From positions 1,302,001 through 1,366,000 of the forward strand of contig NZ_CP047952.1 in assembly GCF_014279875.1 (NCBI RefSeq): DNA of 64,000 nt, in the 5' to 3' direction. The notes beneath the pieces were generated by a model, which was not told where the DNA came from, searched no databases, and saw only the letters and a list, made by a program, of their open reading frames with translations. The stretch is from Synechococcus sp. MEDNS5. GTDB lineage: Bacteria; Cyanobacteriota; Cyanobacteriia; PCC-6307; Cyanobiaceae. Both the position numbers and the translations under genes were made by a program. Shown piece after piece: positions 1 to 64,000 of the stretch (the stretch's first letter is position 1; each line of letters starts with the position of its first letter).

Positions 1-255
1 TTCGCCGTAATCCAAGAGGGCCCATCGTCCTTCATTGATTCCTTCCTTGCGGAGCGGCAGGCGCTGAACGTCCTCTTCCAGCCGGTCTTCGACGGAACGG
101 GCGATCGCGCGAACCTGCACATCGCTCTGCCCTCCAGCGATCACCATCCAGTCGGCCAGACTTGAAACCTCATCCACGCGAATGAGCTGGATATCCACAG
201 CCTTGCGATCGTCACAGGCTTCAGCGGCCAGTTCAGCCAGCTGCTCACTATCCAT
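1..255 (-). CDS. rsfS: Ribosomal silencing factor RsfS, partial (C-terminus beyond window)
   Basis: The 85 visible codons begin MDSEQLAELAAEACDDRKA and continue through LADWMVIAGGQSDVQVRAIA, which is the start of the RsfS/Iojap/YbeB fold. RsfS binds ribosomal protein uL14 and keeps the subunits apart when nutrients are short. The reading frame runs off the left edge at position 1, so roughly the last third is missing. The ATG at 255 overlaps the end of the upstream DUF3318 gene by 8 bases, which suggests translational coupling in one minus-strand operon. Confidence 0.85.
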   Translation of the reverse strand, partial: MDSEQLAELAAEACDDRKAVDIQLIRVDEVSSLADWMVIAGGQSDVQVRAIARSVEDRLEEDVQRLPLRKEGINEGRWALLDYGE

Positions 256-892
256 AGACGTTCTCACTGGTAACGGATTGACGAGACCCCTGTTGCTGAG
301 CCATTTCAGCTCGGGCCTTACCGGCACTCTTGCGCAGAGCCTCCAGGCGATCCTCATAAAACCCCCTCTTCTTCTTCTTCCTGGTCTTCTCCACCAGATC
401 CTTGAGAGCACCGCCAAGGCTCTTGTAGGCATTCGGGACGCTGTAACCGAAGCGGCAGGCGAGATCAATCGCACGCTCATCAGCTGCAATGGCATCCCGC
501 AAACGCTTCTCGGCGTTGTTTTTGAGATAGAGCCGGTACCCCGCGAACCCGGATAGCCCCAAGGCCATGATCAGCAGCAGCCCGTCCTGAACCCAGAGTT
601 CCCCAATGGCCCCCCCAAGGCCGATGGCAAGCGCGGCCATCTCCCAACCGTCTCGCGGGATGGTGTCGTTCTGAATTCGCCCCACCTCATGCCAGAAGAG
701 CAAGTTGCGGTAATCCAGAGCGAGGCTGTCCCAGGCATCGAGGTCAACCTGAATCTCCACTTCGTCGCGACCGATTTCCTCCAGGGTGATCAGAGCAGGA
801 TCAACTGCTGCGGCGGCCTCAACGAACACCCAGCTCTGCATTTCGGGGGGCAGCAGCCCCTTCAGGCGCTGGAGTTCGCTCATGATTTTCAC
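248..892 (-). CDS. DUF3318 family protein, cyanobacterial membrane protein
   Basis: The 214-residue product opens with ELQRLKGLLPPEMQSWVFVE, the typical start of the cyanobacterial DUF3318 family. A hydrophobic stretch around residues 85-120 (ALAIGLGGAIGELWV, LLLIMALGLSGFAGYRLYL) probably forms two membrane segments. The tail is basic (KTRKKKKRG). The family has no established function. The first possible start is GTG at 892, preceded by AGGTGAG at suitable spacing. An ATG at 883 (MSELQ) is an alternative. It lies directly upstream of rsfS and overlaps it by 8 bases, so the two are probably co-transcribed, divergently from carB. Confidence 0.75.
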   Translation of the reverse strand: MKIMSELQRLKGLLPPEMQSWVFVEAAAAVDPALITLEEIGRDEVEIQVDLDAWDSLALDYRNLLFWHEVGRIQNDTIPRDGWEMAALAIGLGGAIGELWVQDGLLLIMALGLSGFAGYRLYLKNNAEKRLRDAIAADERAIDLACRFGYSVPNAYKSLGGALKDLVEKTRKKKKRGFYEDRLEALRKSAGKARAEMAQQQGSRQSVTSENVYG

Positions 893-1001
893 TGTCTCAC
901 CTGACCCTCAAAGTTAGCGACTCGTCAGCTCGGATTGTTGAAAATGCTCCCAAGCCCATGGGCTGCGTGGGAGACTCATAAGGTTTGGCCATCCATCATC
1001 A

Positions 1002-4000
1002 ATGCCCAGACGGAACGATCTGCAGCGCATCCTTCTGCTGGGTTCTGGGCCGATCGTGATTGGGCAGGCCTGTGAGTTCGACTACTCAGGAACGCAAGCC
1101 TGCAAGGCCCTCAAAGCCGAAGGGTACGAAGTTGTCTTAGTTAATTCCAACCCCGCCTCGATCATGACTGATCCGGAGATGGCGGATCGGACCTACGTCG
1201 AACCTCTAACTCCTGAGGTCGTCACAAGGGTGATCGAACGGGAGAAACCAGATGCCCTCCTGCCTACCATGGGTGGGCAGACAGCTCTGAACTTGGCTGT
1301 TGCGCTGGCAGAGAACGGCACTCTGGATCGCTTCGGCATTGAATTGATCGGTGCTGATCTCAAGGCGATCCGCAAAGCGGAGGATCGGCAGCTCTTCAAG
1401 CAGGCCATGGAACGGATCGGGGTGCAGGTCTGTCCTTCCGGGATTGCTTCCTCAATGGACGAAGCGAAGGCCGTCGGAGCCTCCATCGGTTCATACCCTC
1501 GAATCATCCGTCCGGCTTTCACTCTGGGAGGCAGCGGAGGAGGCATCGCCTACAACCCTGAGGAGTTCGACGCCATTTGCAAAAGCGGGCTGGATGCAAG
1601 TCCGGTTTCGCAGATCCTCATCGAGAAGTCACTCCTCGGCTGGAAAGAGTTCGAACTGGAGGTGATGCGCGATCTCGCCGACAACGTCGTGATCGTCTGC
1701 AGCATCGAAAACCTCGATCCGATGGGAGTGCACACGGGCGACTCGATCACAGTGGCACCCGCCCAGACGCTCACCGATCGGGAATACCAGCGTTTGCGGG
1801 ACCAGTCGATCGCAATCATCCGCGAGATCGGCGTCGCGACAGGCGGCAGCAACATTCAGTTCGCCATCAATCCTCAGAACGGCGAGGTGGTGGTCATCGA
1901 AATGAACCCGCGAGTGAGCCGATCATCGGCGCTGGCCAGCAAGGCCACGGGGTTCCCGATCGCGAAGATCGCCGCGAAGTTGGCCATTGGATACACCCTT
2001 GATGAAATCCTGAACGACATCACAGGCAAGACACCTGCCTGCTTTGAACCGACGATCGACTACGTCGTCACCAAAGTCCCCCGCTTCGCCTTTGAGAAGT
2101 TCCGAGGATCACCAGCGGTTTTGACCACAGCGATGAAATCCGTTGGCGAAGCCATGGCGATAGGCCGATGTTTCGAGGAATCGTTTCAAAAAGCGCTGCG
2201 ATCGCTCGAGACGGGTCTCTCAGGCTGGGGAGGGGATCGGCCGGAACCAACCCTTGAACCAGCCGAACTGGAACGGTCCCTACGGACCCCCTCACCCGAG
2301 CGAATTCTCAGCGTTCGCGCCGCGATGATCGCAGGGCGAAGCGATGCCGAGATCCATGCTCTCAGCAGCATCGACCCCTGGTTCCTCGCCAAACTTCGCC
2401 ATTTAATCGACGTCGAAGAACGGTTTCTGCGCGGGAAGCATCTGGATCAGCTCTCAAGCGACACCATGCTTGAGCTGAAGCAGCTCGGATTCTCTGATCG
2501 TCAAATTGCCTGGCAGACCAACAGCGATGAGCTGTCGGTGCGTGCCCATCGCAAAACGCTCGCAGTCCACCCCGTCTTTAAAACCGTTGACACCTGCGCG
2601 GCAGAATTCGCTTCCTCGACGCCTTATCACTACTCCACCTATGAGAGGGCGGTCGCTCGCATCAACCCCAGTGGAGATCTGGAGTTTCAGGAACCAGCCA
2701 CCGAAGTATCAGCCGACACACGGCCCAAGCTGATGATTCTGGGCGGTGGTCCCAACCGGATTGGCCAGGGCATCGAGTTCGACTACTGCTGCTGCCATGC
2801 CTCCTTCTCCGCACAGAGCCAGGGGTACTGCACGGTGATGGTGAACAGCAACCCGGAAACAGTCTCCACCGACTACGACAGCAGCGATCGGCTGTATTTC
2901 GAGCCCCTCACCTTTGAGGATGTCCTGAATGTGATTGAAGTGGAACGTCCCGCAGGGGTGATCGTTCAATTCGGTGGACAAACGCCCCTCAAGCTCGCCC
3001 TGCCTCTATTGCGATGGCTCGAAACACCGGAGGGGCAGTCCACCGGCACGCAAATTTGGGGTACGACTCCTGAATCAATCGATCTTGCCGAAGACCGTGA
3101 ACAGTTCGAAGCCATTCTCCGCCAACTGGACATTCGTCAGCCACGCAATGGCCTTGCACGCAGTGAAGCGGAAGCCAGAACAGTCGCTGAAACGGTCGGC
3201 TATCCCGTTGTGGTCCGCCCTTCATACGTCCTGGGTGGTCGCGCCATGGAAGTTGTCTATGACGAGAACGAGCTGAACCGCTACATGAACGAAGCCGTTC
3301 AGGTTGAGCCTGATCATCCGGTGCTCATCGACCAGTACCTGCAAAACGCCATTGAGGTGGACGTGGATGCCCTCTGCGATCACGAGGGAACAGTCGTGAT
3401 CGGTGGACTGATGGAACACATCGAACCTGCAGGCATTCATTCCGGTGATTCGGCCTGCTGCCTTCCCTCGATTTCACTGGGGGATGAGGCGCTCAACACC
3501 ATCAAAACCTGGACAAAAGCATTGGCGCTTCGGCTGAACGTGCGTGGACTGATCAACCTTCAGTTCGCTTTCCAAAGGGCAGAAACCGGAGAAGAACTGG
3601 TGTTCATCATCGAAGCCAACCCCAGAGCATCAAGAACCGTCCCTTTCGTCGCCAAGGCGACGGGTGTACCTCTCGCTCGCATTGCTACACGGCTGATGGC
3701 AGGAGAGAGTCTCGCGACCATCGGGTTGTTGCACGAACCTCGCCCGCCCCTTCAAGCTGTGAAAGAGGCTGTTCTGCCGTTCAGACGATTTCCAGGTGCA
3801 GACTCGCTTCTGGGCCCTGAGATGCGCTCCACTGGGGAAGTGATGGGCTGGGCACCAGACTTCGGAATGGCCTACGCCAAAGCCGAGATCGCTGCGGGTG
3901 AAGCCCTGCCGACGGTGGGTACTGTTTTTCTGTCAACGCACGACCGCGACAAACTGGCCCTGATCCCTGTCGCGCAGCGCTTGACCGCTCTCGGCTTTGA

Positions 4001-4325
4001 TCTAATCGCGACGGCTGGCACCGCGCAAACCCTCTCTGAGGCAGGGCTGACGGTGACCCCTGTGCTCAAGGTCCATGAAGGCAGACCAAATATCGAAGAT
4101 CAGATCCGCTCAGGGGGTGTCCAGCTCGTGATCAACACCCCCATAGGCCGCCAGGCTGCTCACGACGATCGCTACATCAGGCGAGCGGCCCTCGATTATT
4201 CCGTGCCCACGCTCACCACCCTGGCAGGTGCACGCTCCGCGGTTGAGGGGATCGAGGCTCTTCAGTCGCGGAGCATCGACATTCACGCGCTGCAGGATGT
4301 TCATGCAGGGGTTGAGTCCCGGTAA
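1002..4325 (+). CDS. carB: Carbamoyl-phosphate synthase large subunit
   Basis: CarB makes carbamoyl phosphate from bicarbonate, glutamine-derived ammonia and two ATP, feeding arginine and pyrimidine synthesis. The 1107-residue protein shows the internal duplication of the family: [20 protein letters not shown] near residue 10 is matched by [20 protein letters not shown] near residue 577, each followed by a VNSNP motif. Each half carries an ATP-grasp domain ([15 protein letters not shown] and [15 protein letters not shown]). The last ~140 residues form the MGS-like allosteric domain. Its length is slightly above the ~1075 of E. coli CarB. The glutaminase subunit gene carA is not in this window, as is usual in cyanobacteria where the two are unlinked. 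Confidence 0.98.
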
Positions 4326-4350
4326 GGTCACGGAAGATTGATCAAGCCCA

Positions 4351-5022
4351 GTGACCGTCAGCACTCCCGCGCAAACATCACCAGGCAGCGACTGCCGCGA
4401 GGCTTTTAGGGCTGCTTATGAGAACCGTTACACCTGGGATCCTGGCTTCTCCGGCTATTGCGGACGTTGCATCTGGCAACAGGGCGACCGCACTGTCGAG
4501 GGCCGGTTCGAAGTTGGTGCCGACCTGAAGGCCAAGGTGACAGGAGTTGACGATGCGGAGGTAGAAAAGGCCATGGCATCCCAGCTTTGGGAAGTGGCCA
4601 TCCACCGGGTTCGGAGGTCTTTCGATCAGGTGCACGGTGACAACACCTTCACTGCGGGAACGACCACTGATGAAGGCCTGGAAGTCCTGATCGGCGGCAA
4701 GGGTGAGGGAGACCGCTACCGCATCAAAGATCGGGTGGTCACCATGGTTCACCGTCATATTCACGGAACTGTGGTCACCATTCACACCGGCAGCACGACC
4801 GACACAGGGTCTGGATACCTCAGCCGTACTTACACAAGTCAGTATGCGGACCCATCAACCGGCGAAGCCCGTGGGGGACTCAGCCGTTTTGAAGACACAT
4901 TCGTGCCACTCGAAGCCAGCGGTCCCTGGATTCTTGAGCAACGGGTGATCAGCACCGAAGCGCACGGCCAAACACCGGCCAGCACTCAGTCTTTCCGCTT
5001 CCTGGATTGTTCCAGCCTCTGA
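4351..5022 (+). CDS. DUF3386 family protein
   Basis: A 223-residue soluble protein of the cyanobacterial DUF3386 family, recognisable by the N-terminal AFRAAYENRYTWDPGFSGY and by an extended beta-rich body with VVTMVHRHIHGTVVTIHTG. The function is unknown. It contains a clustered HRHIH motif around residue 131 that might bind metal, but this is only a guess. The start is GTG at 4351, 25 bases after carB. Its TGA stop shares one base with the ATG of the downstream symporter, so the two are translationally coupled. Confidence 0.75.
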   Translation: MTVSTPAQTSPGSDCREAFRAAYENRYTWDPGFSGYCGRCIWQQGDRTVEGRFEVGADLKAKVTGVDDAEVEKAMASQLWEVAIHRVRRSFDQVHGDNTFTAGTTTDEGLEVLIGGKGEGDRYRIKDRVVTMVHRHIHGTVVTIHTGSTTDTGSGYLSRTYTSQYADPSTGEARGGLSRFEDTFVPLEASGPWILEQRVISTEAHGQTPASTQSFRFLDCSSL

Positions 5023-6389
5023 TGTCCGTTTCCATCGCGGCCCTGAGGAGTCTGAGCCTCGAAAAGATCAGCTCGGTTGTCTGGGGACCGGCAACACTCT
5101 TGCTCATTGCAGGCACAGGCCTCTACCTGATGGTGGGCCTGCAGTGGATGCCGCTGCGTCGCTTGGGTTTCGCCCTGAACGCAATGGTGGCGTCAATGCG
5201 AACCAACAAAAGTTCCGATCAGTCCGGTGAAGGTGAGGTGAATGCCTTCCAGGGCCTGATGACGGCTCTCGCTGCAACAATCGGCACTGGAAATGTGGCC
5301 GGAGTCGCTGCAGCGATTGGGGCCGGCGGACCGGGTGCCGTGTTCTGGATGTGGCTCGCGGCTGTTCTTGGCATCGCCACCAAATACGGCGAATGCATGG
5401 TGGCGGTTCAGTTCCGTGAGGTTGATTCCCTTCGAGACCATGTTGGCGGTCCGATGTATGCCATCCGCAATGGTCTTGGACCACGCTGGGCCTGGCTGGG
5501 CATCGTGTTTGCTTTGTTCGGAACCTTCGCTGGATTCGGAATCGGCAATGGTGTTCAAGCTCATGAATTAGCAAGCGTTCTCAGCAGCTATGGCGTCCCC
5601 CCCCTGGCAACAGGCATCGGGATGGCTCTTATTACATTTGTCGTGATTGTTGGTGGAATCCGCCGAATCGGTCGCGTGGCAGGTGTGGTGGTTCCAGTGA
5701 TGGCTGGGATTTATGTTCTCAGCGCGCTTGTGATTCTTCTTCTCCACATCGGTGAGATTCCAGCGGCACTTCAGCTGATCGTGCAGGACGCTTTTACAGG
5801 TCGGGCAGCAGCGGGAGGGGCCTTGGGTGTGGTGATCCAGAAAGGGATCGCCCGTGGAGTGTTCTCCAACGAAGCCGGATTGGGAACGGCGCCGATCGCG
5901 CAAGCGTCAGCCCGTCCGGGAGATCCAGTCCTTCAAGGTGCTGTCGCCATGCTGGGAACGGTGATTGACACACTGATTATTTGCACGATGACGGCCCTCG
6001 TGATCGTGATTAGTGGGCGTTACATGGACAGCGAACAGGGTGTGATGCTGACCAAAAGTGCTTTCGATTGGGCCTTACCTGGTGCCGGCCATCTCGTGAG
6101 TTTTGCAACAGTCACGTTCACGGCAACCACCATCCTTGGTTGGAGTTTCTACAGCGAACGCTGTCTGGAATTTCTCGCTGGAGTTCGTCCGATTCGCTGG
6201 TTCCGTCTCGTCTGGGTGGCGGTGGTTGTCATTGGAGCCACCGCCAGCTTCGACGTGGTTTGGTTAATTGCAGACATCCTCAATGGATTAATGGCAATCC
6301 CGAATCTTTTGTCCTTGCTGCTTCTCTCCCCGGTGATCTTCAAGATCACCAGGGAATACAACTTCAACCATTCTCAGGCAGAGGAGTGA
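5022..6389 (+). CDS. Sodium:alanine/glycine symporter, AGCS family
   Basis: The 455-residue protein has about ten or eleven hydrophobic segments and the AGCS family signature GEVNAFQGLMTALAATIGTG with GNVAGVAAAIGAGGPGAVFW near residues 70-115. Further conserved stretches are FSNEAGLGTAPIAQASA and the FYSERCLEFL region. AGCS carriers import alanine, glycine or related amino acids with sodium across the inner membrane, which suits a marine cell. The ATG at 5022 overlaps the previous stop by one base and is preferred over an upstream TTG at 5007. The exact substrate cannot be read from the sequence. Confidence 0.92.
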   Translation: MSVSIAALRSLSLEKISSVVWGPATLLLIAGTGLYLMVGLQWMPLRRLGFALNAMVASMRTNKSSDQSGEGEVNAFQGLMTALAATIGTGNVAGVAAAIGAGGPGAVFWMWLAAVLGIATKYGECMVAVQFREVDSLRDHVGGPMYAIRNGLGPRWAWLGIVFALFGTFAGFGIGNGVQAHELASVLSSYGVPPLATGIGMALITFVVIVGGIRRIGRVAGVVVPVMAGIYVLSALVILLLHIGEIPAALQLIVQDAFTGRAAAGGALGVVIQKGIARGVFSNEAGLGTAPIAQASARPGDPVLQGAVAMLGTVIDTLIICTMTALVIVISGRYMDSEQGVMLTKSAFDWALPGAGHLVSFATVTFTATTILGWSFYSERCLEFLAGVRPIRWFRLVWVAVVVIGATASFDVVWLIADILNGLMAIPNLLSLLLLSPVIFKITREYNFNHSQAEE

Positions 6390-6594
6390 CGTTCTTCAAG
6401 CGTTCATTCAGTTGCGTCGCCATGGTCTGACGTCCAACAGCCAGCACCTTCAGGGTGTCTTCATGCATCCTCAGCTGTGCATCGGCCACTTGCATCCCGC
6501 GTACAAGCTCCTTGAGCTCATCAGGCAAGGCATTGAGGTCATAGCGCTTGCCTTCAAAAGTCAAGATTGGATTGTCGGTGGGAGTGGTTGTCAT
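6364..6594 (-). CDS. DUF6447-like small protein
   Basis: A 76-residue protein beginning MTTTPTDNPILTFEGKRYDL, followed by LPDELKELVRGMQVADAQLR and a helical C-terminus. The pattern of a short beta hairpin (Gly-Lys-x-Tyr) followed by two amphipathic helices fits the DUF6447 family, a small soluble family of unknown role. The 3' end overlaps the symporter gene on the opposite strand by 26 bases. The call rests on overall pattern only. Confidence 0.6.
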   Translation of the reverse strand: MTTTPTDNPILTFEGKRYDLNALPDELKELVRGMQVADAQLRMHEDTLKVLAVGRQTMATQLNERLKNVTPLPENG

Positions 6595-6630
6595 GGCTTT
6601 GCAGCGAGATTCGAGCGAAACACCTGAAAC

Positions 6631-8373
6631 TTAACGCTGCCGATCACGAATCATCTGCCGTTCACACAGTTCGCGATAACGGCCGTTGTGCTGCATCAGG
6701 GCATCGTGGGTTCCCTGCTCGATGATCGAGCCATTCTCGAGCACAACGATCCGGTCGGCTTCCTGAACCGTTGCCAGTCGATGGGCGATCACCAGCACCG
6801 TCCGGCCGCGCATGGCCTGACGAAGACCCACCTGCACAGCAGATTCCGCTTCGGCATCCAGCGCACTGGTGGCTTCATCGAGAAGCATCACCGCAGGATC
6901 CCCAAGAACGGCGCGGGCGATGGCAATGCGCTGAAGCTGCCCCCCGGACACATTGGTACCCCTCTCTTCCAGATGGGTCGCGTATCCCTCCGGGAGGTTG
7001 ATGATGAAATCGTGGGCATTGGCCAGACGGGCCGCTTCCACGACCTGCTCTTGGCTCGCCGCGCGACCGAAGCGAATCGCCTCGGCGATGGTGCCTGAGA
7101 ACACGCTGCTGCGCTGCGGAACCAGGGCTACCTGCTGGCGCAGGTCCCGGGCCTTCACTTGAGCCAGATTCTTGCCGTCCAGCAGAACCTGGCCGCTCTG
7201 TGCGGTGTTGAAGCGCAGCACCAGTGAAAACAGTGTGCTCTTGCCGGCCCCCGAAGGACCGACCAGGGCCACAACGCTTCCCGCTTCAATGGTCAGATTG
7301 AGGTCATGCAGAACGGGTTGATCAAGGCGATAACCGAACTGCACGTTCTTGAAGACGAGATCACCACGGAGCCGATCAAGGGGAAGAGCAGGATCGGGAT
7401 CGGCGGGCTCTGAAGGCTCTTTCTCGATCGCCCTCAGACGTCGCAACGAAGCCTGACCTTGCTGAAACTCGTTGTAATTCGTGGTGAGATGAGCGATGGG
7501 GTCGATCAGCACCACAAGACCGGTCACGTAGCTGGTGAGACCCTTGCTGTCGAGGTCTCCATTGCTCAGCCTGTAAGCAGCGAGAACGAGAACCACCGCA
7601 ATGCCTAGCACTTCGATGATGCCAACAACCGGATGTTGCAAGGCAACCAGCCGGTAGGTGTTGTAGCGGGCCCTCCTGTGCTGATCGATCTCCTGTTCAA
7701 AGCGGCCCTGCAACCAGGGTTCGGCCGCAAAGGCCCGCACCAGAGGCAAACCCTCAATCGCTTCGCCGAGAAGCCCTGCCAACTCACTGACTTTTTTCTG
7801 ACTGCGTTCAGTGGCGGCCATGACCCTTCCACCAAACAAACTGATCAACCACACGATCAACGGCGCCAGCAGAAGGATCGCAAGGGTGAGTTTCCAGTCG
7901 AGCCAGAGCATGTAACCCAGCACAGCTAGAAGCTGAAGAGCACTGGGAATCGTGTCGTGGAGAGTTTTGTAGATGACTTCACTGACACGGTCCGCGTCTT
8001 CAGTCAGCCGATACGTGAGGTCCCCCGCTGAGAGCTTCTCCAGGGCACCGAGTTCCACCTGCTGCAGCTGCCGGAAGAGATCCCTGCGCAGGCTCTGGCT
8101 CACTTGCAGTGCCGGACCGGCCAACAAAGAATCCTGAGCAAACTGAGCCAACTTCTGGAGCAGAAACACCACAAGAACGAGCCCGATCACTGGGAGCACG
8201 ACCGAGAGATCGCCAGAGCCAAGGGCTGGAATCAACCGTCCGACCAAATCCATCAGCAGCGGCCAGCTGCCAACAAAAAGAATCATGCTGAGCGCACCCC
8301 AAAGCAGCTGGACGGAATGCGGCCGCAACAGGGGAAGAAGTCTGCGGAATCCGGCTTCGGAAGGGGTCAGCAT
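6631..8373 (-). CDS. ABC exporter, fused permease and ATPase (MdlB/MsbA type)
   Basis: A 580-residue half-transporter. Residues ~20-300 form the six-helix ABC_membrane domain. The nucleotide-binding domain follows, with Walker A GPSGAGKST, Q-loop LVPQRSSVF, signature VSGGQLQRIAIARA, Walker B AVMLLDEATSALD and switch histidine IAHRL. Such proteins dimerise and export lipids, peptides or drugs from the inner leaflet. The substrate cannot be inferred. The closest family resemblance is to bacterial ABCB-like/MsbA-type exporters common in cyanobacteria. Its start is only 15 bases from the first start of the divergent S4 gene, so the two promoters must overlap or lie inside the coding regions. Confidence 0.93.
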   Translation of the reverse strand: MLTPSEAGFRRLLPLLRPHSVQLLWGALSMILFVGSWPLLMDLVGRLIPALGSGDLSVVLPVIGLVLVVFLLQKLAQFAQDSLLAGPALQVSQSLRRDLFRQLQQVELGALEKLSAGDLTYRLTEDADRVSEVIYKTLHDTIPSALQLLAVLGYMLWLDWKLTLAILLLAPLIVWLISLFGGRVMAATERSQKKVSELAGLLGEAIEGLPLVRAFAAEPWLQGRFEQEIDQHRRARYNTYRLVALQHPVVGIIEVLGIAVVLVLAAYRLSNGDLDSKGLTSYVTGLVVLIDPIAHLTTNYNEFQQGQASLRRLRAIEKEPSEPADPDPALPLDRLRGDLVFKNVQFGYRLDQPVLHDLNLTIEAGSVVALVGPSGAGKSTLFSLVLRFNTAQSGQVLLDGKNLAQVKARDLRQQVALVPQRSSVFSGTIAEAIRFGRAASQEQVVEAARLANAHDFIINLPEGYATHLEERGTNVSGGQLQRIAIARAVLGDPAVMLLDEATSALDAEAESAVQVGLRQAMRGRTVLVIAHRLATVQEADRIVVLENGSIIEQGTHDALMQHNGRYRELCERQMIRDRQR

Positions 8374-8388
8374 CGGTGCACACTATCA

Positions 8389-8610
8389 ATGGCATCCAGA
8401 CGAACTGCCCTGATGAAGCTCGATCAGTTCCTCAAATGGCAGGGATGGGTTTCCACAGGAGGCGAGGCCAAGCTGCGCATCCGCGATGGCCAGGTACAGG
8501 TCAACGGCAAAGTGGAATCGCGCCGAGGGCGGCAGCTCACGGCTGGAGATCATGTTGAACTCGGTGGAGAAAGCGCCACGGTTCCCGAAGACCCTCAGGC
8601 TGGGCCGTAA
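8389..8610 (+). CDS. S4 RNA-binding domain protein (YbcJ/RqcP-like)
   Basis: A 73-residue protein consisting almost entirely of one S4 domain: KLDQFLKWQGWVSTGGEAK, then RIRDGQVQVNGKVESRRGRQ and the closing beta strand AGDHVEL. The S4 fold binds structured RNA, often rRNA or tRNA on the ribosome. The first ATG is at 8389; a second ATG at 8413 (MKLDQFL) matches the usual family start and would leave a larger gap to the divergent exporter gene. tpiA follows 33 bases downstream on the same strand. Confidence 0.85.
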   Translation: MASRRTALMKLDQFLKWQGWVSTGGEAKLRIRDGQVQVNGKVESRRGRQLTAGDHVELGGESATVPEDPQAGP

Positions 8611-8643
8611 GTTGGCTGCTGCTGAGCTGCAGAGGACGCAAGC

Positions 8644-9375
8644 GTGCGCAAACCGGTGATCGCAGGCAACTGGAAGATGCACATGACCTGTACCCAGACC
8701 CGGGACTGGATGGGTACCTTCTTACCCCTGATCGCTGAGACTCCGGATGACCGTCACTTGGTGGTGGCTCCGCCCTTCACCGCGATCAGCACACTGGCGG
8801 ATGTGGGAACTGGGAGTCGGGTCGAAATCTCCAGCCAAAATGTGCATTGGGAAGGTCATGGGGCGTACACAGGCGAGATCTCACCAGCGATGCTTCAGGA
8901 GCATGGCGTGCGTTACGCCATCGTTGGCCACAGCGAGCCCCGGAAATACTTCAGCGAGAGCGACGAACAGATCAATCACAGGGCCCGTTCAGCGCAAGCT
9001 CACGACCTGATCCCCATCGTGTGCGTGGGCGAAAGCGATGAGCAGCGCAGCCGTGGTGAAGCTGAACGGGTCATCCGTCGTCAGGTGGAACAGGGCCTTG
9101 AAGGTCTTGATCCGGCTCGGTTGGTCGTGGCCTACGAACCAATCTGGGCCATCGGCACAGGAAAAACCTGTGAGTCCGCGGAGGCGAATCGAATCTGCGG
9201 ACTGATCCGAAGCTGGGTGGGTTCACCTGATCTGATCATTCAGTACGGAGGATCAGTGAAACCAGCAAACATCGATGAGCTCATGGGCATGAGCGACATC
9301 GATGGTGTGCTGGTCGGAGGCGCGTCGCTTGATCCAGAGGGCTTCGCGAGAATCGCGAACTACAAGAAAGCCTGA
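8644..9375 (+). CDS. tpiA: Triose-phosphate isomerase
   Basis: TIM interconverts dihydroxyacetone phosphate and glyceraldehyde 3-phosphate in glycolysis and the Calvin cycle. The 243-residue protein shows AGNWKMHMT with the substrate lysine, the electrophilic histidine in [15 protein letters not shown], the catalytic glutamate in [13 protein letters not shown] and the phosphate-binding YGGSVKP. The start is GTG at 8644, since [13 protein letters not shown] fits the normal N-terminus. It is followed 7 bases later by folP, so the two are probably in one transcript with the S4 gene. Confidence 0.98.
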
Positions 9376-9382
9376 GCGAGCA

Positions 9383-10216
9383 ATGCGCCATCCCACCTGC
9401 TGGGGTCACAGACCAGCTGTGATGGGTGTGATCAACCTCACCCCAGACTCCTTCAGTGATGGAGGCCAGTTCAACGGTGAGAATCAGGCCACAAGAGAAG
9501 CCGATCGACAGATCCGGGAAGGCGCCGATGTGCTCGATCTCGGCGCTCAAAGCACGCGACCTGGGGCAGACGAAGTGGGTGCGGAAGAGGAACTTAGACG
9601 TCTGATCCCTTGCCTCAAAGCAATCAGACACGCCCATCCAAATGTAATCATTTCCGTCGACACGTTCCTGGCTGCTGTGGCATCAGCGGCTCTCGATGCG
9701 GGTGCCGACTGGATCAATGATGTCAGCGGAGGCCGCCGCGATTCAGCCATGCTTCCGCTGATTGCTGAAGCGGGCTGTCCTTACGTGTTGATGCACAGCC
9801 GAGGAAACAGCGCAACGATGGACTCTTGCACCAATTACGGCAAGGAGGGCGTGGTGAATGCAGTCCGACGAGAACTGCGGGAAAGCACCCAACAGGCCTG
9901 CAAGCAAGGAGTGAAGCTTGCGCAACTAATTTGGGATCCAGGACTGGGATTTGCCAAAGACAATGAACAGAACCTGGAGCTAATCCGCCAGCTCGAAGAA
10001 CTTCAACACGATGGCATTCCCTTGTTACTGGGCCCATCTCGAAAACGCTTCATCGGCGCGGTCTTGAACCAGCCACGACCTAAAGCACGCATCTGGGGGA
10101 CTGCTGCAGTCTGCGCACGTGCCCAGGCCGCAGGCGTGCATGTCTTGCGGGTGCACGATGTTGGTCCGATCCATCAGGTGGTGAGCATGGGCGAAGCCGT
10201 TGCCCGAGACACCTGA
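9383..10216 (+). CDS. folP: Dihydropteroate synthase
   Basis: FolP condenses 6-hydroxymethyl-dihydropterin pyrophosphate with p-aminobenzoate in folate synthesis. The 277-residue protein has the signature VMGVINLTPDSFSDGG with the pyrophosphate-loop asparagine, DLGAQSTRPGA, WINDVSGG, WDPGLGFAK and the GPSRKRF lysine/arginine motif. The ATG at 9383, seven bases after tpiA, is chosen because MRHPTCWGHRPAVMGV gives the normal spacing to the signature. An in-frame extension upstream would run into tpiA. Confidence 0.97.
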   Translation: MRHPTCWGHRPAVMGVINLTPDSFSDGGQFNGENQATREADRQIREGADVLDLGAQSTRPGADEVGAEEELRRLIPCLKAIRHAHPNVIISVDTFLAAVASAALDAGADWINDVSGGRRDSAMLPLIAEAGCPYVLMHSRGNSATMDSCTNYGKEGVVNAVRRELRESTQQACKQGVKLAQLIWDPGLGFAKDNEQNLELIRQLEELQHDGIPLLLGPSRKRFIGAVLNQPRPKARIWGTAAVCARAQAAGVHVLRVHDVGPIHQVVSMGEAVARDT

Positions 10217-10259
10217 TTGATTTCGCTAGAACAGGGATCCTTGCAAGTCACGTTCGTCC

Positions 10260-10667
10260 ATGACATCAGAGCATGCCCTAACCCTTCTCTATGACGGTGG
10301 CTGCCCACTCTGTGTCAGAGAGGTGGACTTTCTCCGCCGCAAGGATCTACAGGAAGCGATGCAATTTGTGGATATCAATGCCCTGGATTACTGCTCTGAA
10401 TCATGGGGTGGAATCACCTACCGCCAAGCCATGGCAAGGATTCATGCCATCGATGCCGACGGAACAGTTCTCAAGGATGTGGCTGTGTTTCGAGCTGCTT
10501 ACCGCTTGATCGGTCTTGGCTGGATCTATGCGCCTACAACATGGCCTGTCGTCGGTCCAATCGTCGACTGGTTGTATTCACTTTGGGCGCGCTATCGACT
10601 GCCGATTACCAGAAGACCATCCTTGGACAAATTATGCGCTGAGCGATGTGAACGAACTGACACCTGA
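10260..10667 (+). CDS. DCC family thiol-disulfide oxidoreductase (DUF393)
   Basis: A 135-residue protein with the DCC motif at the expected place: LTLLYDGGCPLCVREVDFL carries D-G-x-C-P-x-C near residues 12-19. This thioredoxin-like fold is predicted to do thiol-disulfide chemistry, but substrates are unknown. A tryptophan-rich C-terminal half (GWIYAPTTWPVVGPIVDWLY) resembles other cyanobacterial members. It sits 43 bases after folP and convergent with chlH. Confidence 0.85.
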   Translation: MTSEHALTLLYDGGCPLCVREVDFLRRKDLQEAMQFVDINALDYCSESWGGITYRQAMARIHAIDADGTVLKDVAVFRAAYRLIGLGWIYAPTTWPVVGPIVDWLYSLWARYRLPITRRPSLDKLCAERCERTDT

Positions 10668-10696
10668 ATCCCAGCTAGTTCTGACAGCATTCAGGA

Positions 10697-13600
10697 TTAA
10701 GTCGTGACACCTTCAATCCGATCCTCAACTTCCTGGTACAGCTCCTGTAACTGTTGGATGTTTTCATCGGATGTTTCCCAGTATCCCCGACCATTTACCT
10801 CAAGCAATGTTCCGACAATGCGCCGGAAGCTGTGAGGGTTCAACTCCAAGAGACGCTTCCGCATCTCTGGATCGTTGATGAAGGTTTCGTTAGCTTCCTC
10901 GTATACGAAGTTATCAACCGCACCACTGGTAGCACTCCAACCGAGCGTGAAGTTGAGGCGCTTGGCCACTTCGCGAACACCCTCATAACCGGAATCAAGC
11001 ATGCCTTCGTACCACTTGGGATTGAGAAGCTTGGTCCGAGAATCCAGACGAATCGTCTCGCTCAGGGAACGCACTTGCGCATTGGCTGTTGTGGTGTCAG
11101 CGATGTAGCTGGTTGGTGCTTTGCCATCATTACGCAAGCCCTTAATGAGCTTGGTGGGGTCACTATCAAAATAATGACTCACATCCGTCAGTGAAATCTC
11201 TGCCGAATCAAGATTCTGGAAGGTGACATCAGCGGTTTTCATCACGTTCTCAAACACATCACGCTTCTGGTTCATCTCGCCGGGATTGTCCGCGTTGAAG
11301 GCAAACGTTTTACGGGAAAGGTACATCTCCTGCAACTCACCTTCTTCTTCCCATGTGCTGTTTTCTACAGCGAGGTTGACATTTGAGCTGTAGCTGCCAC
11401 TGGCATTTGAGAACACTCTGCAAGCAGCATCGCGAAGACTTGTACCTTCCTTTTCGGCCTGTTCGAGGGCATGGCGTCGCACAAAATTCTGCTCGAGCGG
11501 TTCATCAGCTTCAGCCGCCATTTTCACAGCCTGGTCAATTAAAGCCATCTGGTTGATGAACAGGTCACGGAACACACCGGAGCAGTTCACAACAACATCA
11601 ATCCGGGGGCGACCCAACTCCTCGAGAGGGATCAACTCAAGCTTGTTGACACGGCCGACAGAATCAGCCATCGGCTTAACACCAACAAACCAGAGTATCT
11701 GAGCGAGAGATTCACCGTAGGTCTTGATGTTGTCCGTACCCCAGAGAACACAGGCAATGGTTTCTGGCCATGTGCCTTGCTCTTCACGCTGGCGCTCAAT
11801 CAACTTATCGACCACACCCTTCGCTGCCGCAACTGCTGCACGGGTAGGAATGGCCTGCGGATCAAGGGCGTGAATATTTTTGCCGCTGGGAAGAACACCG
11901 GGGTTACGGATGGGATCTCCGCCTGGCCCTGGAAGCACGTATTCACCATCAAGCGCCCGCAGCAAACTTTCCATCTCCATATCCGCGCAAATTTGCTCAA
12001 GGCAAAAACGCAGATAGGAAAAAAGCTTGTCGAGTTCGGTGGAATCGATGCTGGTGAAGCCTGCGCCACAGCATGACCTCAACCAGGGAGTCGGGAGCTT
12101 AAGGCCGAACTTGGTGAGGAGGTCTAGAAGCCATCCGAAGTTGCCACGCATGTTCACCCTGCCATCCAGACCGGTCAAGGAACGAACCATGGAGCCGATG
12201 GCCGCCCGGGAAGTTTCAGTGATCGTCCGATTCAGTTCAACATCAGCGAGAACCCCCTCATCATTGCCTCGATAAATGTCTTCAATGGTGCGTCCCATCG
12301 CTTCAGCGAGAAGCCCAGGGAGTGAGCGAAGACCATCCTCCTCACGCTCCAGTGCCGCAATATTGACCAAGGTTGCGACAGCCTCTTCAGCCGTGGGTGG
12401 TTTGCCGATGGTATGGAGACCACAGGGGAGGAGACGACTTTCAATCTCCATCAATTGGCGGTAAACAGCTCCAACAAGAGCATCCCGTCCCTCGAGATCA
12501 AGGGATGCAGCATCGTCATCAGGAAGATCAACATCCTTGTCCAGATTGCACTGTCGGGCCGTTTCAACAATCGTGTTCACGATCTGAACGCCGCGCCCAC
12601 CCTCGCGCAATTGCTGATAGGAACCGACGAGTTCACCAAGCTCTTTGAGGCCCTTGTAAAGGCCAGCATTCTCTGCTGGTGGCGTGAGGTAGCTGATCGT
12701 GGAGGCATATCCGCGACGCTTGGCGATTGTTGCTTCGGAGGGATTATTAGCTGCGTAGTAGTACAGATTCGGCAAAGAGCCAATCAATGAATCCGGATAA
12801 CAGGTTTCGCTCATGCCCATCTGCTTGCCGGGCATGAACTCAAGTGACCCGTGAGTTCCAAAGTGGAGGACTGCATCAGCTCCCCACACTTTTTCGAGGT
12901 AGGTGTAATAAGCGGCGAAGCCATGGTGAGGGCTAGCACTACGGGAATAGAGAAGGCGCATTGGATCACCTTCGTAACCAAATGTGGGCTGCACCCCAAC
13001 AAACACATTGCCAAAGTGACGGCCGTAAATCAGCAGGTTCTGCCCATCGCTGTTGAGATTTCCAGGAGGTTTACCCCAGTTCTCCTCCAAACGCTCGGAG
13101 TAAGGGGTCAGCCGCTCGTACTCCTCCACACTCATGCGGTGGGCGATTGAAAGCTCCGGTGCTCCCTGCATCGCCTCAGGGTCATTGATCACCTCTTCCA
13201 TCAAAGTTTTGGAATCACGCGGAAGATCCTGAATGTCATATCCCTTCGCCTTCATCTCTTCGAGAACACGATGAATGGATCCGAACACATCGAGATAAGC
13301 AGCCGTTCCCACATTTCCCTTGTCAGGAGGAAAGCTGAAAACGGTGATCGCTAACTTTTTCTGCTGACGCGGCTTGATTCGCAGGGATGACCAGCGAATC
13401 GCCCGTTCGGCGATGGCATCGACCCGATCCTGGAGGGTATGGGCTTTTCCAGTTGCATCATCACGGCCGGAAAGAACGATGGGTTCGATGGCACCATCAA
13501 GCTCCGGAATCGCAATCTGCAGAGCCACCTGCACGGGATGGAGACCGAGGTCACTCTCCTCCCACTCTTGGGTGGTCTGGAACACCAATGGCAAGGCCAC

Positions 13601-14704
13601 CATGTAGGGGCGATTGAGCTTCTTGAGGGACTCGATCGCCTTGGGGTGATCCTGGCGAGCCGGACCACCAACCAGTGCGAATCCAGTCAGCGACACGATT
13701 CCATCGACCAATGGCTGTTCTGGGTTCAGCGGGTCAAAGAAGAAGGCGTTGACAGGCTTGGAAAAGTCGAGGCCGCCGCAGAAGATCGGGATCACCCGTG
13801 CACCACGGAACTCAAGCTCCTGAATGATTGCGACGTAGTGCGCGTCATCACCAGTCACGATGTGGCTGCGCTGCAGCACCAAACCAATCACTGGCCCCTG
13901 ACGGGCTTCATCGGAGAGATCGGTTCGGCTTGACGTCCAGTTGAGATACTCCTTGAGATCTTCGAACATGTTGGGCGCAAGGGGATGCCAAATCCCCAAA
14001 TCGGGGAAGACTTCCGGCTCCGCCACCACCATGGCTGGACGCTCCTCACCTTCAGCGGCAGGGAAGACATACTTGTCGGCAAGCATCAGCAGGAAATTCC
14101 TGAGGTTGTCTGGAGTTCCGCCAAGCCAGTACTGGAAGCTGAGCATGAAGCTCCTGGCATCCTGCGCTTTCTCCACCGGCAAGTACTTGAGAACAGTCGG
14201 GAGCGTGTTGAGAAGCTTGAGCATGGCGTCCTGAAAGCCAGCACCACCGGCTTCCTTCCGCTTTTTCATGAAGCCGGCAATGGCGCTTTTGCTCTGCCCA
14301 AGCTGCGCCATTGAAAAGGAGCCAAGCTTGTTCAAACGCATCACCTCGGGCATCGAGGGGAACACCACAGCCGCTTTGAGACGATCGCGATGCGGGGCGA
14401 CCGCCTCGACCACCTTTTGCGCTAGGTCTTCGATGAAGATGAGCGAGGCGATAAATACGTCCGCCTCGCTGACATCCCTCTTGAAATTTTCGTAATTGTC
14501 GGGATCGCGCAGTTCTTCGATCAGGTAGCCACAAAGATCGATTCCAAGATCGCCTTGAGCGGCGTTCAGAGCAGTGGCGGCTTGGGTGAGTGAGTTTTGG
14601 TACTGAGGTTCCAGAACCACGTACACCGCCTTCATCACGGACTTGTGGTTTTGACCCTCCACAGGAGCAACGCGACGATCAGCGGAGCGGACCTGTGTGA
14701 ACAT
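10697..14704 (-). CDS. chlH: Magnesium chelatase subunit H
   Basis: ChlH is the porphyrin-binding subunit that, with ChlI and ChlD, inserts magnesium into protoporphyrin IX, the first committed step of chlorophyll synthesis. The 1335-residue protein matches the family's length and carries the CobN/Mg-chelatase body, with [21 protein letters not shown] as a typical conserved block and [13 protein letters not shown] near the end. The ATG at 14704 ([20 protein letters not shown]) is preferred to one 48 bases upstream because it fits the usual cyanobacterial N-terminus. The gene is divergent from dapB across a spacer holding two hairpins. Confidence 0.97.
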
Positions 14705-14765
14705 CTGCACTCTTTGAGCAATGTGAAGAACATTACGGCGGGCCGTGCTCAAGATGCGAGTGTTT

Positions 14766-14803
14766 GGGGTCTGGTGTTACAAGACCCCCGAGCCCATAGG
14801 CTC
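14766..14803. promoter_or_regulatory. Two tandem inverted repeats in the chlH/dapB divergent spacer
   Basis: The first repeat pairs GGGGTCT (14766-14772) with AGACCCC (14782-14788), a perfect 7-bp stem with a 9-base loop. The second pairs GAGCC (14790-14794) with GGCTC (14799-14803) around CATA. Both lie 60-100 bases upstream of chlH and just upstream of dapB. They could be operators or leader hairpins; no T-run follows, so they are not obvious terminators. Confidence 0.45.
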
Positions 14804-14823
14804 AAGCAAGTGACAGCAGTGCC

Positions 14824-15675
14824 ATGAGTTCAGCAGCGGCTGGTTCGATCCCTGTGGTGGTCACAGGAGCGCTTGGAAGGATGGGTGCTGAAGTGATCAG
14901 GGCTATTCAAGCCGCGGAGGACTGCCATCTCGTCGGTGCCGTGGACACCACGCCTGGCAAAGAGGGACACGACGTTGGCGATTGTCTCGGCCTAGGGCCC
15001 CTCGAGGTCGCCGTGACCGCCGATTTAGAAGGATGCCTCTGTGCGTGTAGCCAAGCCGTACGCGACGACGGTCGCGGACACGGTGCCGTGATGGTGGATT
15101 TCACTCACCCGTCAGTCGTTTACGGCAATACCCGCGCCGCAATCGCTTACGGCGTGCACCCCGTGATCGGCACCACCGGGCTTTCACCACAACAATTGAA
15201 CGATCTCAGTGAGTTTGCGCGCAAAGCATCCATCGGCGGCGCTGTGATCCCCAATTTCTCCGTGGGAATGGTGCTGCTGCAACAGGCAGCCGCGGCAGCA
15301 GCGCGCTTTTACGACCATGCTGAACTCACCGAGCTTCATCACAATCGCAAGGCCGATGCACCCAGCGGGACATGCATCAAAACCGCTGAACTGATGGAGG
15401 AACTCGGCAAATCCTTCAACCCCGACGAGGTCGAAGAACATGAATCCCTTGAAGGGAGCCGCGGTGGACGTCGTCCTAGTGGACTTCGCCTTCATTCTCT
15501 GCGGCTACCGGGCTTGGTTGCACATCAAGAAGTGATGTTCGGAGCCCCTGGCGAAACGTATACCCTTCGCCACGACACGATCGATCGCTCTGCATACATG
15601 CCAGGGGTGCTGCTGTGCGTGCGCCGGGTCCGTCAACTCGAGGGGCTGGTCTACGGCCTTGAACGCCTGATCTGA
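14824..15675 (+). CDS. dapB: 4-hydroxy-tetrahydrodipicolinate reductase
   Basis: DapB reduces the dihydrodipicolinate precursor with NAD(P)H in lysine and diaminopimelate synthesis. The 283-residue protein shows the N-terminal dinucleotide motif [16 protein letters not shown], the central [20 protein letters not shown] and the active-site block [14 protein letters not shown] with the catalytic His-His and Lys. The C-terminal strand ends in GLERLI. It is about 10-15 residues longer than the E. coli enzyme because of an insertion after DCLGLGPLE (residues ~55-90), as in other marine cyanobacteria. A membrane-protein gene follows after six bases. Confidence 0.97.
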
Positions 15676-15681
15676 TTCACG

Positions 15682-16344
15682 ATGCTTCTGCCTCTGCGAC
15701 CGGGAGAACTCCAGCGTCTGATTCCGGCAGTCGCCACGGGGACGCAATTCAGAGCATCCCTCGGCAATCCCCGCAAAATTCTTCAGCGCCTGCTGATTTC
15801 AGGAATCGGCGGGGTGATCACGCTTCTCATCAGCCAGAGCTTGTCGTTCAACCGCTGGGGATCGGTTTGGTTGATCGCTGGAGTCGTCCTGCTTCTTTAT
15901 ATCCTTTGGGGTCCGATCGTTGAAGCAGGTCGTCGCAATGCCCAGCTGCGGCGCTACCCAGCAGCAGCCTTATTTGAAGGCGAGGTTGCGGAAGCATTCA
16001 CCCAAGAACGCGTGGAGAACCAGCGTGAACAGGCCGATGCCAACGGCCGCCTCGAACTGGTCGAGAACCGGCGAACCTGGATGGTGATCGACCTTGCCGA
16101 TGAGGATGGTTACCTCGGCAGGATCAGTTTCCCGATGACCAAGGCCCACGGATCAATCCGACCGGGAATGGTGGTGCGTTGCATCGTGCTCAGTGATCGC
16201 AAGGACTTCAGCAGCTTGGGAGCGCTGACCGATGCCTGGTTACCGGAGGCCCGCCTCTGGGTTGGGGACTACCCATTCCTGCTGAGGCCTGCTTTCGAGG
16301 ATCTTTGCCGACTGCGCCTGCGCGGGAACACCCGGGACCGATAG
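15682..16344 (+). CDS. Conserved cyanobacterial membrane protein
   Basis: A 220-residue protein with two hydrophobic helices near residues 35-52 (LLISGIGGVITLLISQSL) and 58-76 (GSVWLIAGVVLLLYILWGPI), followed by a soluble ~140-residue domain that looks beta-rich. Relatives in cyanobacteria are sometimes labelled 'phosphate ABC transporter permease', but nothing here resembles an ABC permease: there are too few helices and no EAA loop. It begins six bases after dapB and precedes hli, so it may be co-transcribed with dapB. No function can be assigned. Confidence 0.6.
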   Translation: MLLPLRPGELQRLIPAVATGTQFRASLGNPRKILQRLLISGIGGVITLLISQSLSFNRWGSVWLIAGVVLLLYILWGPIVEAGRRNAQLRRYPAAALFEGEVAEAFTQERVENQREQADANGRLELVENRRTWMVIDLADEDGYLGRISFPMTKAHGSIRPGMVVRCIVLSDRKDFSSLGALTDAWLPEARLWVGDYPFLLRPAFEDLCRLRLRGNTRDR

Positions 16345-16387
16345 TCCTGAAAAGATGCGTTACGCTATGTAAAGACGCCTGAGACAA

Positions 16388-16639
16388 ATGTCCGAAGTAC
16401 CTGCAAATGCACCGGTCATCCGTGGAGCAACAGTCACAACAGAAGATGGTGGCCGTTTGAATGCATTCGCCACAGAGCCCAGAATGGAAGTGGTAACCAC
16501 CGAAAGTGGTTGGGGGTTCCACGAGCGCGCCGAGAAGCTGAACGGACGCATGGCCATGCTCGGCTTCATTGCTCTGCTTGCGACTGAATTCGCCATGGGC
16601 GGAGAAGCCTTCACCCGCGGCCTGCTGGGCATCGGCTGA
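16388..16639 (+). CDS. hli: High-light-inducible protein (Hli/SCP, CAB-like)
   Basis: An 83-residue protein whose C-terminal half has the one-helix chlorophyll a/b-binding motif: ERAEKLNGRMAMLGFIALL carries ExxNGRxAMxGF. The helix continues into LLATEFAMGGEAF. Hli proteins bind pigment in the thylakoid membrane, protect photosystem II and chlorophyll-synthesis enzymes from excess light, and are stress-induced. The N-terminal 45 residues are variable and probably cytoplasmic. The monooxygenase gene starts 5 bases after its stop. Confidence 0.95.
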   Translation: MSEVPANAPVIRGATVTTEDGGRLNAFATEPRMEVVTTESGWGFHERAEKLNGRMAMLGFIALLATEFAMGGEAFTRGLLGIG

Positions 16640-16643
16640 TTCC

Positions 16644-17915
16644 TTGCCAGATGTCACGGCAACTGACCGGTTCCTAATTGTTGGAGCCGGTCCAACGGGC
16701 TCCCTTCTCGCCCTTGGTCTTGCACGGCAGGGATTCAACGTCCTGTTGGTTGATCATCAGGCGCGCCCCGAATTAATTGAAAGAAGTCGTGCATACGCCT
16801 TAACCCATTCATCCAGGCGATTGCTTCAACGCCTGGATGTGTGGGATCAACTGCGGTGTTTTCTATCCCCGTTTGAGTCTCTTCGTCTCGACGACCGAGT
16901 TCTGGAATTAACTGCATGGTTTCGCAGCCGCGATCTCAGACCCGGCAATAGAGGGTCTGAGGCGATCGGCTGGATCCTGGATCACAAGCCGTTGATGACA
17001 ACGCTCCTGCACGAGCTTGAAAACAACGCATTGGTCAACATTCACTTCAGCGTTGATTCCCGTTCCCTACAGCAGCAGCGAGAGCATTTCAACTGGACTG
17101 TCGCTGCTGATGGTTCTCGCTCGACGCTTCGTCGCTCTAAGGCGATGCCGTTTTGGAGTCACTCCTACGAGCAAGGTTGCTTCACAGCCAAAGTTTCCCT
17201 CGATGGGGCTGAGCAACGATGTGCCTATGAATTGTTCAGAGCCGAAGGTCCAATGGCTGTCTTGCCACTTGGCGGCAAGCTGTACCAAGTGGTCTGGAGT
17301 GCTCCTCTTCAGCACTGTCGTGAACGGTTAAACCTGCAAGACCATCAACTGCTGCAGCAACTAGCAGCCGTTCTTCCAGTGGGGATTCGTCCCACAGCTC
17401 TTTTGGATCAACCTGGGGCGTTCCCTTTGGAACTCAGCCTTGCCCCGCAACTCAATGCCGCAGACCTGTTGTTGGTCGGAGAATCGGGCCATCGCTGCCA
17501 CCCCGTTGGTGGCCAGGGACTGAACCTCTGCTGGCGGGATGTGAGCGACCTGCTTGATCTCACGAAATCGAGAACTCTCAGCGGTTCTCTGCCTTCAAAC
17601 CTGGGGCGCCTCTACACCTGGCGACGGCTTCCTGATCTGATCAGTGTTCTGCTCTCCACAGACCTTCTGATCCGATTGTTCTCCAATCGGCAACCACTAA
17701 TGCTGCCGGTGCGGTTCCTAATCATCAAGCTTCTGGCGCAGGCCAGATGGGTTCGACGCGTCAGTCTTTCTGCCATGACCGACGGTCCTGGCACCTTGCT
17801 CTCCCGCTTGCCAGAGTGTGGGCAGAGGATTGCCCGCCATGGTGACCAGCAGCGATCCACAACCCCAGCCGAATCCCGCTCTGCTCAGTTTTCTTCAGCA
17901 GAAAATGGGACTTAG
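16644..17915 (+). CDS. FAD-dependent monooxygenase, UbiH/COQ6-like
   Basis: A 423-residue flavoprotein of the UbiH/PHBH type. The N-terminal Rossmann motif is FLIVGAGPTGSLLALGLARQ. The second FAD-binding motif appears as LLLVGESGHRCHPVGGQGLN with the conserved Asp replaced by Glu-Ser-Gly context, followed by LCWRDVSDL. Such enzymes hydroxylate aromatic or quinone-like substrates; the substrate is unknown. No ATG lies near the N-terminus, and TTG at 16644 (MPDVTATDRFLIVG), five bases after hli, is the best start. The last ~25 codons overlap the downstream DUF2949 gene by 77 bases and look low in conservation. Confidence 0.85.
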   Translation: MPDVTATDRFLIVGAGPTGSLLALGLARQGFNVLLVDHQARPELIERSRAYALTHSSRRLLQRLDVWDQLRCFLSPFESLRLDDRVLELTAWFRSRDLRPGNRGSEAIGWILDHKPLMTTLLHELENNALVNIHFSVDSRSLQQQREHFNWTVAADGSRSTLRRSKAMPFWSHSYEQGCFTAKVSLDGAEQRCAYELFRAEGPMAVLPLGGKLYQVVWSAPLQHCRERLNLQDHQLLQQLAAVLPVGIRPTALLDQPGAFPLELSLAPQLNAADLLLVGESGHRCHPVGGQGLNLCWRDVSDLLDLTKSRTLSGSLPSNLGRLYTWRRLPDLISVLLSTDLLIRLFSNRQPLMLPVRFLIIKLLAQARWVRRVSLSAMTDGPGTLLSRLPECGQRIARHGDQQRSTTPAESRSAQFSSAENGT

Positions 17916-18051
17916 TGACAACGCGATCAATCTGGGATTGCGTCAAGCCACTTTGGAACAGGCTCCTCTCCCTGTCGTGCTTTGGAGCTTCGGTCTTCTG
18001 AATCTCAGCCAATACCAGGACGTTCTCGACTGGCAACACCAGCATGAGTGA
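17839..18051 (+). CDS. DUF2949 family small protein
   Basis: A 70-residue protein (MVTSSDPQPQPNPALLSFLQ, then LRQATLEQAPLPVVLWSFGL and LSQYQDVLDW). The repeated short helices with conserved LPxxLW and QYxxVLDW fit DUF2949, a small cyanobacterial family of unknown function. The ATG at 17839 lies inside the end of the monooxygenase gene, an overlap of 77 bases in another frame. It converges on apt with only 4 bases between the stops. Confidence 0.75.
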   Translation: MVTSSDPQPQPNPALLSFLQQKMGLSDNAINLGLRQATLEQAPLPVVLWSFGLLNLSQYQDVLDWQHQHE

Positions 18052-18055
18052 GAGC

Positions 18056-18574
18056 TCAGTTGTAAATAATCAGTGATTCGACCGGTACACCAGCTGGAAG
18101 TTTTTTGCGCCCAGCGAGATCCGCAAGTTCGATCACGAATCCGCATCCCACAAGCACTCCGCCGGCCTTGGTGACCAATTCAGCCGATGCCGAGGCCGTA
18201 CCGCCAGTGGCCAGAAGGTCGTCCACAAGCATCACCCTCGGATGATCAGACAGAGCATCAGCATGAATCTCCAGTCGATCACTGCCGTACTCCAAGGTGT
18301 AATTGATTCCGATCACCTCACCAGGCAATTTGCCGGGCTTGCGCACGGGTACAAACCCCTTCTTCAACTGGGTTGCCAGTGCCGTTCCAACAATGAACCC
18401 CCTGGATTCGATGCCCACGATCAGATCCGGTTGCCATCGATCACACACAGCGGTCAGGCGCCGGATCACCTCATCCCATCCGCTGGGTTCCTTGAGCAAG
18501 GGAGAGATGTCTCGGAACAAGATTCCGGGCTTAGGGAAGTCGGGAATATCGCGAACGTACTGACGAAGATCCAC
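18056..18574 (-). CDS. apt: Adenine phosphoribosyltransferase
   Basis: Apt salvages adenine to AMP using PRPP. The protein has [19 protein letters not shown], the base-binding [22 protein letters not shown], and the PRPP loop [14 protein letters not shown]. The GTG at 18574 ([17 protein letters not shown]) gives 172 residues, the normal family length and N-terminus. ATG codons at 18619-18605 would add 11-15 residues and overlap the divergent DUF3038 gene, so they are less likely, although they cannot be excluded. Confidence 0.95.
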
Positions 18575-18617
18575 GAGGTGGTGACGGAAAGGCCTTAACC
18601 CTGGCATCATCGCAGCC

Positions 18618-19175
18618 ATGACCGATGTTTCAGTTCCGGCGGTATCCGATCCGTCTCAACCCGAAGCCGTTCTCGGCCGACGGGCGCTCGAACGCCTGGA
18701 TCTTCTGTTGCTGACCGTGGAGTCACTGGATCTCAACGGAGGTGAGGCCATGCTGTGGGCAACCCGACAGCTCGGGTTTGAGACGGTTTTTCCCAACCGC
18801 GTCGAACTCTGGAAGCGCCGGTGCCATAACCCACTCAGGCGATCAACCCGCCGTGGATCTCTTGCAGCGGTTGAAACTGAAGCCCTGATCCGCATTCTCT
18901 GCGCCATGGCGGATCGTCTCTACCCATTGCTGCATCAACTGCTGTCAAGCAAGGAACCTGCACACCTCACAGAGCAACGCTGGGCACTCCTGGATCAGCG
19001 CCTCGGCGACTTAATCGAAGAGCGCATGAACCTCCGCAGGGGAGCCATTCAGCGCCTGCTTGATGGTCAACAGGCCATGCCCCTTCAGCGCCAACTCGTG
19101 CTCACACTGGCCCTGGCTGCCGGTCCAGGTGGAGTCGATCGGCTCCGCGCCAGCCTTCTCGATCCGACCCCCTGA
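18618..19175 (+). CDS. DUF3038 family protein
   Basis: A 185-residue, mostly helical soluble protein. The conserved core is [20 protein letters not shown] with [10 protein letters not shown] and [12 protein letters not shown], matching the cyanobacterial DUF3038 family of unknown function. Its TGA stop shares a base with the ATG of the DUF4335 gene. The same two families are neighbours in many cyanobacteria, which supports the call and suggests a shared function. Confidence 0.8.
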
Positions 19176-19816
19176 TGGTGATGCTGAAACAGTCCTTCCG
19201 ATACGACCAAACCGCTGCACGCTTGGAGGTTGATGGTCTTCCAGACTTTTCTGCCGACCATGGCACCAATGCGATCGGCATTCTCTCCAGCTGGAGACTC
19301 ACCATGATCAGTGGCCCCGAAATGGAAGGGAAACGGGAGCACCTGGAAGCCCTCATGGCTGCGGTCATTCCCTATGCCCGTCTTCAACTTTCGGGGGTGT
19401 CCAGAATTCAAGGCCAGGATGGGGGGCCTGTGCGAATCCTCCCTCTCGAGCAAGGACATCAACTGGAACTGATCAGTAGCCGCAGTGGCGTTCCTCCTCT
19501 GATCCTTCAACTCGATGATGCGGATCTTGCAGACCTGGTGCGCTGTCTCGATGCCCTGCGCCACGACGAAAGGGTTCGCATCCAGTGGCCTCTGATCAAC
19601 CATGCTCCTCTGCCGAAGCGAGATTTGGCAGAACGAACACCCCTGCTTCAACGCTTGGCAGCACCAGTGCTGGGCACCGGCACGTTTTTGCTTCTTGGAC
19701 TGGTCGGTCTGCTTGTGCCAATCCCCACACCCGAGACCCCGCAGACCACTCCCCAGCTCGAAGAGCAGGAAGAGCGACGAGAGCCACCGATTAGCAATCC
19801 TGCACAAGCTGATTGA
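19175..19816 (+). CDS. DUF4335 family protein, C-terminal membrane anchor
   Basis: A 213-residue protein starting [20 protein letters not shown], typical of DUF4335. The soluble N-terminal ~160 residues form alternating beta/alpha elements. They are followed by a probable single membrane helix at about 170-187 (VLGTGTFLLLGLVGLLVPIP) and an acidic tail (EEQEERREPP). It is translationally coupled to the DUF3038 gene. The function is unknown; membrane tethering of a DUF3038 partner is an inference from the gene pairing only. Confidence 0.78.
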   Translation: MVMLKQSFRYDQTAARLEVDGLPDFSADHGTNAIGILSSWRLTMISGPEMEGKREHLEALMAAVIPYARLQLSGVSRIQGQDGGPVRILPLEQGHQLELISSRSGVPPLILQLDDADLADLVRCLDALRHDERVRIQWPLINHAPLPKRDLAERTPLLQRLAAPVLGTGTFLLLGLVGLLVPIPTPETPQTTPQLEEQEERREPPISNPAQAD

Positions 19817-19860
19817 GAGCGTTGACCTCAGCAGAGAGATCCTCAGAATGATCAGGTCAG

Positions 19861-20118
19861 ATGAATGTGGGAATGGCATCAAGCTGGTCAGATCTCCGTC
19901 GTCGCGTTGCACGCATCGGAGCTTCGCTTGATGTCGTCGTCCGGAGCGATCCGGAAGTTTGCGGTCTCAGTGGTTCCGGGTATCACATCACTCTCCACCA
20001 CAGTGGTTATGGAGACTGCACTGTTGGTGACCTCACCCTGATCGACTGTCCCAACGAACTCGTGCTCACGGAATTTGAGCGCTGGATGCGAGGGGCCGGA
20101 CACCAGGCGATGTCATGA
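19861..20118 (+). CDS. Hypothetical small protein
   Basis: An 85-residue protein I do not recognise. It reads as a compact alpha/beta protein with SDLRRRVARIGASLDVVVRS and GYHITLHHSGYGDCTVGDLTL. The ATG at 19861 has AGG five bases upstream; an ATG at 19873 (MASSWSDL) is possible. It starts 45 bases after the DUF4335 gene and overlaps the next gene by ATGA, so it probably belongs to the same operon. Confidence 0.55.
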   Translation: MNVGMASSWSDLRRRVARIGASLDVVVRSDPEVCGLSGSGYHITLHHSGYGDCTVGDLTLIDCPNELVLTEFERWMRGAGHQAMS

Positions 20119-20525
20119 ACCCACCCAAGATCCCCCCTCTGCGCAAGGGAACGTCACAGAGAAAAGTGTTCACGAAAGGACGCTCCTCCCGACCGATATC
20201 CGTCGGCAGGCAACTCCTCGAGTCCATTTTGTTGCTCAGCTTTGGTGCCGGTGCGTTCACCTTCCTGAGCTGGCTGCCGCAGAAACTCGACGCCATGGTG
20301 GTCGTGAGCGAAGCGATCGCCGACCTGATCCGTGGTCTCAGTCAGCTTCTTGAAGCAGCGCTGGGCCTTGCGGCCGTGATTCTGATCGCCCTGCTGCTGG
20401 TGCTGGCGTTCGTATCGATCATCGCAGGAACCATCCGCCTCTTTAAGGGATGCAGCCGGCTGATGCGCGGAACGACAAATCCTCACGTGAAAACGAAGCG
20501 CTCAGCGTCAAAGATCAAGCGCTGA
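20115..20525 (+). CDS. Hypothetical membrane protein
   Basis: A 136-residue protein with a very basic N-terminus (residues 1-32), two hydrophobic segments at about 35-52 (LLESILLLSFGAGAFTFLSW) and 80-106 (LGLAAVILIALLLVLAFVSI) and a basic tail (KTKRSASKIKR). By the positive-inside rule both ends would face the cytoplasm. No family was recognised. Its ATG overlaps the stop of the preceding gene, so the two are coupled, and it converges on the EF-hand gene. Confidence 0.55.
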   Translation: MNPPKIPPLRKGTSQRKVFTKGRSSRPISVGRQLLESILLLSFGAGAFTFLSWLPQKLDAMVVVSEAIADLIRGLSQLLEAALGLAAVILIALLLVLAFVSIIAGTIRLFKGCSRLMRGTTNPHVKTKRSASKIKR

Positions 20526-20539
20526 AAGGCGTGAGGAGC

Positions 20540-21007
20540 TCAGGGAGCAGGTGATCGAGGGGCCAGTGAACGCTGAACAATCCAAAGCTCCTCAAGTGTC
20601 AATCCACCATTCGCATCAAGATCGAAGCTGGTGAAGTTGCGGTTGAGCCAGGGCAAAGAACGACATTCCGATCGATCCAACTGACCATCGCCGTTGCGAT
20701 CGGCCTGACGGAAGCGTTGCTGTAGACGCCTGCCACTGGGATGAGGCGTTGATGGTCTGAGATCTTCCAACAAAAGGAAGCCCCGGGAATCACGGCGTTG
20801 CAGTCTGCGTTCAAGGTATGGGTCACCCTTCACTTCACCAGTCTCCAAGCGTCCATCACCATTCACATCCCTGCGAATAAACAGCGCTTCCATCCGCTGC
20901 CCATAGGAGTGGACGGGTCTGGATTCAGCCCACCCCGGAAGAGCAGCAAGTGGAGTGATCAGGAGCCCAAACGCCCCGATCTTCAGTGATGGCAGCCAAA
21001 TCAACAT
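20540..21007 (-). CDS. Secreted EF-hand protein
   Basis: A 155-residue protein with a probable signal peptide (residues 1-28, ending PGWAES). It carries EF-hand loops: DVNGDGRLETGE near residue 48, DRNGDGQLDRSE near 102, and DLDANGGLTLEE near 128, each with acidic residues at the calcium positions 1, 3, 5 and 12. Calcium binding in the periplasm or outside the cell is likely; the role is unknown. It is isolated, convergent with the membrane-protein gene and divergent from the response regulator. Confidence 0.85.
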   Translation of the reverse strand: MLIWLPSLKIGAFGLLITPLAALPGWAESRPVHSYGQRMEALFIRRDVNGDGRLETGEVKGDPYLERRLQRRDSRGFLLLEDLRPSTPHPSGRRLQQRFRQADRNGDGQLDRSECRSLPWLNRNFTSFDLDANGGLTLEELWIVQRSLAPRSPAP

Positions 21008-21100
21008 TCGTTCAGGTTATGGGCAACCAGAAGCCAGGGGATGTCTGAGTGATGACAGGACCCTGATCAGCTGTGACAGGGTCAATTCCTTGGCGACAGG

Positions 21101-21874
21101 ATGCTGATGCATCCATACGATCAGGTCATCTCTTGCGGGAATGGAACGGTGGGACGCTCCTCAATGATCTGGGTGGTCGACGACGATCCTGAGCTGCGCC
21201 AGATGGTGGGCACCTACCTGATCGACCAGGGCTACGACGTGCGCAGCCTCAGTGACGTCAAACAGCTCGAGGCAAGACTCGAGTTCCAGCGACCTGATCT
21301 GATCGTTCTCGATCTGATGATGCCTGGAGACGACGGTCTCACAGCCCTTCGTCGTCTCCGCGACGCTGGAGACGACCTGCCAGTGGTCATGTTGACCGCC
21401 CGCGGCGAGGGCGTTGACCGCATCATCGGTCTTGAACAGGGTGCTGATGACTATCTCGCCAAACCCTTTTTGCCGAGGGAACTCTCCGCGCGAATCGAAG
21501 CCGTTCTTCGGCGCCGCAGCTCCCTCCCGGCTGGAACTCCTCTCGCGGAAGGTGGCGATGTGGTGTTCGGAGAGAACGTGCTCGATCTTGCCGCCCGGAC
21601 GCTGACCCGCGACGGCAAACCAGTGGTGATCACGAGTGGTGAATTCAGCCTGCTGGCATCCTTTGTGCAGCACCCACACCGTCCGCTGTCGAGGGAACGG
21701 CTCATTGAGCTGGCACGCGGGCCTGGTTGTGACACAGACAGCCGCAGCATGGACGTGCAGGTCTCCCGGGTACGCAAACTGGTGGAACCTGACCCCACAC
21801 GTCCCCGCTACCTGCAGACCGTCTGGGGCTATGGGTACGTGTTTGTTCCCGACGGTCAACCTCGCTCTCGCTGA
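21101..21874 (+). CDS. Two-component response regulator, OmpR/PhoB type
   Basis: The receiver domain shows the acidic pair in WVVDDDPELRQM, the phosphorylated aspartate in DLIVLDLMMPGDDG, the threonine in VVMLTARGEG and the lysine in DDYLAKPF. The C-terminal winged helix ends in the usual QVSRVRKLVEPDP and YLQTVWGYGYVF. The 257-residue reading uses the first ATG; MIWVVDDDP at 21164 is a likely alternative and would give 236 residues, the usual family length. The histidine kinase follows 9 bases later, so the two form a cognate pair. The signal is unknown. Confidence 0.93.
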   Translation: MLMHPYDQVISCGNGTVGRSSMIWVVDDDPELRQMVGTYLIDQGYDVRSLSDVKQLEARLEFQRPDLIVLDLMMPGDDGLTALRRLRDAGDDLPVVMLTARGEGVDRIIGLEQGADDYLAKPFLPRELSARIEAVLRRRSSLPAGTPLAEGGDVVFGENVLDLAARTLTRDGKPVVITSGEFSLLASFVQHPHRPLSRERLIELARGPGCDTDSRSMDVQVSRVRKLVEPDPTRPRYLQTVWGYGYVFVPDGQPRSR

Positions 21875-21883
21875 CTCTCTCCC

Positions 21884-23233
21884 ATGCCGTCTCCGTCCTG
21901 GCAGAAGCGCATCAGCTCACTGCTGGGATGGGGAACCCTGGCGCTCGGCAGTTCGGCCTTCTGTCTGCTGGTCTTCCAGGCCTTGTTTGGACGTCAGTTG
22001 GAGCAGCTTCAGACCATTCAGCTCGGTCGTGACTTAGCCCTCAACGTCAGGCTCACAGAACTGGCCTTGGAGCGATACCCACCCCATCTGGTGGCGGAAC
22101 TCACCGGATTGGATCTGGTGGTCACCGTGCGGCCCGAACCGTCGCCGATGGATCCATCGGCAGGATTCAAACGTCAGTCTGAGGCACTACAGCAACAACT
22201 TTGTCAGAGATTGTCCCACTGCCCGATGGCCCATCCCCACCGCGCAGCTGGGGATGAACGCAGCATTTGGATTGAGCTGATTTCACCCCTGGAGCCCATC
22301 TGGTTGAAGGTGAATGTGCCCTCGATGATGCGTTGGCCCCCAGAGCCAACCCTCTTAGGACTGTCACTGGTTGGATCGGGCATCATCTGCGGCGGGTTAT
22401 TTCTGCTCGTGGAGGTCGAGGGCCCTCTGAGAAGCCTGGAGAAGGCCCTTGCCAGGGTCGGGGAAGGGGGCGGACCGGATGCTGTACCGGCTCGAGGCGC
22501 GCCGGAAGTACAACGACTCACGAAGCGCTTCAACGCAATGGTGCAGCGCCTAGCCACAAGTCGCCAAGAACGGGCCACCATGCTGGCCGGAATTGCCCAC
22601 GACCTAAGGGCACCGATCACGCGCCTTCAGTTCCGGCTCTCCATGCCTCAACTCACGGCGGAAGACCGAGAGCGCTGCGCTGGTGATCTTCAGTCCCTCG
22701 AGCGGATCACGGGGCAGTTTCTTTTGTTTGCAGGAGGTGGAGACAGTGAAGCCTCGGTCGAGGTTCCTCTCGAGCAGCTGCTGTCAGAAGTGGCCAGCAG
22801 TCATCCAGCTGATCAACTCCATCTGGATCTCATGCCTCTCTCCATGGCCGTGAAACCGGTGGCCCTCGGCAGGGCGATCGCCAACCTTATTGACAATGCG
22901 TTCTCTTACGGAACAGCCCCTGTGGTTCTGCGACTGCGTGAACTGAACTCACGCTGCAACATCGAAATCTGGGACCAGGGTGAAGGCATGCCAGCCAGCG
23001 AATGGGAACAGGCGCTTCAGCCCTTTCACCGCCTCGATTCTTCCCGAGGGCAACAAGGTCACTGCGGGCTCGGGCTCGCGATCGTCTCCCACGTGGCGAA
23101 TCTTCACGGGGGACGCCTGGAGTGTCTGCAGGGGGATCTCTGTTCCGAACAGCACCCTCCAGGACGCTTCGCCATTCGCCTCAGCCTCCCCTTGCCTGCT
23201 GATCGCCAATGCTCAGAACCCACACAAAGCTGA
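21884..23233 (+). CDS. Sensor histidine kinase, EnvZ type
   Basis: A 449-residue membrane kinase. A membrane helix near residues 14-33 and a second near 158-180 (LLGLSLVGSGIICGGLFLLV) flank a ~120-residue periplasmic sensor. A HAMP-like linker follows. The H-box is GIAHDLRAPITRLQFRL with the phosphorylated histidine. The ATPase has N-box IANLIDNAFSYG, G1 WDQGEGMP and G2 CGLGLAIVSHV. The order matches EnvZ-like osmosensors. It lies 9 bases after the response regulator gene. Confidence 0.93.
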   Translation: MPSPSWQKRISSLLGWGTLALGSSAFCLLVFQALFGRQLEQLQTIQLGRDLALNVRLTELALERYPPHLVAELTGLDLVVTVRPEPSPMDPSAGFKRQSEALQQQLCQRLSHCPMAHPHRAAGDERSIWIELISPLEPIWLKVNVPSMMRWPPEPTLLGLSLVGSGIICGGLFLLVEVEGPLRSLEKALARVGEGGGPDAVPARGAPEVQRLTKRFNAMVQRLATSRQERATMLAGIAHDLRAPITRLQFRLSMPQLTAEDRERCAGDLQSLERITGQFLLFAGGGDSEASVEVPLEQLLSEVASSHPADQLHLDLMPLSMAVKPVALGRAIANLIDNAFSYGTAPVVLRLRELNSRCNIEIWDQGEGMPASEWEQALQPFHRLDSSRGQQGHCGLGLAIVSHVANLHGGRLECLQGDLCSEQHPPGRFAIRLSLPLPADRQCSEPTQS

Positions 23234-23301
23234 GAAAAACATTTGCACTGAAGGGGTGACGCGCGGAATCAGTCACCAATGAATGAAAGGCTTCCCAAAC
23301 C

Positions 23302-24258
23302 ATGGCGCACAAGGACAAAGACAAGGGCAAGCACAAGGCCCATGACAAAAAAAAGGACAGCGGAGACAAGCTTCCCGATACCGTCCTGGATAGCTTTGCG
23401 GGCAGCGAGCAGGATCTCGCCAGTCCGGCAGAACTGCTGGACGACCTGTTGGAAGGTCGGAATAACAAAATCGAACGGCTGAATAAAAAGCTGTACGAAG
23501 CCGAACTGGTGAAACTCCAGACCCAGCTTGTGAAAATGCAGTACTGGATCAAAGACACCGGCTACCGCATGATCGTTCTGTTTGAAGGGCGGGATGCGGC
23601 AGGAAAAGGTGGCACGATCAAACGTCTCACAGAGCCCTTGAATCCCCGAGGTTGCCGTGTCGTTGCCCTCGGAACGCCGACCGAGCGACAGAAAACGCAA
23701 TGGTATTTCCAGCGCTACGTGGAACATTTCCCTGCAGCCGGTGAGATCGTGGTGTTCGATCGCAGCTGGTACAACCGTGCAGGCGTGGAACGAGTGATGG
23801 GCTTCGCCACTCCTGAACAGGTTGAGCAATTTCTTGATGACGTGCCCAAATTCGAGCGCATGTTGGTGCAGAGCGGCATCCTGCTGCTGAAATATTGGTT
23901 TTCGGTGAGCGACACCGAACAGGAGGCCCGTTTCCAATCGCGAATCGACGACCCCACCAGACGCTGGAAGCTCAGTCCCATGGATCTGGAAGCACGTAAT
24001 CGTTGGGTGGAGTTCTCCCAGGCGAAAGACACCATGTTTAATCACACCAACATTCCGGAGGCTCCCTGGTTCACCGTTGAAGCCGACGACAAGCGCAGAG
24101 CACGCCTCAACTGCCTGCGACATGTACTGAGCAAGGTTCCCTGGGAAGACATGACCCCACCAGCAATCGAACTTCCGCCGCGGCCGGAACAGGGCAACTA
24201 CACCCGCCCACCGATCAACGAACAGTTCTTCGTGCCGAATGCCTACCCCTACACCTAG
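23302..24258 (+). CDS. ppk2: Polyphosphate kinase 2 family protein
   Basis: PPK2 enzymes phosphorylate nucleoside mono- or diphosphates with polyphosphate. The 318-residue protein has a highly charged, lysine-rich N-terminus (residues 1-25), then Walker A FEGRDAAGKGGTIKRLTE, the lid region GTPTERQKTQWYFQRYVEH, and the Walker B-like VVFDRSWYNRAGVERVMGF. The absence of an N-terminal duplication makes it a one-domain PPK2. Class I and class III cannot be separated with certainty by eye. It is probably followed by co-transcribed small genes, starting 20 bases downstream. Confidence 0.95.
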   Translation: MAHKDKDKGKHKAHDKKKDSGDKLPDTVLDSFAGSEQDLASPAELLDDLLEGRNNKIERLNKKLYEAELVKLQTQLVKMQYWIKDTGYRMIVLFEGRDAAGKGGTIKRLTEPLNPRGCRVVALGTPTERQKTQWYFQRYVEHFPAAGEIVVFDRSWYNRAGVERVMGFATPEQVEQFLDDVPKFERMLVQSGILLLKYWFSVSDTEQEARFQSRIDDPTRRWKLSPMDLEARNRWVEFSQAKDTMFNHTNIPEAPWFTVEADDKRRARLNCLRHVLSKVPWEDMTPPAIELPPRPEQGNYTRPPINEQFFVPNAYPYT

Positions 24259-24278
24259 AAAAACGGAGAGATTGTTGA

Positions 24279-24524
24279 ATGCCTCATGACATCCCCGCGC
24301 AAGAACAGACACGCAAATGGTTCCGAAGTCATTTGCTAGGCAGGGAAGTGGAGTTACAGGATCTCTACGAACTGTCGCAGGGAGACCTGGATCTGTTGAT
24401 GGCTGAAACGGCTGAGATCCGATCAGACCCTGAAAACAGAGCCCGCAGCCATGGACGCTGGTGTACAGCCGGTTACGTGCTCGAACTCTCCCGCATCATC
24501 GATACACGACGTCTCAATGAATGA
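24279..24524 (+). CDS. Hypothetical small protein
   Basis: An 81-residue soluble protein (MPHDIPAQEQTRKWFRSHLL, LYELSQGDLDLLMAETAEIR, WCTAGYVLELSRIID). No family was recognised. GGAG lies 10 bases before the ATG. It begins 20 bases after ppk2 and overlaps the start of the next gene by 8 bases, which supports a real coding gene in the same transcript. Confidence 0.6.
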   Translation: MPHDIPAQEQTRKWFRSHLLGREVELQDLYELSQGDLDLLMAETAEIRSDPENRARSHGRWCTAGYVLELSRIIDTRRLNE

Positions 24525-24765
24525 GTTATCAACAGCCATGAATTGTGCGCAACGACTGCTTCCACTGGCGACGCTTTTGGTTCTCTCCAACAGCATGGTT
24601 GCCCATGCGGGATCTGTGACGGTGGGCGGCGTCAGTGAAGCCATTGCGACCAATCGTGCACTAGCCAAGGTTCCATCAGGCAAAACCGTGACCGATACAT
24701 CCTGCGAAGTGATTGGAACCGCAGGAAATTCGAGCACTTACCGCTGCACGGTCACTTGGGAATGA
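24517..24765 (+). CDS. Hypothetical secreted small protein
   Basis: An 82-residue protein with a clear signal peptide (MNCAQRLLPLATLLVLSNSM, cleavage likely after VAHA). The mature part is about 50 residues with two cysteines (TSCEVIG and YRCTVTW) that could form one disulfide. The ATG at 24517 overlaps the upstream gene; the ATG at 24538 begins exactly at the signal peptide and is equally plausible. The function is unknown; the protein is probably periplasmic. Confidence 0.6.
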   Translation: MNELSTAMNCAQRLLPLATLLVLSNSMVAHAGSVTVGGVSEAIATNRALAKVPSGKTVTDTSCEVIGTAGNSSTYRCTVTWE

Positions 24766-24800
24766 GTCCGAAACACTGAAGACCAGCGTCGTGCTCACGG

Positions 24801-24941
24801 TCAGCTTCCGCCATTGAGCTGGGCAAACCAAAACCCGGCAAGCTGCCAGCTGGACCACAAGAAGATTCCAAGAAAGAGCCAATTCACCCATGCAGGGCGG
24901 TTGTTGTTCTCAAACATCGAAGAGCCGATCGGGCCCTCCAT
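24801..24941 (-). CDS. Small single-helix membrane protein (46 aa)
   Basis: Reading the minus strand from ATG at 24941 gives a 46-residue protein: MEGPIGSSMFENNNRPAWVN, then one hydrophobic, tryptophan-rich helix (WLFLGIFLWSSWQLAGFWFA) and the tail QLNGGS. It starts 20 bases after the stop of the 99-residue gene on the same strand and so ends the EcsC-nuclease operon. No family was recognised. The clean hydrophobic helix and operon position support it; its shortness limits confidence. Confidence 0.5.
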   Translation of the reverse strand: MEGPIGSSMFENNNRPAWVNWLFLGIFLWSSWQLAGFWFAQLNGGS

Positions 24942-24961
24942 TCTGTTCAAGCAGCTCCAGT

Positions 24962-25261
24962 TCAGACGGGGGAGTGAAGCGGTTGTTTGCGCTTGAGATC
25001 ATGCATACCCTCAAGCTGCTGGTGCACGGCCTTGAGCTGCCGCTGAATGTGATCACTCTGTGGAAGCGAGCTTAAGGATGCCAACGCAAGTTCAAGATGG
25101 TGCTTGGCATCAATCAGCAAACGACACTCCAGGCTGCCAGGCTCGTAACTCATCGCGTTCTTGAGACTCTTTTCATTTAGGCGCAACCAGTTCAGATCGA
25201 CTGTGTCAACCACGACGCTTTCGACCTGATCAAGGCTCAAGTCGTCCTCCGGACGCCTCAA
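24962..25261 (-). CDS. Hypothetical helical protein
   Basis: A 99-residue acidic, heptad-rich protein (LSLDQVESVVVDTVDLNWLR, then LLIDAKHHLELALASLSSLP and IQRQLKAVHQQLEGMHDLKR). It probably forms a helical hairpin or coiled coil. No family was recognised. Its start overlaps the 3' end of the nuclease gene by 32 bases in another frame, which places it in the same transcript. Confidence 0.6.
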   Translation of the reverse strand: MRRPEDDLSLDQVESVVVDTVDLNWLRLNEKSLKNAMSYEPGSLECRLLIDAKHHLELALASLSSLPQSDHIQRQLKAVHQQLEGMHDLKRKQPLHSPV

Positions 25262-25775
25262 TCAGATTCCATGGGCGTTCAATGCCTCCTTGAACACTCC
25301 AGATCCCAAGCTGGGCCGCTTTGGCTTCACGCTCAAGACGGTTGTAATCGACGTCATTGCACTGCCCCAGATAACCGTCGTAGGCAAAAACTGCACCTTG
25401 CTTCAAGAGTGGAGCAGCCACATCAGCCCCATCGTTGATTAATCGAGCCACAATCCTGCCGTACACGTCCCTTGCACGCAGCTCCAGAACAACGCCGTTT
25501 CCAGGCTGAAGGGAACGGCGAAGCTGATCTGTGGCGTTTTGTGCCCATGGCCTCTGCTCGACGAGCGGTGCCTGAATGCAAGCCAGCCTGACGGCACGTC
25601 CCTCACCCTCAAGATCAACAAGTACTTCCTGGCCGTTGTTCACCGTCAAAACCGTCACCTCCTGACGGGGATGAGGGTCAGCGACGACCCTGGGAGGAAG
25701 GATCGCTGGGGAAAGGGTCAATGCAGCACCAAGGATCAAGGAACCCCGAATGTGCCGTCGTTGAAATCTCCCCAT
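25230..25775 (-). CDS. Secreted thermonuclease-like (SNase) protein
   Basis: A 181-residue protein with a probable signal peptide or N-terminal anchor (residues 10-32). The body matches the staphylococcal-nuclease fold: VRLACIQAPLVEQRPWAQNA, LRARDVYGRIVARLI, LLKQGAVFAYDGYL and YNRLEREAKAAQLGIW. In true SNases the first block contains the Asp of R-x-x-x-I-D-x-P; here it reads IQAP, so the calcium-binding aspartate is replaced by Gln. The arginine in DVYGRIVA and the Glu in EREAKAAQ remain. Activity is therefore uncertain. The ATG overlaps the stop of the EcsC-like gene. Confidence 0.8.
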   Translation of the reverse strand: MGRFQRRHIRGSLILGAALTLSPAILPPRVVADPHPRQEVTVLTVNNGQEVLVDLEGEGRAVRLACIQAPLVEQRPWAQNATDQLRRSLQPGNGVVLELRARDVYGRIVARLINDGADVAAPLLKQGAVFAYDGYLGQCNDVDYNRLEREAKAAQLGIWSVQGGIERPWNLIEASGGRLEP

Positions 25776-26452
25776 CAGCTTGGTACCACCTCAACGTCGA
25801 TGAACTCACCGGATTCCATGGCCTGTGCCGTGAGATAGCGGAGCGTTCGGTTGCGGATCAACTGAACCTCAATGGCATTCCAGCTGCCACCGATCACACA
25901 GCCCACCAGCGGGATCGTCTTGGTGATCAGAGCACGTTGACTCACTCTGCGCCCGAACACCTTGGTCATCACGCCGTTAATCAGAGCGAGGCTGCGCTTG
26001 TTGATCAGTTTCAACACCATCTCACGGGTGGCCGTGTGCGCAGCCTTCAACCCCAGCTCCACACCCACTTGGCTGATCACACTGGAGCCGAAGACCGGGA
26101 ACAGCAACTCGTGGCGAGCATTCTCACTCTCAAGGAAACCTGGAATCAGGAGCTCGGCGGCGCAGGCCGCAGCGAACAGCTGAGTCCGGGTCGTGACGGA
26201 GAGATCCGCCAGCGCCCCAGCCACACTGAGGACGGGATTCGCAGCCAACCCCATCGCCGCTCCCGCCGTAATCACGCGCAATCGCGCATCGCTGAATGCA
26301 CGTTCAGCGAGCTCATAGGTTGTGGCATCTGGATATCGGCGGCGCAGAAGATCCACTTCACAGCGCACCTTGCGGGCATCAAAACTGATGACCCAGTCGA
26401 GTAAGTCAGCAACTGAGTTGAGCGGCAAGGCGAAAGTCCCCACACCCTTCAC
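25775..26452 (-). CDS. EcsC family protein
   Basis: A 225-residue protein with the alternating amphipathic and hydrophobic helices of the EcsC family: VITAGAAMGLAANPVLSVAG, LTVTTRTQLFAAACAAELL-type segments near residue 90, and ITKTIPLVGCVIGGSWNAIE near residue 185. EcsC was first seen near an ABC transporter in Bacillus; its biochemical role is unknown. It is first of four minus-strand genes that overlap or nearly touch. Confidence 0.75.
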   Translation of the reverse strand: MKGVGTFALPLNSVADLLDWVISFDARKVRCEVDLLRRRYPDATTYELAERAFSDARLRVITAGAAMGLAANPVLSVAGALADLSVTTRTQLFAAACAAELLIPGFLESENARHELLFPVFGSSVISQVGVELGLKAAHTATREMVLKLINKRSLALINGVMTKVFGRRVSQRALITKTIPLVGCVIGGSWNAIEVQLIRNRTLRYLTAQAMESGEFIDVEVVPS

Positions 26453-26479
26453 CTTATCGGGATCAGCCAGGTTGGAGCT

Positions 26480-28651
26480 TTAGCGAACGAAGAGCATCTC
26501 CCGGTAGGAGGGCAGGGGCCAGCGATCGTCGTCCACGTGTTCCTCCAAGGCATCCACGGCCTCACGCAACTGCTGCAGCCGAGGCAGCAACACACCCGCG
26601 CAGTGGTTCATGGCCGCGGCGGTGTCTCCGTTGTGCAACTGGTGCAATTCCCCTGCCAGAGCCGTTGCATGGTCGTCCATACGCTTGTGCAACTCAGCGA
26701 TCTGATGGAGATCGCGGGTTTCAGGCTGAAGTCCGAGTGACTGCTGCTGCTGCAGGCTGCGCGCCAGGGCGCTCAGATGCTTCTGAACGGCTGGGCTGAT
26801 TTGCGTGCGCACCATGGAGAGGGCCACTTTGGCCTCCACTTCAATCGCGAGGGAGTACTGCTCTCCATACACCTCGTAGCGGCTTTCCATCTCCACCGAT
26901 GAGATCACGCCATGGCGCTGGAACAGGCTTCGCACCTCCTCGCGGCGCAGCACTGGCAGAGCTTCGGCGGTATTGCGGAGATTTTCCAGGCCACGATCGT
27001 CGGTCGCTTCCCGATGCCACGCGTCGGAGTAACCATCACCGCCGAACACGGCGGAACCATGCTGATCCATGATCTGCCGAATCACCACCGCCGCAGACTG
27101 TTCGAGACTCTGGCCAGAGCCCATCTCAGCTTCAAGGCGATCGCTGATCCATTCCAGGGAGTCAGCCAGCACGGTATTCATCGCCACGAGGGGCCCAGCG
27201 ACAGACTGGCCGGAGCCAACAGCACGGAACTCAAACCTGTTTCCGGTGAAGGCAAAGGGGGAGGTGCGGTTGCGATCTCCGGCATCTTTGGGGAATTCCG
27301 GGAGGGTATCCACACCCAGACGCATCACTCCCCCGTGGGAGCTTCCTGTGACCTCTCCCCGTTGAATCTGCTGGAAGACCTGCTCCAGCTGCTGTCCGAG
27401 ATACACGGAAATGATCGCTGGAGGGGCTTCGTTGGCACCGAGGCGATGGTCATTGCCCGCCGTCGCCACAACGGCACGCAGCAAGGGACCATTGCAATGC
27501 ACACCGCGGATCACTGCAGCACAGAACAACAGGAATTGAAGGTTGTCGTGGGGAGTGCGGCCGGGATCCAGCAGGTTGCCCTGGGTGCTGTTTCCAACCG
27601 ACCAGTTCACATGCTTTCCGGACCCGTTGATTCCAGCGAAAGGCTTTTCATGTAGCAGGCATGTGAACCCATGACGCTTGGCGGTACTGCGCAGCGTGGT
27701 CATGATCAGTTGCTGATGATCCGTGGCGACATTGGCGGCTTCATGAACTGGCGCGATCTCGAACTGGCCAGGTGCAACTTCGTTGTGTCGGGTCTTGGCT
27801 GGAATTCCGAGTCTGTAAAGCTGGCTCTCCACGTCTTGCATGAACACCTGCACTCTTTCCGGAATCGCACCGAAATAGTGATCATCAAATTGCTGACCCT
27901 TGGGTGATGCCGCGCCGAACAGCGTGCGACCCGCGAGCAGAAGGTCAGGCCTGAGGGTGGCGAACTGAGTGTCCACCAGAAAATATTCCTGCTCGGCCCC
28001 ACAGGAGCTGTTCACAGGAGCCACCTCTTCGTTGCCAAGAAGGTGAAGCAACCTCTTCGCCTGCCGGTTCATGGCGGCATTCGAACGGAGCAGAGGCGTT
28101 TTCTTATCAAGAGCCTCACCTGTCCAGCTCACAAACACCGTGGGAATGCAGAGCGTCACTCCGTTGGAGGTGCGCATCAAATAAGCCGGACTGGTGATGT
28201 CCCAGGCCGTGTAACCACGAGCCTCGAAGGTGGAACGGATGCCTCCATTGGGGAAGGAGCTGCCATCAGGTTCACCCTGCACGAGGAGCTTCCCTGAGAA
28301 CTCATGGATCGCCTGACCATCACCTTGCGGGCTGATGAAACCGTCGTGCTTCTCCGCAGTGGAGTTGGTGAGGGGATAAAAAACGTGTGCGTAATAATGC
28401 GCGCCCTGGGACACAGCCCAGTCCTTCATCGCTTGGGCGACCACATCCGCCACAGCGAGATCAAGGCGCCCGCCATCGCGGATCACGCGGCGGACCACTT
28501 TGTAGGACTCCTTGGGCAGGGCACTTTTCATCCTTGCGAGCGTGAACACGTCGCTCGCCCAAACCTCTTCCAGGGGTTGCGCGGGCGCACAGTGCAACGG
28601 CGTGCGCTGCTGGATGGCCTGAAGTGCAGCCAGACGGGCGGGATGGGGCAT
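26480..28651 (-). CDS. glnN: Glutamine synthetase type III
   Basis: GSIII makes glutamine from glutamate, ammonia and ATP. The 723-residue length and the motifs identify the type: [20 protein letters not shown] in the N-terminal domain, [31 protein letters not shown], the [20 protein letters not shown] block, and [20 protein letters not shown]. Types I and II are about 470 and 350 residues. In cyanobacteria GlnN is often an additional enzyme induced under nitrogen limitation. No NtcA site was recognised upstream. It is a single gene, divergent or tandem to unrelated neighbours. Confidence 0.96.
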
Positions 28652-28698
28652 GGTGCAAAAACCCGCAGGGCAACGGGATGAAGCTCGTTAACTCGACG

Positions 28699-29952
28699 CT
28701 AAGCCGCCGACCTCCGCACAGCGGGAAGCCGCAGGCTGGTGAGCCACGAGAGCAACACCAACAACGATGAAGTCCAGAGGCAGGCCTGCATTCCTGAGGT
28801 GGGCGTTCCGCCGATCAGAAACACTGCACCGGACAGCAGGGTTCCAACCAGACGACCAGCCGCGTTGGCCATGTAATAGAAGCCCACATTGAGGCTCACG
28901 TTCTCCTGATCGGTGTAGGCCAGCACCATGTAGGAGTGAATTGAGGAGTTCATCGCAAACACAACTCCGAAAGCCGCCAGCCCACCGACGATCGCCACCG
29001 TCACGTCGACCTCACGAAGAAGGGCGATGGCGATCAGCGCGGGAATCACCGTGAGTACCGCGCTCCAGAACTGCACCGCCGATGCCCCGGGACTTTCACG
29101 CTGTCCCCAGAGACGACGCAGCCCCGGGGCTGTTCCCTGCACGATGCCGTATCCGATCACCCAGAGGCCGAGAAAGCCGCCGATTTCCCAGAAACCCCAG
29201 CCGAGAGAGGCTTCGAGAAACACTGGGAGAGCCACCACAAACCAAACATCGCGGGCACCGAACAAAAAGAACCGGGCCGCAGAGAGAACATTGATGCCCT
29301 TGCTCTTCGAAAACAAAGACGAAAACGCCGGCTTGGCCTTCATCTTTCCGATCTCTCCAGGCAAGACCAGGGTGACTAAAAAAGCCAGAGCCAGACCCGC
29401 AGCCATCCAGGCCACAGCAGCATTGAAACTCAGCGCTGTAAGCAGCACTCCTCCGAGAAAAAATCCAACCCCCTTAAGGGCATTTTTGGAACCGGTGAGA
29501 ATCGCCACCCATTTGAACAACTGCGTCTCCCCCTTCTGAGCATCATCCGGCGTTTCAGGAACAACCGTTTTGATCGCGCTCTTCGCGCTCATCTTGTTGA
29601 GGTCTTTAGCAATCCCACTGATCGCCTGGGCGACCATCACGTACACCACGCTCAGAAGCTTCGGCCAGGATTCCGCAACGGGAACCAGCATTAACAACGC
29701 CAGAATCTGCAAAAGCGTCCCGACCCAGAGGGTGAGCCGCAATCCGTAACGGGCTCCGATCCAGCCTCCATAGAGATTGGTGAGCACCCCAAAGAACTCG
29801 TAAAAGAGAAACAGAAAGGCGATCTCGAGAGTGGAGTATCCGAGCTCGTGAAAGTGGAATACAACCAACATGCGCAAAGCGCCGTCAGTGAGCGTGAACG
29901 CCCAGTAATTGGCGGTCACAATCCCGTATTGCTTCAGGGCGGAGAGCTTCAT
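28699..29952 (-). CDS. arsJ: Organoarsenical efflux MFS transporter ArsJ
   Basis: A 417-residue major-facilitator protein with about 11-12 hydrophobic helices, starting [20 protein letters not shown]. ArsJ exports 1-arseno-3-phosphoglycerate, the product made by its partner GAPDH from arsenate, which then breaks down outside the cell. The assignment rests on this arrangement: the start overlaps the partner GAPDH stop by 4 bases, and an arsR gene is divergent next to it. The C-terminal half contains conserved [20 protein letters not shown]. Confidence 0.92.
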
Positions 29953-30971
29953 GCCTCGCGCTCCACCACGTGGCAGGTGAGATCAGCCATTCGCGAGCTG
30001 TATCCCCATTCGTTGTCGTACCACGCGAACACCTTCAACTGGGTGCCATCAACAACCATCGTGGACAGCGCATCAATAATCGAACTGCGGTTGTCGTTGG
30101 TGTAATCACAAGACACCAACGGGCGCTCCTCATAACCCAGGATTCCCTGCAGTGAATCTTCTGCAGCTGCTTTAAAGGCTGCATTCACCTGTTCAACCGT
30201 GACGCTTTGCTTGAGCTCGAATACAGCATCGGTAAGGGAACCGTTGAGCAGCGGTACACGCACGGCGTGACCATTGAGCTTGCCCTTGAGCTCAGGGAAG
30301 ATCATCGCGATCGCCTTGGCAGATCCTGTCGTGGTGGGGATCAGAGAGGTGAGGCCGGAGCGGGCCCGGCGCAGATCACTCTTGAAGGCATCGATCGGCA
30401 CCTGGGTGTTGGTGATGTCGTGAATGGTGGTGATCATTCCGTGCTCAATGCCGAAGCTCTCGTGCACCACCTTCACCACCGGCGCCAGGCAGTTGGTGGT
30501 GCAGGAGGCAGCGGTCACCAACCGGTTCTGATCAGGCTCGTAGAGGTGATGGTTGATGCCATAAACAATGTTGAGAGCTTCCGCACCGGCGACGACACCC
30601 TTCACAGGACAAGCCACCACCACGCGCTTCAGCCCAACCTGATCGAAGTAGGGGTTGAGGGTCTCCGGTGTTTTGATCTTGCCGCTGGCCTCGAGCACCA
30701 TTTCCACCCCGCGCTCGGCCCAGGGCACAGCGGTGGGATCTTTCTCACATGACCATGTGAGAAAGGAACCCTCCACAGTGAATCCCTCAGCGCTGCTGCT
30801 GATGCTCCGAGCCCAGCGGCCATGCACCGAGTCGAACTCCAGAAGATGGGCGGCGGTCGCGGCGTCACCGGCTGGGTCATTCACATGAACAAGCTCGATG
30901 CCGGGGCGTCCCCAAAGGGCTCTGAACACAAGGCGACCGATCCGCCCGAAACCATTGATGCCGATCCGCAT
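29949..30971 (-). CDS. gap: Glyceraldehyde-3-phosphate dehydrogenase, ArsJ-associated
   Basis: A 340-residue GAPDH with the NAD motif [20 protein letters not shown], the catalytic cysteine in [14 protein letters not shown], the histidine-containing HDITNTQ, and [10 protein letters not shown] near the end. In ars operons this enzyme uses arsenate in place of phosphate to form 1-arseno-3-phosphoglycerate. The ATG at 30971 (MRIGING) is chosen over one 24 bases upstream. It is immediately upstream of arsJ and divergent from arsR, so arsenate detoxification is its likely role rather than central carbon metabolism. Confidence 0.92.
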
Positions 30972-31092
30972 GGGACTGTGCCGTGCATTCACCAAATAAA
31001 CTTGATCAGTCGCGTGTCATTCCGCAAGTGCCTGGATCACACAAAGCGTTTCACCGGCACCGCTAACGTTGAAACCAGCTGTTGCCTCGCCG

Positions 31093-31425
31093 ATGCCATC
31101 CATCGAGGCCACGCAACACCCTCTCAGGGCAACGCAAGCCTGCAGCCTTCTCAAGGCTCTGTCTGATCCCCTGCGCCTCCAGGTTCTTGACCAGCTCTCC
31201 ACCGGTGAGCGCTGCGTCTGCGATCTCACCAGTTCCCTCGCTCTATCCCAGTCGCGCCTCTCCTTTCACCTCAAGGTGATGAAAGAAGCAGGACTACTCA
31301 GTGATCGTCAGAGCGGACGGTGGGTGTATTACCGCATCCGGCCGCAAGCACTGGATGCCTTGCAAAATTGGCTCAAGGAACTCACCCGCTCCTGTGAAAC
31401 CCCTGCAAGCAGCTGCGCTGAATAA
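31093..31425 (+). CDS. arsR: ArsR/SmtB family arsenic-responsive repressor
   Basis: A 110-residue winged-helix repressor. The core reads LLKALSDPLRLQVLDQLSTG, ERCVCDLTSSLALSQSRLSF and HLKVMKEAGLLSDRQSGRWV. Cysteines 41 and 43 in the ERCVCDL helix match the arsenite-binding site, and the C-terminal SCETPASSCAE supplies two more that could complete a three-coordinate site. It is divergent from the gap-arsJ operon and presumably represses both. The ATG at 31093 fits the family; a TTG at 31069 lies upstream. Confidence 0.92.
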   Translation: MPSIEATQHPLRATQACSLLKALSDPLRLQVLDQLSTGERCVCDLTSSLALSQSRLSFHLKVMKEAGLLSDRQSGRWVYYRIRPQALDALQNWLKELTRSCETPASSCAE

Positions 31426-31430
31426 GGCCG

Positions 31431-32054
31431 ATGGAGCGTTTCAGTGACGATGCACGGTTGTTCTTCCCGGCAACGCAGCGCAATGTACACGCGATCGGAG
31501 ACGTACTGGCCGACGCCCTCCCTGCCGATGGACTCATCCTCGAACTGGCCAGCGGATCGGGAGAACACGGCGTTGCCTTCCAACAGCGATTTCCCAGGAT
31601 CACCTGGCAATGCAGCGATCCAGACCCCGACCACTGCCTCAGCATCAGCGCCTGGATTGCCCACACGGAGCTGACGTCTGCCATGCCACAACCTCTGGCC
31701 TTGGATGTGTGTGCACCCGACTGGGTGCATGATCTGCCGACTGCACCGGCCATGGTTGTGGCCGTGAACCTGCTGCATATTTCTCCCTGGGAGTGCACGC
31801 AGGCCCTGATGTACGGCTCAGCTCGACACTTATCCCCCGGCGGCCGCCTCTTGATCTACGGGCCATTTCGCGTTGAAGGGGAGCATGTGAGCGAAAGCAA
31901 TCAAAACTTCGACGACTCGCTGAGAGAACGCAATCCGAGCTGGGGGGTGCGCGATCAAGAAGCCGTGATTGCAGAAGCCCAAAGGGCAGGACTCTCTCTT
32001 CAAGACATTCGCTCGATGCCATCAAACAACAGAATCATCCTTTTTGAGCGATAG
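31431..32054 (+). CDS. DUF938 family, SAM-methyltransferase-like protein
   Basis: A 207-residue protein with the DUF938 start RLFFPATQRNVHAIGDVLAD and the methyltransferase-like motif I LILELASGSGEHGVAFQQRF. Motif II is represented by MVVAVNLLHISPWECTQALM, and GGRLLIYGPFRVEGEHVSES follows. A Rossmann methyltransferase fold is likely; the substrate is unknown. It begins 5 bases after arsR, so it is probably co-transcribed with it and could be part of the arsenic response, but that is inference. Confidence 0.82.
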   Translation: MERFSDDARLFFPATQRNVHAIGDVLADALPADGLILELASGSGEHGVAFQQRFPRITWQCSDPDPDHCLSISAWIAHTELTSAMPQPLALDVCAPDWVHDLPTAPAMVVAVNLLHISPWECTQALMYGSARHLSPGGRLLIYGPFRVEGEHVSESNQNFDDSLRERNPSWGVRDQEAVIAEAQRAGLSLQDIRSMPSNNRIILFER

Positions 32055-32069
32055 AAGCTTGCTCTTTTA

Positions 32070-33032
32070 ATGGGAAGCACACTGATTCAGGGCTTGGGCT
32101 TTGTGCTCGTCGTGGTGGCCTGCACGGCCAACGATTCCCTGCAGACCCTGGGGACATTCCTGGTCAGCAATCGGGGACGAACACCGCTCTGGTTGCAAGT
32201 GCTCTGGATCTGCCTGGCAACGGCAGCAATCCTGATTTTTGGATGGATCAGGTATCACGGCGATCCGGCATGGGATCGACTGGGATCATTCCCTCCGCCG
32301 GACGCATTCAGCTGGTTTTATCTGATCCCACCGCTAACGATTGCAGCACTGACCTGGTGGGGAGCTCCGATCGGAACCTCAATCCTGGTGCTCTCTGCAT
32401 TTGCACCGATGCAGACCACGGCGCTTGTGAAGACTTCAGCACTGGGATACCTGTTCTCACTGGTTATCAGCCTGCTGCTCTATGGGCTGGGGCTCTGGCT
32501 GCTGGAGCAACAGTTCAGCCGCAGCAATAAACCTGCTTCAACAACGCTGCCGAAACGGTGGGTCGTTCTGCAGTGGTTGAGTACAGCCTGGCTGTGGTGT
32601 CAGTGGATGATTCAAAACGCCGCCAGCCTGTATGTGTATCTGCCGAGGCGATTGAGCCTCGCGGAACTCTTTTTAAGCATTGCCGTGATCTGCGCGGCCC
32701 TCGCCCTGATCTTTGCCTGGGGAGGTGGACCAATCCAAAGCATCATTCGTCGCAAGATCAATATCCACGACATCCGATCCGCAACATTGATCGACCTCGT
32801 GTTCGGAATGATTTTGTTCACCAGGGCACTCAGCATGTCGATGATTCCCCTGAGCACCACCTGGGTGTTCCTTGGCTTACTGGCCGGTCGGGAGCTGGCC
32901 CTGGTGGCAAGGCTGCATCAATCCTCCCCAGGGCACGCCATCAAACAACTGGTCAGAGATCTGTTCAAAGCCAGCGTCGGCGTTGGCGTGAGTATTGCCG
33001 TGGCGTCTTCTCTGCAACTGGTCTTGATGTAA
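32070..33032 (+). CDS. Conserved membrane protein, PiT-like N-terminus
   Basis: A 320-residue protein with about eight hydrophobic helices. The N-terminal segment GFVLVVVACTANDSLQTLGT recalls the GANDxANSxGT motif of PiT phosphate permeases, although only one copy is present and the rest is not clearly PiT-like. A true PiT carrier has a second repeat of this motif in its C-terminal half; a weak counterpart might be DVIDL-type spacing near residue 235, which is not convincing. It starts 15 bases after the DUF938 gene, at the end of the ars-linked run. No function is assigned. Confidence 0.6.
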   Translation: MGSTLIQGLGFVLVVVACTANDSLQTLGTFLVSNRGRTPLWLQVLWICLATAAILIFGWIRYHGDPAWDRLGSFPPPDAFSWFYLIPPLTIAALTWWGAPIGTSILVLSAFAPMQTTALVKTSALGYLFSLVISLLLYGLGLWLLEQQFSRSNKPASTTLPKRWVVLQWLSTAWLWCQWMIQNAASLYVYLPRRLSLAELFLSIAVICAALALIFAWGGGPIQSIIRRKINIHDIRSATLIDLVFGMILFTRALSMSMIPLSTTWVFLGLLAGRELALVARLHQSSPGHAIKQLVRDLFKASVGVGVSIAVASSLQLVLM

Positions 33033-33143
33033 CCCCTGCATTGCCCCGGCGAACAGAGCCACCACACAGCCACTTCAGAGATACCTCACAGTTGCCCCAC
33101 AGTCACTCTGAGCTAGGATCAACACATTCAGCCGTCCCGAGCA

Positions 33144-33380
33144 ATGGCCGTCCCCCGGGAAAACCAGGTGAAGTTGACGGTCTCCGTTCCGCCAAGCCTG
33201 CACGTGCTGCTGCGCAGCTGGGCCCTGTGCGAGGGCCGAGAACTCACCAGCGTTGTTTTGCAATGCGTTGAATTGTCGGTACGTCAACTGAAAAGCAACG
33301 GTTCCATTCCCGCCGGTGCGATCCGCAATTACGAAATGGCATGCGAAGAGCGCCTGACCGCCGGAGGTGCCCTGTCATGA
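33144..33380 (+). CDS. Ribbon-helix-helix-like small protein
   Basis: A 78-residue protein. Residues 7-48 (NQVKLTVSVPPSLHVLLRSW and RELTSVVLQCVELSVRQL) fit the pattern of a beta ribbon followed by two helices, as in CopG/Arc-type DNA-binding proteins. The C-terminus is variable. It overlaps the next gene by 4 bases (ATGA). It may be the DNA-binding member of a two-gene unit; this resembles toxin-antitoxin organisation but no toxin family was recognised. Confidence 0.6.
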   Translation: MAVPRENQVKLTVSVPPSLHVLLRSWALCEGRELTSVVLQCVELSVRQLKSNGSIPAGAIRNYEMACEERLTAGGALS

Positions 33381-33781
33381 CCTTCGAGCAAGCCACCCTT
33401 GAGCAGGCCTTGTTGGCACCGTGCATGGAAGCGGTGATCGCCGTGACTGAGCGGTATCAATTTCTGGAGGATCACCAGGGAGCACGTGTTTTCACTGCTT
33501 ACCGGGAGATCGACCACGTGATCCAGCTCGGCTTCAGTGAAGACCTCAGTGGGCAAACCCGAATTGATCTTGAGGAACGGGGGTTTCAAATTCTGGAAGA
33601 GCGGGAGGGAACCCGACGAGAACATCGCTTGTTGATGCTCACCTTGAAGGAAATTGGCTACGCGCCTCAGTACAGCGATGGGTATTACCAGGCTTCAAAA
33701 GGCCTGCTGCGCCATCTCAGAAATCTGGGATGGCCCCTTGGTGAGCTTGCTCAACTGCTCAACAGCCAGCGCACTCACTGA
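33377..33781 (+). CDS. Hypothetical protein, partner of RHH-like gene
   Basis: A 134-residue soluble protein (MTFEQATLEQALLAPCMEAV, YQFLEDHQGARVFTAYREID, RREHRLLMLTLKEIGY, LGWPLGELAQLLNSQRTH). The ATG at 33377 overlaps the previous stop, and an in-frame extension to 33341 is rejected. No family was recognised. The length of both and the strict coupling argue for a joint function. Confidence 0.55.
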   Translation: MTFEQATLEQALLAPCMEAVIAVTERYQFLEDHQGARVFTAYREIDHVIQLGFSEDLSGQTRIDLEERGFQILEEREGTRREHRLLMLTLKEIGYAPQYSDGYYQASKGLLRHLRNLGWPLGELAQLLNSQRTH

Positions 33782-34053
33782 TCACGCCGACGGCGGCGGA
33801 TTCCGCGACCGATGAAATCACAATCCAAGGGGGAGAGCTCACCGGTTCTGCAGGCTTGATCCAGCACGGCCTGCCGCTGGGATGGAGTCTGGGCATCGTG
33901 CTTTTCAAGAACATCCCGCACAGCAGGTGTAATCAGTCGCTGGCGTTGAAGCTCATCCAATGATTGAGCCCGTGCAGGCGAACTCCAACCAAGAACCTCG
34001 GTGCTGATCAGTGCCCCCACCATCAACGCCAACCAAAGCGAGCGAATCAGCAT
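33775..34053 (-). CDS. Hypothetical secreted protein
   Basis: A 92-residue protein with a signal peptide (MLIRSLWLALMVGALISTEV, cleavage likely after SPARA). The mature part is about 63 residues, helical (SLDELQRQRLITPAVRDVLE), with two cysteines (QACRTG and LDCDFIG) and a strongly basic end (RRRRRD). The ATG at 34053 starts the signal peptide; an upstream reading exists. The function is unknown. It converges with the 134-residue gene and overlaps it by 7 bases. Confidence 0.6.
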   Translation of the reverse strand: MLIRSLWLALMVGALISTEVLGWSSPARAQSLDELQRQRLITPAVRDVLEKHDAQTPSQRQAVLDQACRTGELSPLDCDFIGRGIRRRRRDQ

Positions 34054-34064
34054 GTCGCCTCGAC

Positions 34065-34310
34065 TCAGAAGGTGTCTCCGATGCCTGGGCCATACCAACC
34101 GTCTGGCCAGAAATCATCGTCGTAATCCACACTCCACTGATCCTTGGGAATGGGCCCCGATGAGGGTTGCGTCCCATCCAGACAGCCATCAGCGGTGGTG
34201 AAACCACTGGAAAACGCTTCACAGGTCACCGGATCCTGCTGCGCCAGGGCTGGCACCGCCTGAAGTGCGGCGACCAAGACAACAACAAACACGCGCATGC
34301 CTGATCTCAT
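34065..34310 (-). CDS. Hypothetical secreted protein
   Basis: An 81-residue protein with a signal peptide (MRSGMRVFVVVLVAALQAVP, cleavage after ALA). The mature part has two cysteines (PVTCEAFSSG and DGCLDGTQPS) and an acidic, aromatic tail with VDYDDDFWPDGWYG. It sits 11 bases upstream of the 92-residue secreted gene on the same strand. No family was recognised. Confidence 0.55.
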   Translation of the reverse strand: MRSGMRVFVVVLVAALQAVPALAQQDPVTCEAFSSGFTTADGCLDGTQPSSGPIPKDQWSVDYDDDFWPDGWYGPGIGDTF

Positions 34311-34333
34311 AACTCCAGCAATTCTGATGGGCC

Positions 34334-35014
34334 TCAGGTCCAGGTGAGCTGTGCCTGCAACTCCAGACCTGCCCAGCGTTGGAGCGCATCCCACGACCGA
34401 ACCCGCTGCTCAATCCAGTGATGCCCGGCAGTGTTGAGATGGATGCCGTCAGGCTCAATCCATCCCAGCCAACCCGGTTCTGTCTGCATGGCCGCGTGAA
34501 GAGGCAAGAAGGGGACATCTACTTCGAGGCAGGCCTCTTCAATCTGAGCTTCATGCACGGCAATGTCGTTGTTGCTGTACCAGAGACAGTCAGCAAATGG
34601 CATCACCTGTTCATCCACCGGCGACAGTCCCAGAACAAACACCTGGGTTCGAGCCCTCATGGCATGAAGCATCTGTTCGAACCCGAAGCGCAAGGCTTGA
34701 GCATCAAGCGGCTGCCGGCCGTCGGCACGCCCAACCCTGGCGGAATCGTTGAGGCCTACTGCCACCAGCAAAGCCTTCGGATATTGGCGTCGCAGCTCAC
34801 CGCGACAGGCCCACTCAGCTTCCCATCGTTGCGACACCGACTCGAGCCCGTCACCGCGAACCCCCAGTGGATAGATCACAGGTGCATCCGGGAGCGCCAT
34901 CCAGGAACGCCTTAACCGTTCGCACCAGCCGCCACCCTCGGTGTCTCCCCAACCGACCACGCCGCTATCACCAATCACCACCAGTTGACGGGGATGGCGC
35001 ATGGATTCAGTCAC
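34334..35014 (-). CDS. GDSL/SGNH-type lipase or esterase
   Basis: A 226-residue hydrolase. Block I is LVVIGDSGVVGWGDTEGGGW with the nucleophilic serine in GDS. Block III is LLVAVGLNDSARVG with the oxyanion asparagine. Block V is IEPDGIHLNTAGHHWIEQR with the catalytic D-x-x-H. No signal peptide is evident, so it is probably cytoplasmic. It lies 13 bases downstream of the phn-type permease gene and could be the last gene of that operon, perhaps releasing an ester bond from an imported phosphonate or other substrate. That role is inference. Confidence 0.88.
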   Translation of the reverse strand: MTESMRHPRQLVVIGDSGVVGWGDTEGGGWCERLRRSWMALPDAPVIYPLGVRGDGLESVSQRWEAEWACRGELRRQYPKALLVAVGLNDSARVGRADGRQPLDAQALRFGFEQMLHAMRARTQVFVLGLSPVDEQVMPFADCLWYSNNDIAVHEAQIEEACLEVDVPFLPLHAAMQTEPGWLGWIEPDGIHLNTAGHHWIEQRVRSWDALQRWAGLELQAQLTWT

Positions 35015-35027
35015 TCACAACGGGTGA

Positions 35028-36554
35028 TCAGCTTTGCAGCCAACGGTTCCGACACTGATCACTGAGCCACTCCCCGAGCAGGGTGATCAAGGCGTAGGCC
35101 CCGATCAACACCAAAACAGCATCCCAATGGAACGAACTGAGCGATTCCAGCAACTGCCAGCCCAGTCCACTTCCACCGATCAGGCCCACCACAACGGTCT
35201 CCCGCAGGATCACATCACTGCGATAGGCCCCATAAGCCAGATATCCGGGGCTACGCGGCGTGAACAGGCCATAGAGCCAGCTGAGCCGTGCCGTAGCGCC
35301 CAACGCGTCCATGGCCTGCTGTTGATCAGCAGGCTGCTGCTCAAGTTCCTCGCGCAACAGACGTCCCATCACCCCACCGTTATGTAATCCGAGCGCCAAC
35401 GCACCGATCGCAAGGGTTGGACGGTTGCTCAGCAGCAGAAGCAACACAGTGAGCGGTGGGGGGATGAGACGCACGAGAGCCCAAACAGCGTTGAAAACGA
35501 CCTGCCACGGCCGCGAAGGGACCAACAACATCGCCAGCGGAGGCAGTCCAATTGCAATCCCAGCGGCCAGCACTGTGAGCAGGAGCGTCTCAGAGATCAG
35601 CCGCCACCAGGGAAGTTCCGCAGCCGCCTGCGTGAGACCACTCCAGTCCGGAAATGCCAGTCCCTGCCAGACGACACTGCCGGAATCCGGCAGCAACTCA
35701 TGGAGCCAGATACTTCCTGTGATTACCGCCAAAATCACGCCGGCGAGGAAGAGACACAGGCGCCGCTGGCCTGCCTGGGCCTGGCGGGATCGACGTCGCC
35801 AAAGCGTGAGCAGGACCTCCAGAGAAACACTGAGAAGGCCCAGCAACCAAAGCCCACTCCAAAGCTCCCGGAACTGCAGAGACTGCAGGCTGAGTTGCAG
35901 ATCAGTGCCCAGGCCACCCAGGCCAAAGACACCCAGCAGCGTGGCACTTCGCAACGCGCACTCCAGCCGATACCCGCCATAACTCACCAACACCGTGCCC
36001 ATGGCGGGGGACAGTGCAGTGCAACAGGCTGCAAGGGGAGGCGCACCGCCCTGCAGCAGAGCCTGAAGCCTGGATGGATCAAGGGCATCCAGCTGGTCGC
36101 GCCAAACGCGAGCGACCAGGGCCGCATAGGGAATCGTGATTGCCGCGACCGCCACCCAGGGATGCAGGCCGAGAACCTGCAGGAGCAGAAGTCCCCAGAT
36201 CAGTTCGTGCACTGATCGAGGCAGTGCCAGGGAACGGCGAAGGATCCACGCTGGCCAGGTTGGCCAACTCCAGGTCTGCATGAGCCGTTCTGAGGCAAAG
36301 CACCCAAGCAGCACCCCAAGAACCAGGCTGAGACTCCATCCAGCCAAAGCCATCGCCAGCGTGACCTGCAGAGCTCTCAACAGAGCTTTGAGCAGCAGTG
36401 GGTCAAGGGACGGATGCACCGCTGCAGAGGCAAATGCCGTCAAGATCTCAACGCCACCGGCGTGAATCCCAGCGAGAACGGTGATCAAGACCGGCAGCAG
36501 TGCCAGGGCTGGCAGCAGCGCGAGCGCGGGTGAACTGAGCCGGGGCAGAGCCAT
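35028..36554 (-). CDS. phnE: Phosphonate-type ABC transporter permease, two fused PhnE domains
   Basis: A 508-residue permease with 10-12 hydrophobic helices. Two ABC-permease loops are visible: DALDPSRLQALLQGGAPPLA near residue 168 and MDALGATARLSWLYGLFTPR near residue 425. This means one polypeptide holds two PhnE-like halves instead of a homodimer of ~270-residue subunits. The C-terminal half continues with VILRETVVVGLIGGSGLGWQ. It is translationally coupled to phnC (TGATG). Neither a C-P lyase nor a phosphonatase gene is in the window. Confidence 0.88.
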   Translation of the reverse strand: MALPRLSSPALALLPALALLPVLITVLAGIHAGGVEILTAFASAAVHPSLDPLLLKALLRALQVTLAMALAGWSLSLVLGVLLGCFASERLMQTWSWPTWPAWILRRSLALPRSVHELIWGLLLLQVLGLHPWVAVAAITIPYAALVARVWRDQLDALDPSRLQALLQGGAPPLAACCTALSPAMGTVLVSYGGYRLECALRSATLLGVFGLGGLGTDLQLSLQSLQFRELWSGLWLLGLLSVSLEVLLTLWRRRSRQAQAGQRRLCLFLAGVILAVITGSIWLHELLPDSGSVVWQGLAFPDWSGLTQAAAELPWWRLISETLLLTVLAAGIAIGLPPLAMLLVPSRPWQVVFNAVWALVRLIPPPLTVLLLLLSNRPTLAIGALALGLHNGGVMGRLLREELEQQPADQQQAMDALGATARLSWLYGLFTPRSPGYLAYGAYRSDVILRETVVVGLIGGSGLGWQLLESLSSFHWDAVLVLIGAYALITLLGEWLSDQCRNRWLQS

Positions 36555-37312
36555 CACAGTGCGTAGAGATCCCGAAGCTCCCCAGGCGTCACTGCCCTTG
36601 CCGGTGCGTCGATCACCAGGCGCCCATCCCGCAGGGCGAGAACCCGGTCAAAGCGAAGGATCAGATCCGGTCGATGCAACGACACCAACACCGCTTCCGC
36701 ACCGTGGGCGAGGGAGCCATCAGCATCTTGTTCCAGAAGGCGATCGAGCACTTCGGCGGCAATGGCTGGGTCCAGACTGGCCAAAGGCTCATCGGCAAGA
36801 ACCAGAGATGGTTGTTGCCGGAACAACCGAGCCAGGGCAACCCGTTGTCGCTGACCACCCGACAGCTGCTGCACGGGCCGATCCAAACCTTCGGAGCCCA
36901 AAACCTGGGGCTCCAATCCAGCCTGACGCAAGCACTGCAGACAGGGCTCAGCGCCGATGGTGAAGAGAAGATTTGCCAACGCCCAGGGAAGCCCACGCCG
37001 ACCAAGCACGCCGGCATTGATGTTCTGCCCAACACTGAGTTCTTCAATCAAACGCAGGTCTTGCCAGAGGGTGCCGATCTCACAACGCTGCCGGCGGTTG
37101 CGTTGCTGAAGACTGCGGCCGCGCCAGAGAACCGTTCCCTCTTGAGGGATCAGAGTGCCATTGATCACGGCAATCAATGAACTCTTGCCGGCGCCGCTGG
37201 GCCCCAGAAGAGCCACACGCTCACCGCTGTGGATCCGCAGCGACAGGCTGGTCAGCCGGTCTCTTTGAGAGCCGGCCAACTGAACCTGTTCAAGCTGGAG
37301 CAGCGAACTCAA
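36554..37312 (-). CDS. phnC: Phosphonate-type ABC transporter ATP-binding protein
   Basis: A 252-residue ATPase. Walker A is GPSGAGKSSL, the signature is LSGGQRQRVALARLFR, Walker B is SLVLADEPLASLDP, and the switch histidine is in LVSLHRPDLI. The overall layout fits PhnC. Its start overlaps the stop of phnD by 4 bases and its stop overlaps the start of phnE, so phnD-phnC-phnE is one operon. A leader-distal C-terminal part ends in TPGELRDLYAL, as expected for the family. Confidence 0.93.
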   Translation of the reverse strand: MSSLLQLEQVQLAGSQRDRLTSLSLRIHSGERVALLGPSGAGKSSLIAVINGTLIPQEGTVLWRGRSLQQRNRRQRCEIGTLWQDLRLIEELSVGQNINAGVLGRRGLPWALANLLFTIGAEPCLQCLRQAGLEPQVLGSEGLDRPVQQLSGGQRQRVALARLFRQQPSLVLADEPLASLDPAIAAEVLDRLLEQDADGSLAHGAEAVLVSLHRPDLILRFDRVLALRDGRLVIDAPARAVTPGELRDLYAL

Positions 37313-38208
37313 CGAATCTTGCCGAGCTGGCGACCCACGGTTTCGATCGGCTTGTACTGGCTGGCATCCGCAGGAATGAAGCGTTTGGCAGCGAACAGCT
37401 CGAGAATCGTGGTCTGGCGGGGGGTGGTTGGCTGTAAAGCCAGAATCGCCTTTTGCAGGCGTGTTGTGAAACCAGAGCCGAAGCGCTGATCAAGATCAGG
37501 GCGAGCCACCCAGTGGTAATCCACATATTCAGGGGTTCGCCAGATCACGGCGACCTTGTCGGTGTTCACCCGCCCCTGCTTCACAGCGGACGCCCAGACC
37601 TGCTCATTCAAAGCACCCGCCTGGTAAGCCCCGCTTTGCACCAAAGCGATGGTGGCGTCATGACTGCCACTGAAGCCCGCCCGGCCTCCGCTGAACTGAC
37701 TGGGAGTAACCCCTGCCTTCGCCAGAAAATGCTGCGGCATCAAACGTCCGGACGTTGAGCTCTCCGATCCGAAGGTGAACCGCTTCCCCCGCAAACTGGC
37801 CAGACCGTTGATGGACTGGATCGGTTGCTGACCAGCTGAAGTGTTGGCGATGAACACACTGCGAAAGCGGGCATCGATATCCCGCTGCGCCAAAACCTTG
37901 GCCCCAGGGGTCTGCAGCCGCGCTTGAACTCCGGTCAGGCCACCGAACCAGACCAGATCAAGGCCTCCGGTCCGGAAGGCACTCACTGCGGCGGGATAAT
38001 TGCTCACCGGCACGTAGCGAACGGTCACCTTCAGACGGTCGCTAAGCTCATCAGCAAGCTGGTCGTAGAGACGATTCAGTCGCTCGGGGTTCTGATCGGG
38101 AATGGCACCGACGCGAAGCGCCGGTTTGGCCATGGACGGCAGGACCGTTACCCCCTGGCAGAGAGACAAAGCCAGAAGGGCGACGGCCCCTCGTTCTCGA
38201 ATGGGCAT
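37309..38208 (-). CDS. phnD: Phosphonate/phosphite ABC transporter substrate-binding protein
   Basis: A 299-residue periplasmic binding protein. A signal peptide covers residues 1-28 (ALLALSLCQGVTVLPSMA). The mature part has the PhnD_Abp signature RVGAIPDQNPERLNRLYDQL, then YVPVSNYPAAVSAFRTGGLD and LVWFGGLTGVQARL. The ligand could be a phosphonate, phosphite or a related phosphorus compound. The ATG at 38208 starts the signal peptide and leaves 47 bases to the upstream aminotransferase gene. A longer reading to 38259 would overlap that gene. Confidence 0.9.
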   Translation of the reverse strand: MPIRERGAVALLALSLCQGVTVLPSMAKPALRVGAIPDQNPERLNRLYDQLADELSDRLKVTVRYVPVSNYPAAVSAFRTGGLDLVWFGGLTGVQARLQTPGAKVLAQRDIDARFRSVFIANTSAGQQPIQSINGLASLRGKRFTFGSESSTSGRLMPQHFLAKAGVTPSQFSGGRAGFSGSHDATIALVQSGAYQAGALNEQVWASAVKQGRVNTDKVAVIWRTPEYVDYHWVARPDLDQRFGSGFTTRLQKAILALQPTTPRQTTILELFAAKRFIPADASQYKPIETVGRQLGKIR

Positions 38209-38255
38209 GAACTGGTTTCTGGTGAAACGATGCTTCGGCAACTGCGAAAAGGGTG

Positions 38256-39434
38256 TCAATTCACAGCAAGCAGGCGGGCCAATCGGGCCAGGCCATCCGT
38301 AATCGTCTCACGCGAGACCGCACAAGACACCCGCACACAGCGGTCATCGCCGAAGGCGGCCCCGGGAACAATCGCCAATCCCACTTCCTCAAGTGCTCTG
38401 TGACAGAAGCTCATGGAGTCGCCGCAAGCCTCTGGCAACTGAGGGAACGCATAAAACGCACCCTGAGGCGGCACCAGGGTGATACCACTCAGCTTCTCAA
38501 GACCTGTCACAAGAAAGGCGCGGCGGCGGTTGTAGCTTTCGGCCATCGTCTCTACGCAGTCCATCGGAGCGGAGAGTGCGGCCACAGCCCCCTGCTGGGC
38601 AAAACTGCACACATTGCTGGTGCTCTGACTCTGGAGAGCGGAGGCGGCCTTGATCACGGATTGATCACCACTGAGGTACCCCAGGCGCCATCCGGTCATC
38701 GCCCACCCTTTGGCGAAGCCATTCACCATGAAGCAGCGATCCTGCAGATCAGGAGCAAGAGACGCAAAGCTGAAGTGCGTCACGTCGTCGTCGAGAAGGT
38801 ACTCGTAGATCTCGTCGCTCATCACCACAAGCCGGGGGTGACGACGCACCAGCTCAGCGATGGATAACAGCTCTTCGCGACTAAGGACCCTTCCTGTTGG
38901 ATTGCTGGGAGAGTTGATGACAAGCACCCTGGAGGCCGGTGAGATGGCGGCCTCAAGAGCATTCAGATCAAGGCGGAAACCATCGTCAGCCGACGAGGGA
39001 ACAGCAACCGGACGGGCACCGGCGAGGCGGGCCATCTCCGGATAGCTGAGCCAGTAGGGCGCAGGGATCAACACCTCGTCGCCGGGATTCAAGAGAACCT
39101 GAAAAAGGTTGTAGATCGCCTGCTTCCCGCCATTGGTCACCAGAACCTGCGCTGCTGTGGTGGGAATTCCGTTGCTGTTACTGATCTTGGCGGCAATCAA
39201 TTCACGCAGATGGGGATCGCCAGCAGCGGGGCCGTAGCGGGTGATTCCGTTTCTCAAGGCTTCGATGGAGGCCTCAACGATGAAGTCGGGAGTATCGAAA
39301 TCAGGCTCGCCAGCACTGAGGCTGCAGATGTCGCGCCCCTCCTGCTGCAGGGCCTTGGCCCGAGCATTGATCTCCAGCGTGAGCGATGGATGCAGGGCTT
39401 CAGCCCGGCTGGACAAAGAGAGCGGGCGTGACAT
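38256..39434 (-). CDS. aspC: Class I aminotransferase, aspartate-aminotransferase type
   Basis: A 392-residue PLP enzyme. Key blocks are SAGEPDFDTPDFIVEA, VTNGGKQAIYNLFQVLLNPG, INSPSNPTGRVLSREEL, MSDEIYEYLL, and the PLP lysine in VNGFAKGWAMTGWRLGYLSG. It ends in FRV-type YKVSCAVSRETI near CVRVSCAVSRETITDGLARL. These fit the Iγ subgroup of aspartate aminotransferases common in cyanobacteria. It may be the first gene of the operon that continues into phnD 47 bases downstream. Confidence 0.9.
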   Translation of the reverse strand: MSRPLSLSSRAEALHPSLTLEINARAKALQQEGRDICSLSAGEPDFDTPDFIVEASIEALRNGITRYGPAAGDPHLRELIAAKISNSNGIPTTAAQVLVTNGGKQAIYNLFQVLLNPGDEVLIPAPYWLSYPEMARLAGARPVAVPSSADDGFRLDLNALEAAISPASRVLVINSPSNPTGRVLSREELLSIAELVRRHPRLVVMSDEIYEYLLDDDVTHFSFASLAPDLQDRCFMVNGFAKGWAMTGWRLGYLSGDQSVIKAASALQSQSTSNVCSFAQQGAVAALSAPMDCVETMAESYNRRRAFLVTGLEKLSGITLVPPQGAFYAFPQLPEACGDSMSFCHRALEEVGLAIVPGAAFGDDRCVRVSCAVSRETITDGLARLARLLAVN

Positions 39435-39555
39435 CAGCGCGGCACCCCTCCAGTGGATGCGCAGGTACGAGAGTTCTCATCCTGCCTGATGTTGTGTCAC
39501 AGACAACCAAGCGCCAATGCTGAGAGGCTCTTGTCCGAGGAAGGAACATAGTGAA

Positions 39556-39969
39556 ATGCAAGACCCAAAGCTCACCCTCAGCTGGGTCCTGGCCGCGCGG
39601 GACCCTCAAAGACTGGCAGCGTTTTATGCCGGTCTGCTTCAGACCGAAGCCTGCACGGGACTGGCGGAACACCATTGGATCGTTCCCTTACCGGAGGGAG
39701 GGTCGCTGCAGATCTACACGCCGTCACGACGTCGCCCATGGCCTGCCTCAGGCGCCGTGCTGGCACCTTGCCTTCAGCGGGTGACAAGCCACAACAGCCT
39801 GGAGGACCTCCGGTCCTGGCGCGATGGAGTCATCGCCCTGGGCGGATCCAGCACGGAAGAACCCCGCCAGGAATCTTTCGGCGCGGAATGCTGGCTCAAA
39901 GATCCCGAAGGTCAACGCTTTTTGCTTTTGGTGATCCAATCAAAGGAGGCTCCACAGGAGGCGATGTGA
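39556..39969 (+). CDS. VOC family (glyoxalase-like) protein
   Basis: A 137-residue protein with the beta-alpha-beta-beta-beta repeat of vicinal-oxygen-chelate proteins: LSWVLAARDPQRLAAFYAGL at the start and ESFGAECWLKDPEGQRFLLL near the end. The second block normally carries a metal-binding glutamate; here the RFLLLVIQ end lacks an obvious one. The function is unknown. Its TGA overlaps the GTG of the uracil-DNA glycosylase gene (GTGA), so the two are coupled. Confidence 0.75.
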   Translation: MQDPKLTLSWVLAARDPQRLAAFYAGLLQTEACTGLAEHHWIVPLPEGGSLQIYTPSRRRPWPASGAVLAPCLQRVTSHNSLEDLRSWRDGVIALGGSSTEEPRQESFGAECWLKDPEGQRFLLLVIQSKEAPQEAM

Positions 39970-40541
39970 AGGGTTTCGACACGCTTGAAAATCGATGTGC
40001 AGCCTGCCAGCGCTGTGATCTCGCTCATCACCGGAAGATGGTTGTGGTGGGGAGAGGGAACCCACGATCCGATCTGATGCTGATCGGCGAAGCTCCCGGA
40101 GCCGACGAAGACAATCTGGGGCTTCCTTTCGTCGGCCGTTCTGGCCGGCTGCTCAGTGAACTTCTGAAGGAAGCGGATCTGGATGAGGACCAAGACCTCT
40201 ACATCTGCAACGTGATCAAATGCAGACCTCCCCATAACCGAAAGCCCACGCTTGAGGAGATGAGGCAATGCAGACCCTGGCTGAGGGAACAACTCGAGCT
40301 CGTGAATCCTTCCTTGGTGCTGTTGGCTGGAGCAACGGCTCTACAGGCGCTGCTCGGGATCAAAAGCGGAATCAGCAAGTTGAGAGGTCAGTGGCACGAG
40401 CAGGAGGGAAGGACCTTCATGCCGGTGTTTCATCCCTCTTATCTCTTGCGGTTTCGATCGCGGGAGGCCGGTTCCCCCCAGACCCTGACCCTCCAGGATT
40501 TACAGGAAGCGAAACGCAGGCTCAGCGCACAGGGGGGATAG
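39966..40541 (+). CDS. Uracil-DNA glycosylase, family 4 (iron-sulfur)
   Basis: A 191-residue enzyme that removes uracil from DNA. The N-terminus has iron-sulfur cysteines (NRCAACQRCDLAHHR), the catalytic motif I is LMLIGEAPGADEDNLGLPFV, and motif II is FMPVFHPSYLLRFR. Two further cysteines in NVIKCRPPHNRKP and MRQCRPWLREQ complete a four-cysteine set. This matches UDG family 4, not UNG. GTG at 39966 is the start, overlapping the VOC gene. It is followed by ispG. Confidence 0.93.
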   Translation: MKGFDTLENRCAACQRCDLAHHRKMVVVGRGNPRSDLMLIGEAPGADEDNLGLPFVGRSGRLLSELLKEADLDEDQDLYICNVIKCRPPHNRKPTLEEMRQCRPWLREQLELVNPSLVLLAGATALQALLGIKSGISKLRGQWHEQEGRTFMPVFHPSYLLRFRSREAGSPQTLTLQDLQEAKRRLSAQGG

Positions 40542-40577
40542 GTATGCCATGGTTTGGCCAAGGTCCCTGAACGATCC

Positions 40578-41813
40578 ATGACTGGCACCCTGGCCACCGC
40601 TTCTCAGACCGGCACTGACACCGCTCGGAGTCAGCGTTACGACACGGTCATTCACCGGCGCCGGACCCGCACCGTGATGGTGGGTGACGTGCCGATCGGC
40701 AGTGAGCACCCTGTCGCCGTTCAGTCGATGATCAACGAAGACACCCTTGATATCGAGGGTGCCGTGGCAGGCATCCGCCGGCTCGCCGAAGCAGGCTGCG
40801 AGATCGTTCGCGTCACCACGCCCTCCATGGCTCATGCCAAGGCCATGGGAGACATTCGCGCAGCCCTCAGGGCCCAGGGCTGCGGAGTCCCATTGGTGGC
40901 GGACGTGCATCACAACGGCATTCGCATCGCCCTTGAAGTGGCCCAGCACGTGGACAAGGTGCGCATCAATCCGGGACTGTTTGTGTTCGATAAACCCGAC
41001 CCGGATCGGCAGGACTTCAGCCGTGAAGAATTCGAAGCCATCGGTCAGCGCATCAAGGATGACTTCGCTCCCCTGGTGGAAATCCTCAAGACTCAGAACA
41101 AGGCCCTACGCATTGGTGTCAACCATGGGTCACTGGCCGAACGGATGCTGTTCACCTACGGCGACACGCCCGAGGGAATGGTGGAATCCGCCATGGAGTT
41201 TGTCCGTCTCTGCGATGAACTCGACTTCCACAACATCGTGATCTCGATGAAAGCCTCCAGAGCTCCGGTGATGCTTGCGGCCTACCGCCTGATGGCCGAT
41301 ACCCTCGATCGCGAGGGATTCCACTACCCCCTCCACCTCGGAGTGACGGAAGCGGGTGATGGGGACTACGGCCGTATCAAAAGCACCGCCGGTATCGCCA
41401 CGCTCCTGGCCGAGGGCCTCGGGGACACCATTCGCGTCTCACTCACCGAAGCACCCGAGAAAGAAATCCCTGTTTGCTTTTCAATCCTTCAAGCCCTGGG
41501 ATTGCGTAAAACGATGGTCGAATACGTGGCTTGCCCGAGCTGCGGTCGCACTTTGTTTAATCTCGAGGAGGTGCTGAATCAGGTTCGGGATGCCACCTCC
41601 CACCTCACCGGTCTCGACATCGCCGTGATGGGGTGCATCGTGAATGGTCCGGGTGAGATGGCTGATGCTGACTACGGTTACGTCGGCAAGACCCCTGGGG
41701 TCATCTCTCTCTACAGAGGGCGTGATGAGATCCGCAAGGTGCCGGAAACCGAAGGGGTTGAAGCACTGATCCAGCTCATCAAGGAAGACGGACGCTGGGT
41801 GGATCCCGTCTGA
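40578..41813 (+). CDS. ispG: 4-hydroxy-3-methylbut-2-enyl diphosphate synthase
   Basis: IspG (GcpE) makes HMBPP in the non-mevalonate isoprenoid pathway, using an Fe-S cluster. The 411-residue protein has the TIM barrel start [20 protein letters not shown], then [20 protein letters not shown], and the cluster ligands in [18 protein letters not shown] and [18 protein letters not shown]. The ATG at 40578 ([12 protein letters not shown]) is preferred over an upstream TTG because it gives the usual cyanobacterial length. Confidence 0.97.
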
Positions 41814-41849
41814 TGTCGTTACTCTGAAGAATCAGTCCTCTAGGACGTT

Positions 41850-43202
41850 ATGCCCACCCCCCGCCTGAGCCCTGAGCAGTCCCATCGCCAAGGCTTGCTG
41901 CTGATTCTCGGTGCCGGAGGCATCGCGGCCGCCGTGGCGATTGCAGCACCGGGATTGGGTCTTCCGAGTACAACGTCATCGTCGATCACTGACAGCCCGA
42001 AGGAGGTGATCGATCAGGTCTGGCAAATCGTGTATCGCGATTACCTGGATTCCACCGGTAACTACTCACCAGAGCGCTGGACAACCCTGCGCCGTGACCT
42101 GCTGACCAAGAGTTACGCAGGCACTGATGAATCGTATGAAGCGATTCGAGGGATGCTTGCCAGCCTCGACGATCCCTACACGCGCTTTTTGGACCCGAAA
42201 GAGTTCAAACAGATGCAGATTGACACCTCCGGTGAACTCACCGGGGTGGGCATTCAGATCACTCTCGACAAGGACACCAAAGACATCGTGGTGGTGTCGC
42301 CGATCGAGGGAACTCCAGCATCGAAGGCTGGCGTGCAACCCAAGGACGTGATCGTTTCAATCGATGGGGAATCCACCAAGGGGATGACCACCGAAGACGC
42401 GGTGAAATTGATCCGCGATCAGGAAGGCAGCGAAGTCACCCTTGGACTGCGCCGCAAAGGGGACGTGGTCATCGTTCCCCTCAAACGTGCTCGCATTGAG
42501 ATTAACGCCGTCGAGAGCCGGCTCAACACCGGTTCAGACGGCACAAAGGTGGGCTACATCCGCCTCAAGCAGTTCAATGCCAAAGCCTCTCGGGAGATGA
42601 GGGCCGCGATTCGAGACCTTGAGAAGCAAGGTGCCCAGGGTTTTGTTCTCGATCTACGCAGCAATCCCGGCGGCCTCCTGGAAGCCAGCGTGGATATCGC
42701 TCGTCAATGGTTGGACGAAGGCACGATCGTCAGCACCAAAACACGGGACGGGATTCAAGACGTCCGCCGCGCCACCGGTAGTGCGGTCACGGACCGCCCC
42801 GTGGTGGTGCTTGTGAATGAGGGCTCCGCCAGTGCCAGTGAAATTCTCTCGGGTGCTCTTCAGGACAACAACCGAGCTGTGCTGGTCGGTCAGAAAACCT
42901 TCGGCAAGGGATTGGTTCAGTCGGTTCGGGGACTCTCCGATGGTTCCGGACTCACCGTCACGATCGCCAAGTACCTCACCCCGAAGGGCACGGACATTCA
43001 CAAAAACGGGATCCGTCCTGATGTGCCGGTCGAACTGAGCGAAGAGGAAATTCAATCGCTCACCGTCGAACAGCTGGGGACAGGGAAGGACAGTCAGTAC
43101 AGAGCTGCAGAAACCACGTTGATCAAGGCTCTCCGCTCGCCCGGTCAGGGTCAGGCCTATCAACCGGGCAGCGCCAATCTGCAGTCAGCCCTTCAGCGGT
43201 AG
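41850..43202 (+). CDS. C-terminal processing protease (S41 family)
   Basis: A 450-residue serine protease exported by an N-terminal hydrophobic segment (residues 15-40, LLLILGAGGIAAAVAIAAPG). A PDZ domain follows (TGVGIQITLDKDTKDIVVVS, then PKDVIVSIDGESTKGMTTED). The catalytic part has DLRSNPGGLLEASVDIARQW, the serine in VNEGSASASEILSGAL and the lysine in GQKTFGKGLVQSV. In cyanobacteria Ctp paralogues process the D1 protein of photosystem II or other thylakoid-lumen and periplasmic proteins. Which paralogue this is (CtpA, B or C) cannot be decided here. It starts 36 bases after ispG. Confidence 0.93.
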   Translation: MPTPRLSPEQSHRQGLLLILGAGGIAAAVAIAAPGLGLPSTTSSSITDSPKEVIDQVWQIVYRDYLDSTGNYSPERWTTLRRDLLTKSYAGTDESYEAIRGMLASLDDPYTRFLDPKEFKQMQIDTSGELTGVGIQITLDKDTKDIVVVSPIEGTPASKAGVQPKDVIVSIDGESTKGMTTEDAVKLIRDQEGSEVTLGLRRKGDVVIVPLKRARIEINAVESRLNTGSDGTKVGYIRLKQFNAKASREMRAAIRDLEKQGAQGFVLDLRSNPGGLLEASVDIARQWLDEGTIVSTKTRDGIQDVRRATGSAVTDRPVVVLVNEGSASASEILSGALQDNNRAVLVGQKTFGKGLVQSVRGLSDGSGLTVTIAKYLTPKGTDIHKNGIRPDVPVELSEEEIQSLTVEQLGTGKDSQYRAAETTLIKALRSPGQGQAYQPGSANLQSALQR

Positions 43203-43687
43203 GGATAGAGACCGAATCCCTCCTGTTCACTGCGACTGCCGCCGAAAAGCGGCCGTTCGCTGACTGGAACAACGGCTGAGTAAGGAGAGATTGGCGTTGT
43301 TTCTTGAATCCGGGTCACCATCGCCGCACACCCACCAGCGGCGCTGATGGCCTGATCAACCCGAGCGATCGGAATGCGCCGTCCCCACTGGCTATCCCAT
43401 CCCCAGGCATCACCCTGACGGCTGAGCATGGTGAGCGCCTGGTTGCGGCTGAGCTTACCCTCACGCAACAGGCAGGTCACTGTGGCCAAGGAGGCCAGTT
43501 GGAGTGAGGAGGTCTGGCCAGTGGGGGGCATGGCAGGTCCGGAGCGGCGAGGCCCAAGAACCGGTGCCGCAGGAACACCCACGCCGGCCGGGAAGCCACC
43601 AACGGGCATGCCCATGGGCATGCCGCTTCCACCATTGGCGAATTGACCGAGTGCGGCCATGGCAAGTTGCATGAGAAGTGAATTCAT
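43193..43687 (-). CDS. Hypothetical protein, Gly/Pro/Met-rich N-terminus
   Basis: A 164-residue protein beginning MNSLLMQLAMAALGQF, then a low-complexity stretch MPMGMPVGGFPAGVGVPAAP. The second half is more ordinary: SLQLASLATVTCLLREGKLS, ALTMLSRQGDAWGWDSQWGR and VDQAISAAGGCAAMVTRIQE. The lengths of Leu and Ala runs suggest helices. No family was recognised. The 3' end overlaps the end of the ctp gene by 10 bases in opposite orientation. Confidence 0.55.
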   Translation of the reverse strand: MNSLLMQLAMAALGQFANGGSGMPMGMPVGGFPAGVGVPAAPVLGPRRSGPAMPPTGQTSSLQLASLATVTCLLREGKLSRNQALTMLSRQGDAWGWDSQWGRRIPIARVDQAISAAGGCAAMVTRIQETTPISPYSAVVPVSERPLFGGSRSEQEGFGLYPYR

Positions 43688-43730
43688 TCGAAACGAGAAG
43701 AAAAGAACGGGATTTATTGGCTCCAATCCC

Positions 43731-44216
43731 CTAGACGCGTACCTGCGATCCGCAGTACCGGTCAAACAGCTGAAGAACCTGCTGAGGAGGAAGCTTCGCT
43801 GTGTACCGGGCCTCCAGCTCCGCCAGTTGCTGCTCCCGGGGATAGGCACGCATGGAACGGATCTCGGCGGGATGATTGCGCACGAGAGCGGCCGCCATCG
43901 ATCGGTGATGCCGCTGGTCGGTGATCGGCCCACCAGCGCACTGCTGCATGCGATGGGTAGCTTCATGGGCCAGGGTGTCCCAAACCTGAGCAGGGGTCTG
44001 ATGGGATCGGCACACCACGAGGGTGTCACTTCTGGGGTGATAAAGGCCCTGCAAACCGCGGCGAGAGCAGTCCTGCTGAACAACACGCACACCGGCGCGG
44101 GTCAGTCTTCCCCGCAGGGCATCGATGGCATCCCAGGACGTCGCGCGAGCGGGCAGAACAATTAAGACAACAACAGAAACACCGCCCAACAGAAGGGCTT
44201 GACACCTTGAAGGCAT
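43731..44216 (-). CDS. Putative secreted zinc peptidase (HEATH motif)
   Basis: A 161-residue protein with a signal peptide (MPSRCQALLLGGVSVVVLIV, cleavage after ARA). The middle carries VWDTLAHEATHRMQQCAGGP, in which H-E-x-x-H is the canonical zinc-peptidase motif. A more distant third ligand is not obvious. Four cysteines (QQDCSRRG, LVVCRSHQ, QQCAGG, DRYCGSQ) could make two disulfides. The first ATG is at 44243; 44216 begins exactly at the signal peptide. It is divergent from nothing and convergent with none; it reads toward the 164-residue gene 43 bases downstream. Confidence 0.7.
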   Translation of the reverse strand: MPSRCQALLLGGVSVVVLIVLPARATSWDAIDALRGRLTRAGVRVVQQDCSRRGLQGLYHPRSDTLVVCRSHQTPAQVWDTLAHEATHRMQQCAGGPITDQRHHRSMAAALVRNHPAEIRSMRAYPREQQLAELEARYTAKLPPQQVLQLFDRYCGSQVRV

Positions 44217-44263
44217 GGAGAGAGACCTCAGCAAGGGACTCATCCACCCTCGGACGGCGCATT

Positions 44264-44296
44264 AAAAAAACCATCACCCAACTGGGTGATGGTTTT
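44264..44296 (-). terminator. Rho-independent terminator
   Basis: A perfect inverted repeat pairs ACCATCACCC (44270-44279) with GGGTGATGGT (44284-44293) around AACT, and flanking A and T runs extend the stem. Read on the minus strand the stem is followed by seven T residues, so it terminates the 54-residue gene upstream. On the plus strand the stem is also followed by TTTT, so it may act in both directions. Confidence 0.85.
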
Positions 44297-44331
44297 GACG
44301 AGATATGACTGACTCCGGAAGACGGTGCGGC

Positions 44332-44496
44332 TCAGGCAACCGGTTGCATCAAACCACCACCGGGGCTGGAGTCGTCGTCATCATTTTGAGAATCGTCTTG
44401 CCACAGGGCATAAATACCAAGAGCTGCAGCTCCAACGAGGCTGGACAGCAGGCCGAAGGAGCCCACGGAACTGATCGGATCGATGAATTCGCCCAT
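44332..44496 (-). CDS. Small single-helix membrane protein (54 aa)
   Basis: Reading the minus strand from ATG at 44496 gives 54 residues: MGEFIDPISSVGSFGLLSSL, then a hydrophobic helix (LVGAAALGIYALW) and an acidic tail QDDSQNDDDDSSPGGG ending LMQPVA. It ends 35 bases before a strong terminator, which supports a real transcription unit. An anchored membrane peptide, perhaps associated with thylakoid complexes, is possible, but no known photosystem subunit was matched. It lies between mfd (downstream) and the HEATH gene. Confidence 0.6.
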   Translation of the reverse strand: MGEFIDPISSVGSFGLLSSLVGAAALGIYALWQDDSQNDDDDSSPGGGLMQPVA

Positions 44497-44586
44497 GGTT
44501 CCCTAAATCTGAAAATCACTGTAACGAAGAATTGCGCAATGTGTCGGAAGCTTCTCATTTTCCTGGTCCATCAGCGCACCCATGGC

Positions 44587-47500
44587 TCAGACGCTCAGAA
44601 CAGCCTCGTTTTGGTCCCTCTGCTGCTGCTCTCGCTGTTCGGCGGTCAAACCGTCGGTACCAGGGATCTGAGCAGCCATCTGCTCCAGCCAGCCCTTGAG
44701 CTCGTCGAGCTGCTTGTCCATCGGCAGAACCCCCAGCCCCCGCGCCAGCACCTTGGCCGAAGCGCCTGTTCCGGCTTGGTAAACCAACCGGCCGTGTAGA
44801 TGTTGGGGCAAGCCCTGCCGGAGCAGCCTGAAGGCAGGCTCTTCCATCGGCGTCTCCAGGGCAATGTTCGGCTTCTCTGGACGGATGCGGGAAAAACCGC
44901 AGCGCTTGGCCAGAAGCTTCAGATTCATCAGCTGCAGCAATGACTGAACCGGTCCTGGCAGCGCTCCGTAACGGTCGGCCCAAAGAGCAGCCAGCTCCAC
45001 GAGTTCATCACTGCTGAGGCATTCCGCTGCAGCGCGATACGCAGCCATCTTCTCGTCTGCATCGGTGATCCAATCCGCAGGAATGAAGGCCGTTACCTGC
45101 AGATCCACCTGGGTGTCATCCACTGAAGGAATGTCTTGCCCTTGAATCTCCGCCAAAGACTCCTGCAACATCTCCATGTAGAGATCGAAGCCGATCGCTT
45201 CCATTTGCCCGCTCTGTTCAACACCGAGCAGGTTGCCGACGCCGCGAATTTCCATGTCGCGCATGGCCAGCTGATAACCACTTCCCAACTGAGCGAATTC
45301 CTGAATCGCCCGCAGACGCTGACGCGCGGCCTCACTCAGGGAGGCATTGCCGGGATAAAACAACCAGGCATGCGCCTGAATGCCACTGCGGCCCACACGT
45401 CCGCGCAACTGATACAGCTGGGCGAGTCCGAAACGATGCGCATCCTCGATGAGAATCGTGTTCACCCGAGGAATATCGAGGCCGCTCTCCACGATCGTGG
45501 TGCAAAGCATCACATCGGCTTCACCACCGTTAAAAGCCACCATGGCACTTTCAAGCTCACCCTCAGCCATCTGGCCGTGAGCCACCAACAGCTTCAGCCC
45601 AGGAAGCATCTGGCGCAACTGACCAGCCACATCCTCAATCCCTTCCACCCGAGGCACCACATAGAACACCTGCCCGCCACGATCCAGTTCCTGACGGATC
45701 GCGCTGCGAATCGCCTCGTCATCGAGAGCAGCGAGATGGGTCTTGATCGGACGCCGCAACGGAGGCGGTGTGGTGATCAGGCTCATCTCCCTCACACCCG
45801 AAAGACTCATATAAAGCGTTCGCGGAATCGGTGTTGCTGACAGCGTGAGAACGTCGACGTCCTTGCGTAGAGCCTTGATCTTTTCCTTCTGGTTCACCCC
45901 GAAGCGCTGCTCTTCATCCACCACAAGCAGGCCGAGCTTGTCGAACGCCGTGCTTTTGCTGAGCAACTGATGGGTGCCGACCACAGCATCGATGGTGCCT
46001 TTCTTCAATCCCTCAAGGATTGACTTGCGTTCTCCAGCCGTGCGGAACCGGTTCAACAAGGCCACCTTGATCGGGTATGGGGCAAAACGTTCGGAGAGGG
46101 TGCGCCAGTGCTGCTGGGCCAGCACCGTCGTTGGGGCGAGCATGGCCACCTGACGCCCAGCGGTGATTGCCTTGAAGATCGCCCTGATCGCCACCTCGGT
46201 TTTGCCGAAGCCCACATCACCACACACCAGCCGGTCCATCGGTTGAGACTTCTCCATGTCCCTCTTCACCTCTGCCGTAGCTTTGAGCTGATCGGGCGTG
46301 GGTTCGTAGGGGAACGACTCCTCAAGCTCGGTCTGCCAGGGACCATCCACAGGAAAGGCGAACCCCGGCGCCTGATGACGCTCGGCGTAGAGCTTCACCA
46401 GATCGAGCGCCACTTTGCGCAGGGCCTTGCTTGCCCGTTCCTTCGCTTTCACCCAGGCCGTGCCGCCCATCTTGCTCAGCTGAGGCGGGGCATCGCTATT
46501 GGCCCGGTATCGGCCCAGACTTCCCAGCTGGTCTGCGGCCACCCGCAGGATGCCATCGGCGTACTGCACAACGAGGTAGTCGCGCACCTCGCCGCTGATG
46601 GCCAGTTTCTCAAGTTTCTGAAAACGCCCGATGCCATGGTTGCGATGCACCACGAAATCGCCGGGGCGCATTTTGTTGGGATCCACCGTTCGACTGGCCG
46701 CCTTCCGGCGCCGCCGCACATACCCCGTGCTGGTGAGTGTTTGCTGCCCGAAGAATTCGCGGTCAGTGATCAGAACCACGCGCCATGCGGGCAGCTGCAG
46801 TCCCTCAAGATCAGCGGTACCACGGGTTTTCAGAGCCACCGGTGTGCTCTGCTCGACCAGGCGTTCAATCGCTGCGGCATCGGCCGCATTGGGTACGAAA
46901 CGACTGACACAGTCGTGTTCTTCGAGCAGGGCGACGGCACGACTCGGCTGAGCTGACAGCAGCCAGACCGCTTGCTTCTCCTGCTGGTAGCCCTTGATCA
47001 GCTCACCAAGCTTGCCGAACTGATTCGGATACGCCGGCACCGGCCGGCTGTTGAGATCAAACGCATTGGGATGGTCGTCACGCTCCTGGAGCTCCGCCAA
47101 ATCGAAACCGTGGAAGTCAGCGGCCAAAGCCATGGCCTGATCGATCGGGCGGTGAAGCCTCGGCATGGGCAGGCCTAGATCGCCATACTGCTCTTCGGCA
47201 TGGTCGAACCATTGCTCGCCATGGGAACGCCCATGGCGGCGCTCATCAATAGCAACACAGCATCCTGCGGGGAGATAGTCGAGAAGAGACGCAGGCTCAT
47301 GCCAAGCCAGCCCGAGCAACCGACGCATGCCTTCCGGGGTGCCGCCTTCGAGAAGCTCATTGAGAGCCTGCTCACTCAGAAGCTGATCCAGTCCATCGGG
47401 CATCGACTCGCGCAGGGCTTCAGCGATGAGGGGACTGAAACCTGTCGGGGTCAACCGCAGGCTGTCGATCGGATCCAGAGAGCGCTGACTGGCGGGGTCG

Positions 47501-48129
47501 AACTCTCTGAGTTTGTCGAGTTCATCGCCGAAGAACTCAAGCCGCACCGGCAGCTCACTGCTGACCGGAAACACGTCCACGATGTCCCCGCGCCGACTCC
47601 AGGTGCCTTCCTGGTCGATCGTCGACACCCGCTCGTAGCCCAGTTGGCTGAGAGAAATGGCCAACGCCTCGAGGTCGAGGGTGTCGCCTTTGCGCAGGGT
47701 GCGACAGCGGTCAGCGAGCACCTGCGGTGGCGGCAGGTGCGGCTGAAGGCAGCGCTCTGTGGCCACGATCGCCAGGTCGCGACTCTGCCCCTCCAATTGC
47801 AATTCACTGAGCACCTGCAACTGCCCCCAGGTGATCTCACTGGTGGGATCGAAGGGTTCATAGGGAGAGCCTTCACTGGTGGGATACAGCTGGGCACTGC
47901 GCCAGCCCATCAGATCAAGCAGCGCGGTCCAGCGACCGGCCTCCTCCAGGGTGGGCACCACCACCAGCAGGGGCCTGTCCTGATGGCGGGCCATGGCACT
48001 GGCCACCAAAGCGCGGGCAGCACGACCAGCACCACGCAGCAGCAAGCGGTCAGCACGCTCGATTCGATCACACAGCTCACCGCTCAGCGCCGAGGTCTGC
48101 AGCAGACGCACCAAGGAGCTGAGGGGCAT
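44587..48129 (-). CDS. mfd: Transcription-repair coupling factor
   Basis: Mfd removes stalled RNA polymerase and recruits UvrA. The 1180-residue protein has the UvrB-like N-terminal homology ([20 protein letters not shown]), the RNA-polymerase interaction (CarD-like) domain at [20 protein letters not shown], and a SF2 translocase: Walker [23 protein letters not shown] box [32 protein letters not shown], and GRVGRSG in [17 protein letters not shown]. The C-terminal TRCF domain follows. The ATG at 48129 ([17 protein letters not shown]) is chosen over a longer in-frame reading. Confidence 0.96.
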
Positions 48130-48207
48130 GGCGTGACCACAAGCGGCAACGCATGATTGTCGCAATCCACTGCACGCCTTCGTGCGCTGCCACAGGTTTC
48201 GCTTCCT

Positions 48208-48447
48208 ATGCCCCGCTACCGCTGCCCTGAATGCTGTTGCGGTCCTGCGATCGTCCTTCATCCACCGAAGGGATCGGTTCCGGTGTGTGCTCGCTGTCGC
48301 ACCGTGATGGAGCGCCAACCGCTAGTGCGGCCCGGTCCTCTGCTGGTGCTGCTGGCGGTTGGATCCGCCTTGATCGCGATCTCCATCCCAGCCTTGCTCA
48401 CCCCGATGCCGGCCCCACGTCCGCCGGCGTCCCAGACCACGGCCTGA
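48208..48447 (+). CDS. Small membrane protein with CxxC zinc-ribbon-like motifs
   Basis: A 79-residue protein. The N-terminal half has YRCPECCCGPAIV and VPVCARCRTVMERQ, whose CxxC pairs suggest a zinc ribbon. The second half is a hydrophobic helix (PLLVLLAVGSALIAISIPAL) followed by a proline-rich tail. The ATG at 48208 is preferred over an upstream TTG. It is divergent from mfd with 78 bases between. No family was recognised. Confidence 0.65.
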   Translation: MPRYRCPECCCGPAIVLHPPKGSVPVCARCRTVMERQPLVRPGPLLVLLAVGSALIAISIPALLTPMPAPRPPASQTTA

Positions 48448-48489
48448 AGGCGAGTTGGCTGCTAAGGAGGACCGAGAGATCGCGACACC

Positions 48490-49029
48490 ATGGGCGACAA
48501 CCTCAAACCGATACGCAAACCCCGGATGGAACGTCGCTTCGAGAACGCGATCTGGAGGTTTCGCCTCATCACGCTCATTCCTGTGGTGATGAGCCTGATG
48601 GGCAGCATCAGTTGCTTCGTGCTCGGAACCTACGAAGAGCTGGCTGTGCTCTCGAAGGTGTTTCAGGGCCGTTTTACCTACGCCAACAGCACGTTGTTAA
48701 TCGGCAAGGTGGTTGGTGGGATTGATTTCTACCTGATCGGCATTGCCCTACTGATTTTCGGGTATGGCATCTACGAGTTGATCATTTCCGACATCGATGT
48801 CCGCCAGCAGGACAACTCCCAGGAACGGCGCAATCTCCTCAACATCGAATCCCTTGATGGGCTGAAGCAGAAACTCACCAAAGTGATCATCGTTGCCCTG
48901 ATCGTCACCGCCTTCAAGCTGATGGTGAGCTTCGAGGTGAAAACCATCACCGAACTCCTTCAGTACTGCGCCGGGGTGCTGATGCTGGCCTTCAGCGCCT
49001 ATCTGATCGGTCGCACGGGCAAGCACTGA
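48490..49029 (+). CDS. YqhA family membrane protein (UPF0114)
   Basis: A 179-residue protein with four hydrophobic helices at about 25-48, 75-97, 130-150 and 158-175. Conserved blocks include FENAIWRFRLITLIPVVMSL, GIDFYLIGIALLIFGYGIYE and LLNIESLDGLKQKLTKVIIV. The family is widespread in bacteria but has no known function. It starts 43 bases after the zinc-ribbon gene. It is the last host gene with ordinary context before the interrupted sigma factor. Confidence 0.85.
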   Translation: MGDNLKPIRKPRMERRFENAIWRFRLITLIPVVMSLMGSISCFVLGTYEELAVLSKVFQGRFTYANSTLLIGKVVGGIDFYLIGIALLIFGYGIYELIISDIDVRQQDNSQERRNLLNIESLDGLKQKLTKVIIVALIVTAFKLMVSFEVKTITELLQYCAGVLMLAFSAYLIGRTGKH

Positions 49030-49049
49030 AGAGGGTTCTGGGTCTGCAT

Positions 49050-49085
49050 CCCCCTAAAGGATGAAAGGCGTTCATCCCCAGGGGG
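49050..49085. terminator. Nested inverted repeat after YqhA gene
   Basis: An outer stem CCCCCT/AGGGGG (49050-49055 and 49080-49085) encloses an inner stem GGATGAA/TTCATCC (49059-49065 and 49071-49077) around AGGCG. It is 21 bases after the YqhA stop and 59 bases before the sigma gene. There is no T-run, so it is a likely but not certain terminator. Confidence 0.55.
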
Positions 49086-49143
49086 GAGGCAGAGAAAGGC
49101 ACAGGCAGCGGACGGTGAAAAGGTTCCAACGCCATGCCCACAA

Positions 49144-49503
49144 ATGACCTCCACCCCAGTACCAACGCAGCCCTGCCGCCGGCTCGAACGTCTCCAGCGC
49201 CGGGAGCAGCACCGACCAATTCCTGCATCAATTCAAAAGCGCAACGGACTGGTGTTGCAACACCTGGGGCTGGCTCACCATGCCGCCAATCGACAGCTGC
49301 CCCGCGGCGGTGGCGAGTACGACGACCTCTGCCAGGAAGCCTGTCTCGGACTCGTCAAAAGTTTGGACCGCTTCGAGCCCTCCCGAGGCCACCAGGTGAG
49401 CAGCTATGCGATGCCAAAAGCAACGGGACAGATTCTTCATTACAGGCGTGATCGCTTGCACACCCTGAGGATTCCTTGGCGGATCAAGGAGTACCGGGTC
49501 TAA
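49144..49503 (+). pseudogene. Sigma-70 family sigma factor, truncated by element insertion
   Basis: The frame gives 119 residues. From about residue 30 it shows sigma region 1.2/2: QKRNGLVLQHLGLAHHAANR, YDDLCQEACLGLVKSLDRF and RGHQVSSYAMPKATGQILHY. These correspond to the -10 recognition and core-binding parts. After TLRIPWR the protein reads IKEYRV and stops. Regions 3 and 4 of a sigma factor, another 100-150 residues with the -35 HTH, are absent. The serine recombinase starts 34 bases later, so the simplest reading is that an integrated element cut the gene and the rest lies at the far junction outside this window. A naturally short protein is the alternative. Confidence 0.75.
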
Positions 49504-49515
49504 CGTAGCGCATAG
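49480..49515. other. Probable attL region of the integrated element
   Basis: This stretch covers the codons for RIPWRIKEYRV and the stop of the interrupted sigma gene. Host homology is expected to end here, since conserved sigma sequence continues past PWR in relatives. The exact crossover cannot be placed without the attR side or an empty site. Large serine recombinases leave a short (often 2-base) shared core. Confidence 0.45.
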
Positions 49516-49536
49516 TGATTGCAGCGGGTTGCGGTG

Positions 49537-50955
49537 ATGCGCGTCGGATACAGCAGGGTTTCGGACCAGCAGCAGATGTCCACGAACCCGCTCGAGGCAG
49601 CAACCATCGAGCTGGAACGCGCCGGGGCCGAAACCGTGTTGGTGGAAGTCGGCAGCGGCCGCTCAGACGAACACCGCCCCAAGTTCAGGCAGCTGCGGGA
49701 ATGGATCCTCGACGGCAAGGTGTCGCAAGTGATCTGCCCATCGCAGGATCGACTGGGCCGAAACCTGGATCTAGTGCTGGATTTTGTTCAGCTCTGCCAC
49801 ATCCAGAAAGTGGCCCTGGTGGATCTCAACGGCCGTGAATTGGAAGTGCATTCGGCCGACGGCCGACTAATGACCACCATCATTGGCGCTCTGGATGAAC
49901 ACCGCTCCAGGCTTTACGGCGAGAAAGTCCGCAGGGCGATGCGGTCGGCCCGGGAGCAGGGACTGCCGGCACGCTCGAAGCTGCCCTTCGGTTACCGGAA
50001 GGTGCGCAACGACAGCGGCCGTTTCGTTGCCATCGAGATCGATCCAGTCACAGGCCCGCTTGCCAGACAACGCATTGAATGGTTTCTGGCCGGTGATTCC
50101 GTCATGGCCCTGTATCGGCGGGTGGTGGATAAACAACCCGGCCACAGCATGAGTCATCGGCAAATGGCCAAGTGGTTGGCCTCACCGATGCTCACTGGCC
50201 GACTGACGTGGAAAGCGAACCACCAAACCAAAAACTGCGATGAGGTTGCGTCCGAGCAAACATTTCCGGCCCTGGTGACTGATGCCGAGCACAAGGCCAT
50301 CCAGATCCGACTGGAGCAGGGAAAGAACAATCAAGGCCGCGCAGGGCGAAAGCAACGGATACTCACGGGACTGGGGCGCTGTTCTGCTTGCGGATGCGTT
50401 CTCACCTATCGGTATCACCGGCCAGATCTGCAATACCTGCGCTGTGCCAATCGGGTTTGCACTCAGAACAGCAGATCAATCCGCGTAGATCAGGTGTTCA
50501 GCGTTCTGCAGTACGCGCTCAACCTTCACGCCCTGGCCATGGTGCCATTGCTGGCACGGCCAGATATTGACCCACCCGAAGTGTTCACGCTCGAGGCTGA
50601 GATTGCCCAGCTGAAAGCGATCAGCGGCACTGAAGCGGTCATTGAAGAGAAAGAACGCCAAATTCAACGGCTACGGAATGTGGACAACACCGCACCAGTC
50701 CGTTTGCTCGTTGGTGCGCTTCGGTCGCAGACGTTCTGGCTTCAGGAAGATGCCGAGCTCAACAACGTGCTGCACCAGCTGCTGGATTCAATCGTCGTGG
50801 ACCTTGGGGAAGGTGTGAACACTGCCAGGGTGATCGCTGTCCGTTGTCGCACCAGCCCTGCCGAGGCTCCACTGCCGCAGGACCAGAACAATGTGCTGAT
50901 TCCGGTGACGGCCGAGCAGATACAGCTGACGCTGGAACAGGCAGGGCTGCACTGA
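49537..50955 (+). CDS. Large serine recombinase (integrase)
   Basis: A 472-residue site-specific recombinase. The N-terminal catalytic domain (~1-140) begins MRVGYSRVSDQQQM, with the nucleophile serine at residue 9 and the arginine-rich SQDRLGRNLDLVLDFVQLCH. The Recombinase domain follows (~160-260, LPFGYRKVRNDSG). A zinc ribbon near residues 282-308 reads CSACGC and RCANRVC. A coiled-coil segment follows (EIAQLKAISGTEAVIEEKER). Such enzymes integrate phages and excise them with an accessory factor. The ATG at 49537 is preferred over TTG at 49519. It is the only rightward gene of the element and lies next to the split sigma gene. Confidence 0.95.
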   Translation: MRVGYSRVSDQQQMSTNPLEAATIELERAGAETVLVEVGSGRSDEHRPKFRQLREWILDGKVSQVICPSQDRLGRNLDLVLDFVQLCHIQKVALVDLNGRELEVHSADGRLMTTIIGALDEHRSRLYGEKVRRAMRSAREQGLPARSKLPFGYRKVRNDSGRFVAIEIDPVTGPLARQRIEWFLAGDSVMALYRRVVDKQPGHSMSHRQMAKWLASPMLTGRLTWKANHQTKNCDEVASEQTFPALVTDAEHKAIQIRLEQGKNNQGRAGRKQRILTGLGRCSACGCVLTYRYHRPDLQYLRCANRVCTQNSRSIRVDQVFSVLQYALNLHALAMVPLLARPDIDPPEVFTLEAEIAQLKAISGTEAVIEEKERQIQRLRNVDNTAPVRLLVGALRSQTFWLQEDAELNNVLHQLLDSIVVDLGEGVNTARVIAVRCRTSPAEAPLPQDQNNVLIPVTAEQIQLTLEQAGLH

Positions 50956-50999
50956 ATTGCTAGTTGATCGGACCACTGGGGGTCGGTGTTTGGTGGGCT

Positions 51000-51028
51000 C
51001 GGTAGTGCTGGTGCCCCCGGCACTACCG
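51000..51028. terminator. Hairpin between convergent recombinase and phage operon
   Basis: CGGTAGTGC (51000-51008) pairs perfectly with GCACTACCG (51020-51028) around an 11-base loop. It lies between the recombinase stop (50955) and the stop of the last minus-strand phage gene (51090). A bidirectional terminator without a T-run is the likely role; a recombination-related site is an alternative. Confidence 0.55.
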
Positions 51029-51089
51029 GATCCGTCGATCGCGCCCTGATCACGCCCGCCGAAAGCCACTGACTTCCGTTCTGCAGAGA

Positions 51090-51368
51090 TCAACCCGATT
51101 CCTCGGGCAGCAATGCACACCTACAGGACCAATGGGCTGGGTGGGCGGCAAGCTCTGATTTCAGCAGCAACATTCCGTCCATTGGCCGGCACGTTGGACA
51201 GACCTTTTCGTCTTCTTTGGTGACCCAGCGATACGTTGATGCGTTCCAGGTATCCAGCTCGATTTGGCTGCTGATGCCCCACACGCCGGCTGCAATGGCT
51301 GCAGTGACCTGAGCCTCGATTTGCTTCCTGCCCTGGCCGAACAGGTTCTGCATCCAATTACTAAACAT
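51090..51368 (-). CDS. Phage head morphogenesis protein fragment (Mu-F/SPP1 gp7-like C-terminus)
   Basis: A 92-residue protein with the C-terminal signature of phage minor head proteins: the spaced YRWVTKEDEKVCPTCRPMDG followed by LAAHPAHWSCRCALLPEE, i.e. CxxC plus HxxHxxCRC-like residues. Complete members are 250-400 residues and sit next to the portal gene. Here only the tail is present. It overlaps the 116-residue gene by 8 bases (GATGTTTAG). Confidence 0.75.
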   Translation of the reverse strand: MFSNWMQNLFGQGRKQIEAQVTAAIAAGVWGISSQIELDTWNASTYRWVTKEDEKVCPTCRPMDGMLLLKSELAAHPAHWSCRCALLPEESG

Positions 51369-51711
51369 CGGTCTTCCTCTCGAATTGATTGGCGATGTTC
51401 TCGGAATCGACCGTGCCGTATCTGAGCAATTCGGCTGGGGATTTCATTGGGGGGATCGTTCCACCGCCGATGGCCTGTGCACCCTCCGCGATGCGACGCT
51501 GATGGGTGAACATTGCGGCACCGATTGCATCGGCGAGCGTGTCGTTTAGCCCTGCCAGGGCAGCAGCGTATTCGGCTTTGCTGGCGTCATCAGGCAGGCT
51601 TTCCATCGTGCGGATGGCGGCTTCCATTTCTGGTCGAACCTGTGCAGCGATGTCCTTTTCGACGCCACGTAGGAATGATTCCTGTTGGTCGAGATATTCT
51701 TGTTCAGTCAT
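51361..51711 (-). CDS. Phage-element hypothetical protein
   Basis: A 116-residue, acidic, helical protein (MTEQEYLDQQESFLRGVEKD, MEAAIRTMESLPDDASKAEY, LNDTLADAIGAAMFTHQRRI). Since minor head proteins have a helical N-terminal domain and the next gene encodes only their C-terminal signature, the two could be halves of one protein split into coupled frames; this is inference. The ATG at 51711 is chosen over GTG at 51720. Confidence 0.6.
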   Translation of the reverse strand: MTEQEYLDQQESFLRGVEKDIAAQVRPEMEAAIRTMESLPDDASKAEYAAALAGLNDTLADAIGAAMFTHQRRIAEGAQAIGGGTIPPMKSPAELLRYGTVDSENIANQFERKTDV

Positions 51712-51964
51712 CCAACTCACCTTTCTTGGGACGTCCCATCCTGATCAGTTGGGGCGGTGGGGTTTTTCCGTCGATTAATACTTTCACCGCTGATGAGATT
51801 GCAGTTGCTCGATGCTTCCATTCCCGGCAACTACTACCTGGGAACTTTTTCTGTTCCACCTCCATGGCTAGGGAATGAAGTGATGCTGTGAGCGATGCGT
51901 ATCTGCGACTGAACTCCTGTAAAGAATTTTGAGTGAAATACGCCGTCGGTGATCGTCCACTCAT
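51704..51964 (-). CDS. Phage-element hypothetical protein
   Basis: An 86-residue protein (MSGRSPTAYFTQNSLQEFSR, YASLTASLHSLAMEVEQKKF, REWKHRATAISSAVKVLIDG). It is basic and helical. The ATG at 51964 overlaps the previous stop by ATGA, and its own stop overlaps the next gene by 8 bases. No family was recognised. Confidence 0.55.
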   Translation of the reverse strand: MSGRSPTAYFTQNSLQEFSRRYASLTASLHSLAMEVEQKKFPGSSCREWKHRATAISSAVKVLIDGKTPPPQLIRMGRPKKGELDD

Positions 51965-52587
51965 GCCCTGGCCTCCCATTCCTTGATTATTTTGCCTGCT
52001 TTTTTAAGGAGGGCGCTGTTCTCGGATGCTGCTTGTTTCAGCATTCGAATCTCGTGATCTGCTTCTGCAATTTTGTTGCGTAGGGCTTTCATCTCACTGG
52101 AGTAAGAATTAAATGCGTTATTCACTATCTTCTGGTTCGCTGCAATTAAGTCTGTCGTCTTTTTTCTTTCCTTCTCTGCTGATTTGGCGAAAGATTGGGC
52201 TTGCTCTTGGAGTGCCTGATTATGGGATGTTTGAGAGCGGGCTTGCTCTTCGAGTTTTTTGAGGTCTTGGCTGATATTCCAACTGGATTGCATGGCTCGA
52301 GCCGTCGATGAGATGGCCTCTGCTGCCCTGCTGACATCGGGCTCGGATAGACGATCGTGGAGTGCTGCGAGTTGCTCTCGCATCTCGCCCAGTTCATCCA
52401 CATCCTCAACTCGTTCGGCGACCTCCGCTTCCAGTTCCTGTCCCTGTGGCTCGTAAGCATCGATTTCAGGTTCCTTGAGGTTTACTTCGATCCAGCTGGT
52501 GGCTTGGTACAGATGCAAATCATCTGGAATATCAACCCACTGATTCTTTAGGTGGGGAACAACATCGCCGACGTATTTAACTCTCAT
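51961..52587 (-). CDS. Phage-element coiled-coil protein
   Basis: A 208-residue protein. Residues 1-40 form a small beta domain (MRVKYVGDVVPHLKNQWVDI), and the rest is a long charged coiled coil (ELGEMREQLAALHDRLSEPD, LKKLEEQARSQTSHNQALQE, IAEADHEIRMLKQAASENSA). A structural or scaffold role is possible. The ATG shares a base with the stop of the preceding gene (TGATG). Confidence 0.6.
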   Translation of the reverse strand: MRVKYVGDVVPHLKNQWVDIPDDLHLYQATSWIEVNLKEPEIDAYEPQGQELEAEVAERVEDVDELGEMREQLAALHDRLSEPDVSRAAEAISSTARAMQSSWNISQDLKKLEEQARSQTSHNQALQEQAQSFAKSAEKERKKTTDLIAANQKIVNNAFNSYSSEMKALRNKIAEADHEIRMLKQAASENSALLKKAGKIIKEWEARA

Positions 52588-53147
52588 CAGCGAACCCGGT
52601 TTGCACGGACATCGCCCTGGTGCTGGCGGAGCAATTGCGCACGGCGCAGACGCATATTTTCCTCGGCTTGGGCCATGGCCATCCCTTTCAACATGCTGGC
52701 TTCACGAGCTTTCCGTTGCTCGGCTTCCATCTGCTTGAGACGCATCTCATTCATTTCTGGCTGCTGTTGTCTGGCCGCTGCTTCCTGAAGTTGTGCAGCT
52801 GCCTCTGGTGCTAACTGCTGCAATTTCATTTGGTCGGTGAGATTTCCACCATTAGCAAATGGGTTGCTATCAAACAATCGTTGTGCTTCTGCTTTGCGTG
52901 CTGCTTCGGCTTGCTGCTCATCAGTTGGGCGAACTGAATCCCACTTGCCGGCAAGAACATCAGCTTTTAGCCCTGCGTTGCAAGTTCCATCCAAGATCGA
53001 GACCAGCTCTGGGTCAGCAAGCCTAATTTGAAATGATTCAGTGACAAACTGGTCTGCAAATCCACCGAAACCTTCATCGGGCATGGGGCGTTCACTAACG
53101 GCAGACCAGCGCCTAAGCACGCTGTCACAAGTTGAATACCAAGCCAT
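52587..53147 (-). CDS. Phage-element hypothetical protein, Gln/Glu-rich C-terminus
   Basis: A 186-residue protein. The N-terminal ~75 residues look globular (DEGFGGFADQFVTESFQIRL, ELVSILDGTCNAGLKADVLA). The remainder is a charged, Gln/Glu/Arg-rich helix (QLAPEAAAQLQEAAARQQQP). No family was recognised. It starts 41 bases after the 57-residue gene, the only real gap in this operon, where an AT-rich TATAAT box is present. Confidence 0.6.
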   Translation of the reverse strand: MAWYSTCDSVLRRWSAVSERPMPDEGFGGFADQFVTESFQIRLADPELVSILDGTCNAGLKADVLAGKWDSVRPTDEQQAEAARKAEAQRLFDSNPFANGGNLTDQMKLQQLAPEAAAQLQEAAARQQQPEMNEMRLKQMEAEQRKAREASMLKGMAMAQAEENMRLRRAQLLRQHQGDVRANRVR

Positions 53148-53174
53148 GAAACTAAATCTTTTGCTGTCTCAATT

Positions 53175-53180
53175 ATTATA
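53175..53180 (-). promoter_or_regulatory. Possible -10 box upstream of the 186-residue gene
   Basis: The minus strand reads TATAAT here, 28 bases before the ATG at 53147 and inside an AT-rich stretch. No convincing -35 hexamer lies 16-18 bases further upstream, so this is a weak call. Confidence 0.25.
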
Positions 53181-53188
53181 AGCTTTGT

Positions 53189-53362
53189 TTATACATTGCT
53201 ACTGTAGCCAGCATCAATTAATCGCTGCCCGAGCCGTCGAGGGATAAAGCAAATGAGAATCCAACTAACAGCGTTCACAAACTCCGGGTCTCTCCAGGCC
53301 TCTGGCGGTGGATCCATCTCATCCAAGTAAGCCAACCACTCCGAGCAGGTGCCGCGTTCCAT
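53189..53362 (-). CDS. Small phage-element protein (57 aa) following the tape measure
   Basis: The minus strand from ATG at 53362 gives 57 residues (MERGTCSEWLAYLDEMDPPP, EFVNAVSWILICFIPRRLG, QRLIDAGYSSNV). The ATG shares its A with the TGA of the tape-measure gene, so it is translationally coupled to it. Small proteins coupled to the tape measure are often tail-assembly factors, but here it follows rather than precedes it, so that role is only a suggestion. Confidence 0.6.
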   Translation of the reverse strand: MERGTCSEWLAYLDEMDPPPEAWRDPEFVNAVSWILICFIPRRLGQRLIDAGYSSNV

Positions 53363-55983
53363 CAGCGAAGGCCCAATCGGCTGCGCTGGCTGCGACTGTT
53401 CTTCAGACTGTTCATTGATTTGGTGAAGCCACCTGCAGCACCACGCTTGGCCCCACGCTCTTCAGCTTCACGCGCCAAGGCAACACCTTGATCGACGGTC
53501 AGGTATTCAACGGAGTTGATGACGGTCGTTTCAATATGGATCGGGCCGCTCTGCCCACCAGCAGCACCGCCGCTGATGCTGCTTCCATCAGCACCTGCAG
53601 CTCGACCACCGCCGTTGCTCGGGCTGTATCGCGCCATCGCATCGGACATCGGCACGATTGTCGTCCGACCGCCACTTGAAAGCGCCAGCTCTGGACCTTC
53701 CTCGCCCACAATCGCTGGCCCTGTGCTGGGCAGCACGCCGCCATCAGCAAAACGGGGAACTTTCCCAAAATTCCCACTGAGGATTGAGAACAGACCAACG
53801 CCATCCTTGCCGCCCAGGGCACTAACAGCGCCCGTCACAGCATTCAGGATCAGTGCTTTGCCGATTGCCTGCAAAATGTCGCTGGCAAGACTCTTCATTG
53901 CTTCACCCAGTCGGTCCGTCTCGGTGACTGCTAATCCGATCGCGTCAACAATGCCGGTTTCGATGGTGTTGCCGACGCTTTGAATCAGCTGGTTGTAACG
54001 CTCGGTTTCGGCGTTGAGTTCCCGTTGTGCCTTTACCTGTTCTGCAAGATCGAATGCCTCGTTGAAGGGGACCCCCTTGTTCAGCACCAGATCCTCAACC
54101 TGCGCAGCTAAATCGGCATCGCCGCCAAACTTGCGCTCGTTTTGAAGGCTCCGCAGCTGGTCTCTAAGGCCCTGCGTTGGATCTCCCCCGATACGACTGG
54201 CACCTGCGATGGTGCGCTCGAAGCCCGCAATCTGAAGCAGAAGGTTGCGCTGGTCCTTCAGCTGTGAGGTGCGGTCCTTTTCAATCTGGGCAAGCTTTTG
54301 GCCAACACCGATTCGGACGTTATCGATGTCCAGCAGCGCTTTGGTTTCTAGTTGAGCGCGGACTCTTGCGTCTGCTTCGTTCTCCAGCTGGCCGAACAAC
54401 CTGTTTCGGATGTTGAGTTCGTCTCTGATGCCCTGCAGTCGGGCAGCAAGCGCATCGTTCCCGGCAAGTTCTGCACGTGCCAGGTCAGCAGCCAGTCGAT
54501 TCAGTTCTCGCTGGGTGAACACTGCCTGTTCTGCAGCACGGAGCCGTTTCTCTGCGTCTGCTGCCCTTTTGACTGCATCGGGGTCGGGTTTTTGCTTGTA
54601 TTGCTCGGTTTTTGTTTTGGGGACTGTCGGCGCTGGTGGTCCGATGAATCCATCCTGTGCAAGGAGCGGTTGAAGGAGTCGCTGCAGTTCTCGAATCCGT
54701 TCGTTTGATGCCTCCAGACGTCTTTCGAGTGCTCGAACCTGTGGCCCGCTTTGGTCCGTTGGAGCAACTTCGGCCAGACGCTTTTCGATGTTGGTTTTCA
54801 GGCCCTGCTCGATCTTCAACTGGCCTTGGAGCGCACCACGCTGAAGGTCTTGGATTGCCTCTGCACCCTTTGTCAGACCCTTGACGATTTCTGTGCCTAG
54901 GTCTTGGAAAGTCGCGCCGATCGACTTGGTCAGCGGTCCCAGGGCCAGCTTCAAGTTGGTGAGGGATTGCTTCAGTCGTGCCCCGGCTTCATCGGGACCG
55001 TCGGCAATCACTTTTGCGTTTTCGCCGAACTTATCCAGCTCGCCCTGGGTGAAGGTGACGAAGTCGGCCACCGTGACCTTGCCGTCCTTAAGTCTCTTAT
55101 CCAACTCTGCGGTGCTGATCTTCAGAGACTCGGCAAAGCGTCCAAACGCACCAGGCAATCGGTCGCCAATCTGTCCGCGAAGTTCCTCGGCTTGAACCTT
55201 GCCTTTCGAGAGGATCTGGATCGCTGCGTTCAGAGTGCCGTTGAGTTTTTCTTGGTCGCCGCCCAGTGCCTTGTTGCTGGCACTTAGGCCACGAATGACC
55301 GTGTCGATGTCTTTGAAGCTCAGACCAACAGAGTCGGCGGCTGCGGTGATCTTGGTGATGTTGCCGATCGCTTCATTCAGCGGAACGTTGAAGTCTTCGC
55401 TCACTTCACGGGCCAGCTGCAGCGACTTATCGAAATTCGAGCCAGCAACACCCCGAAGAGCTGTTTCCAGTTTCCCGACTTCAGCTGCGGTGATTGAGGA
55501 TTCTTTGCCTAGTTCACCCAAAGCGTTGGCAGCCTTCAGCGTCCCTGCGACGGCGGCAGCAACGATTGCACCCTTTGGCCCTGCGATTAACGCACCAGCA
55601 GCACCGGCCTGCAGGAAGTCCTGGCCTGGGACCGTTGCGAAGGCAGCACCAGCGCCAGCAGCTTTGCCGAGTCCAGCTCCACCGGCTCTGGAGTTCTTGA
55701 CACGCTGTTGTTCAAGCCTGCTGATCTGCTGCAGTTCGCGTTTCTGTAGGGCCAGCTCAGTTCGCTGCAGCCGCAGGTCGGTAATGCGCTTTTTTGCCCT
55801 GGTGGCTTGTTCGGCGCTGACGCGTGTTAATGCTCTGCGTTCACGGACGATTTGTTTATCGACGCTCAGAATATCCTTGGTTGTCTCCTCAATTTTCTGC
55901 AGATTGCGATCTACTTTTTTAATTTGCCGCTCTGCAGCGGTGGAATTTACCTTAAGGAGAATATCGGCGTTGAAATTTGCCAC
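53362..55983 (-). CDS. Phage tail tape-measure protein
   Basis: An 873-residue protein with the features of tape measures: an N-terminal coiled coil (IKKVDRNLQKIEETTKDILS), a Gly/Ala-rich hydrophobic region (residues ~105-155), the TMP_3-type domain at about 160-330 (KVQAEELRGQIGDRLPGAFG, DKRLKDGKVTVADF), a long coiled coil to ~650, a hydrophobic segment near 700, and the C-terminal FADGGVLPSTGPAIVGEEGP that recurs in this family. The start is GTG at 55983, with an in-frame stop just upstream. Tape measures set tail length and help DNA pass the cell envelope. No other tail gene is visible nearby. Confidence 0.92.
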   Translation of the reverse strand: MANFNADILLKVNSTAAERQIKKVDRNLQKIEETTKDILSVDKQIVRERRALTRVSAEQATRAKKRITDLRLQRTELALQKRELQQISRLEQQRVKNSRAGGAGLGKAAGAGAAFATVPGQDFLQAGAAGALIAGPKGAIVAAAVAGTLKAANALGELGKESSITAAEVGKLETALRGVAGSNFDKSLQLAREVSEDFNVPLNEAIGNITKITAAADSVGLSFKDIDTVIRGLSASNKALGGDQEKLNGTLNAAIQILSKGKVQAEELRGQIGDRLPGAFGRFAESLKISTAELDKRLKDGKVTVADFVTFTQGELDKFGENAKVIADGPDEAGARLKQSLTNLKLALGPLTKSIGATFQDLGTEIVKGLTKGAEAIQDLQRGALQGQLKIEQGLKTNIEKRLAEVAPTDQSGPQVRALERRLEASNERIRELQRLLQPLLAQDGFIGPPAPTVPKTKTEQYKQKPDPDAVKRAADAEKRLRAAEQAVFTQRELNRLAADLARAELAGNDALAARLQGIRDELNIRNRLFGQLENEADARVRAQLETKALLDIDNVRIGVGQKLAQIEKDRTSQLKDQRNLLLQIAGFERTIAGASRIGGDPTQGLRDQLRSLQNERKFGGDADLAAQVEDLVLNKGVPFNEAFDLAEQVKAQRELNAETERYNQLIQSVGNTIETGIVDAIGLAVTETDRLGEAMKSLASDILQAIGKALILNAVTGAVSALGGKDGVGLFSILSGNFGKVPRFADGGVLPSTGPAIVGEEGPELALSSGGRTTIVPMSDAMARYSPSNGGGRAAGADGSSISGGAAGGQSGPIHIETTVINSVEYLTVDQGVALAREAEERGAKRGAAGGFTKSMNSLKNSRSQRSRLGLR

Positions 55984-56128
55984 GATCGACCACTAAATGG
56001 GCTTATTAGTGCCATTTTAGCGGGCATTTTTTATGGCTCTATTGTGCTATTTCCCACAGTTAGGAGGTGGTCCACCGTCCGCTGATGGGCAGCAGTCGTG
56101 CGCTTGGTGGCTTAATCAGTTCTTAAAC

Positions 56129-57679
56129 TCACCACACGCGGATGCCGCTTTGGCCTGCTTGGCCGCTGTACCGCTGGTCGGCAGTGGCCATCAACAGGTA
56201 ACGGACGGCATCCAGGGTGTGGTCGGCATTGAGCTGCAGGTCGTCCTGTTTGCTGGTGTCGTGTTGCGCCAGTGGGGCGGTGGCCCAGAACGATTCCATT
56301 CGTTCGGTGGCATACAGGCCAGCAAGTTCCGTTCCAGCGTTGGCCATCATTGACGACATCAACGCCCAGCCGGTGGCCCTGCTTCCTTTGGGGCCGGCAG
56401 CGAATTTGCAGCCGTAGCGTCCCAGCTGATGGCCGATGCTGCCGTCCATTCCGCCGGTTGCGGCACCGATCTGCGCATCGGCGATGCGGTGGAGCTGGGG
56501 GATCGCATTCAGCACCATGCCGTTGCGTTCCAGCAGATGTTCGATGTGGTGCGCGAGGGATTGCACCGTCAACGTTGCGTCGCCTAGTTCCCAGCGGCGG
56601 GTGCCGTCTTTTTCGCGAAGACAGCTGTAATACTCATCGAGCAAAATCACTGATCGTGGGGCGATCACACGCCCGTCAGGCAGGTTGATCGGGCTGCGGG
56701 TCCGGTAGGCCAGGACCACCGACGATGGGGCTCTCACGCCGAAATCCAGGCCGATCCAGAGGTCTTTGGTGCTGAAGTCTTTTAGGTGGCGGATTTGGTC
56801 GCCGATCCAGGGCACCTTCGAGCGTTGTTCGCTCAGCGCATGGCCGAAGAAGCTGGCGGGGGTAGCGCTCCAGTCACCCCAAACTTCAGCGAGGATTTTG
56901 GCCGGGTCGTTGTTGGCCGATGCCTTCAGGGTTGCGACGTAGCTTTCGACGTCTAAGAAGCTGTTGTCGTGGACCGTTGAGTGGCAGACCACAAAGCTGT
57001 GGTTGAACAGCTCGTTGTGGAAGGGTTGCCATGGGGTGGCGCGGCTGATTACGTTCTCGAAAATCCACAGTGATCCGAGGTTGCCGGGGTTGGCTGTCAT
57101 GAGCAGCCGTGGCTTGATATTGGGGTCTGGTGAGCGGAGCGAGCTGCAGAGTCGCAGGATCGGACCAGGCTCACTGATCATCGCGCCTTCATCGATCGCA
57201 CAGTGCGTTAAATCCTCACCCTGGAATCGGGCGAAGGCATTTTCGTCCTTTAGGTAGTGGAGAAATAACCTGCCGCCGTTCGCAAACTCGAAGGTCTTTT
57301 GGCCTACTAAATAGCGCGTTCCAGCAAGTTGGGGGATTTGGTTGCAAAATTCTTCGATTAATTGCTGCAGTTTCTTTAGGCCGGCGAGATCGGTTCGGAG
57401 GAGCGCTCCACGGAAGGATTTGCCGAATCTGAGTGCATCACGCACCAGCAGCAGGGCCAGCGTCCACGACTTACCACCCCCGCGGCCCCCCGCCATCAAC
57501 AGCCAGTGATCGTCTGGCACTGAAATCGCCATTCGCTGGTGGTCCAGCAGTTCCGGTAGCCCTGTCTCGACCTTGACGTTGGCGGGTGGTTTGTTCTTGT
57601 TGGCCTTCAGGCGCTTGTCGTCAGCCTTTGGCGGTTGGTTCGGTTTGCGGCGGTATCGCGTTCCAGTTGCTTCGGTCAC
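56129..57679 (-). CDS. Phage terminase large subunit
   Basis: The packaging motor. The 516-residue protein has Walker A at residues 64-71 (GGRGGGKS), Walker B with Glu at about 163-164 (THCAIDEGAM), the C-motif LLMTANPGN near 193-201, and the RNase H-like nuclease with Asp 312 in LWIGLDFGVRAPS and a late acidic motif DHTLDAVRYLLM. The start is GTG at 57679. The usual next genes, portal and head protein, are missing: the tape measure follows after a 145-base gap. A probable small subunit lies 2.6 kb upstream. Confidence 0.93.
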   Translation of the reverse strand: MTEATGTRYRRKPNQPPKADDKRLKANKNKPPANVKVETGLPELLDHQRMAISVPDDHWLLMAGGRGGGKSWTLALLLVRDALRFGKSFRGALLRTDLAGLKKLQQLIEEFCNQIPQLAGTRYLVGQKTFEFANGGRLFLHYLKDENAFARFQGEDLTHCAIDEGAMISEPGPILRLCSSLRSPDPNIKPRLLMTANPGNLGSLWIFENVISRATPWQPFHNELFNHSFVVCHSTVHDNSFLDVESYVATLKASANNDPAKILAEVWGDWSATPASFFGHALSEQRSKVPWIGDQIRHLKDFSTKDLWIGLDFGVRAPSSVVLAYRTRSPINLPDGRVIAPRSVILLDEYYSCLREKDGTRRWELGDATLTVQSLAHHIEHLLERNGMVLNAIPQLHRIADAQIGAATGGMDGSIGHQLGRYGCKFAAGPKGSRATGWALMSSMMANAGTELAGLYATERMESFWATAPLAQHDTSKQDDLQLNADHTLDAVRYLLMATADQRYSGQAGQSGIRVW

Positions 57680-57785
57680 AGTCCTGCTGCATCACTTCAT
57701 TGTGGCAAGTAAATTCAGCAAAACGATTTGAGAAGTCGACGCGTTGCTTTAGTTCGCATGCTGATGCCACGCTTCAGCTAAGGAC

Positions 57786-59384
57786 TTAGCCAACTCCTGT
57801 TGATGAACTCGCAAAAGCATTTGCATCTACTTTTTGAAGACGCTTTTGCTCCAGGAACCTGAGGGGCTGATTTGTATCGGCGCGCTCAGAGACGCTCTGC
57901 CTGTATTGCTCAGCCTCCGCGATGCGCGTCCATCGAATTTCTGCTGTGACTCCGATTTCTTCCGCAGCAGCTTCGGCTTCGCGAACCAATTCCTCCCAAG
58001 TGATGGTGAAGAACTCTCGTCTGAGGTTCACCAGATTTAGACGGCGTGCGCTGATTCGATTGTGAATCGCATTTTCCAAGCCCGGCGCATCCTCAGTGAA
58101 AATCATCGCGTGGATATCGAATGGGAAAGGAACTGAGGCATCTCCAAGCTCACGGACGCGGTCAGTCGGCTCAAGACGCCTAGTCATTCCAACCTTGAAG
58201 ACATTGTGGCCAAAGGAGCCGATATTGCTGATGACATACACGTGACCACTACGGGTCATCTGTGCGCGGCTGATAGCTCGCTCTCTGTTGTCTTCGGCTT
58301 CTTGGACACGACGCTCTAGCTCTCTGATCTTTTCGAGATACTCCTCACTTTGGTCATTAGCAGCAGCCTCTTCACGAGCTCTAGCCAATAACTGCTCGTA
58401 CTTCTCGGCCTCGCGCTCCGCAGCTTCTTTAGCCTCCTCTGCCTCTCGGCGAGCTTGTTCTTCTTCACGCTCTTGGCGCCTGAGTTCGATCTGCTCTTCC
58501 CGCTCAGCCTGCTTAGTCAAGGCGTTTTCGTGAACCAGGTAAGCCTCGTCAACCTTCAGCTCTGAAAGGCGACTATCCCATGGCATCTCAACACGAGTCC
58601 TTGCCTGCTTTTCATAGAACTTGAAGGCGCGCTCGATCTTGCCGAGAACAGTCGAGTCGTTGGAATGTTTAAGCATTGAGATTGCAGCATCACATTCACC
58701 GTTGAAGCCGCGTAGAAGAGCAGTCACTGTTTGACGAACGAAGGCAGCTCCTTGTGTGCGAGACCCTCCAACGGTCACTTCAGTCAATTTACATTCTTGG
58801 AGAAGCTGTTTGCCTAGAGCCTTTTGCTTCTCTCGGTTTTGTTTAAGTAAATCAGCGAGGCGCTTTGAATCAAGGCCCGGATAGCGACGGGCAGCAAAAC
58901 CCGCATCATCAAGGTCCAAAAGGTCTTCGACATCCTGATTTAAGTCATTAATTCGCTGACGAAGTCCTGCATTTTCATCCTGGAGTCCTTTCTTCTGGTT
59001 CTTCATATCTGCCACTTCATGCTGAAGCAGATCCAGATGCTCATCAGCAAGTCTGACCTTGTTATTGGCGGCAACTTTTGCTTGATCGATTTTATCGAGC
59101 TCTTCCTGAGCAAGCTTTCGTTGATGTTCTATCTTCTTCTGAACATCTTCCAATCCTTTTTGAGCAAGCCTTTGCCTGTATCGAGTTTCTTTTTCGACAT
59201 CAAGGATTGGTTTGAATTTTCTGCGTACTCCTGCATCAGCCAATAAAGCCGCGACTGCCGAGCCAGCGAAAAGACCAGATCCCCCTACAAACATTTCGAT
59301 TCTTTCTTGCTCTGGAGAACCCAGCGCTGCGATGGTTACTACAACACCGCCGACAGCACTAGCTAAGGAGATGAGTCTGAACAT
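57786..59384 (-). CDS. Membrane-anchored DUF4041/GIY-YIG nuclease, SNIPE-like anti-phage protein
   Basis: A 532-residue protein in four parts. (1) Two hydrophobic segments at residues 4-21 (LISLASAVGGVVVTIAAL) and ~31-50 (FVGGSGLFAGSAVAALLADA). (2) A coiled coil, ~65-180. (3) A DUF4041 region at ~150-320 with AAFVRQTVTALLRGFNGECD and LGKIERAFKFYEKQARTRVE. (4) A charged coiled coil and a GIY-YIG domain at ~378-460: SGHVYVISNIGSFGHNVFKV, GMTRRL, DRVRELGDASVPFPF and the acidic RREFFTITWEEL. This order (anchor, DUF4041, GIY-YIG of the MUG113/T5orf172 type) is that of SNIPE, a defence nuclease reported to cut phage DNA during entry. The function here is inferred from architecture only. It lies between the terminase genes. 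Confidence 0.8.
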   Translation of the reverse strand: MFRLISLASAVGGVVVTIAALGSPEQERIEMFVGGSGLFAGSAVAALLADAGVRRKFKPILDVEKETRYRQRLAQKGLEDVQKKIEHQRKLAQEELDKIDQAKVAANNKVRLADEHLDLLQHEVADMKNQKKGLQDENAGLRQRINDLNQDVEDLLDLDDAGFAARRYPGLDSKRLADLLKQNREKQKALGKQLLQECKLTEVTVGGSRTQGAAFVRQTVTALLRGFNGECDAAISMLKHSNDSTVLGKIERAFKFYEKQARTRVEMPWDSRLSELKVDEAYLVHENALTKQAEREEQIELRRQEREEEQARREAEEAKEAAEREAEKYEQLLARAREEAAANDQSEEYLEKIRELERRVQEAEDNRERAISRAQMTRSGHVYVISNIGSFGHNVFKVGMTRRLEPTDRVRELGDASVPFPFDIHAMIFTEDAPGLENAIHNRISARRLNLVNLRREFFTITWEELVREAEAAAEEIGVTAEIRWTRIAEAEQYRQSVSERADTNQPLRFLEQKRLQKVDANAFASSSTGVG

Positions 59385-59432
59385 GCACGCTGAATAGCTA
59401 ATAGCATTTTCGCATCAAGATGCTTTTGGCAT

Positions 59433-59450
59433 ATCCCCCAACTGGGGGAT
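59433..59450 (-). terminator. Hairpin directly after the resolvase gene
   Basis: ATCCCCC (59433-59439) pairs with GGGGGAT (59444-59450) around AACT, a perfect 7-bp stem that abuts the resolvase stop. On the minus strand no long T-run follows, so termination or attenuation is likely but not sure. It would separate the resolvase from the SNIPE-like gene. Confidence 0.6.
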
Positions 59451-60014
59451 TTAGGCGGCGTCGAGGATGCGGCGCACCTTGCTGATGCTGATGTTCAACG
59501 CTTTGGCGATTGCGCCGTAGCTCATTTTTTGATCGCGGAACTGCTTCACCGTGGCGGCCAACTCCGGTGTCCAGGTGCGCTTGCGGCCGAATTTCACTCC
59601 AGCGTCTTGAGCCCTGCGGCGGCCTTCATCAGTGCGCTCCAGGATCAGTTCGCGCTCAATCTCGGCAGCGGCGGCCAGGATGCCCACCACCAATTTCGCC
59701 ATCTTGCCCAGGCCCTTGGTGTCAACACGGCCGTCGAGGGTACGGACGTGGATGTCGTCATCCAGAAGCCCTGCGACTCGTGACACACAGTCCTCCATGG
59801 AGCGTCCCAGGCGGTCGAGCTTGGCCACCACCAGCACATCACCAGACGAACAGGCTGCAATGGCGTTCTGCAGCTCCACACGCTGATCAAACGGTGCTGC
59901 GCCGGAGATGTGTTCGCTGAAAATTTGATCACATTGCGCTCCAGCCAATGCGTCGAGCTGGGCCTGCGTGTCTTGCTTGGTGGTGGAACAGCGGGCGTAT
60001 CCAATAAGCGTCAT
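59451..60014 (-). CDS. Serine resolvase/invertase
   Basis: A 187-residue recombinase of the resolvase/invertase type. The N-terminus MTLIGYARCSTTKQDTQAQL has the nucleophile serine at residue 10, and DVLVVAKLDRLGRSMEDCVS contains the conserved arginines. A long E-helix follows (AAAAEIERELILERTDEGRR), then a C-terminal HTH (MSYGAIAKALNISISKVRRI). Enzymes of this kind resolve or invert DNA at short sites. It shares a cassette with the SNIPE-like gene. Confidence 0.93.
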   Translation of the reverse strand: MTLIGYARCSTTKQDTQAQLDALAGAQCDQIFSEHISGAAPFDQRVELQNAIAACSSGDVLVVAKLDRLGRSMEDCVSRVAGLLDDDIHVRTLDGRVDTKGLGKMAKLVVGILAAAAEIERELILERTDEGRRRAQDAGVKFGRKRTWTPELAATVKQFRDQKMSYGAIAKALNISISKVRRILDAA

Positions 60015-60320
60015 GGCGGGTTAGCACAGTAGAAAACGGAATTCAGACCCCCAAAAAATTGGGAGGGGTTCTGGGTGTTGGCGAGAACTCGTTGGCATGC
60101 CCCCTTCGCTCAGATCGCAACCCTGCCCCCCGTCGAGGTGGGGTGGTGGGTCGCTCCAGCCCTGTGGCTGAGTCAGTGGAGCGGGGTTAGCTCGTTGGGT
60201 GTGTCGGAACTTTGCCAATAATAGCATTTCAGCGCGTCGGATGTCACGACATTCGGCACGAAAGCAGAGCAACCGTGGCGCAATGGATTTGGTGGTGTCG
60301 GAAGTTGGTGCCGAAATGCC
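60015..60320. other. Noncoding stretch between resolvase and small terminase genes
   Basis: 306 bases without a convincing gene. A minus-strand frame of 83 codons spans most of it but has no family resemblance and lies under a promoter-like motif. The only clear signal is the promoter described next. The GC-rich left half holds CCCCC/GGGG runs (60115-60140) that could fold, but no defined structure is claimed. Confidence 0.6.
60218..60247 (-). promoter_or_regulatory. Sigma-70-like promoter reading toward the resolvase
   Basis: On the minus strand GTGACA (60242-60247) and TATTAT (60218-60223) are separated by 18 bases; each differs from consensus by one base. Transcription from here would give about 197 bases of leader before the resolvase ATG at 60014. 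This is a pattern match only. Confidence 0.4.
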
Positions 60321-60935
60321 TCAGTTGCGGAAGGGGTAGGGACGTGCCGTCTTCTTGGCCTTGGGCTCATCGACCTCCATCACGCCGGGGGTCGTGACAG
60401 CCGAGCCCCAGTCGTCGGTGCCCAGGTCTTCGGCTTCAAGCTCCACGTCGGGCAGCTCTTGCGCTTCGGATGGTGGCAATGCCTTAGCGGCCACCATCTC
60501 GGCGTAGCTTCCAGCATCCAATGGCTTGAACAGATCGCCAACTGCCTCGGTGGTCACGGTGATGCTGCCCTGGTGATTGTGGGCATGGAGACTGATGCCA
60601 CCGGCAACGCCATAAATGCGCGCCAGTGAATCCAACTGCTTGCCTGCGGTTTCTAATGCCCTGGTGCCTGCACCTTTCTTGTAATCCTGTAGCGCAAAGT
60701 TGAACAGCATGTTGTGCTTTGCCGCCAATTCTCCGCGAATAGTTTCAAAATCTAATTCATAGGTATCTTGAAACATCTCTTTTGCCGCGAGTGAATCTTC
60801 CCAGCAAATCTTGCGGCTTAATCCTGTTACTTCCTGAATGCGAGTAATTGTTGCACCTTCCGCCACCAAAGGTGCGACGACATTTGTGATGCGATCTCGG
60901 CGAGATTTGCGGAGTTTCTCTACTTTAATCGCCAT
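60321..60935 (-). CDS. Probable phage terminase small subunit
   Basis: A 204-residue protein with an N-terminal helix-turn-helix-like part (RDRITNVVAPLVAEGATITR, then IQEVTGLSRKICWEDSLAAK), a helical middle (LAAKHNMLFNFALQDYKKG, ALETAGKQLDSLARIYGVAG) and an acidic, variable C-terminus. This is the layout of many terminase small subunits, which bind the packaging-start site. Family membership is inferred from layout and from the neighbourhood of the large subunit, with a 2.6-kb cassette between. A perfect palindrome lies 9 bases before its ATG. Confidence 0.6.
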   Translation of the reverse strand: MAIKVEKLRKSRRDRITNVVAPLVAEGATITRIQEVTGLSRKICWEDSLAAKEMFQDTYELDFETIRGELAAKHNMLFNFALQDYKKGAGTRALETAGKQLDSLARIYGVAGGISLHAHNHQGSITVTTEAVGDLFKPLDAGSYAEMVAAKALPPSEAQELPDVELEAEDLGTDDWGSAVTTPGVMEVDEPKAKKTARPYPFRN

Positions 60936-60943
60936 TTTGTCGG

Positions 60944-60960
60944 TTTAAGTATTACTTAAA
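60944..60960. promoter_or_regulatory. Perfect 17-bp palindrome upstream of the small-terminase gene
   Basis: TTTAAGTA (60944-60951), a central T, and TACTTAAA (60953-60960). It ends 9 bases before the ATG at 60935, over the expected ribosome-binding and promoter area. A dimeric repressor operator is the natural reading. It is too AT-rich for a terminator. Confidence 0.5.
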
Positions 60961-61052
60961 GCCAGACTAGCGGGTTTTAATCAACATCCCACCATTTAGC
61001 CCTGCCTGCTCTCATCGAGCTGCTCACCTCATCAACACCGATCGCTGCGATC

Positions 61053-61082
61053 ACCGACCGACCGACCGCGACCGACCGACCG
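61053..61082. repeat. ACCG tetranucleotide repeat
   Basis: Four ACCG units (61053-61068), then CG, then three more (61071-61082). It lies in the noncoding control region. Such tracts can change length by slippage. Confidence 0.85.
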
Positions 61083-61244
61083 CCCCACCCCCAGCCCTGC
61101 GTCTTGGTGATTCTCATTTTGAGACAATAATGAGACGCCCTGTCTCTCTACTTATTCCCTCCCTCCTATAGGGGGGTGTTGTTGTAGGGAAAGTTTCTTT
61201 GAAATCCACTGCTACAACAACCATCTCAGCGATTAGATCAAATC

Positions 61245-61396
61245 TTCCCGGCGGGAACCTTTAGCCGAGATCCATTGCGCTGCAGTGAGATTGCCCTGCA
61301 TCTTCCCGCAAATCTCCGGGAAGCGGGAAGGGAAACAATCAATGAAAAAGCCCTCCCCGACTGGTATCTGACCAGTGGGATGGGCAAATCTTCCCG
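61245..61396. repeat. Cluster of six TTCCCG/CGGGAA half-sites
   Basis: TTCCCG occurs at 61245, 61303 and 61391, and its complement CGGGAA at 61252, 61317 and 61324. The first two form TTCCCG-G-CGGGAA, a 13-bp palindrome; the next pair is spaced by 8 bases. Three of the direct copies share a longer ATCTTCCCG. Six copies in 152 bases is far more than chance. They lie in the last noncoding bases before the primase-helicase stop, so they could be iterons, repressor operators or a terminase site. Confidence 0.6.
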
Positions 61397-61426
61397 AGAA
61401 ATGGGCACGCCTATAGGGGAAACCCC

Positions 61427-64000
61427 TCAGCGGTTCGAGCGCAGCCAATACGGGTTCACCTTGAAGGTGCCCTGCTTTCCCTTCACCCGCTGAAGCTTGG
61501 GTGTCTTGCCACGGATCAGATCGCTGCAGTTGTTCTGCACCGTCTTGCGGCTCAACATGAAGCGCTTGCCCCGCAGGGCCTCCACCAGTTCATCGGTGGT
61601 GGCTGTCGGTCGGCCCTGGTCCCACCACTCCACCATCTGGTTGACGATGGCGGTGCGCATGTCACCCACAACCTCAGCCCCAGGGCACAGGGCTAGGCGG
61701 CCGTCTTCAGCCACCTTGTAGGAGAAGCCACGCTCATCAGCTTTGCGGCTTTTGTGGACGGTCAGCAGGCGTTGGCTTGCCATTGGCTTGCCGTCTTCAT
61801 CCTTGGGTTTCTCGCAACCAATCACCATTGATGGGATTTCCTCCCAGGCAGCAGCACCACCAGCCCTGCCTGGCCTGGTGCCGTCGTGAGCTACCACCAG
61901 CACGGTGACGAACGGACAGACGCACTCTTTTAGGAAGGTCATAAATTCCGTCACGGTGGCGTTGTCGGTGTAATCGCAACCACCCTTCGCCGTGATGGCT
62001 TTGGCGCTGTCCATCACCACCACAGCACCCTTGTTGGCCTTGGCCCACTCGAACAGCTCGATGCGGCCACGAATCCCGCAACCCCAAGCCTCCTGCTGCT
62101 CCTCCTGCGAGTAGCACCACAGCTCGAACAGATCGGTGGAGGGGTCAAACAGTGGATCGTTGTCCACGTCAAAGCCCATATCCTGCAGCTCCTCCTTTAG
62201 GGGATCGCCACCGGAGTCAGAAGCAATGAACAGCACCTTGGTGGGGTTGAGGTTCGCGGGACGATCCAACAAGCCTTGGCCCTGCATCCCCTGCACAGAA
62301 ATCTCCAGGGCTAGGCGTGTTTTGCCCGATCCCCGCATCCCCCACACAAGCGTGATGTCGTTGGATGGCAAGAAGCCAGGCAGCTTCCATTCAGTCCCTG
62401 CGATGCTGCGGAAACTGACGCCCCGACGCTTCGTCTTCTGGTTGGGCTTGAACCCGATGGCCCGCTTCTGCAGCAACTTGAACAGGCGGATTTCAACAGT
62501 CTGTTCGCGGCATCTGTAGTTCTCCCACAGCTCCGCCCTAATGCTCATCTCGCGGTCTTCGTCTTCCTTCACCACCGCGTCGTAAAGCTTTTCCATCAGG
62601 GTGGAGAAGGCAGGCCGCACAGCCTTCACCTCCTTCGCGACAACACGTTCGCGGTTGCGGCGATTGCCCTCAGAACAAAGCTCGCGGAGCTTCTCCAGGT
62701 TCTGCTGCGTAAAGGCCCTGGCCCTTGCGATCCACCCGCCAGGCGCCGGGTTCTTGATCCAGTGATCGGGATCCCACCCACAGTTGTCGATGGCGAATTG
62801 GCGCAACCGCAGCAGCAGCCCTGCTTGGCTCAGGTCGCCTTCACCGATGTGGTCTTGCTCCCAATGCGCGTCGTAAACCTGATCGACATCATCCAGATCG
62901 CCGTCGCTGTTGCTGCGCTCCAGAAACTGCTGCCATAGCTCCAGGGCTGAACCCTCGAACGGCTGGCCCAGCTCCTGCAGCTGCGCTTCGGCTGCCTGCA
63001 GCGTTTTGCTAAGTCGATTGGCAGCGACACGTCGACCACCCTGGCCTGGTTCCATGCCACTGGCGATTAACTCAACGGTGGTATTACCCAGGGCCAGCGA
63101 CAACGGCACCGGCTTCGACAACGGCAACTCCGGCAAATCAGCCCTGTCCACTTGGCAGTCCTCGTCATCGCGCCAGATCGTGCCGGTGCGATCCGAGCTG
63201 ACCTTCTCGGGCAACTCGCGGCACAGGGCCATCAGCGCGTCCAGCTCGAAGACGTTGCCCGTCTCCAAAACGATGGTGCTGCGCTCGCCGGTCTTGGGGT
63301 GGATGCCACCGGCCAATCGTGCAGGCTGGTGGGGGCTCACCATCGAGGTGTCGGCCTTGGCCTCGCCGGGCAGCACCTCGGTGATTGCCGCAGCCAATCG
63401 CTCCCGCGCAATCCGGCCCTGCTCCACCGACACCGGCGCAGCCAGCCGATACCAGACGTGCAGCGAATTGCGGCCGCTGTCCATCACCAGGGTGGGCTCG
63501 GGCAGCCCTGCCTGCTCCCAAAGCTTCCATTGATCGGCTTTGGCGATCGAATCGATTTCGTAGACCAGCAGGCTGCACTCGAAGATTTCCGCTGGCCGCC
63601 CTGGTCTGTCCAGCGTGCGGGTGCCGCCAGGGCAGCTGATGAATCCCAAGCTCCAGTCACCAGGCCGCTGCAGATCACGCTCCACCGCAGCCCAATCCAC
63701 CACGGCGGGCATCGAATCCCAGAGGTAGCGACCGTCTTGGCGCCGTCGGGGTGTGTAGTGGTTCGTCGCCCCGTAGGCGCAAGCGATCACCTTGGTGATG
63801 CCCAGGGCCTTCAGCATCCGGTCGGCCTGATCCGTGTCGATCAGCCCTGCTTCCTGCTCAGGGGAGGCAACCGCCTGAACCTCAATCGCAGAATGTTCGC
63901 GTTCAGCTTTGAAGGTCTTGAAAGTCTCGGCAAACGCCTCTTGAGCCGAGGAGTCCTCACAACGCGACTTCCAGACTTCATAAGCCTTTTCGTACGCTTC
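61427..64000 (-). CDS. Phage/plasmid primase-helicase (partial; open at window edge)
   Basis: 857 codons to the right edge, with no start seen there; an ATG at 63817 (MLKALGITKVIACAYG) is internal because the frame stays open for 61 more codons. The N-terminal half has a RepB-like primase block (EPTLVMDSGRNSLHVWYRLA). The C-terminal half has an AAA/RecA-type helicase: Walker A VWGMRGSGKTRLALEIS, Walker B VVVMDSAKAITAKGG, and the arginine-containing LLTVHKSRKADERG. The C-terminus has a winged-helix-like FMLSRKTVQNNCSDLIRG. It probably replicates the element. The end of the gene borders the repeat cluster. Confidence 0.85.
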   Translation of the reverse strand, partial: EAYEKAYEVWKSRCEDSSAQEAFAETFKTFKAEREHSAIEVQAVASPEQEAGLIDTDQADRMLKALGITKVIACAYGATNHYTPRRRQDGRYLWDSMPAVVDWAAVERDLQRPGDWSLGFISCPGGTRTLDRPGRPAEIFECSLLVYEIDSIAKADQWKLWEQAGLPEPTLVMDSGRNSLHVWYRLAAPVSVEQGRIARERLAAAITEVLPGEAKADTSMVSPHQPARLAGGIHPKTGERSTIVLETGNVFELDALMALCRELPEKVSSDRTGTIWRDDEDCQVDRADLPELPLSKPVPLSLALGNTTVELIASGMEPGQGGRRVAANRLSKTLQAAEAQLQELGQPFEGSALELWQQFLERSNSDGDLDDVDQVYDAHWEQDHIGEGDLSQAGLLLRLRQFAIDNCGWDPDHWIKNPAPGGWIARARAFTQQNLEKLRELCSEGNRRNRERVVAKEVKAVRPAFSTLMEKLYDAVVKEDEDREMSIRAELWENYRCREQTVEIRLFKLLQKRAIGFKPNQKTKRRGVSFRSIAGTEWKLPGFLPSNDITLVWGMRGSGKTRLALEISVQGMQGQGLLDRPANLNPTKVLFIASDSGGDPLKEELQDMGFDVDNDPLFDPSTDLFELWCYSQEEQQEAWGCGIRGRIELFEWAKANKGAVVVMDSAKAITAKGGCDYTDNATVTEFMTFLKECVCPFVTVLVVAHDGTRPGRAGGAAAWEEIPSMVIGCEKPKDEDGKPMASQRLLTVHKSRKADERGFSYKVAEDGRLALCPGAEVVGDMRTAIVNQMVEWWDQGRPTATTDELVEALRGKRFMLSRKTVQNNCSDLIRGKTPKLQRVKGKQGTFKVNPYWLRSNR

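What the first reader, a model, noticed from the sequence alone, without database searches (positions are those of the whole stretch)
57786..60014. A SNIPE-like membrane nuclease plus resolvase inserted between the two terminase genes
The 532-residue protein has the order membrane anchor, coiled coil, DUF4041, GIY-YIG. As I recall, this is the architecture of SNIPE, a defence nuclease that cuts phage DNA during injection and is linked with tape-measure proteins. Here it lies with its own resolvase, a promoter-like box and hairpins between TerS-like and TerL, which normally touch. The pattern suggests a movable defence cassette in an element. I am not aware of SNIPE being described in a cyanobacterium.
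Basis: partly seen in the sequence, partly recalled or inferred. Interest (0 to 1): 0.88.

Follow-up and report, generated by a model that had tools for sequence, protein, structure and literature searches.

The report
SNIPE defence nuclease in cyanobacterial satellite-like element
A cyanobacterium carries a small phage-like element in which a gene for a membrane-bound enzyme, of a kind known to cut virus DNA as it enters the cell, sits between two packaging genes that often touch, in a spot that related elements also use for extra genes.

Summary
The 532-residue protein is a full-length SNIPE (PD-Lambda-1) homologue: PADLOC E=2e-115, two hydrophobic N-terminal stretches, DUF4041, and a T5orf172/GIY-YIG domain whose E437 aligns with catalytic E414 of the E. 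coli protein. It lies with a small serine recombinase between a probable TerS gene and TerL. These sit in a 16.9-kb element with exact ends (2-bp core, empty site in two relatives) inside a sigma-70-type gene. The element has serine integrase, primase, TerL and tape-measure genes but no recognised major capsid, so it looks like a phage satellite. In 14 of 16 related elements the TerS-TerL pair is about 1.1 kb or more apart; 9 of 16 hold a recombinase there, 2 hold SNIPE. In outside relatives with a recognised TerS the gap exceeds 300 nt in 3 of 42. The interval looks like a cargo slot of this family. Not supported: the resolvase as SNIPE's own partner; promoter and hairpins (chance level). SNIPE is already widespread, including other cyanobacteria and two Synechococcus phages; the newer part is its site. 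Defence here is inferred, not shown.

The parts
49144..49490 (+). 5' part of a sigma-70-type gene split by the element (the 3' part is at about 66385-66897 in continued coordinates, L003:2385-2897, outside the window)
   Evidence: tblastn of the intact 286-aa gene of L126: 93% over residues 1-116 and 69% over 110-286; Sigma70_r2 E=5.5e-13 in L126
49489..49490 (.). attL core dinucleotide GA; attR GA is at 66385-66386, beyond the window
   Evidence: empty sites in L126 and L127 join 49490 to 66385 with 2-bp overlap
49519..50955 (+). large serine integrase, 478 aa
   Evidence: Resolvase E=1.6e-23, Recombinase 1.1e-6
51090..51368 (-). Mu F-like head-morphogenesis domain ORF (92 aa), overlapping the ORF before it by 8 nt
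   Evidence: Phage_Mu_F E=2.3e-7; phrog head morphogenesis E=1.8e-6; also the last part (630-708 of 717) of a family labelled portal protein, E=0.01
51361..53147 (-). four small overlapping or abutting ORFs of unknown function (119, 91, 208, 186 aa)
   Evidence: no PHROGs hits; the 208-aa one has a T6SS_VipA match below cut-off, E=0.0026
53362..55983 (-). tape measure protein, 873 aa
   Evidence: TMP_3 E=7.5e-23; phrog_2335 1.8e-27
56129..57679 (-). large terminase TerL, 516 aa
   Evidence: Terminase_3 E=8.5e-9; phrog_2 3.9e-21; G69, K70, D163, D312, D401, D490 invariant in an alignment of 13 sequences, own included
57786..59384 (-). SNIPE (PD-Lambda-1) homologue, 532 aa
59451..60014 (-). small serine recombinase (resolvase/invertase type), 187 aa
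   Evidence: Resolvase E=9.6e-33, HTH_7 3.9e-5; phrog_125 DNA invertase 1.9e-54
60321..60935 (-). TerS-like HTH protein, 204 aa (probable small terminase)
   Evidence: one of the five seeds of a local profile that also finds 11 non-seed relatives upstream of TerL (16 elements in all); weak by itself (phrog_645 E=0.0093)
61427..64000 (-). primase/helicase-like replication protein (AAA_25); continues to 64219 beyond the window
   Evidence: AAA_25 E=3.4e-12; phrog_36873 DNA helicase 7.1e-8; gene call 61427-64219
49489..64000 (.). the part of the 16.9-kb integrated element that lies in the window (it ends at 66384, L003:2384)

Best explanation
The gene encodes a SNIPE-type nuclease carried as cargo by a 16.9-kb satellite-like element that a large serine integrase placed in a sigma-factor gene. 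While the element is dormant, the protein would sit in the inner membrane by its N-terminal hydrophobic stretches, with the helical part, DUF4041 and GIY-YIG nuclease in the cytoplasm. It would cut the DNA of incoming phages as it is injected, probably by contact with their tape measure protein, so protecting cell and element from competing tailed phages. On induction or helper infection the element would excise, replicate with its own primase and use its own TerS/TerL to load its DNA into heads made by a helper phage. The TerS-TerL interval is a cargo slot of this element family and is often accompanied by a small recombinase. Shown: sequence homology, domain order, catalytic residue, element ends and empty site, gene set, and slot occupancy in relatives. 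Inferred: membrane position, cutting at injection, helper dependence, packaging, and any role of the recombinase in cargo exchange.
For: SNIPE: Pfam/PADLOC/PHROGs matches; alignment with the PD-lambda-1 protein of phage PhiR26_1 (500 aa, Glu at 414), 33% identity, with the GIY, YIG, Arg and Glu positions kept and E414 = window E437; SNIPE is the new name of PD-lambda-1, and E414A abolished its defence (PMC13190303, passages). Element: empty site in G569 and G554, 2-bp core GA. Of 13 element ORFs scanned with PHROGs none gave a major capsid match; the only portal-labelled match is the Mu F domain at E=0.01 to the tail end of one such family. Slot: gap 1,094 nt to 16 kb in 14 of 16 elements of 10 genomes, 0 nt in two; recombinase inside in 9 of 16 (6 tyrosine, 3 serine); outside relatives with a recognised TerS have gaps over 300 nt in 3 of 42. 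Other cargo there includes ArdA (G476b) and a T5orf172 nuclease (G474b). SNIPE lies in the same interval of a second element with a different integrase, G324a, 49-56% identity. SNIPE is not part of packaging: of the 12 family genomes with a full-length SNIPE ORF, 10 are not among the 16 TerL-positive genomes.
Against: No functional test. TerS identity rests on position and weak profiles. SNIPE sits in the slot in only 2 of 16 elements, and the two proteins are close relatives. The 16 elements are not independent (three from G324, two each from G440, G474, G476, G549; G440b and G440c are near-copies there). The outside control is the 42 loci where a TerS profile hit; 50 loci had none, so distant or divergent TerS genes could be missed. 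The satellite reading rests on missing capsid genes, which profiles can overlook; a decayed prophage is not excluded. The Mu F domain may be a broken gene. Repeats in 57500-61400 show no evident site for the recombinase.
Confidence: 0.66

Rival explanations
1. Homing endonuclease: a T5orf172/GIY-YIG gene beside terminase genes spreads by cutting terminase-region DNA of competing elements, not by defence at injection.
For: In a survey of 468 T5orf172 homing genes a terminase gene was the commonest neighbour (35% of neighbourhoods; PMC10448857, passages). A small T5orf172 gene lies in the same interval of G474b.
Against: The protein has SNIPE length and order with DUF4041 and hydrophobic N-terminal stretches; no DUF723 or DUF4397 match, two of the DNA-binding domains that the paper links to these homing genes (Pfam scan; the paper's own CapR profile could not be tested); most full-length relatives in the family lie in genomes without a TerL relative (10 of 12).
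Confidence: 0.1
2. Decayed prophage: the element is the remainder of a siphovirus-like prophage that lost head genes, and SNIPE is an ordinary moron.
For: Tape measure and Mu F-like genes are phage morphogenesis genes; the closest viral-contig TerL found, L151, lies with capsid and portal genes; phage ES18 carries SNIPE as a possible moron.
Against: Exact ends with an empty site; TerL residues intact; chain of open, overlapping genes; a similar short gene set recurs in other genomes with different integrases; no ORF of 60 aa or more in 19 regions, own included, matched the L151 capsid, L153 capsid or L151 portal proteins (phmmer, E up to 0.1).
Confidence: 0.2
3. SNIPE and the resolvase form one movable defence cassette that inserted as a unit.
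For: The two genes are adjacent, on the same strand, 66 nt apart.
Against: Relatives are separate: SNIPE without resolvase in G324a, resolvase without SNIPE in G324b; none of the 11 other resolvase loci examined has a SNIPE within 1.5 kb. No evident flanking repeats.
Confidence: 0.08

Closest known systems
SNIPE / PD-Lambda-1 (E. coli; PMC13190303, PMC9519451)
   Same: Domain order, DUF4041, GIY-YIG with the catalytic Glu, 33% identity to the PhiR26_1 PD-lambda-1 protein
   Different: Two hydrophobic N-terminal stretches rather than one (two predicted transmembrane segments in 7% of homologues in PMC13190303); in PhiR26_1 the gene lies among lambda-like early genes, here in a satellite-like element
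SNIPE genes of Synechococcus phages Yong-L1-251 and Ssp-JY37 (annotated 'hypothetical protein')
   Same: 555-aa SNIPE relatives in phages of cyanobacteria (Yong phrog_1847 E=6e-124)
   Different: Yong: 29% identity; lies after a replication gene, apart from an adjacent TerS-TerL pair
PICI and PICMI satellites with defence regions beside the primase
   Same: Small integrated element with integrase and primase and an accessory defence region next to the primase (PMC11364771 and PMC10803314, passages)
   Different: Here the place is between TerS and TerL, often with a recombinase, and TerL is present
Capsid-forming PICI (as described in PMC10690885, passages)
   Same: Carries both terminase subunits
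   Different: No major capsid hit in this element and no convincing portal
T5orf172 homing endonucleases near phage terminase genes (PMC10448857)
   Same: Same nuclease domain and neighbourhood
   Different: No DUF723/DUF4397; has DUF4041 and hydrophobic N-terminus

Membership tests
SNIPE / PD-Lambda-1 | C-terminal GIY-YIG (T5orf172) nuclease domain | tested here: met
   T5orf172 E=4e-14
SNIPE / PD-Lambda-1 | Catalytic Glu (E414 of E. coli SNIPE) | tested here: met
   E437 aligned with Glu 414 of the PhiR26_1 PD-lambda-1 protein
SNIPE / PD-Lambda-1 | Central DUF4041 | tested here: met
   DUF4041 E=1.4e-8, above cut-off
SNIPE / PD-Lambda-1 | N-terminal membrane anchor | tested here: inconclusive
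   Hydropathy shows two stretches, residues 1-25 and 29-53; no topology program or experiment; AlphaFold confidence low there
SNIPE / PD-Lambda-1 | Near whole-length match to a PD-Lambda-1 model | tested here: met
   PADLOC PDLC03976 E=2.1e-115 over residues 65-506
SNIPE / PD-Lambda-1 | Cuts phage DNA at injection and associates with tape measure proteins | not testable with these tools
   needs experiment
Phage satellite | Integrated element with integrase and defined att sites | tested here: met
Phage satellite | Own replication gene and packaging-redirection gene | tested here: inconclusive
   primase/helicase and TerL clear; TerS probable only
Phage satellite | Lacks genes for a complete virion | tested here: met
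   no major capsid hit among 13 element ORFs and only an E=0.01 portal-labelled match of the Mu F domain, within profile sensitivity
Phage satellite | Mobilised by a helper phage | not testable with these tools
   needs experiment
Capsid-forming PICI | Encodes major capsid and portal | tested here: not met
T5orf172 homing endonuclease | DUF723 or DUF4397 DNA-binding domain | tested here: not met
   none in the Pfam scan at E up to 0.01
T5orf172 homing endonuclease | CapR DNA-binding domain | not testable with these tools
   profile made by the authors of PMC10448857, not at hand

The most novel reading that the evidence does not exclude
Picocyanobacteria host a family of satellites that carry both terminase subunits but no capsid, and whose terminase pair is held apart by a recombinase-served cargo slot through which defence and counter-defence genes (SNIPE, T5orf172 nuclease, ArdA) are exchanged. 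In this member the weapon reads tape measure proteins of rival phages, and the element brings its own tape measure gene so that its particles pass through SNIPE-bearing cells unharmed.
Probability: 0.1. Interest if true: 0.85.

Novelty: new variant of a known kind. Interest (0 to 1): 0.52.

Why it matters
SNIPE is a recently explained defence that recognises the act of genome injection. Finding it in satellite-like elements of cyanobacteria gives a natural test of how broad tape-measure recognition is, and of how an element that may depend on phage tails avoids harm from a weapon aimed at them. The TerS-TerL slot gives a way to mine further defence genes from such genomes: one can read what lies between two recognisable packaging genes.

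Tried and rejected
Rejected: promoter and hairpin signals as support (chance level). Rejected: resolvase as SNIPE's partner. Not supported: a link between SNIPE and the tape measure gene by co-occurrence. Relatives of the tape measure were in 3 of 251 family genomes, own included; of the other two, G205 has no SNIPE match, and G533 has SNIPE on another contig. So a functional pair is speculation. Led nowhere: TerL as a single query in viral contigs (0 loci); the close SNIPE clade in viral contigs (0 loci); fold search in the PDB (no match at E<=0.001). The AlphaFold model was moderate (mean pLDDT 71, pTM 0.39); its GIY-YIG part gave matches to T5orf172 proteins.

Full report
Observation. The ORF at 57786-59384(-) encodes 532 residues. 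Pfam finds T5orf172 (E=4e-14), MUG113 (1.1e-13) and DUF4041 (1.4e-8), all above the curated cut-offs. PADLOC's two PD-Lambda-1 models match at E=2.1e-115 and 4.6e-113, together over residues 64-510, and phrog_1847 at 2.3e-113. SNIPE is the new name of PD-lambda-1 (PMC13190303, passages; also abstract and passages; PMC9519451, passages). I took as E. coli reference the protein annotated PD-lambda-1 in phage PhiR26_1 (500 residues), which has Glu at 414; I did not check that it is identical to the studied one. Identity to it is 33%; the GIY and YIG regions, the Arg and the Glu are kept, and its E414 aligns with E437 here. E414A abolished defence in the paper. The N-terminus has two hydrophobic stretches, residues 1-25 and 29-53, as in the close relatives G324a and G362, where the E. 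coli protein has one. The paper reports two transmembrane segments in 7% of homologues. The AlphaFold model has mean pLDDT 71 and pTM 0.39, with long helices before the nuclease domain and low confidence at the N-terminus; the nuclease part matches T5orf172 models of viruses, and no PDB match reached E<=0.001.

The element. Two genomes of the same genus, G569 and G554, align to the left flank up to 49490 and from 66385 on, sharing two bases, GA. The element is therefore 49489-66384 in coordinates that continue the window, about 16.9 kb; its last 2.4 kb lie beyond the window. Its integrase is of the large serine type. The empty site lies inside a 286-residue gene with Sigma70_r2 (E=5.5e-13) and a weak Sigma70_r4 match below cut-off; here the gene is cut after about residue 116. 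On the minus strand the element holds a primase/helicase, the TerS-like gene, the resolvase, SNIPE, TerL, a tape measure gene, four small ORFs and a Mu F-like domain, with the integrase on the other strand. Thirteen of its ORFs were scanned with PHROGs: none gave a major capsid match, and the only portal-labelled match is the Mu F domain against the last part of one such family, E=0.01. TerL keeps G69, K70, D163, D312, D401 and D490, which are invariant among 13 aligned sequences, own included; that these are ATPase and nuclease residues is recalled knowledge of the family.

The slot. TerL relatives occur in 16 of 251 family genomes at E<=0.001, at 26 places. I fetched the surroundings of 18 places, own included; the 8 left out were short, weak or held a stop. 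A profile from five TerS-like proteins found one in 16 of the 18; G288 and G440a had none. The five seeds, the window's protein among them, match by construction; G474a is the weakest hit (E=6e-5). The 16 elements come from 10 genomes. In 14 of 16 the TerS-like ORF and the TerL ORF are 1,094 nt to 16 kb apart; in two (G362b, G324c) they touch. Nine of the 16 intervals hold a small recombinase: six a tyrosine recombinase of one family (G539, G440b, G440c, G474a, G474b, G476b), three a serine recombinase (the window, G324b, G476a). Other contents include ArdA in G476b and a T5orf172 nuclease in G474b. A TerS profile hit upstream on the same strand in 43; one of these, L231, is Synechococcus sp. 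1G10 again and repeats the 3.3-kb gap. Of the other 42, three have gaps over 300 nt (517, 1101, 434) and 39 at most 212 nt. Fifty loci, L151 and the Synechococcus locus L240 among them, had no TerS hit. Several control loci are near-duplicates and six seeded the second profile, so neither set is fully independent.

SNIPE in the slot. Besides the window, G324 has an element with a tyrosine integrase in which SNIPE (56% identity over 125-501; 49% in the alignment) lies after the TerS-like gene and before TerL, which is 16 kb away from that gene. A third relative, G362, same genus, has the first 341 residues at 53-56% and no nuclease domain, near a tyrosine integrase. In the family search 25 of 251 genomes matched SNIPE at E<=0.001; of the 14 best loci read, 12 have a full-length ORF, one (G362) lacks the nuclease domain and one (G539) is a 174-residue fragment. 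The remaining matches are short, mostly of the nuclease domain. Ten of those 12 genomes (all but G000 and G324) are not among the TerL-positive genomes. In the phylum sample 48 of 386 genomes matched; 13 of them over about 390 or more of the 491 model positions by my count of the rows, three of those with a stop inside. So SNIPE is neither rare in the phylum nor a packaging component.

The resolvase. Its relatives are in 106 of 251 family genomes. I examined 12 of the 25 loci returned, own included, with 1.5 kb on each side: two (the window and G324b, 68% identity) are beside a TerS-like gene, and only the window's is beside SNIPE; weak TerS-profile hits inside two recombinase ORFs (L251, L254), which I put down to the shared helix-turn-helix, were not counted. 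A small serine recombinase near integrases is reported in other picocyanobacterial elements (PMC10187409, passages). I therefore read it as a common occupant, not as SNIPE's own.

Mechanism. The likely action, by homology, is that of SNIPE: a membrane-bound nuclease that cuts phage DNA during injection, probably guided by the tape measure protein (PMC13190303). Satellites with defence regions next to their primase are known (PMC11364771, PMC10803314; passages). The element resembles these, with the difference that TerL is present and the cargo lies between the terminase genes. Capsid-forming PICIs carry both subunits with capsid and portal (PMC10690885, passages), which I did not find here. 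The main rival for the gene is a homing endonuclease, since T5orf172 homing genes favour terminase neighbourhoods (35% of neighbourhoods in a survey of 468; PMC10448857, passages); DUF4041, length and hydrophobic N-terminus speak against it. The main rival for the element is a decayed prophage.

Tape measure. The element's tape measure protein matched 757 phage records, all under 60% identity and none over 80% of its length; the best-ranked is cyanophage KBS-S-2A (27.8% over 396-778). Terminase with a tape measure gene and no recognised capsid gene also appears in G205 and in viral contigs L156 and L160; of these only part of the ORFs was scanned with PHROGs and the contigs may be incomplete. 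SNIPE is thought to act on tape measure proteins, so an element with its own is suggestive, but the two do not co-occur in the other elements seen: G324 has SNIPE and no tape measure relative, G205 the reverse. Prophages with tail-sensing defences do have means against self-harm (Tha, PMC11087260, passages; Tai-positive phages, PMC11364771, passages), which makes the question worth testing.

Novelty. Three papers of the library hold 'DUF4041', and one holds both 'PD-Lambda-1' and 'cyanobacteri', on Leptospira (listing only). The main text of the SNIPE paper has no word beginning 'cyanobacter', though its trees by phylum, which I could not see, may include them. A search for satellites with tape measure, large terminase and hotspot listed nine papers; I read passages in three and saw none describing a TerS-TerL cargo slot. 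Other searches on satellites and cyanobacteria gave listings in which I saw no such report, most of them not opened. The protein is a new member of a known family; the slot in this satellite-like family is, as far as these searches go, a new variant of a known theme.

Noticed in passing
window 49144-49490 and L003:2385-2897; intact in L126:10686-11546 and L127:11024-11884: The element splits a sigma-70-type gene between region 2 and the region 4-like part, so excision would restore it; a regulatory switch is conceivable.
   Followed up: partly
L131 (G584) 6128-10732: In another genome of the genus the same sigma gene is interrupted after about the same residue (116) by some 4.6 kb in which no ORF was recognised as an integrase, so the site may be an insertion hotspot.
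   Followed up: partly
L003:1491-2666 (-): An ORF at the right end of the element has a weak GIY-YIG match (E=0.0019, below the Pfam cut-off); a second nuclease may flank attR.
   Followed up: no
window 51090-51368 and 51361-51720: The Mu F-like domain is part of one 252-aa ORF in G440b/c but follows a separate overlapping ORF here: split gene, coupled genes or frameshift.
   Followed up: partly
L156, L160, L076 (G205): TerS/TerL with a tape measure gene and no recognised capsid gene recurs in other elements (ORFs only partly scanned), possibly a wider class of satellites that bring their own tape measure.
   Followed up: partly
L147 (phage ES18) 6836-8365: The SNIPE homologue of phage ES18 is marked as a possible moron and lies about 630 nt before the tape measure gene.
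   Followed up: no
L085 / L081 (G362): A SNIPE relative lacks the nuclease domain but keeps the hydrophobic N-terminus and the DUF4041 part: decay, or a form without nuclease.
   Followed up: partly
L151 (IMG/VR, 13 kb): The closest viral-contig TerL found (44%) lies in a contig with a major head protein and a portal on the opposite strand, a possible relative of a helper or ancestor.
   Followed up: partly
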